Assembly: GCF_033366695.1 (NCBI RefSeq)
Contig: NZ_JAOBTQ010000001.1
Span: forward strand, 7,750,001-7,814,000
Source of the DNA: Streptomyces sp. SCL15-4
GTDB taxonomy: Bacteria > Actinomycetota > Actinomycetes > Streptomycetales > Streptomycetaceae
Direction: 5' to 3'
DNA length: 64,000 bases
Shown here: one piece after another, positions 1-64,000 of the stretch
How positions within the stretch are numbered: the stretch's first letter is position 1
Layout: each line of letters begins with the position of its first letter
The notes under the pieces: generated by a model
Databases searched by the model: none
What the model saw: the letters and a program-made list of their open reading frames with translations, nothing else
What the model was told of the DNA's origin: nothing
Program-made: the position numbers and the translations under genes

Positions 1-32
1 GCCGAAAAGGCCGCCCGCGCCCGCATATCCCC

Positions 33-287
33 TTATCTGGCGGCGTCGCGGAAATGCGCCAGCCACGCCTCGATATCACAGTGGATACTGTCCGGATCGA
101 TCCCTAATCGCGCGGCGATTTCATCCGCCGCCAATTCCGGCTGCCAGTCGCTGCGCTGGAGCGCCAGCCACATCGTCGTGCCCCGCGGACCGCACCGGTG
201 CCGCTTACCGGTGCGCCGTGAGAACAACTCCAGATAACCATCGGGCCGGACGCTCGCGGTCAGCTCGTGGTCGGGCCTCCTGGCCAT
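33..287 (-). CDS. PqqD-like peptide-binding (RRE-type) protein
   Basis: The 84-residue product has the PqqD pattern: a beta-strand stretch with R-T-G-K (residues 25-28), a P-R-G-T-T-M-W block near 34-40 (the family's N-P-T-G-x-x-x-W), then an acidic helical half with A-A-R-L-G-I-D-P and a terminal helix. PqqD proteins bind RiPP leader peptides and present them to a maturase. The ATG at 287 follows an AGGAT ribosome site about 6 nt upstream, and the stop is TAA. Codon 61 is TTA (105-107), so translation should depend on the bldA tRNA. It is divergent from the ABC exporter across 329 bp. No peptide precursor or maturase lies beside it here; partners may lie left of position 1. Family assignment is by eye. 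Confidence 0.6.
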   Translation of the reverse strand: MARRPDHELTASVRPDGYLELFSRRTGKRHRCGPRGTTMWLALQRSDWQPELAADEIAARLGIDPDSIHCDIEAWLAHFRDAAR

Positions 288-343
288 GCGACATCCTATC
301 TACGTGGTTTCCCGGTCGGTTTCGACGGTACCCGCAGGTACGC

Positions 344-356
344 CCCGTGACACGGG
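344..356. promoter_or_regulatory. Perfect inverted repeat, candidate operator
   Basis: CCCGTG-A-CACGGG is a perfect 6+1+6 palindrome upstream of both divergent genes. It could be a dimeric repressor site, but a 13-bp GC-rich palindrome can arise by chance in this genome. Confidence 0.3.
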
Positions 357-398
357 TGGCAATCGGACCTTTCCCGGTCGATCCTGCTGTCCGGGCAG

Positions 399-453
399 GG
401 TGGAGACGCCTCTGCACAAACATGGCGCCACTTCTGCACAAAGGTGGAGACGC
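399..453. repeat. Mirrored direct repeats A-B...B-A
   Basis: GGTGGAGACGC occurs at 399-409 and 443-453, and TCTGCACAAA at 411-420 and 433-442. The order is A-B then B-A, while each copy keeps the same strand. The copies are exact and lie in a non-coding divergent region, so they may be regulator sites. Confidence 0.5.
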
Positions 454-490
454 TGTCGTACACATTTCAGCGGAACCCTGTCGAAACCTG

Positions 491-528
491 GCCCGGAGAG
501 GTAGAGAAACCTCTACCTCGAACCGGGC
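491..528. promoter_or_regulatory. Two-part hairpin upstream of the ABC exporter
   Basis: GAGGTAGAG (498-506) and CTCTACCTC (511-519) form a perfect 9-bp stem around an AAAC loop. An outer 6-bp stem, GCCCGG (491-496) with CCGGGC (523-528), extends it across a small asymmetric bulge. It lies about 90 nt before the exporter start and could be an operator, an attenuator or a 5' leader structure. Confidence 0.45.
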
Positions 529-616
529 GGACAATGCCAATGTGCCGGCGGCGCGGTGTTCCTAATCTGGTCCTCAGACACCGCGTGAGAGGCGCGTCAT
601 CCCCTAGGGAGCCCGA

Positions 617-1420
617 GTGCACACTTCACACGACCTCCGCCGGACGGAGGCGGTACGGCTGGATGCCGTGTCGAAGACCTATGGCCGGGGAGACGGCCGG
701 GTGGCCGCCCTCCGCGGACTCACCATGAGCTTCGCCGACGGCACCTTCACCGCCGTGATGGGCCCCTCGGGATCCGGCAAGAGCACCTTCCTGCACTGTG
801 CCGCCGGACTCGTCCAGCCCACGTCCGGCACGGTCACCGTCGGCGGCACCGACCTCGCCGGCCTCGACGACACCCGGCTGACCAAGCTGCGCCGGGACCG
901 GATCGGCTTCATCTTCCAGTCCTTCAACCTGCTGCCCGCCCTCACGGTGATGCAGAACATCACCCTGCCGCTGCAACTGGCCGGACAGCGCCCCGACCAG
1001 GGCCTGATCCGCAGCGTCGTCGAGCGCGTGGGCCTGGCCGAGCGGCTCGGCCACCTGCCGGCCCAGCTGTCCGGCGGCCAGCAGCAGCGCGTCGCCATCG
1101 CCCGCGCCCTGGTCACCCGCCCCGCCGTCGTCTTCGCCGACGAGCCCACCGGCGCCCTCGACACCCGCACCGCCGCCGCCGTGCTCGGCCTGCTGCGCGA
1201 GTCCGTCGACACCGCCCGCCAGACCCTGGTCATGGTCACCCACGACCCGGTCGCCGCCTCCTACGCCGACCGCGTGGTCTTTCTCGCCGACGGCGCCTTC
1301 GCCGGCGAACTGCACCGGCCCACGGCCGACGCGGTCGCCGCCCGGATGACCCGGCTCGGCGCCTGGGAGGACGACGCCCACCGGCAGAGCGCGCCGCAGC
1401 ACTCGGGAGGACGGTACTGA
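617..1420 (+). CDS. ABC transporter ATP-binding protein (MacB/LolD type)
   Basis: This is a 267-residue ATPase subunit. It has the Walker [10 protein letters not shown] at 49-57, the signature L-S-G-G-Q-Q-Q at 151-157, Walker B V-V-F-A-D-E near 171-176 and the switch histidine in M-V-T-H-D. The family energises FtsX-like permeases that move lipids, peptides or drugs mechanically across the membrane. The GTG start at 617 has an AGGGAG ribosome site 5 nt upstream. Its stop overlaps the permease start by one base (TGATG), so the pair is translationally coupled. It may export the cluster product, but its promoter lacks the shared tandem heptamer. Confidence 0.9.
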
Positions 1421-3930
1421 TGTGGCGCCTGGCCCTGCGCACCCTGAAATTCCGCCGGACGAGCTTCGTCGCGACCTTCCTCGCCATGTTCCTCGGCGCC
1501 GCGATCGTCATCGGCTGCGGCGGCCTGATGGAGACCGGCGTCCGCATGGCGGCCGACCCGCAGCGCCTGCGCGGCGCCCCGGTCGTCGTCACCGGTGAAC
1601 AGACCTACGACTCCGGCGCGCTGACCGAGCGGCACCGCATCGACGCCGGCCTGACCGGCGAGGTGGCCCGGGCCGACGGTGTGCGCGCGGCCGTCCCCGA
1701 CGTGTCGTTCCCGGCCACCGTCCTCAAGGACGGCAAGCCGGTGACGGAGAAGTCCGCGTCGTACGGCCACGGCTGGGCGTCCGCCCGGCTCACCCCCTAT
1801 ACCCTCGCCGCCGGGAAAACCCCCGTCACCGGCGGCGAGGCCGTTCTCGACGCCGGGCTCGCCCGGCGGGCCGGCGTCCGCCCCGGCGCCACGGTCGACA
1901 TCGTCGTCCGGGGCACCATCGGGCACTTCCGGGTCAGCGGCATCGCCGAGCAGCACGGCGACCACAACCCGGACGCGGCCGTGTTCTTCACCGACGACGC
2001 GGCACGCGACCTCGCGGGCGGCCGGATCGACTCCATCGCCGTGCTGCCCGAGCCCGGCACGAGCACCGCCGCCGTCGCCGACGCGGTGCGCGCCGAGGTA
2101 GGCGACCGCGCCGAGGTGCTCACCGGCGCCCGCCGGGGACTGGCCGAACTGCCCGGCACCCTCTCCAGCCGGCGCACCGTCGTCATCCTCGCGGCGGTCT
2201 TCGGCTCCTCGGTCGTCCTGATCGTCATGTTCGGCGTGGCCTCCACCCTCGGTCTCTCGCTCCAGCAGCGCGTCCGCGAGATGGCCCTGCTGCGCGCCGT
2301 CGGCTCCACCCCGAAGCAACTGCGCCGCATGATCCTCACCGAGACCGCCGTGCTGTCGGTGGCCTCCGTACTGCTCGCCCTGGCGCCCGGATACGCCATC
2401 GGACGGCTGCTGTTCAAGGTGCTGACCTCCAGCGGCGTGGTGGCGCCGGCCATCGTCTACCACGCCGGCTGGATGCCGATGGCCGTCGGTGCGGCCGTCA
2501 CCGTCCTCGCGGCGGCCGGCGCCACCCGGTTCGCCGGACGGCGGGCCGCCCGCACCGAACCGGTCGCCGCCCTCGCCGAATCCACCGCCGCCAACCGCTG
2601 GTTCGGCCTGCCCCGGCTGCTGCTGGCGCTGTTCTTCCTCGCCAACGGCATCGGCCTGGCCGTCGCCACCGCCACCGTGATGGAGGACGGCCCCACCCTC
2701 GCCAGCACCGCGGGCCCCGCCTCCGTGCTGTTCTGCATCGGCCTCGCCCTGCTCGCGCCCGGTCTCACCAAGGCCATGGTGGCGCTGCTGCGACCGCCCG
2801 TACGGGCCCTGTCCGGGCTCTCCGGGCAGCTGGCGCTGCGCAACGCCGCCACCGCGCACGTCCGCATGGCGGGCGCCGTCGCACCGATCGTCCTGCTGAT
2901 CGGCATCGCCACGGGCACCCTGTACATGCAGTCCACCGAGGACCACGTCTCCCGGACCTCCTACGACGCCAACGTCCTCGCCGACTACGTCCTCGACTCC
3001 ACCACGGGCGGCTTCGCGCCCGGCGTCGTCGCCGCGGTGCGGGCCACGCCCGGGGTGGCCGCGGCCTCCGAGTTCGTCACCAGCCGCGGCTTCGTGGACC
3101 GCCCGGGCGGCCCGGCCGACACCGACCTGCGCGGCGTCTCCGCCGAAGGAGTGCGCCGGAGCCTCGACCTGCCCGTGGTCGCCGGCTCCCTCGACGCGCT
3201 GCGCGGCGACACCGTGGCCCTGTCCGACAAGAAGGCGCAGGAGTACGGCGTGCGGGTCGGCGACCGGCTGCCGCTGCACCTCGGCGACGGCACCGCCCTG
3301 CGGCCCACCGTCGTGGCCCTCTACACCGACAACCCCAAACAGCAGTACCTGACCCTGCCCGCGGCCACCCTCGCCCCGCACACCGGCGACGGGCTGCCGC
3401 ACCAGATCCTGGTCCGCGCCGAGCACGGCGCCGGCGCCGAGGTCCACGAGCGGCTCGCCGCGCTGGCCGCCCGGGTGCCCGGCACCGAACTGGACGACAG
3501 CTCCTCCCTGGCCGGCCGGAACAACCAGATCCAGCAGATCCTGGTGTCCGCCAACTACACCATCGTCGCCATGATCGTCGGCTACGCGGCCATCACCGTC
3601 GTCAACACCCTGGTGTCCGTCACCCGCAAACGGCGCGCGGAGTTCGGCCTCCAGCGGCTCACCGGCGCCACCCGCGCCCAGGTGATCGGCATGCTGACCG
3701 TGGAGGGCGTGCTGATCGCGGTCGTCGCCACCGTCCTCGGCACCCTCGCCTCCGCGACGACCATCGTCCCCTACAGCCTCGTCAAGAGCGGCTCGTACCT
3801 GCCCTCCGGATCCCCCGGCATCTACCTCGCCATCGTCGGCGGGTCGCTGCTGCTGGTGTTCGGTGCCACGCTGCTCCCCTCCTGGCGCGGTATGCGCAGC
3901 CCCGCCGTGGAAACGGTGAAGGCCGCGTGA
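1420..3930 (+). CDS. ABC transporter permease, FtsX-like
   Basis: The 836-residue membrane protein has an N-terminal membrane helix (about residues 11-30), a large extracytoplasmic domain, and two FtsX-type three-helix bundles, the first near residues 260-370 and the second near 700-830. The L-R-A-V-G-S-T-P-K-Q-L stretch after the first helix is typical. Length and layout match the duplicated-FtsX permeases common in Streptomyces beside MacB-type ATPases. The substrate cannot be read from sequence. A strong hairpin (3945-3979) follows the stop. Confidence 0.88.
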   Translation: MWRLALRTLKFRRTSFVATFLAMFLGAAIVIGCGGLMETGVRMAADPQRLRGAPVVVTGEQTYDSGALTERHRIDAGLTGEVARADGVRAAVPDVSFPATVLKDGKPVTEKSASYGHGWASARLTPYTLAAGKTPVTGGEAVLDAGLARRAGVRPGATVDIVVRGTIGHFRVSGIAEQHGDHNPDAAVFFTDDAARDLAGGRIDSIAVLPEPGTSTAAVADAVRAEVGDRAEVLTGARRGLAELPGTLSSRRTVVILAAVFGSSVVLIVMFGVASTLGLSLQQRVREMALLRAVGSTPKQLRRMILTETAVLSVASVLLALAPGYAIGRLLFKVLTSSGVVAPAIVYHAGWMPMAVGAAVTVLAAAGATRFAGRRAARTEPVAALAESTAANRWFGLPRLLLALFFLANGIGLAVATATVMEDGPTLASTAGPASVLFCIGLALLAPGLTKAMVALLRPPVRALSGLSGQLALRNAATAHVRMAGAVAPIVLLIGIATGTLYMQSTEDHVSRTSYDANVLADYVLDSTTGGFAPGVVAAVRATPGVAAASEFVTSRGFVDRPGGPADTDLRGVSAEGVRRSLDLPVVAGSLDALRGDTVALSDKKAQEYGVRVGDRLPLHLGDGTALRPTVVALYTDNPKQQYLTLPAATLAPHTGDGLPHQILVRAEHGAGAEVHERLAALAARVPGTELDDSSSLAGRNNQIQQILVSANYTIVAMIVGYAAITVVNTLVSVTRKRRAEFGLQRLTGATRAQVIGMLTVEGVLIAVVATVLGTLASATTIVPYSLVKSGSYLPSGSPGIYLAIVGGSLLLVFGATLLPSWRGMRSPAVETVKAA

Positions 3931-3944
3931 GCCACGCCCCGGCC

Positions 3945-3979
3945 GGGCCGTCCCCGCTTCCCCCGGGCGGGGACGGCCC
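3945..3979 (+). terminator. Hairpin after the ABC permease
   Basis: A perfect 13-bp GC-rich stem (3945-3957 with 3967-3979) encloses a 9-nt loop, 15 nt after the permease stop. There is no U-tract, as is usual in actinomycetes. It supports starting the histidine kinase at 4017 and not at the GTG at 3927 that overlaps the permease. Confidence 0.65.
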
Positions 3980-4016
3980 CCGCGTGAGCGCCGGCCGGGG
4001 ATGGCAGCATGAGGGC

Positions 4017-5315
4017 ATGAAGACTGTGCCGGTCGCGTGGCGCGGCCGACTCCGCCGCGCCGCCCTGGACACCCTGGTCGGCGCGGCCATCGCCACCGGA
4101 GCGCTGCTGTCGGTCGTCCTCTTCGTCACCACCACCTACTTCGTCATCCTCTGCCTGATCGGCATCGGCTTCCTCGCGCTGCCCTACCTCACCCGGGCCG
4201 TGCGGTGGCTGTGCGACCTCAACCGGCGTGCCGCGGCCCGCTCCGGCGTCCCCGTGGAGCGGCCCTACCGGCCCGAACCCGAGGAGATCGAGCGGGACAT
4301 CGTCGGCTGGACGCGCCGCTGCAAATGGATCCTCGCCGACCCCGCCACCTGGCGGGACCTGCTGTGGCTGCTGCTCAACTCCGTAGTCGGAATGGCCGGT
4401 TTCGTGCCGGCCGCCCTGCTGTACTACGCGGGGGAGGGGCTGTTCCTGGCCTGTGGGCTGTGGCGGCCGGTCGCGGACGGCGGGACGGGCCGCTGGTACG
4501 CCTTCGTCACCGTCGGCAGCTGGCCGGCCGCGTTCGCCGCCGGCCTGCTCGCGCTCGTCGTGCTCACCGGCTGGCTGTTCCTCTCGCCGCCGGTGCTCAA
4601 GGGGTACGCCTACTTCGTCCGCTTCCTGCTCGGCCCGACCCGCGGCTCCCAACTGGCCTCCCGCGTGCAGCACCTGTCCGAGACCCGGTCCGGCGCGCTG
4701 GACATCCAGGCCGCCGAGCTGCGCCGCATCGAACGCGACCTGCACGACGGCGCGCAGGCCCGGCTCGTCAGCCTCGGCCTCCAACTCGGCGCCGTCGACC
4801 GGAAGATGGGCCAGGACCCCGAGGAGGCCCGCCGGCTGCTGCGGCAGGCTCGCAGCTCCTCCGTCGAGGCCCTGCGCGAACTGCGCGACCTGGTCCACGG
4901 CATCCACCCGCCGGTCCTCGCCGAACGCGGCCTGGCCGACGCGCTGCGCGCCCTGGGCCTGGCCAGCCCGCTGGACGTGACCGTGGTGGTGGACCTGCCC
5001 GGCCGGCTGCCCGACCCGGTGGAGTCCGCCGTCTACTTCGCGGTGTCGGAACTGCTCGCCAACGCCCTCAAACACGCCGACGCCCGGCGTGTGGAGGTCG
5101 TCGCCTGGCGCGCGGACGACACCCTGCACGCCCGGATCACCGACGACGGCCGCGGCGGCGCCGACGTCTCGGCCGGGAGCGGTCTGGAGGGCATCCGGCG
5201 GCGGCTGGCATCCTTTGACGGCGTCCTGGAGATCAACAGCCCTCCGGGCGGACCGACCGTGATCAAGATGGAGTTGCCGTGCGCGTTGTCCTCGCCGAAG
5301 ACCTCTTCCTCCTGA
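4017..5315 (+). CDS. Two-component sensor histidine kinase (HisKA_3)
   Basis: The product is about 432 residues. The N-terminal half holds several membrane helices (about residues 15-60 and 130-200) resembling the Streptomyces sensor domain. A HisKA_3 block follows (R-R-I-E-R-D-L-H-D-G-A-Q, phospho-acceptor His243), then a HATPase domain with N-A-L-K-H-A and D-D-G-R-G-G. The ATG at 4017 is preferred because a terminator-like hairpin lies just upstream and CAGCAT, a plausible -10 box, ends 6 nt before it, as in leaderless genes. The alternative is GTG 3927 with a 4-nt overlap. The 3' end overlaps the response regulator by 37 nt. The signal is unknown; it may control the adjacent exporter. Confidence 0.85.
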   Translation: MKTVPVAWRGRLRRAALDTLVGAAIATGALLSVVLFVTTTYFVILCLIGIGFLALPYLTRAVRWLCDLNRRAAARSGVPVERPYRPEPEEIERDIVGWTRRCKWILADPATWRDLLWLLLNSVVGMAGFVPAALLYYAGEGLFLACGLWRPVADGGTGRWYAFVTVGSWPAAFAAGLLALVVLTGWLFLSPPVLKGYAYFVRFLLGPTRGSQLASRVQHLSETRSGALDIQAAELRRIERDLHDGAQARLVSLGLQLGAVDRKMGQDPEEARRLLRQARSSSVEALRELRDLVHGIHPPVLAERGLADALRALGLASPLDVTVVVDLPGRLPDPVESAVYFAVSELLANALKHADARRVEVVAWRADDTLHARITDDGRGGADVSAGSGLEGIRRRLASFDGVLEINSPPGGPTVIKMELPCALSSPKTSSS

Positions 5316-5923
5316 GGCAGGGAATCATCCAATTACTGGAGGCGTACGGGTTCGAGGTCGCCGCCGCCGTCGACAACGGCACGGACCTCGCCGCCGCGAT
5401 CGCCGAGCACCGGCCCGACGTGGCGATCGTGGACGTACGGCTGCCGCCCACCTTCACCACCGAGGGCCTCCAGGCCGCGCTGCGGGCCCGGCGCGAGCGG
5501 CCCGGCCTGCCGATCCTCGTCCTCTCCCAGCACGTCGAGCAGATGTACGCCCGCGAACTGCTGGCCGACGGCACCGGCGGCATCGGCTACCTCCTCAAGG
5601 ACAGCGTCCTGGACGACGAGCAGTTCATCGACGCCGTACGCCGGGTCGCGGCCGGCGGCACGGCCATGGACCCCGCCGTCGTCGCCCAGCTGCTGACCAG
5701 TCACGCCCGGGACGAACCACTGGCCGCGCTCACCACCCGCGAACGCGAGGTGCTGGAACTCATGGCCGAGGGCTGCTCCAACACCGCGATCGCCCAGCGG
5801 CTCACCGTCACCGAGGGCGCGGCGGCGAAGCACATCTCCAACATCTTCACCAAGCTGATGCTGCCGCCGTCCGGCGACAGCAACCGCCGCGTGCTCGCGG
5901 TCCTCGCCTACCTCAACGCCTGA
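5279..5923 (+). CDS. Response regulator, NarL/FixJ family
   Basis: The 214-residue protein has a receiver domain with acidic pocket E7-D8, phospho-acceptor Asp52 (V-D-V-R-L-P) and the conserved lysine in Y-L-L-K-D. A LuxR-type helix-turn-helix fills the last 60 residues (L-T-T-R-E-R-E-V-L-E-L-M). It starts with GTG inside the kinase gene. Codon 19 is TTA (5333-5335), which would make this regulator dependent on the bldA leucyl-tRNA and tie it to development. It is the cognate partner of the kinase upstream. Confidence 0.88.
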   Translation: MRVVLAEDLFLLRQGIIQLLEAYGFEVAAAVDNGTDLAAAIAEHRPDVAIVDVRLPPTFTTEGLQAALRARRERPGLPILVLSQHVEQMYARELLADGTGGIGYLLKDSVLDDEQFIDAVRRVAAGGTAMDPAVVAQLLTSHARDEPLAALTTREREVLELMAEGCSNTAIAQRLTVTEGAAAKHISNIFTKLMLPPSGDSNRRVLAVLAYLNA

Positions 5924-5937
5924 GAGTGCGCGCGGTA

Positions 5938-5984
5938 GTTGGGGCGGGTAGGGGTGGGCGGGCGGCCGCCCCGCGCGCCAGACT
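5938..5984 (+). promoter_or_regulatory. Cluster promoter P1 (thioesterase): tandem heptamer
   Basis: GTTGGGG (5938-5944), CGG, GTAGGGG (5948-5954) form a tandem heptamer with 10-bp spacing. A weak -10 candidate, CAGACT, lies 24 nt downstream (5979-5984). The design matches the other three cluster promoters, though this copy is the least conserved. Confidence 0.55.
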
Positions 5985-6044
5985 GCTGGGGCCCGCCCGT
6001 GCCCCGGCGCGGCGCAGCCACCCCAGGAAGGGAACACCCGCCCC

Positions 6045-6800
6045 ATGACCACGCTCGCCGAGCACGACCGCCTCTGGATCCGCCGCTACCACCCCCGCCC
6101 GGACGCGGCGGCCCGGCTGGTGTGCCTGCCGCACGCCGGCGGCTCGGCGACCTTCTACCACCCGGTCTCGGCGAGCATGCCGGCCTCCGTGGACGTGCTC
6201 GCCGTGCAGTATCCCGGCCGCCAGGACCGCCGTCACGAACCGTGCGCCGCGAGCATCCAGGAGCTGGCCGACCAGGTCACGCCCGCGCTGCTGCCGTGGG
6301 CCGACCGCCCGCTGGTCCTGTTCGGCCACAGCATGGGCGCCTCCCTGGGCTTCGAGGTCGCCCGCCGGCTGGAGCGCGACCACGGCATCGTCCCGAGGGC
6401 CCTGTTCGTCTCCGCCCGCCGCGCCCCCTCCTGCCCGCGCGACGAGTCCGTGCACCTGCGCGACGACGACGGGCTCATCGAGGAGATGCGGCGGCTCAGC
6501 GGCACGGACTCGGCCATCCTGGACGACGTCGAACTGCTCCGCCTGGCCCTGCCCGCCATCCGCGCCGACTACCGGGCCGCCGAGACCTATGCCTACGAGC
6601 CCGGCCCGAACCTGCGCTGCCCCGTCGTCGCGCTGGTAGGCGACGACGACCCGAAGGTCACCGTGGACGAGGCGCGCGCCTGGTCCCGGCACACCGACGC
6701 GTCCTTCGAGTGCCATGTGTTCCAGGGCGGCCACTTCTACCTGACGAGCCACCAGCAGCAGGTGCTCGGCCTGCTCGCGGACACGGCGCTACGGCCCTGA
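6045..6800 (+). CDS. Type II thioesterase
   Basis: This is a 251-residue alpha/beta hydrolase of the discrete editing thioesterase family. Ser96 lies in G-H-S-M-G and the catalytic His in G-G-H-F-Y near the C-terminus, after an oxyanion region L-P-H-A-G-G-S. Such enzymes clear stalled or wrong acyl groups from PKS carrier proteins. It is not a macrocycle-forming domain. It sits behind a copy of the cluster promoter motif, which supports membership in the polyketide regulon. A purine-rich ribosome site (AGGAAGGGA) precedes the ATG with rather long spacing. Confidence 0.9.
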   Translation: MTTLAEHDRLWIRRYHPRPDAAARLVCLPHAGGSATFYHPVSASMPASVDVLAVQYPGRQDRRHEPCAASIQELADQVTPALLPWADRPLVLFGHSMGASLGFEVARRLERDHGIVPRALFVSARRAPSCPRDESVHLRDDDGLIEEMRRLSGTDSAILDDVELLRLALPAIRADYRAAETYAYEPGPNLRCPVVALVGDDDPKVTVDEARAWSRHTDASFECHVFQGGHFYLTSHQQQVLGLLADTALRP

Positions 6801-7224
6801 GATCTCCTCGTCACCGGATACGGCAGCGGGCACCGGGCCGGCGGCGGCGTGCCGGAGGCCGGCTTTCCGGGGACGCCGCGCCTGGTCCGCGCGACGCGGC
6901 CCGGGACGCGTGCCCGGGGCTCAGGTGGTCTCGCCGGCGTCTCCTCGTTCGCCGCCCGCGCCTTCGCCGAGCCGTACGGCATCCGCGGGGTGTGACCGGA
7001 GCCGGACGGCTTCGCCACCGTGGTCCGGCGCGCCTGTGCGGCCGGTGCCACCGGCGGGCGGCCGCCCGGACCGGCCCGTGCGCCGCGGCCCCCGCCTGGC
7101 CGGACCGGTTCCCCGCCCGGGTCGCGGAAGGCACCGCGCCGACCGTGCCGAGGCGGTACGGGAGTTGCTCCAGGTGCTCTTGCGAGCGGTGGCCGCCCCG
7201 CTTCCCGGCCCGGCCCCCGGCAGG
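6801..7224. other. Gene-free region, possible decayed SDR remnant
   Basis: No intact gene is supported here. Directly after the thioesterase stop, the same frame reads an L-L-V-T-G-Y-G-S-G stretch and later S-S-F-A-A-R-A-F-A-E-P-Y-G-I-R before a stop at about 6994. These fragments look like the first and later parts of a short-chain dehydrogenase with the middle missing. The resemblance is weak and may be chance in such GC-rich DNA. Confidence 0.2.
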
Positions 7225-7267
7225 CCGACGGCGGCGGGACCGGGGAGCCCGGTCCCGCCGCCGTCGG
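7225..7267. terminator. Bidirectional terminator hairpin
   Basis: A perfect 20-bp stem (7225-7244 with 7248-7267) with a GAG loop lies between the plus-strand thioesterase and the minus-strand ferredoxin, whose stop codon is only 6 nt away. It can end both convergent transcripts. Confidence 0.8.
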
Positions 7268-7273
7268 GAGAGG

Positions 7274-7465
7274 TCAGCCGTGTACGCGGATCGAACGGGA
7301 CGGGCACAGCTCGGCGGCCTGCGCGACCTGTTCGCGCAGGTCCTCGGCCGGCTCCTCCCGAAGGACGGTGACCAGGCCGTCGGCGTCCTGGTCGAACACC
7401 TCGGGGCTCAGCAGCGCGCACTGGCCGGAGCCCACGCACCGGTCGCGTTCGGTGGTGACACGCAT
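7274..7465 (-). CDS. [3Fe-4S]-type ferredoxin for the P450s
   Basis: The 63-residue protein has the actinomycete P450 ferredoxin pattern: R-D-R-C-V-G-S-G-Q-C (C-x5-C) near residues 8-16 and a last cysteine in E-L-C-P. Three cluster cysteines fit a single 3Fe-4S centre. It would pass electrons from a ferredoxin reductase, not encoded here, to the two adjacent P450s. The ATG at 7465 has a GGAG ribosome site 8 nt upstream, 27 nt after the first P450's stop, so it is the last gene of the minus-strand operon. Confidence 0.88.
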   Translation of the reverse strand: MRVTTERDRCVGSGQCALLSPEVFDQDADGLVTVLREEPAEDLREQVAQAAELCPSRSIRVHG

Positions 7466-7491
7466 CAGGGGTGCTCCGTTCGGGTCGGCCG

Positions 7492-8727
7492 TCACCAGGT
7501 GACGGGGAGTTCGTAGACGCCGTAGACCATGGCGTCGTCCTTGAACCGCAGCTCCGCCACGTCGGCGTCCAGCCGCAGGCCCGGGACGCGGCGCAGCAGC
7601 GTGCCGTAGACCGCCTCCAGCTCCACCCGGGCGAGGTTGGCGCCGATGCACTGGTGGATGCCGTAGCCGAAGGCCAGATGGCTGCGGGCCTCGGCGCGGC
7701 GGATGTCCAGGGTGTCCGGGTCAGGGAAGACCGACTCGTCGTGGTTGGCCGCGTTGTTCAGGGCGAGGATGCCCTCGCCGGCGCGGATGGTGACGTCGCC
7801 GACCTCGATGTCCTCCACCGCGACCCGGGCGGTGCCGGAGTCGGAGATGGAGAAGACGCGCAGCAACTCCTCGACGGCGTTGGGCAGCAACGACGGATCG
7901 GCCCGCAGCGCCTCCATCTGGTCCGGGTGCCGCAGCAGGGCCAGCACCCCGAGCGCGATCATGTTGGCGGTGGTCTCGTGGCCGCCGACCAGCATCAGCC
8001 GGGCCATCGTCACCACGTCGGTGTGGTCGGCGACCTGTTCGGCGCGGTTCTTCTCCAGGAACCGGCTGATCAGGTCGTCGCCCGGCTCCTTCTCCTTCAG
8101 GGTGACCAGCTGGTCGAGGTAGGTGTCCAGGGCCTGCACGGCCGCGCCGTACTCCTCCGGGCTCAGGTCGTGGTTCATCATCGCCGCCGACCACTCCTCG
8201 AACCGCGCGTGGTCCTCGTAGGGCACGCCGAGCAGTTCGCAGATCACCAGGGACGGCACCGGCAGCGCGAGGGCGGTGACGAGGTCGACCGGGCCGCCCG
8301 CCGCCAGCATCGCGTCCACGTGGTCGTCCACGATCTGCTGGATCCGCGGGCGCAGCTCCCGCACCCGCCGGGCGGTGAACTCCGGTATGAGCATGCGGCG
8401 GTGGGCGGTGTGCTCCGGCGGGTCCATGTTCAGCATCATCAGCCGGACCTGCGCCAGCAGTTCCTCGGGGATGTGGAACTGGTGCGGATAGCCCGGCAGT
8501 TTCAGGTTGGAGCTGACCCGGCTGTCGCCCAGCACCTGCCGGACGTGCTCGTGCCGGGTGACCAGCCAGGCCGGCTTGCCGTTCACTTTCAGCGCGGCCC
8601 GGGAGACGGGCTCCTCGGCGCGCATCCCGGCGTACTCGGGCGGCTCGGCGAACGGGCAGGTGCGGCGCAGCGGGAACCGCACCAGCGGCGATTCCGTCTC
8701 GGGTACGGCGTCGGCGGACTGGGTCAT
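7492..8727 (-). CDS. Cytochrome P450 (copy 1)
   Basis: The 411-residue P450 is soluble and bacterial in length. It has the I-helix motif G-G-H-E-T-T-A-N (around 248-255), the ExxR pair in V-E-E-L-L-R (285-290) and the heme loop F-G-Y-G-I-H-Q-C-I-G with Cys360 as thiolate ligand. A late oxidative tailoring role, hydroxylation or epoxidation of the macrolactam, is the likely job. It follows the second P450 by 59 nt with an AAAGG ribosome site. Many blocks are identical to copy 2 (for example the A-L-P-V-P-S-L-V-I-C-E-L-L-G-V-P-Y-E-D-H block near 154-173), showing tandem duplication. Confidence 0.9.
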   Translation of the reverse strand: MTQSADAVPETESPLVRFPLRRTCPFAEPPEYAGMRAEEPVSRAALKVNGKPAWLVTRHEHVRQVLGDSRVSSNLKLPGYPHQFHIPEELLAQVRLMMLNMDPPEHTAHRRMLIPEFTARRVRELRPRIQQIVDDHVDAMLAAGGPVDLVTALALPVPSLVICELLGVPYEDHARFEEWSAAMMNHDLSPEEYGAAVQALDTYLDQLVTLKEKEPGDDLISRFLEKNRAEQVADHTDVVTMARLMLVGGHETTANMIALGVLALLRHPDQMEALRADPSLLPNAVEELLRVFSISDSGTARVAVEDIEVGDVTIRAGEGILALNNAANHDESVFPDPDTLDIRRAEARSHLAFGYGIHQCIGANLARVELEAVYGTLLRRVPGLRLDADVAELRFKDDAMVYGVYELPVTW

Positions 8728-8786
8728 GGCTGCCTTTCGGACGTCGGTGACGGCGGGGGAGGGGGCGGGGCGGCGGGGGTGGGGTG

Positions 8787-10019
8787 TCACCAGGTGACGG
8801 GCAGCTCGTACAGGCCGTAGACGATCGCGTCGTCCTTGAACCGCAGCTCCTCCACCGGGGCGGCCAGGCGCAGCGTCGGGACCCGGGTGAGCAGCGTCGA
8901 GTAGACGACGTCCAGCTCCATGCGGGCCAGGTTCTGGCCGATGCACTGGTGCACGCCGTAGCCGAACGCCAGCTGGCTGCGGGCCTCGCGGCGCACGTCC
9001 AGGCGGTCGGGGTCGGGGAAGACGCGCGCGTCGTGGTTGGCCGCGTTGTTCAGCGGCAGGATGCCCTCGCCGGCCCGGATGGTCACCCCGCCCAGCTCGA
9101 TGTCCTCCAGGGCGACGCGCGCGGTGCCCGCGTCGGAGATGGAGAAGAAGCGCAGCAGCTCCTCCACCGCCCGGGGCATCAGCTCCGGCTCGGCGCGGAC
9201 GGCGGCCAGCTGCTCCGGATGCTCCAGCAGGGCCAGCACGCCGAGGGCGATCATGTTGGCGGTGGTCTCGTGGCCGGTGACGAGCATCAGCTTGGACATG
9301 CTGACGATGTCGGAGTGCTCCACGGCGGGAGTCTGCCGGTTGAACTCGATCAGCCGGCTGATCATGTCGTCGCCGGGCTCGCTCTCCTTGGCGGTGACCA
9401 GTCCGTCCACGTACCGGTCCAGCTCGTAGTGGGCGCGGCCGCGGTCCTCCTCGCTGATGTCGTGGTTCATGATGGCCCACGCCCACTCCTCGAACCGGCC
9501 GTGGTCCTCGTACGGCACGCCGAGCAGTTCGCAGATCACCAGGGAGGGCACCGGCAGCGCGAGCGAGGTGACCAGGTCGACCGGGCCGTCCGCGCCCTTC
9601 TCCAGCATGTGGTCGATCTGCCGGTCCACGATCTGCTGCACCCGGCCGCGCAGCTCGCGCATCCGGCGCACGCTGAACTCCGGTGCCAGCATGCGCCGTT
9701 GGACCGTGTGGTCCGGCGGGTCCATGGAGAGGAAGGTCAGCGGCACCGACTGGAGGATCTCGTCCGGCACCGGCACCTGGAGGGGGTAGCCGGGCAGCTT
9801 CAGGTTCGCGCTGACCCGCTCGTCGCCCAGCAGCTTCTTGTACAGGTCGTGCCGGGTGACCAGCCAGGCGGGCTTGCCGTTGACCTTCAGCCGGGCCCGG
9901 GAGACGGGGGCGGTCTCGCGCAGCTCGGCGTAGGCGGCCGGCGGGCTGAAGGGACAGGCCCGCCGCATCGGGAAGTCCGGCGGCGCGGCCTGGTCGGCCG
10001 GTTCGGCAGGTGCAGTCAT
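8787..10019 (-). CDS. Cytochrome P450 (copy 2)
   Basis: The 410-residue paralogue of the neighbouring P450 is the first gene of the minus-strand operon. It has T-G-H-E-T-T-A-N in the I-helix, V-E-E-L-L-R as the ExxR motif, and the heme loop F-G-Y-G-V-H-Q-C-I-G with Cys359. Both copies end in Y-E-L-P-V-T-W. Two ATG codons lie in tandem (10022 and 10019); the second gives better spacing (5 nt) from AAGAGG and is chosen. Its promoter carries the tandem heptamer on the minus strand. Substrate and position of oxidation cannot be deduced. Confidence 0.9.
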   Translation of the reverse strand: MTAPAEPADQAAPPDFPMRRACPFSPPAAYAELRETAPVSRARLKVNGKPAWLVTRHDLYKKLLGDERVSANLKLPGYPLQVPVPDEILQSVPLTFLSMDPPDHTVQRRMLAPEFSVRRMRELRGRVQQIVDRQIDHMLEKGADGPVDLVTSLALPVPSLVICELLGVPYEDHGRFEEWAWAIMNHDISEEDRGRAHYELDRYVDGLVTAKESEPGDDMISRLIEFNRQTPAVEHSDIVSMSKLMLVTGHETTANMIALGVLALLEHPEQLAAVRAEPELMPRAVEELLRFFSISDAGTARVALEDIELGGVTIRAGEGILPLNNAANHDARVFPDPDRLDVRREARSQLAFGYGVHQCIGQNLARMELDVVYSTLLTRVPTLRLAAPVEELRFKDDAIVYGLYELPVTW

Positions 10020-10110
10020 CATGACCTCTTCGCACGGGAGGGAACGGGACGCGCCGACGCCGGGTCGGCTCCGGGCGCGACGCCGTGCGGCGCCGTCGGC
10101 CGTCCCCCGC

Positions 10111-10157
10111 ACGCTAGGCAGCCACGCCGACGGACCCCAACCCCTAGCCGCCCCTAG
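10111..10157 (-). promoter_or_regulatory. Cluster promoter P2 (P450-ferredoxin operon)
   Basis: Read on the minus strand: CTAGGGG (10157-10151), CGG, CTAGGGG (10147-10141), then 24 nt to TAGCGT (10116-10111) as -10 box. The transcript would start about 85 nt before the P450 ATG. Both heptamers are identical here, the best-conserved copy of the set. Confidence 0.7.
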
Positions 10158-10512
10158 GGAAGGGCGCGGAGCCACCGGCCCGGCGGACGGCGGTCCCCGG
10201 GCGGACGGCGCGGTCGGATTCACCTGGTGTTCCGGGCGCTGTGAGCGTTGCGGGCGCGGTGCGGCGGGTGTTCCGGGTGCCGTCGGCGCGGTGTGGCTGG
10301 TGGCACCCGGGCGCGCCGCCGGTGCCCCGGGCCCGCCGTGCCGCCCGCCGCGGGAGCCGGGAAGTCCGGTGCCCCGGGCGCCGCCGGCATCCCGCCCTCC
10401 GTCGCTCCGCGTACCGCCGGCACCCCCTCCTCCACCGGCCCCGTGCCGCCGGTCACCCTGCCGCCACGTACGGCCCGCACCCCCTCACCCGCCATCCCGC
10501 ACACCGCCGCCA

Positions 10513-10557
10513 CCCCACCCCCGGCCCGCCCCGCCCCCGTGCGCCCCCAGTCCCCCC
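10513..10557 (-). other. G-run tract with quadruplex potential
   Basis: The plus strand has seven runs of three to six C within 45 nt, so the minus strand has seven matching G runs with 1-5 nt loops, ending 8 nt before the starter-operon operator. Such a tract can fold as a G-quadruplex. This is a sequence-only inference. Confidence 0.4.
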
Positions 10558-10565
10558 TGCGCCGC

Positions 10566-10611
10566 CTAGGGGCGGTTAGGGGTCTGGTGGCGGCGTGGGG
10601 GCCGTTAGCGT
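10566..10611 (+). promoter_or_regulatory. Cluster promoter P3 (starter operon)
   Basis: CTAGGGG (10566-10572), CGG, TTAGGGG (10576-10582), then 23 nt to TAGCGT (10606-10611). The -10 box is identical to that of the divergent P450 promoter. Transcription would begin about 100 nt before the VinJ-like gene and cover the coupled genes to 18944. Confidence 0.7.
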
Positions 10612-10723
10612 CGGCTGCGGACCACGGCGGAGACGGTCAGGGCGCCGCACCCGGCCCTCCCGGTCCCGGCCGGTGTCCGCGCCCGGCCGCCGTCCCGTCC
10701 CGCAGCGAGCAGAGGTGATCAGC

Positions 10724-11620
10724 GTGTCCCCGGAAGCCACCGCGAAGGGCACCGTCCCCTTCGGGGAGTACCGGACCTGGTACCGGGTGACCGGCCGGCT
10801 CGGCGCGGGCCGTCCGGCGGTCGTCGCCGTGCACGGCGGGCCCGGCAGCACCCACGACTACCTGCTGCCGCTCGCCCGGCTCGCCGAGGACGGCTGGCCC
10901 GTCGTCCACTACGACCAGCTCGGCAACGGCGGCTCGACCCACCTGCCGGACCAGGACCCCGGGTTCTGGACCGTCGAGCTGTTCGAGGCCGAACTCGCCA
11001 ACCTGATCGAGCGGTTGGGCATCGCCGACGACTATGTGCTGTTCGGCCAGTCCTGGGGCGGCCCGCTGTGCGCCCGGCACGCCATGACCGCCCCGCCCGG
11101 CCTGCGCGGCCTGGTCGTCGCCAACGCGCCCGCCTCCTACCCGCTGTGGCTGAAGGAGATGGCCCGGCTGCGCGCCGCGCTGCCGCCGGAGGTGGAGGAC
11201 ACCCTGCGGCGGCACGAGGCGGCCGGCACCTACGACAGCGAGGAGTACCTCGCCGCGATGCGGGTCTTCTACGACCGCCATGTGTGCCGGGTGACGCCCT
11301 GGCCCCGGGACTTCCTGTCCTCCTTCATGGAGATCTACAACGACCCCACCGTGTACTACGCGATGAACGGCCCCAACGAGTTCCACGTCATCGGCTCCCT
11401 GAAGGACTGGTCGATCGTCGGCGACCTGCACCGCGTCCGCACCCCGACCCTGCTGATCAGCGGACGCCACGACGAGGCCACACCGGCCGTCGTCCAGCCG
11501 TATTACGACGAGATCCCCGGGGCCCGCTGGGAGATCTTCGAGGAGTCCAGCCACCTTCCGCACCTGGAGGAACCCGAGCGGTTCCGCGCGGTGCTGACCG
11601 ACTTCCTCAAGAGCCTGTGA
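10724..11620 (+). CDS. Proline iminopeptidase-like aminopeptidase (VinJ-like)
   Basis: This 298-residue alpha/beta hydrolase has H-G-G-P-G-S (38-42) and nucleophile Ser110 in G-Q-S-W-G-G, with Asp in S-G-R-H-D and His in S-S-H-L-P-H. In vicenistatin-type pathways the VinJ family removes the N-terminal protecting amino acid (alanine) from the finished polyketide amine before ring closure. Position at the head of the starter operon fits that role. GTG at 10724 is chosen because AGAGG lies 8 nt upstream; GTG 10715 is an in-frame alternative. Specificity is inferred from context. Confidence 0.85.
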   Translation: MSPEATAKGTVPFGEYRTWYRVTGRLGAGRPAVVAVHGGPGSTHDYLLPLARLAEDGWPVVHYDQLGNGGSTHLPDQDPGFWTVELFEAELANLIERLGIADDYVLFGQSWGGPLCARHAMTAPPGLRGLVVANAPASYPLWLKEMARLRAALPPEVEDTLRRHEAAGTYDSEEYLAAMRVFYDRHVCRVTPWPRDFLSSFMEIYNDPTVYYAMNGPNEFHVIGSLKDWSIVGDLHRVRTPTLLISGRHDEATPAVVQPYYDEIPGARWEIFEESSHLPHLEEPERFRAVLTDFLKSL

Positions 11621-11634
11621 AAGGGGACGTGGCC

Positions 11635-12570
11635 ATGGCACACGACACCGCCCTCGTCTTCCCCGGCATGGGACCCGTCCCGTTCGCCGAGGTGGGCAGG
11701 TTCATGGTGGCGAACCCCATCGCCCGGGACCTGGTCGCCGTCGCCGACGAGGCACTCGGCTACTCCCTCGTGGACGCCTTCCGCACCTCCCCGGGCGACT
11801 ACTCCGAGGCCGCCCAGGTCGCGTTCTTCCTCAACTGCCTGGCCTGCGCCCACTGGGCGGAGGAACACCTCGGCGTGGAGCCCGGCATCGTCGCCGGGCC
11901 CAGCTTCGGCGAGAAGGCGGCCCTCGCCTACACCGGCGCCCTGGAACTCCCCGACGCCGTCCGCCTCACCGCGGAGATCGCCCGCTGCCTGGAGGAGTAC
12001 TTCGCCGTCGAGCACCGGGACATCGTGACCCTCTCCTTCGTCCGCGCCCCGCGCGACGGCCTCGACGCGATCCTCGCCGAACTGGACGAGGCGGGGGAGT
12101 GGCACGAGATCTCCTGCCACATCGACGACGGCTTCTACATGGTGTCCCTCTCCGAACACCGCGTGCCCTGGTTCCAGGAGCGGCTGCGCGCCCTCGGCAG
12201 CCTCCCCCTGTACACCATGCGGCCTCCCATGCACGCCTCGGCGTTCGCGTCGCTGCGCGAGAAGGCCGCCCGCGAGGTGGTGTCCCGCTACACCTTCGCC
12301 GACCCCCGGCTGCCCGTCGTCGCCGACCAGGACGGCCGGCTGCTGCGCACCGGCGAGGAACTGCGCACCATGCTCCTCGACGGCTTCGACCACCCGATGG
12401 ACTGGCCGAGCGTCACCACGGCCCTGAAGGACGCCGGCGCCCGCCGGATGTGCGTCGCCGGACCCGACAGCCTGTTCGGCCGGGTGCCGTGCACGACCCG
12501 CCAGTTCGACGTCGTCGCGGCCCAGCCGCGGCTGGCGATGACCCCCCGGCGCCGTACCCGCGCCGCCTGA
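11635..12570 (+). CDS. Discrete acyltransferase (VinK-like), dipeptidyl transfer
   Basis: The 311-residue protein is a stand-alone AT-fold enzyme: F-P-G-M-G near the start, nucleophile Ser90 in A-G-P-S-F-G-E, and the likely catalytic His in P-P-M-H-A-S. The G-P-S-F-G-E version differs from the G-H-S-x-G of extender ATs, as expected for enzymes that move an aminoacyl-beta-aminoacyl group between carrier proteins. It would transfer the capped starter from the ACP at 12597 to the N-terminal ACP of PKS1. AAAGGGGA precedes the ATG by 7 nt. Confidence 0.85.
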   Translation: MAHDTALVFPGMGPVPFAEVGRFMVANPIARDLVAVADEALGYSLVDAFRTSPGDYSEAAQVAFFLNCLACAHWAEEHLGVEPGIVAGPSFGEKAALAYTGALELPDAVRLTAEIARCLEEYFAVEHRDIVTLSFVRAPRDGLDAILAELDEAGEWHEISCHIDDGFYMVSLSEHRVPWFQERLRALGSLPLYTMRPPMHASAFASLREKAAREVVSRYTFADPRLPVVADQDGRLLRTGEELRTMLLDGFDHPMDWPSVTTALKDAGARRMCVAGPDSLFGRVPCTTRQFDVVAAQPRLAMTPRRRTRAA

Positions 12571-12596
12571 CCCCGCCCGACTCCTTGGAGGCCCCC

Positions 12597-12851
12597 ATGT
12601 GGGACGACCGGTTCGAACAGATACTCCGCCCCTTCCTGCCGTTCCTCCCCCCGCAGGAGGAGCTGACGCCGGAGTCCGACCTGAAGGACCTCGGCCTGGA
12701 CTCCCTCGGCACCGTCCAGCTGCTCGGCACGCTGGAGGAGGACTACCAGGTCCGCTTCCGCGACAGCGCGCTGACCATGGACACCTTCCGCACCGCCGGT
12801 GTGCTGTGGGACACGCTGCGCGGCATGCTGCAGCAGAGCACCGCGGGCTGA
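12597..12851 (+). CDS. Discrete acyl carrier protein (VinL-like)
   Basis: This 84-residue carrier protein has the phosphopantetheine site L-G-L-D-S-L-G with Ser36. It carries the beta-amino acid starter during loading, decarboxylation and capping, before hand-over to the PKS. It is acidic and short, as usual for stand-alone ACPs. The ATG has GGAGG 6 nt upstream. It lies between the acyltransferase and the adenylation enzymes that act on it. Confidence 0.9.
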   Translation: MWDDRFEQILRPFLPFLPPQEELTPESDLKDLGLDSLGTVQLLGTLEEDYQVRFRDSALTMDTFRTAGVLWDTLRGMLQQSTAG

Positions 12852-12864
12852 CGGGGCGGCCACC

Positions 12865-14433
12865 GTGGACCCCACCGTGGACGGCACGCTGTCCGGCCGG
12901 TTCGCGCGCGGCCTGGCCCTCGCCCCCGACCGGCCCGCGCTGCGCGCCGACGGCGTCGACCTCACCTACCGCGAACTGCACGAGAGCGCCCTGGTCCGGG
13001 CCGGTTCGCTGCTCGCCGGGCTTCCCGGCCGGCCGCCCGCCGTGGGGGTGCTGGCCGGCAAGGGGCCCACGGCGTACGCCACGCTGCTGGCCGGCCTGTA
13101 CAGCGGCGTCACCGTCGTTCCCCTCCAGCCCGCCTTCCCCGCCGCCCGCACCCGGCGGATGATCGAGGCCGCCGGGGTCGGCGCGCTGCTCGCCGACGAC
13201 GACGCCCTGCCCGCTCTGACCGCGCTGCACGAGGACGGTGTGCGGCTGCCGACACTGTTCGCGCCCGGCGCACACCCGATGCCCGCCCTCGCCCTCGACC
13301 CGGACAGCGCCCTGAAGGCGCCCCAGCCCGCCCGGCCCTCCGACATCGCCTACGTGCTGTTCACCTCCGGCTCCACCGGCCGGCCCAAGGGCGTACCGGT
13401 CACCCACGCCAACACCGCCCACTACTTCGGCCTGCTCGACCGGCGCTACGACTTCGGGCCGCACGACGTCTTCTCGCAGACCTTCGACCTCAACTTCGAC
13501 TGCGCGATGTTCGACCTGTTCTGCGCCTGGGGCGCCGGCGCCACCGTCGTCCCCGTACCGGCCCGGGCCTACGCGCGCCTGCCGGAGTTCGTGGCCGAGC
13601 AGCGGATGACCGTGTGGTTCTCCACACCCAGCGCCATCACCCTGGTGCGCCGCACCGGCGGGCTCGCACCGGGCGCCCTAGCCTCGCTGCGCTGGAGCTT
13701 CTTCGCGGGAGAGGCGCTCGGCTGCAAGGACGCCGAGGACTGGGCCGCCGCCGCGCCGGGCGCCGCGCTGGAGAACCTCTACGGCCCCACCGAGCTGACC
13801 ATCACCATCACCGCGCAGCGCTGGACGCCCGGCCCGCAGCCGAACGGCATGGTGCCCATCGGCGCCGTCCACCCCGGTCACGACACCCTGCTGCTCGGCC
13901 CCGACGGCGCGCCCTGCACCGGCGACGAAGGCGAACTCTGCATCGCCGGACCCCAGTTGACCCCCGGCTATCTCGACCCGGCCGACGACGCCGGGCGGTT
14001 CCTCCAGCGCGACGGCCGGCGCTACTACCGCACCGGCGACCGGGTCCGGCGCGCCGACGGCGGCGGCTGGCACTACCTGGGCCGCAAGGACGCACAGGTC
14101 CAGGTGCACGGCATCCGGGTGGAGCTGGCCGAGGTGGACGCCGCCGCCCGCACCTGTCCGGGCGTCGAGGACGCCGTGACGGTGGCGGTGCCCGTGGACG
14201 GCACCGTGGAACTCGCCGTCTTCCACACCGGCACGCCCGTGCCGCCCGCCCGGCTCGCCCGTCATCTGCGCGAGCTGCTGCCGGCCGCCGTGGTCCCGCG
14301 CGCCTACCACCACCTGGACACCCTCCCGCTCAACGCCAACCGCAAGACCGACCGCAGGAAGCTCGCCTCCCGGGCCGCGGCCATGCGGCAGCCCGCCGGA
14401 GGCACACACGAAAGGCGGCAGGAGTCGCAGTGA
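12865..14433 (+). CDS. Amino acid adenylation enzyme (VinM-like), capping
   Basis: This 522-residue stand-alone A domain has the core motifs L-F-T-S-G-S-T-G-R-P-K-G, Y-G-P-T-E-L-T, Y-R-T-G-D-R-V, and N-A-N-R-K-T-D with the catalytic lysine. There is no carrier or condensation domain. In VinM-type systems such enzymes activate an amino acid (alanine) and attach it directly to the amine of the ACP-bound beta-amino acid as a protecting group. Alanine is inferred from the pathway, not from the pocket. The GTG start at 12865 has only a weak ribosome site; an in-frame GTG follows at 12877. Its stop overlaps the next start by 4 nt (GTGA). Confidence 0.85.
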   Translation: MDPTVDGTLSGRFARGLALAPDRPALRADGVDLTYRELHESALVRAGSLLAGLPGRPPAVGVLAGKGPTAYATLLAGLYSGVTVVPLQPAFPAARTRRMIEAAGVGALLADDDALPALTALHEDGVRLPTLFAPGAHPMPALALDPDSALKAPQPARPSDIAYVLFTSGSTGRPKGVPVTHANTAHYFGLLDRRYDFGPHDVFSQTFDLNFDCAMFDLFCAWGAGATVVPVPARAYARLPEFVAEQRMTVWFSTPSAITLVRRTGGLAPGALASLRWSFFAGEALGCKDAEDWAAAAPGAALENLYGPTELTITITAQRWTPGPQPNGMVPIGAVHPGHDTLLLGPDGAPCTGDEGELCIAGPQLTPGYLDPADDAGRFLQRDGRRYYRTGDRVRRADGGGWHYLGRKDAQVQVHGIRVELAEVDAAARTCPGVEDAVTVAVPVDGTVELAVFHTGTPVPPARLARHLRELLPAAVVPRAYHHLDTLPLNANRKTDRRKLASRAAAMRQPAGGTHERRQESQ

Positions 14434-15956
14434 ACGGTCAACCGACAGTGCCGGCCCGCACCGACGCCCGGGTGCACGACCTGCTCGACGAGGCCACCGC
14501 CGAGCGCCCCGACGCACCGGCGGTCACCGACGCCGCGGGCCGCTGGACGTACCGGGAACTGGCCGCCCACAGCCACGCCGTCGACGCCTGGCTGCGGGCG
14601 GCCGGCATCGGCCCCGGCGACCGGGTCCTGGTCCAGCTGCCCAGCACCCGGGAACTCGTCGCGCTGCTGTACGGCACCGCGCGGTGCGGCGCGGTCCTCG
14701 TCCCCGTGAACACCGGCATGAAGGACTACCACCTGCGGGCGGTGGTGGAGAACGCCGAGCCCTCGCTGATCATCGTCGCCGACACGGCCGTGGACCGGAT
14801 CGGTGCCCTCGCCGGCGAGGTGCCGGTCCGCGGGCTCGGCCCGGCCTGGCGGGAGATCACCGCGCTGCGCGAGCGCGGGGCCCGCGGCGCCGGAATCCCG
14901 GTCGGCGCCGACGACATCGCCGTCCTCGTCTACACCTCCGGCTCCACCGCCGCGCCCAAGGCGGTGATCTGCCCGCACGGCCGGATGGTCTTCGCCACCG
15001 AGGCCATCAACCTCGAACTCGGCTACCGCCCCGACGACGTGGTGTTCTGCCGCTTCCCGATCTCCTGGGACTACGGCCTGTACAAGGTGCTGCTCACCGC
15101 CGCCGGCCGCAGCGAACTCGTCCTCGCCGACGGAGACTCCGACCTGGTGCTGCTGCGCCGCATCCGGGAGACCGGCGCCACCGTCGTCCCGATCGTGCCG
15201 TCCCTGGCCACCATGATCTGCGCCCTCGCCGAACGCGAACCGGCCCGCGAGTCCCGGGTGCGACTGTTCACCAACACCGGTGCCGCGCTGCCGAAGGCCA
15301 CCGCCGACGCCCTGCGCACGGCGTTCCCCGGCGCCGAGGTGGTCGTCCAGTTCGGGCAGACCGAGTGCAAACGCGTCTCCGTGCTGCCGCCCGCCTTCCA
15401 GGACGCCAAGCCCGGCTCGGTCGGCCGCCCGCTGCCCGGCACCCGCGCCTTCGTCGTGGACGACGAGGGCCGGCCGCTGCCGCCCTGGCGGACCGGCGAG
15501 ATCGTCGTCGAGGGACCGCACGTCATGCCCGGCTACTGGCGGGCCCCGGAGCAGACCGCCCGCGCCTTCCGCCCCGTCCCCGGCGGCGGACTGCGGCTGC
15601 ACACCGGCGACTTCGGCCATGTCGACGAGGACGGCTTCCTGTACTACGAGGGCCGCCGCGACGACATGTTCAAGCACAAGGGCGTCCGCATGAGCACCAC
15701 CGAGATCGAGGCCGCCGCCACCGACGTCCCCGGCGTCCGCGCCGCCGCCGTCCTGCCGCCCGCCGAGGACCGCCCGCTCGCGGTGTTCGCCGAGGGCGAC
15801 ATCGACCCGCACACCCTGCTGAAGGAACTGTCGCTGCGGCTGGAGCCCGCCAAGGTGCCCGCCGTGAGCCGGGTCGTCGGCGAACTGCCGCTCACACCGC
15901 ACGGCAAGCACGACCGCAAGGCGCTCGCCCGCCTCCTGGAAGGAACCACCGCGTGA
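14430..15956 (+). CDS. Beta-amino acid adenylation enzyme (VinN-like)
   Basis: The 508-residue acyl-AMP ligase loads the starter on the discrete ACP. Motifs: V-Y-T-S-G-S-T-A-A-P-K, F-G-Q-T-E-C-K-R, H-T-G-D-F-G-H, and a C-terminal catalytic Lys in P-H-G-K-H-D-R-K. Asp214 in I-S-W-D-Y-G and the pair Lys314-Arg315 fall 16 positions before Asp230 and Lys330-Arg331, which I recall as the VinN residues that bind the beta-amine and the alpha-carboxylate of 3-methylaspartate. The constant offset supports a 3-methylaspartate (or aspartate) substrate, consistent with the glutamate mutase genes downstream. It is coupled to both neighbours by GTGA overlaps. Confidence 0.87.
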   Translation: MNGQPTVPARTDARVHDLLDEATAERPDAPAVTDAAGRWTYRELAAHSHAVDAWLRAAGIGPGDRVLVQLPSTRELVALLYGTARCGAVLVPVNTGMKDYHLRAVVENAEPSLIIVADTAVDRIGALAGEVPVRGLGPAWREITALRERGARGAGIPVGADDIAVLVYTSGSTAAPKAVICPHGRMVFATEAINLELGYRPDDVVFCRFPISWDYGLYKVLLTAAGRSELVLADGDSDLVLLRRIRETGATVVPIVPSLATMICALAEREPARESRVRLFTNTGAALPKATADALRTAFPGAEVVVQFGQTECKRVSVLPPAFQDAKPGSVGRPLPGTRAFVVDDEGRPLPPWRTGEIVVEGPHVMPGYWRAPEQTARAFRPVPGGGLRLHTGDFGHVDEDGFLYYEGRRDDMFKHKGVRMSTTEIEAAATDVPGVRAAAVLPPAEDRPLAVFAEGDIDPHTLLKELSLRLEPAKVPAVSRVVGELPLTPHGKHDRKALARLLEGTTA

Positions 15957-17215
15957 CCGCCACCGAACCGGCCGGGCACACCCGCCGCGTGACCGCCGCC
16001 GAACTGGCCGAGCGCTTCGGCACCCCGGCCTACGTCTACGACCTGGACCGGGTGGCGGCGGCCCGCGACGACCTGTTCGCCGCGCTGCCCGACGAGGTCG
16101 AGGTGTTCTACGCCGCCAAGGCCAACCCCCACCCCGAACTGCTGCGCGAGCTGCGCACCGGCGGCTGCCGCGCCGAGATCAGCTCCGTCGGCGAACTCGA
16201 CGCCGTGCTGCGCGCCGGGTTCACCGGCGACCGCGTCCTGTTCACCGGACCCGGCAAGACCACCGGGGAACTGACCGAGGCCCTGACCCGGGGCGTGCGG
16301 CTGTTCTCCGCCGAGTCCCACGGCGACCTGCGCCGCATCGGCGAGACGGCGCTCGGGCTGGGCCTGACCGCCGACTGCCTGCTCCGCGTCAACAACGCCA
16401 CCGGCGCCGCGGCCACCGGCATCCGCATGACCGGCGTGCCCTCGCAGTTCGGCTTCGACAGCGAGACCCTGCCCGACCTCGCCGCCGAACTGCGCGAGAT
16501 TCCCGGCACCCGCGTCGCCGGCCTGCACTTCTTCCCGCTGAGCAACGCCAAGGACGAGGCGAGCCTGATCGCCGAGTTCCGGCACACCATCGCCACCGCC
16601 GCAGCCCTCCAGCGGGCCCTCGGCGTCACCTTCCGCTTCCTCGACATCGGCGGCGGATTCGCCGCTCCCTACGCCGTCCAGGGCACCCGGCCCGTCTACG
16701 GCGAGCTGCGCGACGCCCTCGCCCGGACGCTGGACGAGCACTTCCCCGGCTGGCGCTCCGGCGCCCCCCGGATCGCCTGCGAGTCGGGCCGCTACCTGGT
16801 CGCCGACAGCGGCACCCTGCTCACCTCCGTCGTCAACGTCAAGGACAGCCGCGACCACCGCTACCTCGTCCTCGACGCCGGCATCAACACCTTCGGCGGC
16901 ATGTCCGGCCTCGGCCGCATCCTGCCCGTGTCCGTCGAACCCCACGAGTCCGTGGGCGCCGACGGCACCCCGGCGAGCCTGGCCGGCCCGCTGTGCACGC
17001 CGGGCGACCTGCTCGGCCGGAACGTCCCGCTGCCCGCGCTCACCCCGGGCGACCTGCTCACCGTCCCCAACGCCGGCGCCTACGGCCCCACGGCCAGCCT
17101 GCTGATGTTCCTCGGCCGGCCCGCGCCCGCCGAGATCGTCGTACGCGGCGACGACCTCGTGTCCGTCTCCCGCATCGAGCACACCCGCACCTACGACCAC
17201 GGACAGGCCCTGTGA
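15953..17215 (+). CDS. PLP-dependent decarboxylase (VinO-like)
   Basis: This 420-residue fold-III (alanine racemase/DAP decarboxylase type) enzyme has the PLP lysine Lys56 in Y-A-A-K-A-N-P-H, the glycine-rich phosphate site D-I-G-G-G-F and the C-terminal E-S-G-R-Y motif. In the vicenistatin pathway VinO decarboxylates 3-methylaspartyl-ACP to 3-amino-2-methylpropionyl-ACP, so the substrate is probably carrier-bound. AAGGA lies 8 nt before the GTG start, which overlaps the preceding stop by 4 nt. Its stop overlaps the mutase gene by 1 nt. Confidence 0.88.
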   Translation: MTATEPAGHTRRVTAAELAERFGTPAYVYDLDRVAAARDDLFAALPDEVEVFYAAKANPHPELLRELRTGGCRAEISSVGELDAVLRAGFTGDRVLFTGPGKTTGELTEALTRGVRLFSAESHGDLRRIGETALGLGLTADCLLRVNNATGAAATGIRMTGVPSQFGFDSETLPDLAAELREIPGTRVAGLHFFPLSNAKDEASLIAEFRHTIATAAALQRALGVTFRFLDIGGGFAAPYAVQGTRPVYGELRDALARTLDEHFPGWRSGAPRIACESGRYLVADSGTLLTSVVNVKDSRDHRYLVLDAGINTFGGMSGLGRILPVSVEPHESVGADGTPASLAGPLCTPGDLLGRNVPLPALTPGDLLTVPNAGAYGPTASLLMFLGRPAPAEIVVRGDDLVSVSRIEHTRTYDHGQAL

Positions 17216-17667
17216 TGAGCCCCTTCCCGACCACCCCCGACCCCGGCGCCCGGCCCGTGCTGGTGGCCGGCGGCATCTCCGACTCCCACACCTGGAACCT
17301 CGTCTACCTCCAGCTCCTGCTGGAGGAGCACGGGCACCGCGTGGTCAACCTCGGCCCCTGCGTCCCCGAGGACCTGCTCATCGCCGAGGCCCTCGCGCAC
17401 CGCCCCGTGCTCATCGTGGTCAGCAGCGTCAACGGCCACGGCTACCACGACGGCATGCGGACCGTCACCCGGCTGCGCGAACACCCCGCCCTCGCCACCG
17501 TGCCCGCCGTCATCGGCGGCAAGCTCGGCATCGCCGGGCCCTCGGGCGCCGAGGAGGTGGCCGCGCTGCGCGCCGCCGGGTACGACGCGGTGTTCGACGA
17601 CAGCGCCGAGGGCGTCGCCGCCTTCCGGCGGATGCTCGGCGAGCTGCCGCAGCGGGCCCTGGTGTGA
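17215..17667 (+). CDS. glmS: Glutamate (methylaspartate) mutase, small B12-binding subunit
   Basis: The 150-residue protein is the cobalamin-binding subunit. Asp23 and His25 (S-D-S-H-T-W-N) form the D-x-H part of the B12 motif with His25 as cobalt ligand; V-S-S-V-N-G and I-G-G-K-L-G complete it. The glycine that usually ends D-x-H-x-x-G is Asn28. With the large subunit it interconverts L-glutamate and 3-methylaspartate, the starter precursor. It is coupled upstream by TGATG and downstream by GTGA. This glmS is the mutase sigma subunit, not the glucosamine synthase of the same name. Confidence 0.9.
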   Translation: MSPFPTTPDPGARPVLVAGGISDSHTWNLVYLQLLLEEHGHRVVNLGPCVPEDLLIAEALAHRPVLIVVSSVNGHGYHDGMRTVTRLREHPALATVPAVIGGKLGIAGPSGAEEVAALRAAGYDAVFDDSAEGVAAFRRMLGELPQRALV

Positions 17668-18944
17668 CCGGCGGCGGGTTCGGCGCGTTCGTGCGCCGGG
17701 CTCACGACGCCGGCCACCTGGTGGTGCAGCCCCGGATGGGGATGAGCAGCCCGCGCCGGATGCGGGCCGGGCTGCTCGCCACCCGCGACGCGCGGGCGAC
17801 CACCGTCGGCACCATCACCCTGGACAGCTACACCCGGGTCGGTGATCTGGAGTCGGCGCGCCTGGCGGTCCTGGAGGGCGTGGCCCTCAACGGCTACCCG
17901 ATCGTGAGCCACGACGCGGCCACCACCGCTGGCGTCCTCGACGACATCCACGGACCCGGCTTCCCGGTCCAGGTCCGGCACGGCTCCGCCGCGCCGCAGG
18001 ACATCTTCCGGGCGCTGACCGCCGTGGGGCTGGACGCCTCCGAGGGCGGCCCGGTCTCCTACTGCCTGCCCTACGGCCGGGTCCCGCTGCGCGCGTCCGT
18101 CGCCCACTGGGCCGCCGCCTGCGAACTGCTCGCCGCCCACCGGGAGCCGGGCACCGAACCGCACCTGGAGACCTTCGGCGGCTGCGTCCTCGGCCAGCTG
18201 TGCCCGCCCAGCCTGCTCGTCGCCGTCAGCGTGCTGGAGGCGCTGTTCTTCCACCGGCACGGCATCCGCAGCATTTCCGTCAGTTACGCCCAGCAGACCC
18301 ATCCCGGCCAGGACGCCGAAGCGGTGGCCGCGCTGCGCCGCCTGTGCGCGGAGCATCTGCCGGACACCGAATGGCATGTCGTCGTCTACGCCTACATGGG
18401 GCTGTATCCGGAAACGGAACAGGGCGCCTACCGGCTGCTCGGAAAAGCGGCCGAACTCGCCGTCGCCAGCGGCTCGGAACGGCTCATCGTGAAAACCGTC
18501 GCGGAATCCCGCCGCATTCCCACGGTGGCCGAGAACGTCGCCGCCCTGGAATACGCCGCCGAGGTCGCCGCCCGCACCCCGCGCGCCCCGCTGGACGCCA
18601 CCGGCACCCAGACCTACGCCGAGGCGTCCGCCCTGGTGAACGCCGTACTGGGGCTGGACGACGACCTCGGTACGGCCCTGCTGACGGCGTTCGCCGAGGG
18701 ACTGCTCGACGTGCCCTACTGCCTGCATCCGGACAACGCCGGATTCAGCCGGAGTCATATCGCCGCGGACGGCCGGCTGGCCTGGACCGACGTCGGCAGG
18801 ATGCCGCTGACCGGCATCGCCGACGTACGCCCGGCCCGCGCCGTCACCGCCGCGGAACTGCTCGATTCCCTGTCATACGTACGCCGTTCGTTCGACGGAC
18901 ACGCTCCCGGGAACATCCGGGCCGTCGAATCCGCCCACCCCTAG
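17664..18944 (+). CDS. glmE: Glutamate (methylaspartate) mutase, large subunit
   Basis: The 426-residue catalytic epsilon subunit carries the substrate-binding barrel. Recognisable parts are Q-P-R-M-G-M near residue 25, T-L-D-S-Y-T-R-V (a family signature) near 52, V-R-H-G-S-A near 110 and the T-F-G-G-C-V-L-G-Q-L-C-P-P-S block near 170. It is somewhat shorter than clostridial GlmE, as seen in secondary-metabolite versions. The last gene of the coupled starter operon, it supplies 3-methylaspartate. Its stop codon lies inside the PKS promoter's heptamer. Confidence 0.9.
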   Translation: MTGGGFGAFVRRAHDAGHLVVQPRMGMSSPRRMRAGLLATRDARATTVGTITLDSYTRVGDLESARLAVLEGVALNGYPIVSHDAATTAGVLDDIHGPGFPVQVRHGSAAPQDIFRALTAVGLDASEGGPVSYCLPYGRVPLRASVAHWAAACELLAAHREPGTEPHLETFGGCVLGQLCPPSLLVAVSVLEALFFHRHGIRSISVSYAQQTHPGQDAEAVAALRRLCAEHLPDTEWHVVVYAYMGLYPETEQGAYRLLGKAAELAVASGSERLIVKTVAESRRIPTVAENVAALEYAAEVAARTPRAPLDATGTQTYAEASALVNAVLGLDDDLGTALLTAFAEGLLDVPYCLHPDNAGFSRSHIAADGRLAWTDVGRMPLTGIADVRPARAVTAAELLDSLSYVRRSFDGHAPGNIRAVESAHP

Positions 18945-18986
18945 GGGTGGTTAAGGGTGTGGCCTTTCGAGGGCCGTCACTACGGT
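18941..18986 (+). promoter_or_regulatory. Cluster promoter P4 (PKS operon)
   Basis: CTAGGGG (18941-18947), TGG, TTAAGGG (18951-18957), then 23 nt to TACGGT (18981-18986). The first heptamer overlaps the TAG stop of glmE (18942-18944). The start point would be near 18993, leaving a leader of only about 17 nt that still contains the GGTGAGG ribosome site. Confidence 0.7.
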
Positions 18987-19009
18987 GTGGAAAAAGGTGA
19001 GGAAAACCG

Positions 19010-29734
<10,725 letters not shown>

Positions 29735-29844
29735 CCCCACCCGGTGCCGGACGACGCGCCGCGTCCGGCACCGGGCCATCCGCACCCGGCGCACCCGCCA
29801 CCGCGTCACCAGCGCCGCCGAGCCAGCAGGGAGCGACACCGACC

Positions 29845-40365
<10,521 letters not shown>

Positions 40366-40377
40366 CCGTGCGGCGCA

Positions 40378-40422
40378 CGGCACGCGGCCCCGCCGGAGAC
40401 CTCCCGGTGGGGCCGTGTGCCG
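40378..40422. terminator. Bidirectional terminator between PKS2 and LAL regulator
   Basis: A stem of about 19 bp (40378-40396 with 40404-40422), with two G-T wobbles and a 7-nt loop, lies in the 89-bp gap between the convergent PKS2 and regulator genes. Confidence 0.75.
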
Positions 40423-40454
40423 CGCTTCTCCTCGGGCCGGGCGCCGCGGGCCGC

Positions 40455-43250
40455 TCAGCCCGCCGAGGTGTGGGTGCCGGCCCAGCGGTCCGACAGCTTG
40501 GGGATGCGGTGCTCCAGCATCTTCGACGGCAGCTCCGCCCGGCTGGCCACCTGGAGCTTGCGGTAGACCCGGGTGAGGTGCTGCTCCACCGTGCTGATGG
40601 TGACGTGCAGCCGGGCGCTGATCTCCCGGTTGGTGTAGCCGAGCGCGGCCAGCCCGGCGACCCGGCACTCGGCGTCGCTGAGGATGGCCGGGCCGTCCTC
40701 GGACTCGGCGGCCTCGGGCCGTACGGGGTCCTCCAGCAGGTGCGCGTCGACCGGCGACTCGATCCGGCAGGCCTCGGCCTCCCGGGCGGCCCGCCGGGCC
40801 ACCAGCCGGGCCCGGGCGTACTCGCCGAGTTCGTAGTGCGCGGCGGACAGGTCGGCGTACGCCTGCGCCAGCGCGTAGCGGTCGCCGGACGTCTTGAGCA
40901 GGTCGATCGTCTCGCGCAGCAGCGAGGCCCGGCGGTGCGGCTTGCTGGTCGCGGCCAGCAGCCGCAGGGCCGTGGCCCGGGCCCGGGAGCTGTACCCGCC
41001 CGGCAGCCGCAACTGCTCCTCGGCCCACTCGCGGGCCGTACGGGCCTTGCCGATCCGCAGATTGGCCAGGGCCAGGTCGGACCGCCAGGGGATGCCCTTC
41101 TGCAGGCTGGGATTGCCCTCGCGGAGCAGCCGGCCGCAGGTCTCGAAGTCGCCCAGGGCCGCGAACGGCCGGTCGGTGGCGAGGTAGTGGTGGCCGCGGG
41201 CCCGCAGGTACTGGATGCCGAACACGGTGCGGAACATGGGTTCCGGTACATCGTGCTTGAGCAGTTCCTCGGCCTCGGCGTGGGAGCCGGTGGCGGTGTG
41301 CGCCGAGATGGCCGTCGACAGCGGCAGGCCGATCAGCACCCCCCAGCTCTGCGCGCCCAGGATGCCGAGCGCGTCGAGCGCGCCGCGCGACGCGGCGGTC
41401 ACGTCCCCTTGGAGCAGGGCTATCTCGGCCCGGATGGAGCCGAGCAATGCCTGCCAGGTCGTCGCCCCGCGCTCCGCGGCGCACTCCAGCAGCCCGTCAC
41501 AGGCCTCGGCGGCGATCGCGGGCCGGTCCGCGTGGGCGATCGCCAGCAGCGACATCGCCACCAGTTCGAGGTTGAGGTGGTCCAGCTGGTGTCCCTGCAG
41601 GGCCTGCGCGACGGCCGCCGCGGACTCGTCGGTGGCCTCGCCGCCGACGAGCGCCGCCACCCGCGCGGCCAGTCCGCCGCCGTCGGCGCGCACCGGGCGG
41701 GGACGCGGGACGGGGCCGGCGGCCGGTGCGGCCTTGCCGGGCAGCGCCACGCCGTAGAACCACTGCCGCACGAACTCCACCTCCGCGACGATCTGCGCGT
41801 CGGCGGACGACTGGGCGTGCACGAGCGTGGCCACGGCCTTGGCCGCCAGCTCGGTGTCGCCCCGCCACAGCAGATACCGCAGGACGGTGGCGGTGTCCCG
41901 CATGCTCAGCCCGCCGTCCAGCGCGACGTCGCGCAGCGGCTCCAGATGGGGGCCGGCCGCCGCCGGGTTGGTACGCCACTGGGCGCGGGCCAGGGCCACG
42001 GACAGCGCGTGGCGTTCGCCTTCGTCGGCGCAGACGCGCAGGACCATGCCGAGGTAGTCGGTGCAGCGCTCCACGTCGTCGGCGGCCAGCGCCTGTTCCG
42101 CGGCGGCGCGCAGCACGCCCGCGCCCCAGCGCGCCGGGACCAGGCCGGCGGCGTGCAGATGCCGTGCCACCTCGACGGCGGGAGCGCCGGAACGATACAG
42201 CAGGTGAGCGATCCGGCCGTGCAGCTCGGTGCGGGCGGTGGGATCCATGTCCTCCAGGACGGCCGCGGCGGCGGTGGGGTGCCGGAAGGCGTGACCGTCC
42301 AGCAGCCCGGAGGAGTTGAGGACGGCGACGGCCTCCTGGGCGCCGGCGGGCGTGGTGCCGGCCGGCTCCGCGACGGAGACGGTCTGCGCGAGGGTGCCGA
42401 GCGCCGCCAGGACCCGGGCGACGCGGACCTGGGCGGCCCCGCCGCGGTGCAGCAGGGACAGCACGGCCTGGCGGTAGGCGGCGCCGGCCACGGGCGGGCC
42501 GATCTCGGGGCCGAGGCCGGCGCTGTCGTCCAGCAGGGCGTGGATGAGCAAGGGGCTGCCGGCGGTGGCCCGGTGGTAGGCGCCGCACACGAGGTCCGGC
42601 AGGGCCCGGCCGGCCTGGGCGGCGAGCAGTTCGCCGACGCTCGCCTCCGACAGCGGCGCCAGCCGCACCCGTTGATGCGGCTGGCGCAGCAGCTCGGTGT
42701 GCGCGTCCGAGCGGGCCGCGCCGAAGTGCCCGGAGGTCGCGCACACCACGAGCACCCGCCGGGAGCGGCTGCGGCGCAGCAGATGGAGGAGAGTCGTCAG
42801 CGACTCGGCATCCATGGCGTGGGCGTCGTCCACGGCGATGACCAGGGGACGTTCGCCGGGGACGAGGCTCAGCAGGGCCTCGGTCCCCTCGGCCGCCCGG
42901 AGCACGGAGGGCGCGGACGGAGTGCGGGATCCGGGTTCCCGGGGACGGCCGTCCGCCGCCGGCGGGCGCGCGGCCGGGAGGGCGTGGTGTGCTAACGCGT
43001 TCTCCGCCTCGGCGTTGCCGAGTAATTGCCCGACCAGGCTCATCGGCTGACGTCGTTCCGCCGCGCAGGCCGTACCGGCCAGTATCCGCGCGTCGGCACT
43101 GTTCAGCGTGGCCAGGAATTCGTGCATCAGCTGGGTCTTGCCGGTTCCCGGACCCCCCGTGATGATCACCAGGCGGCCGTTTCCCCGCGTACAGTCGGTG
43201 AATGCCTCGGCCAGGTACAGCAGTTCTCTCGAACGGCCGAAGATGTGCAT
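40455..43250 (-). CDS. LuxR-family transcriptional regulator, LAL type
   Basis: The 931-residue regulator has an N-terminal ATPase (Walker A G-G-P-G-T-G-K-T at about 32-39, Walker B-like V-I-A-V-D-D near 130), a long repeat-rich middle, and a C-terminal LuxR helix-turn-helix (G-Y-T-N-R-E-I-S-A-R-L-H-V-T). LAL proteins are pathway-specific activators of macrolide and polyene clusters. ATG 43250 is chosen because GGGGAGAGG lies 5 nt upstream. Codons 76 and 86 are both TTA (43023-43025 and 42993-42995), making translation bldA-dependent. It is the natural candidate to bind the tandem heptamers at the four cluster promoters; its own upstream region shows none. Confidence 0.9.
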   Translation of the reverse strand: MHIFGRSRELLYLAEAFTDCTRGNGRLVIITGGPGTGKTQLMHEFLATLNSADARILAGTACAAERRQPMSLVGQLLGNAEAENALAHHALPAARPPAADGRPREPGSRTPSAPSVLRAAEGTEALLSLVPGERPLVIAVDDAHAMDAESLTTLLHLLRRSRSRRVLVVCATSGHFGAARSDAHTELLRQPHQRVRLAPLSEASVGELLAAQAGRALPDLVCGAYHRATAGSPLLIHALLDDSAGLGPEIGPPVAGAAYRQAVLSLLHRGGAAQVRVARVLAALGTLAQTVSVAEPAGTTPAGAQEAVAVLNSSGLLDGHAFRHPTAAAAVLEDMDPTARTELHGRIAHLLYRSGAPAVEVARHLHAAGLVPARWGAGVLRAAAEQALAADDVERCTDYLGMVLRVCADEGERHALSVALARAQWRTNPAAAGPHLEPLRDVALDGGLSMRDTATVLRYLLWRGDTELAAKAVATLVHAQSSADAQIVAEVEFVRQWFYGVALPGKAAPAAGPVPRPRPVRADGGGLAARVAALVGGEATDESAAAVAQALQGHQLDHLNLELVAMSLLAIAHADRPAIAAEACDGLLECAAERGATTWQALLGSIRAEIALLQGDVTAASRGALDALGILGAQSWGVLIGLPLSTAISAHTATGSHAEAEELLKHDVPEPMFRTVFGIQYLRARGHHYLATDRPFAALGDFETCGRLLREGNPSLQKGIPWRSDLALANLRIGKARTAREWAEEQLRLPGGYSSRARATALRLLAATSKPHRRASLLRETIDLLKTSGDRYALAQAYADLSAAHYELGEYARARLVARRAAREAEACRIESPVDAHLLEDPVRPEAAESEDGPAILSDAECRVAGLAALGYTNREISARLHVTISTVEQHLTRVYRKLQVASRAELPSKMLEHRIPKLSDRWAGTHTSAG

Positions 43251-43514
43251 CGTGCCTCTCCCCATGGATTCTTTATGCCGAACCGGATCGTGCTCCGCTT
43301 TCCGCGTGATGGGTGATGGCGGGGTGTCACGCGACGGTGCGTGGAGAGTTCACAAGGGCGGCGACGGCGCCGCAAAGGCGGCGCGCCGAACCCGCCCGGT
43401 CCCTGGCGGACGACTGCTGGCCGGCGGCACGAGCGCGTGGCCGCCGGTGTGGTCCCTGCCTGCATCGCGAGAGGCGTTGCATCCTCTGGTCTCCCGTAGG
43501 TGCCGCGTACTGTC

Positions 43515-43567
43515 GACACCCCGAATCGGTTCCAGCCAACAATTGGCTGGAACCGATTCGGGGTGTC
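43515..43567. repeat. 25-bp perfect inverted repeat with 3-nt spacer
   Basis: The arms 43515-43539 and 43543-43567 are exact reverse complements around CAA. It lies upstream of both divergent genes, about 265 nt before the LAL start and 550 nt before the kdp genes, so it is not at the end of any annotated transcript. It could be a large operator, a cruciform, the terminator of an unseen small RNA, or a mobile-element remnant. Confidence 0.7.
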
Positions 43568-43988
43568 CACGGCTTTGCTGGTCGAATCCTGAATTAAAGA
43601 TTACGAACACATAGCAGATCGAAACGCTATCTGTCCAGACCAACGTTGTCAACTGTCGTCATGTATCGGTCAGTTGTCGTTGTGCGAGGTCTCCTGCCTA
43701 CTGGCCGGACGGTCCGTCGAGGCATCGTTTTACGGGCAGTTCATTTACCGGATGGTTAATGAAAGGAGCCGGGCAGGATCAATCGTGAGATCGGTCACGC
43801 GAAAGGCGCCATGGCTGCCCGTTCGGGCATCGGGCCCTGTTGGAGGGCCGGTCGGGGGAGGGCCGAGCCGGTGTACCCGCCGTCCACGCGGCGGGCCCCG
43901 CGATGACCGGGCGCACCGGGCGTATACAGCCGGGCCGGCCGTACGGCGGGGAGGACGTTCACCTCGAACGCCCGGTATCGACCGGCAG

Positions 43989-44038
43989 CCGTAAGAGAAC
44001 CGTCAAAGCCCTGGGTGCTGCCGTAAGAGAGGCGTCAA
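43989..44038 (+). promoter_or_regulatory. Tandem direct repeat upstream of kdp, candidate operator
   Basis: An 18-nt unit beginning CCGTAAGAGA and ending CGTCAA occurs at 43989-44006 and 44021-44038, differing only at two central bases (AC versus GG). The 32-bp period is about three helical turns, as for tandem binding of an OmpR-type regulator such as KdpE. No kdpDE genes are in the window, so this is inference. Confidence 0.5.
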
Positions 44039-44115
44039 CAACGGCCGGATCCGGCCAGAGGGGCGCTTTCCTCGTACACGTCCGTTTCCACCGCACCTCA
44101 CTCCAGGAGTTCGCG

Positions 44116-44199
44116 ATGGCCGACCTGGCCTTCGTCGTCACCGTGCTCGCCGGCTTCGCGCTGGTGGCCCTCGTCGCCAAGGGGGTGACGAAGCTGTGA
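44116..44199 (+). CDS. Tiny single-pass membrane peptide upstream of kdpF
   Basis: The 27-residue peptide (starts M-A-D-L-A-F-V-V-T, ends V-T-K-L) is almost one hydrophobic helix with a basic C-terminal end. AGGAG lies 6 nt before the ATG, and its stop overlaps kdpF's GTG by 4 nt (GTGA), good evidence that it is translated. It may stabilise the Kdp complex as KdpF does; I know no assigned function. Confidence 0.6.
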
Positions 44200-44285
44200 C
44201 CGCCGAGAACGTCGTCGGCCTGATCGTGGCCGTCGCCCTGCTGGGCTACCTCGTCCTCGCCCTGATCTTCCCGGAGAGGTTCTGA
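44196..44285 (+). CDS. kdpF: KdpF, small Kdp-ATPase subunit
   Basis: The 29-residue peptide starts at GTG and is a single transmembrane helix ending I-F-P-E-R-F, the usual KdpF tail (the family's L-x-x-P-E-x-F/L). KdpF stabilises the KdpABC complex. It is followed by kdpA after 8 nt. Confidence 0.85.
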
Positions 44286-44293
44286 GCGCGCAC

Positions 44294-45951
44294 ATGGGTC
44301 CCGTACTGGCAGGCGTGCTCCAACTGCTCGCCCTCATCGGCGCGCTGGCGCTCGTCCACAACCCGCTCGGCGCCTACATGGCCCGGGTCTACACCTCCCG
44401 GCGCCACCTGCGGGCGGAGCGGTGGATCTACCGGGCCATCGGCGCCGATCCCGACGCCGAGATGACCTGGCCCGCGTATCTGCGCGGTGTGCTGGCGTTC
44501 TCGCTGGCCGGTGTCCTCTTCCTGTATCTGCTCCAGCGGCTCCAGGGCGTCCTGCCCGGCTCGCTCGGCTTCTCCTCGGTGAACCCGGCGCAGTCGTTCA
44601 ACACGGCCGTCTCCTTCGTGACCAACACCAACTGGCAGTCGTACGCCGGCGAGCAGACCATGGGGCACGTCGTGCAGACCGCCGGCCTGGCCGTGCAGAA
44701 CTTCGTGTCGGCCGCCGTGGGCATGGCCGTGGCCGTGGCGCTCGTGCGCGGCTTCGCCCGGTCCCGCTGCGGTGGGCTGGGCAACTTCTGGGCCGACCTG
44801 GTACGCGGCACGCTGCGCGTCCTGATGCCCGTCGCCGCGCTCGCCGCCGTGGTGCTGGTGGCCTCGGGCGTGCTGCAGAACTTCTCCGGCATCCACGAGG
44901 TCGGGCAGTTCACGGGCGGTGGACAGCAGTGGGGCGGCGGCGCGTACGCCTCGCAGGAGGCCATCAAGGAACTCGGCACCAACGGCGGTGGCCTCGCCAA
45001 CGCCAACAGCGCCCACCCCTTCGAGAACCCGACCCCGTTCACGAACCTGCTGGAGATCTTCCTCGTCCTGGTGATCCCCTTCTCGCTGACCCGCACCTTC
45101 GGCGTGCTGGTCGGCAGTGCGAGGCAGGGCTACGCGATCCTCGGCACGATGGCGGCCATCTGGCTGGGCTTCGTCGGGCTCATGATGTGGACCGAGTTCG
45201 CCCACCACGGCCCGGCGCTCCAGGCCGCGGGCGCGGCGATGGAGGGCAAGGAGGTCCGCTTCGGCGTCGGCGGGTCCTCGCTCTTCGCGGTGACGACCAC
45301 GCTCACGTCGACCGGTGCGGTGAACTCCTTCCACTCCTCCTTCACCGGCCTCGGCGGCGGCATCACCCTGCTCGGCATGATGCTGGGCGAGATCGCGCCC
45401 GGCGGTGTCGGCTCCGGTCTGTACGGCATGCTGATCATGGCGGTCATCGCGGTGTTCATCGCCGGCCTGATGGTCGGCCGCACCCCCGAGTACCTGGGCA
45501 AGAAGATCGGCGCCCGGGAGATGAAGCTCGCCGCCTGCCACATCCTCGTCACCCCGGCCCTCGTCCTGGTCCTCACCGCGGCCTCCCTGGCCCTGCCGAC
45601 CCCGCCGCACTCGATGCTCAACCCGGGCGCGCACGGCTTCTCCGAGGTGCTGTACGCGTTCACCTCGGCGTCGAACAACAACGGCTCGGCCTTCGCCGGC
45701 CTGAACGCGAACACCGACTGGTTCAACACGATGACCGGACTCGCGATGCTGCTCGGCCGCTTCCTGCCGATGGTGTTCGTGCTGGCGCTCGCCGGCTCGC
45801 TCGCCGGGCAGCGGCCCGTCCCGGTGACGGCGGGGACCCTGCGCACCGGGAAGCCGCTGTTCACCGGCCTGCTGGCGGGCGCCGTCCTCATCGTCACCGG
45901 TCTCACCTACTTCCCGGCCCTGGCACTGGGCCCGCTCGCGGAGGGCCTGGC

Positions 45952-45955
<4 letters not shown>
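44294..45955 (+). CDS. kdpA: Potassium-transporting ATPase subunit KdpA
   Basis: The 553-residue multi-pass membrane protein is the K+-selective channel-like subunit. It shows the four degenerate selectivity loops, including T-N-T-N-W-Q-S-Y near residue 112, G-T-N-G-G-G near 232 and S-N-N-N-G-S-A-F near 461. Length is normal for the family. Together with KdpB and KdpC it imports K+ at high affinity under K+ limitation. Its stop overlaps the kdpB ATG (ATGA). Confidence 0.95.
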
Positions 45956-48084
<2,129 letters not shown>

Positions 48085-48089
48085 AGGAC

Positions 48090-48722
48090 ATGAAGAACTC
48101 TTCCGTGAACACCGGCCGGTTGCTGGGCGCGGGCCTGCGGGCGCTGCTGGTGTTGACCGTGCTCACAGGCGTTCTCTATCCGCTGGCCGTCACAGGTGTG
48201 GCCCAGGCGCTCTTCCCCGGCCCCGCGAACGGCTCGCAGATCAAGGCGGACGGCAAGGTCGTCGGTTCCTCTCTCATCGGACAACAGGGCTACGACCTGC
48301 GGTACTTCCAGCCCCGCCCGGCAGGCGGACTGACCGAAAACTCGGTCGACACGCGATACCGGCTGCTGGTGTCGGGCGCGACCAACCTCGCCGCCGACAG
48401 CGAGGAACTGCTCCGCCGGGTCGAGGACGCCAAGGCCGAGGTCGTCCGCGTCAACTCGGTGCCCGGCCACCCGGTCAGGCCCGCGGACGTCCCCGCCGAC
48501 GCCGTCACCTCCTCCGGCTCCGGCCTGGACCCCGACATCTCCCCGGCCTACGCCGCGCTCCAGGTGCGCCGGGTCGCCGTCAGGAACCACCTGCCCGTCA
48601 CCGCGGTGCGCGGGCTGGTCGAGCACCACACCGAGGGGCGGACCCTGGGCTTCCTTGGCGAACCCCGCGTGAACGTCCTGGAACTGAACATCGCGCTCGA
48701 GGACCTCGTGGCCGAGCGGTGA
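48090..48722 (+). CDS. kdpC: Potassium-transporting ATPase subunit KdpC
   Basis: The 210-residue protein has one N-terminal membrane helix (about residues 13-38) and a periplasmic-side domain with G-S-x-L-I-G-Q, Y-F-x-P-R-P and the late S-G-S-G-L-D-P-D-I-S-P block of KdpC. It assists K+ binding in the complex. It starts 5 nt after kdpB. KdpD/KdpE sensor genes are not present in this window. Confidence 0.94.
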   Translation: MKNSSVNTGRLLGAGLRALLVLTVLTGVLYPLAVTGVAQALFPGPANGSQIKADGKVVGSSLIGQQGYDLRYFQPRPAGGLTENSVDTRYRLLVSGATNLAADSEELLRRVEDAKAEVVRVNSVPGHPVRPADVPADAVTSSGSGLDPDISPAYAALQVRRVAVRNHLPVTAVRGLVEHHTEGRTLGFLGEPRVNVLELNIALEDLVAER

Positions 48723-49245
48723 CGCTCCCGCGCGACCCCGCTCGGGAGCCGATGGCACCAGGACGCGTCCCGGTGCCATCGGCTCCCGGGCCGTGCACGG
48801 GAAAGGCGCACGGCCGGCCCCGGGTCCTCGTGCGGCCTCCAGGCCCGCCGCCACGGTGCCGACGGCATCGAGGCGCCGCGCGGCTGGGCCACGTCACCCG
48901 GCCGTGGCCAGGGCTCTCCGAGTGCGGGGCGGCCGGGCCGGTGCCGGCCGCCGACCGGGACGTCGCTGCCGTTCTCGCGGCCAGAAGACGTATACCGGGC
49001 GCGGCTGGTGGGCTGGTCCTACGGCGCACTCGGCGGCGCGCCCGGCGCGCACCGGGACCCCGGCAGGGCCCTCGGTACGACCCCGGTCGACGGCGTCCGG
49101 CCCTACGACCGGCCGGACAAGGCCATGGAACACCGCGTCCGCGAGCTGTTCCGGCGGCTGAACCGGGCCGTGCCGCCGCGGCCCCCGACCGGTCCGGCCC
49201 CGCGGACGACCGCCGGGGAGGCCGGAAGCGCGCCCTGACTCGCCG
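48723..49245. other. Gene-free region after kdp, possible decayed gene
   Basis: Apart from the kdp terminator, no intact gene is supported. A plus-strand open frame (about 48990-49238) reads V-Y-R-A-R-L-V-G-W-S-Y-G-A-L-G and later R-V-R-E-L-F-R-R-L-N-R, which looks protein-like but has no ribosome site or recognisable family. It may be the end of a decayed gene. Confidence 0.25.
48743..48788 (+). terminator. Terminator of the kdp operon
   Basis: A perfect 17-bp stem (48743-48759 with 48772-48788) with a 12-nt loop begins 20 nt after the kdpC stop. The loop itself contains a GGACGCGTCC palindrome. Confidence 0.8.
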
Positions 49246-49758
49246 TCACCGGATCGGATCCGTCCGCGGATCGACGACCCAGTGGTTGGTCCGGAGCATC
49301 CGCCCGGCGAACTCCACCTCGGCCTCCGCCCGGAACCGGAACCCGACGGACCGGCAGATGCCGTTCGACGCCGCGTTGGTGACCGCCGGGAAGGCGTGCA
49401 CCACGCCCCACCGCCCCTGGTCCCGGGCCGCCTCCAAGAGCGCGCGGACGGCGCGCTTGCCCAGGCCGCGGCCCTGGAACTCCGGCAGCACCATCCACCC
49501 GATCTCGGAGACCGGCCCGCCGCCGGGGTCGTGGGACCAGAGGGTCACCTGGCCCGCCACCACCTCCGGGCTGCCCGGGTCGGGGACGATCATCTTGATC
49601 CACGCCTGGTCGTCCGCCGCCTGCCGGACATCCCGCCGGACCTTGTCCGCGATGCCCTCGCGTGGCAGGGGGCCGCCGAGGTCGGCCATCATGGCGGGGT
49701 CGCAGCGCATCCGGACGTAGACGCCGGCATCGCCCGGTGACACATCGCGCAGTTCCAC
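49246..49758 (-). CDS. GNAT family N-acetyltransferase
   Basis: The 170-residue acetyltransferase resembles the RimJ/RimL-like group. The acetyl-CoA loop is Q-G-R-G-L-G-K near residue 110 and a late R-x-x-G-F-x-F-R-A-E-A-E segment follows. GTG 49758 has GGAGGAG 5 nt upstream. The substrate is unknown. It lies just downstream of the HelR-like gene on the same strand (50 bp), so it may share its transcript. Confidence 0.8.
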   Translation of the reverse strand: MELRDVSPGDAGVYVRMRCDPAMMADLGGPLPREGIADKVRRDVRQAADDQAWIKMIVPDPGSPEVVAGQVTLWSHDPGGGPVSEIGWMVLPEFQGRGLGKRAVRALLEAARDQGRWGVVHAFPAVTNAASNGICRSVGFRFRAEAEVEFAGRMLRTNHWVVDPRTDPIR

Positions 49759-49808
49759 AGGTCTCCTCCGTTTTCCCGGGATCGTCCCATGGACGGCTCC
49801 CGGCGAGG

Positions 49809-51980
49809 TCACGGGCTGGTGAGCAGCACGAGCCGGCCGGTGGCGCGGGTCATCGCGACGTAGCGGTCCACCGCTCCGCGGACACCGGTGCCGAAGCGGT
49901 CCGGGTCGACGAGGACGACCAGGTCGAACTCGAGCCCCTTGGTCAGCTCGGGCGGCAGGGAGCGGACCCGGGAGGTCGCCGGGAACGCGGGGTCGCCGAT
50001 GACGCAGGCGGTCCCGTCGTCGTGCGTGGCGAGCCAGGCGTCCACGATCGAGCGCAGCTCCGATACGGAGCCGCGGGCGACGGGAACACCGCTGCGGCGC
50101 ACGGACACCGGCACGTTGGCGTCGGGCAGCGCGGCCCGGATCACCGGCTCGGCCTCGGCCATGACCTCCTCCGGAGTCCGGTAGTTCACGCTCAGCGAGG
50201 CCAGCCGGACCCGGTCGAACCCGACCCGTTCGAGCCGTTCGCTCCAGGACTCCGTGAACCCCTGCCGGGCCTGCGCCCGGTCCCCGACGATCGTGAAACT
50301 CCGGGACGGGCACCGCAGCAGCAGCATCTGCCACTCCGCGTCGGTCAGTTCCTGGGCCTCGTCCACGACGATGTGCGCGAACGGCCCGGCGAGCAGGTCG
50401 GGATCGGCGGCGGGCAGCTCGCCCTCGTCCACCAGGCTGACCTTCGCGTCCTCGCCGCGCAGCATCGTCACCAGGCCCTCACCGTCGTCCCCGTCGGCCC
50501 CGGAACCCGCCACGGCCTCGATCAGGGTGTCGACGACCCGCTCCATGCGTTCCCGCTGGGCCTCGAGGACCGCCGCGTTCCGACGCGCGCGCCGCGCCGC
50601 CGCCGGGTCGCCGAGCCGCTGCCGCGCCGCGTCCAGCAGCGGCAGGTCCGACACCGTCCAGGCCTGCGCGTCCGCCCGCCGCAACCGCCGGACCTCGTCC
50701 CGGCCGAGCCAGGGAGCGCACAGCCGCAGGTAGGCGGGCACCGTCCACAGGTCGCCGACCAGGTCGGCCGCCTCCAGCAGCGGCCACGCCCGGCCGAAGG
50801 CCGTCAGCAGCTCCCGGTTCGTCCGCAGCGACCTGCGCAGCAGCGCGGCCGGGGCGCCGCCGTCGTGTTTGTCCTCCAGGATCGTCAGCAGTTCCGCCAG
50901 CACCTGTTCCCGGGCCTCGTTGTGCGGCGTACCGGGCTCGGCCGCGTCGAACGCCGCCGCCCAGTCGTCCGCGGTCAGCCGGACGGTGGCCCAGGGAGTG
51001 GTGACCGTCATCTCCTCGGTGGGCGGCTCCTCGTAGAACCTGACGGCCGTCTCGATCGCCCGCACCATCCGCGCGGACGACTTCAGCCGGGCCACCTCCG
51101 GATCGGCCTCGGGCACCGCCCGGGCCCCCTCGGTGACGAGGTCCCGCAGCGTGCAGGTCTGCACACCCTCCTCGCCGAGGCCGGGCAGGACGTCGGCGAC
51201 GTAGGACAGGTACGGCCGGTGCGGCCCGACGAACAGCACCCTGCCCCGGCGGTGCCCGAGCCGCGGGTCGGCGTACAGCAGGTAGGCGGAGCGGTGCAGG
51301 GCGACGACCGTCTTGCCGGTGCCCGGGCCGCCGTCCACGACGAGCGCGCCCCGCGAGTCCGCCCGGATGATGGCGTCCTGGTCGGCCTGGATGGTGCCGA
51401 GCACGTCCCGCATCCGCGCCGAACGGCTGCCGCCCAGACCGGCGATGAACGCGGACTGGTCGTCCAGCGCGGCATGCCCCACCAGGCCGTCGGCGGTGAA
51501 CACCTCGTCCCAGTAGTCGCCGATCCGGCCGTTCGTCCAGCGGTACCGGCGGCGGCTCACCAGACCCATCGGGTGGGCGTGGGTGGCGCCGAAGAACGGC
51601 TCGGCGGCGGGGGAGCGCCAGTCGACCAGCAGCCGCCGGCCCGTGCTGTCGGTGAGGCCGAGCCGTCCGACGTACACGGGCTCGGGGTCGTCCGCGGTGA
51701 CCATGCGCCCGAGGCACAGGTCCAGTCCGAAGCGGCGCAGCGTGCGCAGCCGGGCGGTCAGCCGGTGGATCTCCGCGTCCCGGTCCATCGCCTGCCGGCC
51801 GGTGCCGCCGGGCGCCCGGCGTTCGGCGTCGAGCCGCTCGGTCAGTTCGGCGATCGACCGCTCCAGGCACTGCGCGATCGCCGCGAAGTGCCGCTCGTCG
51901 TCGCCGATCAACGCGGGGTCGGCCTTGGCGGACAGCCGGTCGGGAAGGGCGAAGGCGCTGGTGGTCGGGTGGGATGTCAC
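49809..51980 (-). CDS. helR: UvrD/HelD-family ATPase, HelR-like RNA polymerase motor
   Basis: This 723-residue superfamily 1 helicase-like protein has Walker A G-G-P-G-T-G-K-T near residue 220, V-D-E-A-Q-E-L as Walker B, and a late M-T-R-A-T-G-R-L-V-L-L motif VI. The N-terminal third (coiled-coil E-R-S-I-A-E-L-T-E-R-L, then V-D-W-R-S-P-A-A-E-P-F-F) matches my memory of actinobacterial HelR, which frees RNA polymerase from DNA and from bound rifamycin. GGAG lies about 9 nt before the ATG. It follows a rifamycin-type glycosyltransferase gene on the same strand. HelR versus another HelD paralogue is inferred from N-terminal sequence and context. Confidence 0.75.
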   Translation of the reverse strand: MTSHPTTSAFALPDRLSAKADPALIGDDERHFAAIAQCLERSIAELTERLDAERRAPGGTGRQAMDRDAEIHRLTARLRTLRRFGLDLCLGRMVTADDPEPVYVGRLGLTDSTGRRLLVDWRSPAAEPFFGATHAHPMGLVSRRRYRWTNGRIGDYWDEVFTADGLVGHAALDDQSAFIAGLGGSRSARMRDVLGTIQADQDAIIRADSRGALVVDGGPGTGKTVVALHRSAYLLYADPRLGHRRGRVLFVGPHRPYLSYVADVLPGLGEEGVQTCTLRDLVTEGARAVPEADPEVARLKSSARMVRAIETAVRFYEEPPTEEMTVTTPWATVRLTADDWAAAFDAAEPGTPHNEAREQVLAELLTILEDKHDGGAPAALLRRSLRTNRELLTAFGRAWPLLEAADLVGDLWTVPAYLRLCAPWLGRDEVRRLRRADAQAWTVSDLPLLDAARQRLGDPAAARRARRNAAVLEAQRERMERVVDTLIEAVAGSGADGDDGEGLVTMLRGEDAKVSLVDEGELPAADPDLLAGPFAHIVVDEAQELTDAEWQMLLLRCPSRSFTIVGDRAQARQGFTESWSERLERVGFDRVRLASLSVNYRTPEEVMAEAEPVIRAALPDANVPVSVRRSGVPVARGSVSELRSIVDAWLATHDDGTACVIGDPAFPATSRVRSLPPELTKGLEFDLVVLVDPDRFGTGVRGAVDRYVAMTRATGRLVLLTSP

Positions 51981-52146
51981 GTCGCTGTCTCCGATGAGGC
52001 CGCGTTGCCGGCCGCGTAGTGGTGGTGTCGATGGTTCCGGGCCGGGCGCCTGCCGGTCCGGTGTTCACGGGTCGGCCGGCAGGGTGGGACGCCGGCCGGC
52101 CGGACGGGTCCCGAGGGCCCGGCGTTCAGCGGGCCGCCGTCGTCCG

Positions 52147-53364
52147 TCACCGGGAAGCCGCGGTGTCGAGCAGCAGCCGCGCCGCCACCGAGGCCCCGTC
52201 GGAGCGGACCCGGCCCGCCGCGGCGGCCGCCCGCGCGCGGGTCCCGGGAGCGAGCGCCGTGCGGAGCGCGGCCGACAGCGACGCGACGGTGGGGGCGGGG
52301 CCGTCGTGGGCCGCGCCGATGCCCAGGCCGGCCACCCGGCCGGCCCAGTACGGCTGGTCCGCCGCCTGGGGGACCACCACCTGGGGCGCTCCGGCCCGGG
52401 CGGCCGTGGTCGTGGTGCCCGCGCCGCCGTGGTGCACGACGGCGGCCACCCGGCCGAACAGCGCCTGCTGGTTGACCTCCCCGACCACGAGGCAGTCGGC
52501 CTCGTCACCGCCGAGGGACAGCTCCGCCCAGCCGCTCGCCACGATCACGCGGCGGCCCTGCGCGCGGACCGCCTCGACGGCGACCCGGGCCATGTCCGCC
52601 GTCGCGTGCAGGGGCATGCTGCCGAAGCCCACGTACACCGGCGGCGTCCCGGCGTCGAGGAACGCCGTCAGGCCGGCCGGGAGCGGGCGGGTGTCGGGCA
52701 GGATCCACGCGCCGGTCTGGACGACGTCGAGGTCCGGCGTGCCGTGCCACGGGTCCAGGAACGGGTCGCTCGCCAGCCACGGCCGGTCGCCGAGGACATA
52801 GGCGCGGACGTCGTCCACCGGTGGCAGGCCGAGGGACGCCCGGCCCGTGTCGAGCGCCGTCCGGAACAGCGCGTCGATGTTCCGGGCGTCCAGCTCCCAC
52901 AGCTCCCGGTTGCCGGTCACCTCCGGCGGGAGCGGGCGGCCCGGGTACGCGAGCGGCCGGCGGTGCGGCGCGGGCAGGGTGAGCTGCTGGAAGGTGACGG
53001 ACACCGAGCGGACCCCCAGCTTCTCGGCCACCGACAGCGCACCCGCGGCGGCGGGCAGCGCACCGGTCGCCACCAGCACGTCGCACCCCTCGGCCGCCTC
53101 GGTGACCGGGCCGAGCTGGCCGGCGATCAGGTCGGCCGCGCGCTCGGGCAGCGACGAGGGGGCCGGCGCCGCCCTCGTCAGCGCCCGGGCCGACGGGCCG
53201 ACGGGCACCAGCGGCACCTCCACGTCGGCGAGCCGGCGCGCGAAGTCCTCGTCCGGCGGCGCGCACACCCGCACCTGCGCGCCGTGCTCGCGCAACCGGA
53301 CCGCGAGTCCCGCCAGCGGTTCCACGTCCCCGCGCGACCCATATGTCGACAACACAACACGCAC
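52147..53364 (-). CDS. Glycosyltransferase, GT1 family (rifamycin-inactivating Rgt type likely)
   Basis: The 405-residue GT-B glycosyltransferase begins V-R-V-V-L-S-T-Y-G-S-R-G-D-V-E-P, typical of macrolide and antibiotic GT1 enzymes. Its donor-site signature near residues 305-330 reads V-V-H-H-G-G-A-G-T-T-T-T. The upstream palindrome at 53424-53446 closely resembles the rifamycin-associated element found before rgt, rph, rox and helR genes, and a HelR-like gene follows, so rifamycin glucosylation is the likely role. It is unlikely to decorate the macrolactam, 12 kb away. GTG 53364 gives a standard GT start with GGGAG upstream; 53391 is an alternative. Confidence 0.72.
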   Translation of the reverse strand: MRVVLSTYGSRGDVEPLAGLAVRLREHGAQVRVCAPPDEDFARRLADVEVPLVPVGPSARALTRAAPAPSSLPERAADLIAGQLGPVTEAAEGCDVLVATGALPAAAGALSVAEKLGVRSVSVTFQQLTLPAPHRRPLAYPGRPLPPEVTGNRELWELDARNIDALFRTALDTGRASLGLPPVDDVRAYVLGDRPWLASDPFLDPWHGTPDLDVVQTGAWILPDTRPLPAGLTAFLDAGTPPVYVGFGSMPLHATADMARVAVEAVRAQGRRVIVASGWAELSLGGDEADCLVVGEVNQQALFGRVAAVVHHGGAGTTTTAARAGAPQVVVPQAADQPYWAGRVAGLGIGAAHDGPAPTVASLSAALRTALAPGTRARAAAAAGRVRSDGASVAARLLLDTAASR

Positions 53365-53423
53365 TTGGCGGAACTCCCATTTCGGCGGCAATCTGGCTCA
53401 GGCCGTTGATTCTGCGCTACGAC

Positions 53424-53446
53424 GGGGGCCTTGCCGCAAGGCCCCC
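53424..53446 (-). promoter_or_regulatory. Rifamycin-associated element (RAE)-like palindrome
   Basis: Read on the minus strand, an 11-bp arm beginning GGGGGCCTTGC and its exact complement flank one central base. This nearly reproduces the RAE as I remember it (GGGGCTTGCGGCAAGGCCCC). A -10-like TAGCGC lies 4 nt beyond it towards the glycosyltransferase, so it sits at promoter distance. RAE-linked genes are induced by rifamycins. Confidence 0.72.
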
Positions 53447-53614
53447 TGTGCGCTATAAGTTAAGAGTGGCAAGGAGCGGCTGACCTCCTTGCCTTTGTTC
53501 TTTTACGGCGCCTGCCGGGGCATGAGTGTCCTGCGGCGGTCTCCTGCCGGTCGACCGGCGGCTCCGGCGGGATACGGCCCCGTCCGGCCGCGACCGGTCC
53601 GCGTGGCTCCGGGC

Positions 53615-54013
53615 TCAGGACCGCAGGGCGAGCAGGCCCGCGGCCGTCTCCTCGAACCCGCAGGTGTCCAGGTAGAACGGGCGCAGGTGCTCCTCGAAGT
53701 CGACGTGCAGCCACGCGCAGCCGGCGGCACGGGCCTCGTCGGCCGCGCGGGCGACCAGCGCCGCGCCGACGCCCCGGGACCGGCACGCGCGGGCGACGAC
53801 CGTGTCCAGCAGGAAGGCGTGCGCCCCACCGTCCCAGCCGACGTTCACGAAGCCGACCAGAGCGCCGTCCCCCCACGCGCAGACCCAGCCCAGACTGTGG
53901 CGCTCCGCCCGCGCCCGCCGCCCGGTCGCGGCGACCGGACCCCCGAAGCCCTCGGCGTGCAGCGCGTCGAGAGCGGCGTCGGCGAAGTCGCCGCGCCACT
54001 CGTAAGTGATCAT
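53615..54013 (-). CDS. GNAT family N-acetyltransferase, small
   Basis: The 132-residue single GNAT domain has L-D-T-V-V-A, the acetyl-CoA loop C-R-S-R-G-V-G-A-A-L-V near residue 80, and the C-terminal F-Y-L-D-T-C-G-F-E. Arrangement and length are normal for the family. The ATG at 54013 has only a weak ribosome site. It is divergent from the leaderless kinase gene. The substrate is unknown. Confidence 0.8.
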   Translation of the reverse strand: MITYEWRGDFADAALDALHAEGFGGPVAATGRRARAERHSLGWVCAWGDGALVGFVNVGWDGGAHAFLLDTVVARACRSRGVGAALVARAADEARAAGCAWLHVDFEEHLRPFYLDTCGFEETAAGLLALRS

Positions 54014-54114
54014 CACGCCGCCGATGGTATGCCGGGTGCTCAACGGACCCGGCGCCGAGGCCCGGGCCCTCCGCCGGTCCGCCGGTTCCGTACCCGCATC
54101 CGTCCGGCGCGGGT

Positions 54115-54120
54115 TAGCGT
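54115..54120 (+). promoter_or_regulatory. -10 box of a leaderless promoter
   Basis: TAGCGT lies 7 nt before the kinase ATG (54128) and no ribosome site is present, so transcription probably starts at or next to the start codon. Confidence 0.5.
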
Positions 54121-54127
54121 GCTCTCC

Positions 54128-55552
54128 ATGTCCGGAAGAGCACCGCGGCGCCCCGCCCGCCCCCAACGTCCCCCAGCCGTACGCGACTACGACCTGCCAC
54201 GCTGGCGGGACGAGGGCAGCCTCGGCCGTGGCAAGCCCTTCGTGCGCAAGGCGACCGAGGTGAACGGCGGCCGGAAGGCCGTCGTCAAGCACACCGCCGA
54301 CCCGCCCGACGCGCGCCTGACCCGGTTCCAGCGGACCCGCCTCCAGCGCTTCCACCAGGAGGCGCTGTACATGCGCCGGATGAACGGCACGCCCGGCATC
54401 CTGCCGGTCTGGGACATCGACGACGAGCACGGCGACCGGCCCCGCTGGTACGCCATGCCGCAGGCCCGCCCGCTGGCCGACGCCCTCGACGAGAACTCCA
54501 CCCTCCTCGACGTCGTCGCCCACGTCACCGACCTGGCCGGAACCCTGGCCGCCCTCGCCGAGCAGGGCACCTACCACCGCGACATCAAGCCCGACAACCT
54601 CTTCTGGTACGACGGCGCGCCGGTCCTCGGCGACTTCGGGATCGCCGCCATCGCCCGGATGCCCGCCGGACTGACCCGGCAGGGAGAAGGGCTCGGCCCC
54701 GCCAACTTCCTCGCCCCCGAGATGCGCCGGGCCGCGGGCCCCGGGGCCGGTGAGCGGGCCGACGTCTACTCCCTAGCCAAGACGCTCTTCGCCCTCGCCC
54801 ACCCCCGCCGCGGTCCCTACCCGCCGTTCGGCACCCATCGCGTGGACGCCGAGGAGTTCAGCTTGTGGTCGCTCGGCGGCGGCAACGCCACGCTGGCCCT
54901 CGGTCACGTCCTGGAGGCGGCCACCCAGCACCGGGTCGGCGACCGGCTGACCATGGCCGACTTCCACGCCGAGCTGCGCGCCTGGCTCGACGGCCACCGC
55001 GGCGACGCCGCCCGCTTCACGCCCCTCGGCGCCCAGTCCTTCCGCCGGGGCTGGGGCGATCCCTCCCTGTGGGACCGCCACCACCGCGACGAGGAAGCCA
55101 CCCGGGCGATGATGCTGCCCTCCATCCGCCGTATCGCCGAGGCCCTGACCGGCGACAAGGGCGCCTGGACCGAGGGCATCGACCACGAGGGCGGCGACAG
55201 CACCCTCGGCGCGTACGACTGGCAGCCCAACAGCGACGAAGGCTTCGTACCGGAGGGTGCGCTCTGGATGGCCACGCAGTCGCACGACGGCCGGCGCGTC
55301 GTCCTGGAAGCCGTCCTCGACCACGACGTCTGCTTCCTCGCCGAGGCCCAGCGCGGCGGCCCGCCGTGGACCCTGGAGCGGCAGTGGGGGCACACACCCT
55401 GGCACCGGCCCCGCCTGCCCCGCACCCACGACCGGCTCCGGGAGCTGACCGACGAGGTCGTCGACTGGATCGCGCACACCGCACCGGAAACCCCCGCCGC
55501 GCCGGACCGGCCGGTCGTCGACGGCCGTCTGGCGCCGGTCACAGGCCCATGA
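54128..55552 (+). CDS. Serine/threonine protein kinase-like protein
   Basis: The 474-residue protein has a kinase fold: likely ATP-anchoring Lys54 (A-V-V-K-H), catalytic loop H-R-D-I-K-P-D-N-L (150-158) and D-F-G (169-171). The glycine-rich loop is degenerate (G-S-L-G-R-G-K-P-F). There is no transmembrane helix or PASTA repeat. The last 180 residues form an unrecognised domain rich in Trp and His. The start appears leaderless. Its 3' end overlaps the convergent SpoIIE phosphatase gene by 14 nt, so kinase and phosphatase are physically linked. Confidence 0.85.
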   Translation: MSGRAPRRPARPQRPPAVRDYDLPRWRDEGSLGRGKPFVRKATEVNGGRKAVVKHTADPPDARLTRFQRTRLQRFHQEALYMRRMNGTPGILPVWDIDDEHGDRPRWYAMPQARPLADALDENSTLLDVVAHVTDLAGTLAALAEQGTYHRDIKPDNLFWYDGAPVLGDFGIAAIARMPAGLTRQGEGLGPANFLAPEMRRAAGPGAGERADVYSLAKTLFALAHPRRGPYPPFGTHRVDAEEFSLWSLGGGNATLALGHVLEAATQHRVGDRLTMADFHAELRAWLDGHRGDAARFTPLGAQSFRRGWGDPSLWDRHHRDEEATRAMMLPSIRRIAEALTGDKGAWTEGIDHEGGDSTLGAYDWQPNSDEGFVPEGALWMATQSHDGRRVVLEAVLDHDVCFLAEAQRGGPPWTLERQWGHTPWHRPRLPRTHDRLRELTDEVVDWIAHTAPETPAAPDRPVVDGRLAPVTGP

Positions 55553-58322
55553 CGTCGAACAGGAGGGACGGATCCGGCTCCGCCGCCCGGTCCAGGGTCT
55601 GCTCGGCCCAGATGACCTTGCCCCGCGCGGCGTAACGCGTCCCCCACAGGTCGGCGAACTGGGAGACGAGGAACAGGCCCCGGCCGCCTTCGTCCGTGCT
55701 GGCCGCGCGCCGCAGCCGCGGGGAGGTGTTGCTGCCGTCCGACACCTCGCAGACCAGGGTGCGGCCCAGCAGCAGCCGGACCCGCACGGGCGGGGCGCCG
55801 TAACGGAGCGCGTTGGTGAGCAGCTCGCTGAGGATCAGCTCGGTGGCGAACGCCGTCTCCGCCAGCCCCCAGTCCGCCAGCCGCCGGCTCACCTCGCCGC
55901 GCACCCGGGGCACCGCCGTCACGTCGAACGGGACGTCCCAGGCCGCCACGCACGAGGGGTCGAGCAGCCGGGTCCGGGCGACCAGCAGGGCCACGTCGTC
56001 ACTGGGGCGCTCGGGCAGCAACCGCTCCACCAGGACGCGGCAGGTCTCCTCCGGTGTCCGGTCCGCGTGGGCGACGGCCGCGGAGAGCGTCGCCAGGCCC
56101 TCGTCTACGTCCCGGCCCCGGCTCGCGATCAGACCGTCGGTGAACAGCACCAGACGACTGCCCTCCGCCAGCTCCAGCTCGCCCGCCTCGAAGGGATGAC
56201 CACCCACACCGAGGGGCGGCGACAGAGGCAGGTCCGGGAAGGTCACCCGGCCCTCGGGGTCCACCACCGCGGGCGCCAGGTGCCCCGCGCGGGAGACGGC
56301 GCAACGCCCGCGCACCGGGTCGTAGACGGCGTAGAGGCAGGTGGCCCCGGTGAGCGGCACACGGTCGTCGTCGGTCGCGGTCTGCGAGTCCAGCCGGGTC
56401 ACCATCTCGTCCAGGTGGCCCAGCAACTCGTCCGGGGCGAGGTCCAGCGACGAGAAGTTCAGCACGGCCGTGCGCAGCCGCCCCATGGTCACGGCCGCCT
56501 GCATCCCGTGTCCCACGATGTCCCCGACGACGAGCGCCACCCGGAACCCGGGCAGCGGGATGACGTCGAACCAGTCGCCGCCCACGCCCGACCGGGCCGG
56601 CAGGTACCGCGAGGCGATCTCCAGCACGTCCTGCTCGGGCAGGCCGACCGGCAGCAGGCTGCGTTGCAGGGTCACCGCCATCTCGTGCTCGCGGGAGTAC
56701 CGGCGGGCGTTGTCGATGGCCACGGCGGCCCGGGCCACCAGCTCCTCGGTCACCGCGACGTCCTCCTCGTCGAACCGGGGCGAGCCCGCGCACCGCCAGA
56801 AGTCGGCCATGCCGAGGATCACCCCGCGGGCCCGCAGCGGCACCGTGATCAGCGAGTGGATGCCGTAGTCCAGCACCCGTTGCGCGCCGCCGGCGTCCCG
56901 TGCCCGCCAGTCCCGGGCCGTGCGCAGGTCCGGCACGAGGACGGCCTTGCCCCGGCGCAGCGCCGCCGCCATCGGGGTGTCGGCCATCACGAACCGGATC
57001 ACCTCGCCCACCGGCTGCAACGGGTGCCCGGTGTGCGTGCCGCGCAGCGCGGTACGGCGCATCTCGCGCACCGCGCTCGTGGGCTCCTCGCCGCGCAGCA
57101 CGGAGTCCAGCAGCTCCACGGTGACGAAGTCGGCCATGCGCGGCACCGCCACCTCCGACAGCTCCTCGGCCGTGCGCCGCACATCGAGCGTGGTGCCGAT
57201 CCGCATGCCCGCCTCGTACAGGAACGACAGCCGGCCCCGCGCCAGCTCCGCCTGACCGGAGAGGGTCCGCAGATCGGTGGTGTCGCGGAACGTGGCCACG
57301 AGGCCCGGCGCGCCACCGTACGGGGCGGTGGGCCGGATGTTCACCGCCAGCAGCCGGTCCCCGGACCGCACCACCTCGTCGGACACGGCCTCGCCCGCCT
57401 CCAGCAGCCTGGTCGGCCCCGGCCCCAGCCCCAGCTCCCGCACCCGGCGCCGGTCGGCGTCCTCCGGCAGGTCCAGCAGCCGGCGCGCCTCGTCGTTGGC
57501 GAGCAGCACGCGCCCGTCGCCGCCGAGGATCAGCACCCCCTCGCGCACGGCGTGCAGGACGGCGTCGTGATGCTCGTACATCCGGGTCATCTCGGCCGGG
57601 CCGAGCCCATGGGTCTGCCGCAGCAGCCGGCGGCTGACCAGGGCCGCGCCGCCGGTGGCCAGGGCCAGCGCCCCCGCCGCCGCGCCGAGCAGCGCCGGCA
57701 GCTGCCGGACGAGGACATCGCCCACATTGGCGTACTCGATGCCCGCGGTGACGACGCCGACCACGCGCCTGCTCGGGTCCGTCACGGGCACGGCGGCGCG
57801 CACGGCGTCGGCCGGCCGGCCGTGGAAGGTCTCGGTGAACGCCTCGCCCAGGAGGGCCCGCCCGACTCCCTGTGCCTTCGTGCCGATCAGGTCGGGCCGG
57901 CGGTCGGTGAGCCGGACCCCGTGCTGGTCCAGCACGGTGACGAAGTCGACCCCGGCCCCCTTGCGCACCTGCTCCGCCATCGGCTGCAGCCGGGCCGTCG
58001 GATCCGGCGCGCGCAGTGCCTGGGCCGTGCCGGGGGCGTGGGCGAAGGCCTCGGCCACGGCCAGCGACCGCTGCCCGGCGCTGCGCTCGGCGTCGTACAA
58101 GCCCTGCACCACCAGCACGGCGGCACTCGCCGCGACCAGCAGCAGCATGATCAGCGCCTGGAACAGGAAGACCTGCGCGGCGAGCGTGCGGACGCTCAGG
58201 GACGGCGAGAGCCGGCGCCCGCGAAACGGCCACGGCGCGCGTCGGCGGGGCGGATCGGAGGTCCACCGGGTGCCGGGCGGCGGCGCCGCTTTCGCCCTTG
58301 GACGGCGGAAACGTCCGCTCAT
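55539..58322 (-). CDS. SpoIIE-family phosphatase with sensor, PAS, GAF and ATPase domains
   Basis: The 927-residue membrane protein has helix 1 (50-72), an extracellular Cache-like sensor (75-205), helix 2 (208-229), a PAS domain (about 250-350), a GAF domain (about 355-525), a SpoIIE/PP2C phosphatase (about 540-760, with G-G-D-W-F-D and V-G-D-I-V-G-H-G) and a C-terminal HATPase domain of anti-sigma type (E-L-L-T-N-A-L-R-Y). Such proteins switch anti-sigma/anti-anti-sigma partners in stress and development. The ribosome-like AAAGGGAG abuts the ATG with almost no spacing, so the exact start is uncertain. Confidence 0.88.
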   Translation of the reverse strand: MSGRFRRPRAKAAPPPGTRWTSDPPRRRAPWPFRGRRLSPSLSVRTLAAQVFLFQALIMLLLVAASAAVLVVQGLYDAERSAGQRSLAVAEAFAHAPGTAQALRAPDPTARLQPMAEQVRKGAGVDFVTVLDQHGVRLTDRRPDLIGTKAQGVGRALLGEAFTETFHGRPADAVRAAVPVTDPSRRVVGVVTAGIEYANVGDVLVRQLPALLGAAAGALALATGGAALVSRRLLRQTHGLGPAEMTRMYEHHDAVLHAVREGVLILGGDGRVLLANDEARRLLDLPEDADRRRVRELGLGPGPTRLLEAGEAVSDEVVRSGDRLLAVNIRPTAPYGGAPGLVATFRDTTDLRTLSGQAELARGRLSFLYEAGMRIGTTLDVRRTAEELSEVAVPRMADFVTVELLDSVLRGEEPTSAVREMRRTALRGTHTGHPLQPVGEVIRFVMADTPMAAALRRGKAVLVPDLRTARDWRARDAGGAQRVLDYGIHSLITVPLRARGVILGMADFWRCAGSPRFDEEDVAVTEELVARAAVAIDNARRYSREHEMAVTLQRSLLPVGLPEQDVLEIASRYLPARSGVGGDWFDVIPLPGFRVALVVGDIVGHGMQAAVTMGRLRTAVLNFSSLDLAPDELLGHLDEMVTRLDSQTATDDDRVPLTGATCLYAVYDPVRGRCAVSRAGHLAPAVVDPEGRVTFPDLPLSPPLGVGGHPFEAGELELAEGSRLVLFTDGLIASRGRDVDEGLATLSAAVAHADRTPEETCRVLVERLLPERPSDDVALLVARTRLLDPSCVAAWDVPFDVTAVPRVRGEVSRRLADWGLAETAFATELILSELLTNALRYGAPPVRVRLLLGRTLVCEVSDGSNTSPRLRRAASTDEGGRGLFLVSQFADLWGTRYAARGKVIWAEQTLDRAAEPDPSLLFDVMGL

Positions 58323-58584
58323 CTCCCTTTTCTAGCACTGGAACTCGGTGACCGGCGACCGCTGTGCCGCCGGTCGCGCACGGCCGACGGTCCGGTGCCG
58401 GCCGGACGGGGGAGGGGACCGCGGCGCGGGCGGCGCCTTTGGACGTGCGGCATCTCGTGCCGGCCGTGGCGGAAACATGCCGCTGAGTGGAGCAATCCCC
58501 GGTGTGCCGCGCGCGGGCGCACCAGGCTGGGGACCTTGTCGTCGTGAGGTCCTCGGATCAGGAGTCCGTGTGCGGAGACCACGT

Positions 58585-59745
58585 ATGCCGAAGCCTGGAC
58601 CCGCCGGCCGGGAGCCGGAGGACGGCGCGGGTGCGCGGACGCGGTTGCCGGAGCCTCCCGCGTGGCTGCGGTGGCTGCCGGTGCTCTTCGTCGCCGCCAT
58701 CCTGCTGCTGGAGCCCGTGACCCCCGTCCAGTGGCCGGTGAGCTTCGTACTGATCGCCCTGCCCCTGGTGACCGCGTTCGCCTACGGCCCCGCGGTCGTC
58801 GCCGGTGCCACCGTGTTCGCCGTCCTCATGGAAGGCGTCCTGGCCGGCACCCCGTGCTGTGCCGGCCGGCCCGTCGGCTACCTCTGGGACCGCTACTACG
58901 TGGCCTCCTACGTCTGTACGGCCCTGGTGGGCGTCCTCGGCACCATCCTGGCCGCGCACCGCATCCACCGCGAGCGCACCCTGGCCGATGTGCGCTTCGT
59001 GGCCGACATCGCGCAGCGGGTGCTGCTCCGGCCGGTCCCGCACCGGATCGGCGGCCTGCTGCTGGACAGCCTCTATCTGTCCGCCACGGCGGAGGCCCGC
59101 ATCGGCGGCGACCTCTACGAGGCCGTGCCGACCCGGTACGGGGTCCGGCTGCTCATCGGCGACGTACGGGGCAAGGGACTGCTCGCGGTGGAGACCGCCG
59201 CCGCCCTGCTCGGCGCGTTCCGCGAGGCCGCGCACGACGAACCCGCGCTGCCCGCCCTGGCCGACCGCGTGGAGACCAGCATGAACCGCAGGGCGGCGCT
59301 GCTGGGCGGGAACGAGGTCGGCGAGCGGTTCGTCACCGCCGTCTTCGTGGAGATCCCCGCCGCGGCGCCGGTGCTCCGCGTCGTCAACTGCGGCCATCCG
59401 CCGCCCGTCCTCATCCGCGCGGGCGCGGTCCGCGAACTGGACAGCGGGCGGTCGGCTCCGCCGCTCAACCTCGGCATGCTGGCCGGGGAGCCGTACCACG
59501 TCGACGAGTACTCCTTCCGCCCCGGCGACGAGCTGCTGCTCTACACGGACGGCGTCACGGAGACACGCGACCCGTCCGGCTCCTTCTACCCCCTCCTCCA
59601 GCGCCTCGGCTCCTGGCGCGCCCTCCCGCCCCGGAGTCTGCTGCGACAGCTCCACCACGACCTGCTGGCCTTCAGTGGCGACCGCCTCCAGGACGACATC
59701 GCGGCACTCGCGGTCTGCCTGCCCGCCGACGCCGCGTCCGCATGA
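58585..59745 (+). CDS. Membrane-anchored PP2C (SpoIIE-type) phosphatase
   Basis: The 386-residue protein has four predicted helices (about 30-43, 52-67, 68-86, 107-125) followed by a PP2C phosphatase with I-G-G-D-L-Y-E, I-G-D-V-R-G-K-G, N-C-G-H-P-P and L-Y-T-D-G-V-T-E motifs. It is divergent from the larger SpoIIE gene and may act in the same phospho-signalling circuit. The ATG at 58585 has GGAG 7 nt upstream; longer upstream frames lack family sequence. Confidence 0.87.
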   Translation: MPKPGPAGREPEDGAGARTRLPEPPAWLRWLPVLFVAAILLLEPVTPVQWPVSFVLIALPLVTAFAYGPAVVAGATVFAVLMEGVLAGTPCCAGRPVGYLWDRYYVASYVCTALVGVLGTILAAHRIHRERTLADVRFVADIAQRVLLRPVPHRIGGLLLDSLYLSATAEARIGGDLYEAVPTRYGVRLLIGDVRGKGLLAVETAAALLGAFREAAHDEPALPALADRVETSMNRRAALLGGNEVGERFVTAVFVEIPAAAPVLRVVNCGHPPPVLIRAGAVRELDSGRSAPPLNLGMLAGEPYHVDEYSFRPGDELLLYTDGVTETRDPSGSFYPLLQRLGSWRALPPRSLLRQLHHDLLAFSGDRLQDDIAALAVCLPADAASA

Positions 59746-59946
59746 CGTGTGCGGCACGGACACGAGCCACGATGGTCCGCCGGCGCGAGCGCGCGGACGA
59801 AGTCGGTGAGCCGGACGGTCGTGCGGACGAGCAGACGGGGGAGCGGGCGGGCCTTCGGGCCGCGGGCGGCCGGCCGGTACGGACACCGCCCGGGCCGCGG
59901 CCCTCGCCGGACAGTGCGCACCGGCCGCAACGCGCGACACCACCCG

Positions 59947-59977
59947 GGCAAGTGGCGTACTACTGGAGGGACTTGCC
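59947..59977. promoter_or_regulatory. Inverted repeat upstream of an acetyltransferase gene
   Basis: GGCAAGT (59947-59953) and ACTTGCC (59971-59977) flank 17 nt that include TACTACT. It lies 24 nt before the gene at 60001 and may be an operator or promoter element. The 255 bp before that gene hold nothing else recognisable. Confidence 0.35.
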
Positions 59978-60000
59978 ACCCCACCCCTGAAGGAGTCCGG

Positions 60001-60801
60001 ATGACGGAGCGCGCGGAGTCGATCGAATCGATGGAGCAACTCGCCCTGGTCTGGCGCGCCCTGGTGCTCGACCGCGATCCGGACGCCGATGTGCGGGACC
60101 TGCCGGGCATCGCCGTGCGCTGGGCCGACTGCCGGTTCGCGTTCTGGAACTGCGTCACGCTGACCGAGACCGGCGCGGGCCCGGCGCTGGTCGAGGAACG
60201 CCTGCGCCAGGCGGCGGACATCATGCGCGCCAAGCGGCACCCCGGATTCCTGTGGCTCTTCGAGGACCTCCTCGACGCCGAGGCACGCGCCACGGTCCGG
60301 ACGGCCGCCGAGAAGGCGGGCCTGGAGTACGCCTTTCCCGGCACCGGCATGGCCGGTGACCTCCTCCCGCTTCCCGAACCGGCCCACCCGGAGCTGACGT
60401 TCGTCCGCGTGAGCACCGACGAACACCTGCGTGCGTACGCGGACCTGAACTCGCGCGCCTACGGCTTCCCGCTGGAGGACGGCCGCGACGGACTCCTCGG
60501 CTCCACCCTGTGGAAGAGCCGGGCGCACGCCTACCTCGGCCTCCGGGACGGCGTCCCGGTGACCTGCGCCGCCACGGTGGAGGCGGACGGCCGGCTGTTC
60601 GTCGTGCTCGTCGCCACGGCGCCGGAATGGGAACGCCGGGGCTATGGCGAGACGGTGACGCGCAAGGCCCTGTACGAGGGCGCCCGCGCCACCGGCCTGA
60701 CCCGCGCCACCCTGCACGCGACGGCGGCCGGGGCGCCGGTGTACCCCCGGATCGGCTTCCAGCCGAACTCGCCGGTCGGCTTCTACGGCCTGAAGCAGTG
60801 A
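60001..60801 (+). CDS. GNAT family N-acetyltransferase
   Basis: The 266-residue protein has an N-terminal domain of unclear fold and a C-terminal GNAT domain with V-V-L-V-A-T-A-P-E-W-E-R-R-G-Y-G-E-T around 200-217 as the acetyl-CoA site, followed by a Y-P-R-I-G-F-Q tail typical of the family. AAGGAG lies 5 nt before the ATG. The substrate is unknown. Confidence 0.82.
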   Translation: MTERAESIESMEQLALVWRALVLDRDPDADVRDLPGIAVRWADCRFAFWNCVTLTETGAGPALVEERLRQAADIMRAKRHPGFLWLFEDLLDAEARATVRTAAEKAGLEYAFPGTGMAGDLLPLPEPAHPELTFVRVSTDEHLRAYADLNSRAYGFPLEDGRDGLLGSTLWKSRAHAYLGLRDGVPVTCAATVEADGRLFVVLVATAPEWERRGYGETVTRKALYEGARATGLTRATLHATAAGAPVYPRIGFQPNSPVGFYGLKQ

Positions 60802-61028
60802 CCGCCGGCGCCCGACCGCCCGGAGTGCCGCCTTACCGCGACTTCGGGCCCGCGTCCAGATGGTGACCCGTCCGGCGTAGTGAGGAAATGATTCCCCGGG
60901 TGAAATCGGACGGCAGGCGGCGGGACGCACCAAGTGATCCGCGACCATGGGCGTGCTCCGGCCGAGCGGCCCCACCGCTCCCGGCAGCACCTCTTTCCCC
61001 GCCTGCCGTCCGTCCAGAGGAGTCCGCC

Positions 61029-61319
61029 GTGTCCGTCCGCCGTCTGCTGACCAGTGCCCTCGGAACCGTCGCCGTCGCGCTCGCCCTCACGGGCGCCGGC
61101 ACCGTCACCGCGAACCCGGCCGCGGCCGACCCCTGCGGCTTCTACGAGACCAGCGCCGACGCCTACTACAACCACTGCACCTCCGACGGCTCCCACGTCG
61201 TCATCAAGGTCCAGGTCGCGCTGGCGTCCGACTACGAGCGGTGTGTGGGCCCCGGCCGGACCTGGCTGGGCTCCGCGAGCAAGATCCAGGGCGCCTACTA
61301 CGTCGGCCGCACCTGCTGA
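61029..61319 (+). CDS. Small secreted cysteine-rich protein, DUF6355-like
   Basis: The 96-residue precursor has a signal peptide (basic M-S-V-R-R, hydrophobic 10-25, likely cleavage after A-A-A near residue 34). The mature part of about 62 residues has four cysteines and motifs C-G-F-Y-E-T-S, Y-Y-N-H-C-T-S-D-G and Y-V-G-R-T-C. It resembles the DUF6355 proteins annotated with natural-product loci; no molecular function is known to me. AGAGGAG precedes the GTG start by 7-8 nt. It is convergent with the RiPP-type genes, only 15 nt from the DUF5825-like stop. Confidence 0.7.
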   Translation: MSVRRLLTSALGTVAVALALTGAGTVTANPAAADPCGFYETSADAYYNHCTSDGSHVVIKVQVALASDYERCVGPGRTWLGSASKIQGAYYVGRTC

Positions 61320-61334
61320 TCCGGCGTCCCGCGG

Positions 61335-62003
61335 TCAGATGGTCATCGACTCCTGGAGCCACCGGCTGATCCGGTACGGCAGCCACCAGGCGAGCGGGCC
61401 GACGTCCAGGACCAGCCGCTCGCCGCGGAAGTCGTCCAGGACGGCGGCCGGCACCGAGTCCGCCGGTGCTCCGTAGGCCAGCCGCTCGATCGTCTCCGCG
61501 TAGTGCGGCTCGTCGGCGGTGAACCGGCGCAGCTCCCCCCAGCGGCGGTCCCGGATCTGCACGAAACCGGGACCCTTGCGCCACAGGCACTTGCACAGAT
61601 AGTGGCCCTGCCGCCAGCCGCGCAGCGCCTCACCGGCCCCGGCGGGGCCCTCGATACGCCGGGGCGGCTGGAGATGACCGAGGACCTGCCAGGCGTCGGC
61701 GGGTGCCGCGGCGAGCCGCAGATCCCACTCGACCAGGACGGCCCGCGCGGTCAGATCCCGCACCAGACTCAGCGCGGCCACCGCCTCGGCGGCCCGCTCC
61801 GGGTCCGCGCCCGCGGTGAGGTCCACGGCGGCGGGCAGCCGTACCCGCCGGGCGCCCAGCCGCCACAGCCGGTCGCTCTCTCCCTGCGGCGGACCGGTAA
61901 GGGCGACTTCTCCCAGGAACATGCCGGGCAGCTTGCAGGCGGCGGCGTCGTAGTCGCGCCAGGCGAGGACGGCGGGCGGGCTCAGGGTGCTCGGTGCGCT
62001 CAT
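61335..62003 (-). CDS. DUF5825-like protein, partner of the radical SAM maturase
   Basis: The 222-residue protein has no membrane segments or known catalytic motif. It resembles the DUF5825 family that accompanies B12-type RiPP radical SAM enzymes in actinomycetes. Visible blocks are L-P-G-M-F-L-G-E near 23, R-R-V-R-L-P-A-A-V-D-L near 53, L-V-R-D-L-T-A-R-A near 82 and a basic C-rich stretch C-K-C-L-W-R-K-G. A strong GAGGAGGAG lies 7 nt before the ATG, 25 nt after the maturase stop, so they form one operon. Function unknown. Confidence 0.62.
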   Translation of the reverse strand: MSAPSTLSPPAVLAWRDYDAAACKLPGMFLGEVALTGPPQGESDRLWRLGARRVRLPAAVDLTAGADPERAAEAVAALSLVRDLTARAVLVEWDLRLAAAPADAWQVLGHLQPPRRIEGPAGAGEALRGWRQGHYLCKCLWRKGPGFVQIRDRRWGELRRFTADEPHYAETIERLAYGAPADSVPAAVLDDFRGERLVLDVGPLAWWLPYRISRWLQESMTI

Positions 62004-62028
62004 CGGCGTACTCCTCCTCGGGGCGCGG

Positions 62029-63942
62029 TCAGGCGTGGACGGGCTCGGCGGACGCGGGCCCGGCCGCGTACGTGTGGCGCATGAAGTCCAGTCGCAGCAG
62101 GTCCTCGTTGACGGCGGCCGGGGCGAGGTGCACGTACTGCCCGCCGTCCGTGAAGACGATCCCGAGCGCGGCCCAGTCGTCCAGCAGCCGCCGCACCGCG
62201 GCCTCGTCACGGGCGTGTCCGGGCGCCTTGCCCGCCGCCTTGCGGGCGACGGCGGAGAGAGCGTGCGGCTGGTCGAGAAGACGGAAGACGGCCAGCTCGA
62301 AGGGGTCGGTCAGCTCGGCGGTGCGCCAGTCGAAGGCACGCCGCCGGGAGACCAGGACGATCCGGTCGCCCAGATCGGTGTGGGTCAGCCGGGCGTCGGC
62401 GTGGTGCTTCTTCCACGCGGCCAGGGCGTCGTTGAGCGCGGTGACGGTCGGCTCGCCGATGCCCCGCGCCGGAGCCTCGAACACATACGCCAGGTCGTGG
62501 AGTTCCGTCTCCGGCAGGTCGTAGGTGAACCGGTAGTGCTGCTCGGGCCTGAGGCCGGTGAAACCCAGTTCCGGGCGCTCGAAGTAGGGGCTGAAGCGTT
62601 CGATGGCGATCCGGGCCGACAGGTCGACCGGGGGATCGAGGTGCTCCAGCGCCGGTATCTGCGCGATGACCGGCTCGTAGTCCTCGGCTCTCTCGCCGGG
62701 GAAACCGTGCAGGTAGTTCCAGGCCACGGACAAGCCGGTCTCGGCGCCGTCGCGGAGCATCCGGACGTTCTGGCAGCCGCTGACACCCTTGTCCATCAGG
62801 TCCAGCACCCGGTGGTTGAGCGACTCGATGCCGGGCTGGACGTAGATCATCCCCGCGTCGGCGAGGGTACGCAGTTGCGGCCGGCGCATGTTGGCCTTGA
62901 TCTCGATGTGCAGCCGCAGGTCGTATCCGCTGTCGACGATCCGGGGCAGCACGGTCGTCAGATAGCCCATGTCGAGGATGTTGTCCACGACGTACATGTC
63001 CAGGACCCGGTGACGGCGGGCCAGTTCGACGATCTCCTCGTAGAAGGTCTCCGGGCTCTTCGAACGGAACTCCATGAACGAACCGTTGAGCCCGCAGAAC
63101 GTGCAGTGGTGCTTCTCGCCCCACCAGCAGCCGCGGGCGCCCTCGACCACCAGCTTCGGCTCGATCCAGTGCCGCGCGGCGGAGGCGGCCAGGCGCTCGA
63201 AGTAGCCGCTGTAGTCGGGCGGCAGGATCGCGGCGGGCGGCAGCGGACGCGTGGCCATCCGATTGGCCAGGCTCTCCCCGCCCGGGCCCCGGTGGCACAG
63301 ACCCGGCACACCGGCGAGGTCCGAGCCGTCGGCGAGCGCGGTGAGCAGCCGAGGGAAGGCCGCCTCGCCCTCGCCCCGTACGACGTGGTCGACGAAGGGG
63401 AAGTTGCGGTGCACGGCGGCGCCCTGCGCCCCGTCGCAGTTGGCTCCGCCCAGCACGGTCACGATGTGCGGAGCGAGCCGCTTGACCCGCCGGGCGGCGG
63501 CCAGCGCGGCGGTGTTCTGCTGGAAGGTGGAGGTGAAGCCGACGACATCGGGCGCGTGGGCGACGATCCGGCGCGCGATCTCGTCCACGAACTCCGGGAC
63601 CACCCGGTGCAGCGCGTGCGTCATGGCCATGCGCGACTTCTTCAGCTTGCCGCGCATCACCGACGTGAACTCCTCCTCGCGCCAGTGCGGATCGTCGTAG
63701 AGGGCCGAGGAGAACACCCAGTCGCCGCAGCCCATGAAATAGGAGGACAGGGCGTAGTACTCGTAGTCGTCGCCGGTGAACTCGGTGCGCGCGGTGATCC
63801 AGTCGGTGAATTCGAGGTTGGCGTGCAGGACCTCGGCCTCGGCGCCGGGCACGCGTTCGTCCACGCCGCGCTTGAGGATGCCCAGCGCGAGGGACGGGAG
63901 GTCGATGGGGGACCAGGGCATGTTGACCAGCAGGACACGCAT
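62029..63942 (-). CDS. B12-type radical SAM enzyme, RiPP maturation family
   Basis: The 637-residue protein has an N-terminal B12-binding-like Rossmann domain (about 1-200) and a radical SAM domain with the unusual C-x7-C-x2-C motif: Cys272, Cys280, Cys283 in R-G-C-W-W-G-E-K-H-H-C-T-F-C. This is the hallmark of the RiPP maturation radical SAM (C-methyltransferase) family. The last 110 residues resemble a winged-helix or leader-binding region. GAGGAG lies 6 nt before the ATG. It would modify a ribosomal peptide with the adjacent DUF5825-like protein; the precursor is not in the window and probably lies just beyond 64000. Confidence 0.83.
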   Translation of the reverse strand: MRVLLVNMPWSPIDLPSLALGILKRGVDERVPGAEAEVLHANLEFTDWITARTEFTGDDYEYYALSSYFMGCGDWVFSSALYDDPHWREEEFTSVMRGKLKKSRMAMTHALHRVVPEFVDEIARRIVAHAPDVVGFTSTFQQNTAALAAARRVKRLAPHIVTVLGGANCDGAQGAAVHRNFPFVDHVVRGEGEAAFPRLLTALADGSDLAGVPGLCHRGPGGESLANRMATRPLPPAAILPPDYSGYFERLAASAARHWIEPKLVVEGARGCWWGEKHHCTFCGLNGSFMEFRSKSPETFYEEIVELARRHRVLDMYVVDNILDMGYLTTVLPRIVDSGYDLRLHIEIKANMRRPQLRTLADAGMIYVQPGIESLNHRVLDLMDKGVSGCQNVRMLRDGAETGLSVAWNYLHGFPGERAEDYEPVIAQIPALEHLDPPVDLSARIAIERFSPYFERPELGFTGLRPEQHYRFTYDLPETELHDLAYVFEAPARGIGEPTVTALNDALAAWKKHHADARLTHTDLGDRIVLVSRRRAFDWRTAELTDPFELAVFRLLDQPHALSAVARKAAGKAPGHARDEAAVRRLLDDWAALGIVFTDGGQYVHLAPAAVNEDLLRLDFMRHTYAAGPASAEPVHA

Positions 63943-63966
63943 GTCGGCTCCTCGGGGAGGGGGAAC

Positions 63967-64000
63967 CGGCCGGCCCGGCGGTGCACCGCCGGGCCGGCCG
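63967..64000 (-). terminator. Perfect palindrome at the window edge, possible attenuator
   Basis: A 34-bp perfect palindrome (17+17) fills the last bases, 24 nt upstream of the maturase start. As RNA it would be a strong hairpin between an unseen upstream gene and the maturase. RiPP operons often carry such a partial terminator after the precursor gene. It may extend past the window. Confidence 0.5.

What the first reader, a model, noticed from the sequence alone, without database searches (positions are those of the whole stretch)
5938..18986. One promoter architecture shared by four transcription units of the polyketide cluster
A tandem heptamer (consensus CTAGGGG, N3, YTARGGG; 10-bp spacing) occurs at 5938-5954, 10141-10157 (minus), 10566-10582 and 18941-18957. 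Each is followed 23-24 nt later by a TAnnnT-like -10 box: CAGACT, TAGCGT, TAGCGT, TACGGT. Repeat, spacing and orientation all track the direction of transcription. This defines a regulon: thioesterase, P450s-ferredoxin, starter operon, PKS. The LAL regulator at 40455-43250 is the natural ligand. I recall no published site with exactly this form.
Basis: partly seen in the sequence, partly recalled or inferred. Interest (0 to 1): 0.8.

Follow-up and report, generated by a model that had tools for sequence, protein, structure and literature searches.

The report
Shared activator switch of macrolactam clusters
A short repeated DNA tag sits at nearly the same distance before the main gene groups of a macrolactam (antibiotic-type) gene cluster, is kept in related clusters of many soil bacteria, and is most likely the landing site of the cluster's own activator protein.

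Summary
The observation largely holds. Three sites match CTAGGGG-N3-YTARGGG exactly; they are the only exact matches in the 8.4-Mb genome, with none at one mismatch. The fourth (5938) is a degenerate copy with three mismatches and no TAnnnT box, but its second unit is kept in 5 of 5 orthologs. Near relatives of this sceliphrolactam-type cluster keep the starter-operon, PKS and P450 boxes wherever their contigs reach. I found a fifth, degenerate box 30 kb outside the window, before an upstream PKS operon, kept in 4 of 4 genomes where that gene start was found. In 59 more distant macrolactam loci, tandem TARGGG pairs at 10- or 11-bp spacing number 67 against 1 for the reversed control; 53 have TAnnnT 22-25 nt downstream against 0, 46 of them after merging look-alikes. 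Inverted pairs are not enriched. Best reading: the operator of the cluster's LAL activator (40455-43265), placed like MalT boxes upstream of a missing -35. Linkage and one LAL recognition-helix type support this, but binding is untested and 7 of 22 boxed distant clusters checked have no LAL on the same contig. New variant of a known kind.

The parts
5938..5954 (+). Degenerate tandem box upstream of the thioesterase gene (GTTGGGGCGGGTAGGGG); second unit perfect, first lacks TA
   Evidence: kept in 5 of 5 orthologs with DNA there
5979..5984 (+). -10-like CAGACT of the thioesterase promoter; weak, but AGACTGCYGG is kept in 4 of 5 and GACTGCTGG in the fifth
10141..10157 (-). Tandem box CTAGGGGCGGCTAGGGG of the P450 promoter
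10111..10116 (-). -10 TAGCGT of the P450 promoter, 24 nt after the box; no -35 (best TTGACA match 3 mismatches)
10566..10582 (+). Tandem box CTAGGGGCGGTTAGGGG of the starter-unit operon
10606..10611 (+). -10 TAGCGT of the starter operon, 23 nt after the box; no -35 (4 mismatches)
18941..18957 (+). Tandem box CTAGGGGTGGTTAAGGG of the PKS promoter; its first TAG is the stop codon of the MutE gene
18981..18986 (+). -10 TACGGT of the PKS promoter, 23 nt after the box; no -35 (3 mismatches)
40455..43265 (-). LAL activator gene (936 aa; AAA_16 8-174, Walker A GGPGTGKT at 37, GerE 861-912); proposed ligand
43624..43652 (-). Likely own promoter of the LAL gene: TTGACA-17-TAGCGT; no TARGGG unit in the 500 bp upstream of the gene
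6045..6800 (+). Type II thioesterase gene (target unit)
7492..10019 (-). Two P450-type genes (target unit); only 7492-8730 was scanned by Pfam, the other by likeness
10724..18944 (+). Starter operon (Vin-type labels recalled and matched to PMC5785472; AMP-binding, B12-binding and MutE domains tested)
19010..40365 (+). Two PKS genes, four extension modules (target unit)

Best explanation
The tandem box is the operator of a cluster-specific LAL activator. Shown: a direct repeat TAGGGG-N4(5)-TARGGG(T), on one face of the helix, lies upstream of the main biosynthetic transcription units of this sceliphrolactam-type macrolactam cluster, 22-25 nt before a TAGCGT-like -10 and without a -35 (the thioesterase copy is degenerate, with a poor -10). 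Inferred: the STAND-type LAL at 40455-43265 is made from its own TTGACA-TAGCGT promoter; once active it multimerises, two C-terminal LuxR-type HTH domains occupy the two units at about -52 to -36 from the start site, and they recruit housekeeping RNA polymerase to promoters that lack a -35. This would switch on thioesterase, P450s, starter operon and both PKS operons together, as MalT does at mal promoters.
For: Genome: 3 exact matches, all in this cluster. Near records (VinN 83% or more, 21 of them), counting those whose DNA reaches the place: starter box 20 of 20, PKS box 21 of 21, P450 box 17 of 17, some at one mismatch to the 17-mer; thioesterase box 5 of 5; upstream-PKS box 4 of 4 where that gene start was found. 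Distant set: 67 pairs vs 1 control, 53 with TAnnnT at 22-25 nt vs 0, 41 of 59 loci, 46 site groups after merging look-alikes; spacing peaks at 10 (43) and 11 (24), then 20/21 (14/6); inverted pairs 0-3 per spacing. LAL: of the 13 other genomes with the conserved starter box, 11 hold a full-length LAL ortholog (70-87%), G378 a fragment, G102 none. G069, with a 60% LAL, has three boxes. A LAL lies on the same contig in 15 of 22 boxed distant clusters checked. Of 37 isolated exact sites, 5 lie within 10 kb of a LAL (0.16 expected) and 9 within 50 kb (0.81 expected). Pairs occur near 8 of 23 LALs with helix STVEQHLT and 0 of 16 others, P 0.008. The target promoters lack a -35, the LAL's own has a perfect one. 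In the related auroramycin cluster a luxR gene was put under kasO*p to activate the whole cluster (PMC6943886 passage; not said there to be a LAL).
Against: No binding, start-site or expression data. 7 of 22 boxed distant clusters have no LAL on the same contig (L131, L139, L141, L161, L163, L166, L167; some contigs are short); five of them were searched again with most or all candidates scored, without change. 2 of 3 box-less clusters checked (L117, L122) do have a LAL, and of 11 distant loci with a LAL inside the fetched DNA 4 have no box (L117, L122, L128, L157). 18 of 59 distant loci have no box in the fetched DNA. Two of the 15 linkages are loose: L165 about 64 kb and L153 about 74 kb from VinN, the latter LAL in two pieces. 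A NarL-type response regulator (5279-5923) is also in the cluster; homologs lie in 7 of 59 distant loci, 6 of them boxed, and within about 65 kb in 5 of 25 genomes. The thioesterase box and its -10 are poor. The helix test rests partly on look-alike loci (L197/L199/L201; L226/L228), so about 5 independent cases; 15 of 23 STVEQHLT neighbourhoods have no pair. The 33 LALs with that helix were picked by likeness to the window's.
Confidence: 0.75

Rival explanations
1. The tandem box is bound by the cluster's NarL-type response regulator (5279-5923, the counterpart of SceY) rather than by the LAL.
For: It has a LuxR-type GerE domain, lies beside the thioesterase gene, and is 94-97% identical in the 4 orthologs whose fetched DNA held it. 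The sce cluster has two LuxR-type regulators (PMC5785472 section 8). Homologs lie inside 7 of 59 distant loci, 6 of them boxed, and homologs of 64-82% are linked in 5 of 25 distant genomes.
Against: 11 boxed distant clusters with a LAL on the contig (L121, L127, L133, L134, L136, L145, L149, L151, L153, L165, L172) showed no such response regulator within 500 kb or on the contig among the scored candidates (E 1e-52; up to 122 candidates a genome scored). Isolated sites lie near LALs.
Confidence: 0.11
2. A SARP-family activator, whose operators are heptamer direct repeats, binds the box.
For: Heptamers one helical turn apart; 11-bp spacing occurs in 24 pairs of the distant set, as at SARP sites, and PimR weakly protects a pair with 10-bp units (PMC3367932 passages).
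Against: The LAL shows no SARP domain in Pfam; the sce cluster is described with two LuxR-type regulators; the main spacing is 10 bp and the box ends 23-24 nt before the -10, whereas SARPs are said to contact the -35. Not every ORF of the cluster was scanned.
Confidence: 0.04
3. The repeats are a core-promoter or DNA-structure element used by the polymerase or a global regulator, not by a cluster regulator.
For: Nearly the same distance to the -10 everywhere; seven boxed distant clusters lack a LAL on the contig.
Against: Only three exact copies in an 8.4-Mb genome, all in one cluster; a global element would be scattered. The LAL gene's own promoter has a -35 and no box.
Confidence: 0.06
4. 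Chance G-rich repeats in 75% GC DNA.
For: At up to 3 mismatches the window has no excess (15 vs 13.0).
Against: Whole-genome uniqueness, reversed-pattern controls and conservation.
Confidence: 0.01

Closest known systems
MalT boxes of E. coli and Klebsiella mal promoters (MalT, a STAND activator often named as the model LAL)
   Same: G-rich asymmetric units, published as two sites in direct repeat (a title in the reference list of PMC7567727), bound cooperatively after multimerisation (PMC4381067 passage); in E. coli malP a GGATGAGG unit ends 25 nt before TAGCGA (my reading of the -10)
   Different: MalT core is GGA(T/G)GA within GGGGA(T/G)GAGG (PMC7567727 passage); here it is TAGGGG. Recognition helices differ (ATTIKTHIRNLYQKL vs ISTVEQHLTRVYRKL)
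Actinoplanes MalT motif TCATCC-5nt-GGATGA
   Same: Actinobacterial MalT-like regulator; motif 3' end about 34 nt from start sites, at the -35 (PMC7567727 passages)
   Different: Inverted repeat with a MalT-like core; controls a maltose-dependent region
PAS-LuxR sites CTVGGGAWWTCCCBAG (PimM type; consensus read in a passage of PMC9942304)
   Same: Half-site CTAGGG resembles one unit; LuxR-type HTH activators of polyketide clusters
   Different: Palindrome, not tandem; 0 matches at up to 3 mismatches in the window; inverted pairs not enriched in macrolactam loci
SARP operators (heptamer direct repeats)
   Same: Two heptamers about one helical turn apart
   Different: Other sequences, mostly 11-bp units, at the -35 (PMC3367932 passages)
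LAL SCO6993 sites of S. coelicolor
   Same: LAL-family regulator with footprints
   Different: Short palindromes, a repressor, no consensus could be given (PMC9628970 passages)

Membership tests
Operator of a LAL (STAND-type LuxR) activator, MalT-like | Two or more units in direct repeat | tested here: met
Operator of a LAL (STAND-type LuxR) activator, MalT-like | Units just upstream of the -35 region of a promoter lacking a good -35 | tested here: met
   22-25 nt to the -10; TTGACA matches with 3-4 mismatches at the window's three exact boxes and 2-4 at 31 distant ones, no better than background; start sites not mapped
Operator of a LAL (STAND-type LuxR) activator, MalT-like | MalT core sequence GGA(T/G)GA | tested here: not met
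   units are TARGGG; so MalT-like in architecture, not a MalT box
Operator of a LAL (STAND-type LuxR) activator, MalT-like | Cognate LAL gene in or near the cluster | tested here: inconclusive
   present here; on the same contig in 15 of 22 boxed and 2 of 3 box-less distant clusters checked
Operator of a LAL (STAND-type LuxR) activator, MalT-like | Protein binds the units and activates transcription | not testable with these tools
   needs EMSA, footprint, reporter
LAL family (protein 40455-43265) | About 900 aa, N-terminal NTPase with Walker A/B, C-terminal LuxR HTH | tested here: met
SARP operator | Heptamer repeats at the -35 and a SARP gene in the cluster | tested here: not met
   box ends 23-24 nt before the -10, main spacing 10 bp, no SARP domain in the LAL; not every cluster ORF was scanned
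PAS-LuxR site | Palindrome CTVGGGAWWTCCCBAG | tested here: not met

The most novel reading that the evidence does not exclude
TAGGGG-N4/5-TAGGGGT-N22-25-TAGCGT is a general actinobacterial 'LAL box': the common operator of LAL activators with the recognition helix STVEQHLT in macrolactam and other biosynthetic clusters. The regulons of many silent clusters could then be read from sequence, and one LAL-box reporter, or swapping such LALs, would work across genera.
Probability: 0.43. Interest if true: 0.75.

Novelty: new variant of a known kind. Interest (0 to 1): 0.62.

Why it matters
LAL proteins are common cluster-situated activators of type I polyketide pathways, yet the passages I saw of papers on them give no consensus site or unrelated palindromes. 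A sequence-defined operator with a fixed -10 spacing, kept over many genera, makes it directly testable which site these regulators bind, lets regulons be read from genomes, and gives a rule for switching on silent macrolactam clusters. It also links antibiotic-cluster activators to the MalT mode of activation.

Tried and rejected
Rejected: a chance origin for the exact sites; PAS-LuxR palindromes; inverted-repeat geometry; the 2-mismatch sites 601-617 (-) and 54160-54176 (-), which show no TAnnnT at 23-24 nt in the sequence printed. Arrays of CTAGGGG in G366 and G309 (L079, L080) look like simple tandem repeats; neither stretch matched the cluster proteins and I did not follow them further. 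The LAL gene has no TARGGG unit in 500 bp upstream.

Led nowhere: the literal string CTAGGGG in papers gives 1,382 papers, 30 listed, none relevant by title. A longer string that I recalled from patent literature on FkbN-type LAL sites, CTAGGGGGTTGC, is in 0 held papers. I could not check patents, so a TAGGGG-type LAL site may have been described there (recalled, unverified).

Limits of counts: the 25 distant genomes searched for LALs were chosen by me out of 59 loci, mostly because they carried boxes, so no presence/absence association can be read from them. The 32 genomes were those with isolated exact sites (G146 was left out of the test). From the isolated sites I dropped G146:C1:911204, which looks like a P450 box on a broken contig, and one overlapping duplicate each in G362 and G366; two overlapping sites in G309 stayed in. 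The LAL lists are incomplete, because only 27-36 candidates a genome were scored. The neighbourhoods were picked from LAL hits, leaving out LALs within about 45 kb of known exact sites (one at 51 kb, L235, was kept); L218 could not be classified and L232 (STIEQHLT) was counted with the others. The null assumes uniform positions and does not model the clustering of biosynthetic genes. For the upstream-PKS box I fetched 13 stretches of 7 genomes and found the orthologous gene start in 3 of them (G363, G181, G255); the stretches of G052, G355, G029 and G069 did not show it.
Full report
What is there. The window (75% G+C) lies in an 8.42-Mb genome at C1:7750001-7814000. Around the sites are a NarL-type response regulator (5279-5923), a type II thioesterase (6045-6800), two P450-type genes on the minus strand, a starter operon with AMP-binding, B12-binding and glutamate-mutase MutE domains, two PKS genes with four KS-AT-DH-KR-ACP modules, and a 936-aa LAL with AAA_16 and GerE domains. 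The layout matches the sceliphrolactam cluster of PMC5785472 (passages and section 8 seen): Vin-type starter genes, two P450s, two LuxR-type regulators (926 and 214 aa), a histidine kinase and ABC transporters. More PKS modules lie upstream of the window.

Check of the observation. Three sites match CTAGGGG-N3-YTARGGG exactly and have TAGCGT or TACGGT 23-24 nt further on. In the whole genome, at up to two mismatches, there are 31 matches; the three with none are these, and none has one. The reversed control pattern gives 175 matches at that tolerance, so the box pattern is rarer than its control. The site at 5938 is degenerate (three mismatches), and CAGACT is not a TAnnnT box.

Conservation in near relatives. 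An exact search of 392 genomes of the genus finds 45 with a match. Thirteen of them besides the own genome carry the starter-operon box in an orthologous cluster, 12 with an exact PKS box about 8.4 kb away and G378 with a one-mismatch PKS box. Of the 80 named loci found with the VinN protein, the 21 near ones (83% or more) keep the PKS box in 21 of 21, the starter box in 20 of 20 that reach it, and the P450 box in 17 of 17 that reach it, each with TAnnnT at 23-24 nt, some at one mismatch to the 17-mer. Not reaching: L098 for the starter box; L095, L098, L100 and L104 for the P450 box. Over all 80 loci that scan found 103 sites against 0 for the reversed pattern. The thioesterase box is kept in 5 of 5 aligned orthologs as a TGGGG or CGGGG first unit and a TAGGGG second unit, with (A)GACTGCYGG downstream. 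One clade carries a further box before a short-chain dehydrogenase-like gene.

A fifth unit. Scanning 60 kb of own-genome flank, I found CTGGGGGCCGTAGGGG with TAGCCT 24 nt downstream, about 30 kb before the window start (L236:10147) and a little over 100 bp before an upstream PKS gene. It is kept in the 4 genomes in which that gene start was found (own, L239, L240, L241); in stretches of four more genomes the start was not found. Like the thioesterase box, it has a degenerate first unit and a perfect second one.

Distant clusters. In 59 loci with VinN of 77% identity or less, from Streptomyces, Saccharothrix, Actinosynnema, Amycolatopsis, Nonomuraea, Actinomadura, Kitasatospora and others (1.15 Mb), TARGGG pairs peak sharply at 10 bp (43) and 11 bp (24), then 20 and 21 bp (14 and 6); other spacings from 6 to 40 bp give 0-3 and the reversed control 0-2. 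Of 67 pairs at 10 or 11 bp, 53 have TAnnnT 22-25 nt downstream (control: 1 pair, 0 with the box); 41 of 59 loci have such a promoter in the fetched DNA and 18 have none. Merging look-alikes leaves 46 site groups. The aligned consensus of the 31 sites with 10-bp spacing is TAGGGG-N4-TAGGGGT with a -10 of TAGCGT. Convergent and divergent arrangements are not enriched, and there is no -35; the window's three exact boxes have none either, while the LAL gene's own promoter has a perfect one. Many of these boxes lie about 200 bp before VinN where VinN seems to lead a transcription unit, whereas in the window VinN lies inside an operon and the box stands before its first gene.

Which protein. The LAL is the best candidate. 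(a) Among the 13 other genomes with the conserved starter box, 11 have a full-length LAL ortholog (70-87% identity), G378 a fragment, and G102 (1,420 contigs) none; G069, with a 60% LAL, has three boxes. (b) In 25 distant genomes searched, a LAL lies on the cluster's contig in 17 (L165 about 64 kb and L153 about 74 kb from VinN): 15 of the 22 with a box and 2 of the 3 without. Of the seven boxed clusters without one, five were searched again with most or all candidates scored, with no change; L131 and L141 are on short contigs. Inside the fetched DNA of the 59 loci, 11 hold a LAL, 7 of them boxed and 4 not. (c) Thirty-seven isolated exact sites in the genus lie near LALs more often than uniform placement predicts: 5 vs 0.16 within 10 kb, 9 vs 0.81 within 50 kb; some of these are themselves macrolactam loci (G156). 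(d) Of 40 LAL neighbourhoods, pairs occur near 8 of 23 LALs with recognition helix STVEQHLT and 0 of 16 with other helices, one unclassified (one-sided Fisher P 0.008); 4 of the 8 have the -10. Some of the 8 are look-alikes, so I count about 5 independent cases. (e) All 33 LALs aligned have STVEQHLT, though they were picked by likeness to the window's. (f) In the auroramycin cluster a luxR gene was put under a strong promoter to activate the whole cluster (PMC6943886, passages seen). The rival response regulator is linked in 5 of 25 distant genomes and lies inside 7 of 59 distant loci, 6 of them boxed; it cannot be excluded.

How it would work. The LAL gene has a TTGACA-17-TAGCGT promoter of its own; similar TTGAC...TAnnnT promoters were found in eight other orthologs and not within 480 bp in four (L084, where the stretch I cut begins inside it, L085, L088, L093). 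Its targets have the same kind of -10 but, in place of a -35, the tandem box ending about 36 nt before the presumed start. That is the arrangement of an activator touching the polymerase, and it resembles MalT: multimerisation gives cooperative binding to boxes and polymerase recruitment (PMC4381067 passage). In E. coli malP a box ends 25 nt before TAGCGA (the -10 assignment is mine). The core sequence and recognition helix differ from MalT, so this is MalT-like in architecture and not a MalT box.

What is not shown. There are no binding, start-site or expression data here; the LAL as ligand is inference from linkage. The general 'LAL box' reading is bolder: it rests on isolated sites and 8 of 23 neighbourhoods, and 15 of those 23 had no pair in the roughly 20 kb fetched. 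In the passages I saw, LAL papers gave no such motif, and the string searches found none. Patents and most subscription papers are not covered.

Noticed in passing
L236:10147 (own genome C1:7720147, 29.9 kb before the window): Fifth conserved degenerate box, CTGGGGGCCGTAGGGG with TAGCCT, before an upstream PKS operon; the cluster extends well beyond the window.
   Followed up: yes
window 43516-43566: Long perfect hairpin in the leader between the LAL promoter and the LAL start; not seen as such in the aligned orthologs.
   Followed up: partly
window 40455-43265: Two TTA codons (81 and 91) early in the LAL gene, suggesting bldA-dependent translation of the activator.
   Followed up: no
L068:5414, L108:670, L110:653, L111:614, L107:1071: One clade of orthologous clusters has an extra box before a short-chain dehydrogenase-like gene (label by eye), so the regulon gains members.
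   Followed up: partly
window 18941-18944: The PKS promoter box overlaps the stop codon of the MutE gene, so the operator begins inside the upstream coding end.
   Followed up: no
L197, L199, L201: Three similar loci with TAGGGG pairs followed by GTTTGAAGGGG near a LAL but no TAnnnT at 22-25 nt; possibly another promoter geometry.
   Followed up: no
L226:7794, L228:7787: Three TARGGG-like units (TTAGGGG, CTAAGGG, TTAGGGG) before TTAGGGT next to a LAL; a possible triple-box promoter.
   Followed up: no
L079:6398-6434 and L080:632-678: Short head-to-tail CTAGGGG arrays that look like simple tandem repeats, not promoters.
   Followed up: partly
window 48090-48722: A kdpC gene follows the LAL some 5 kb on, suggesting that the cluster ends near the LAL gene.
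   Followed up: partly
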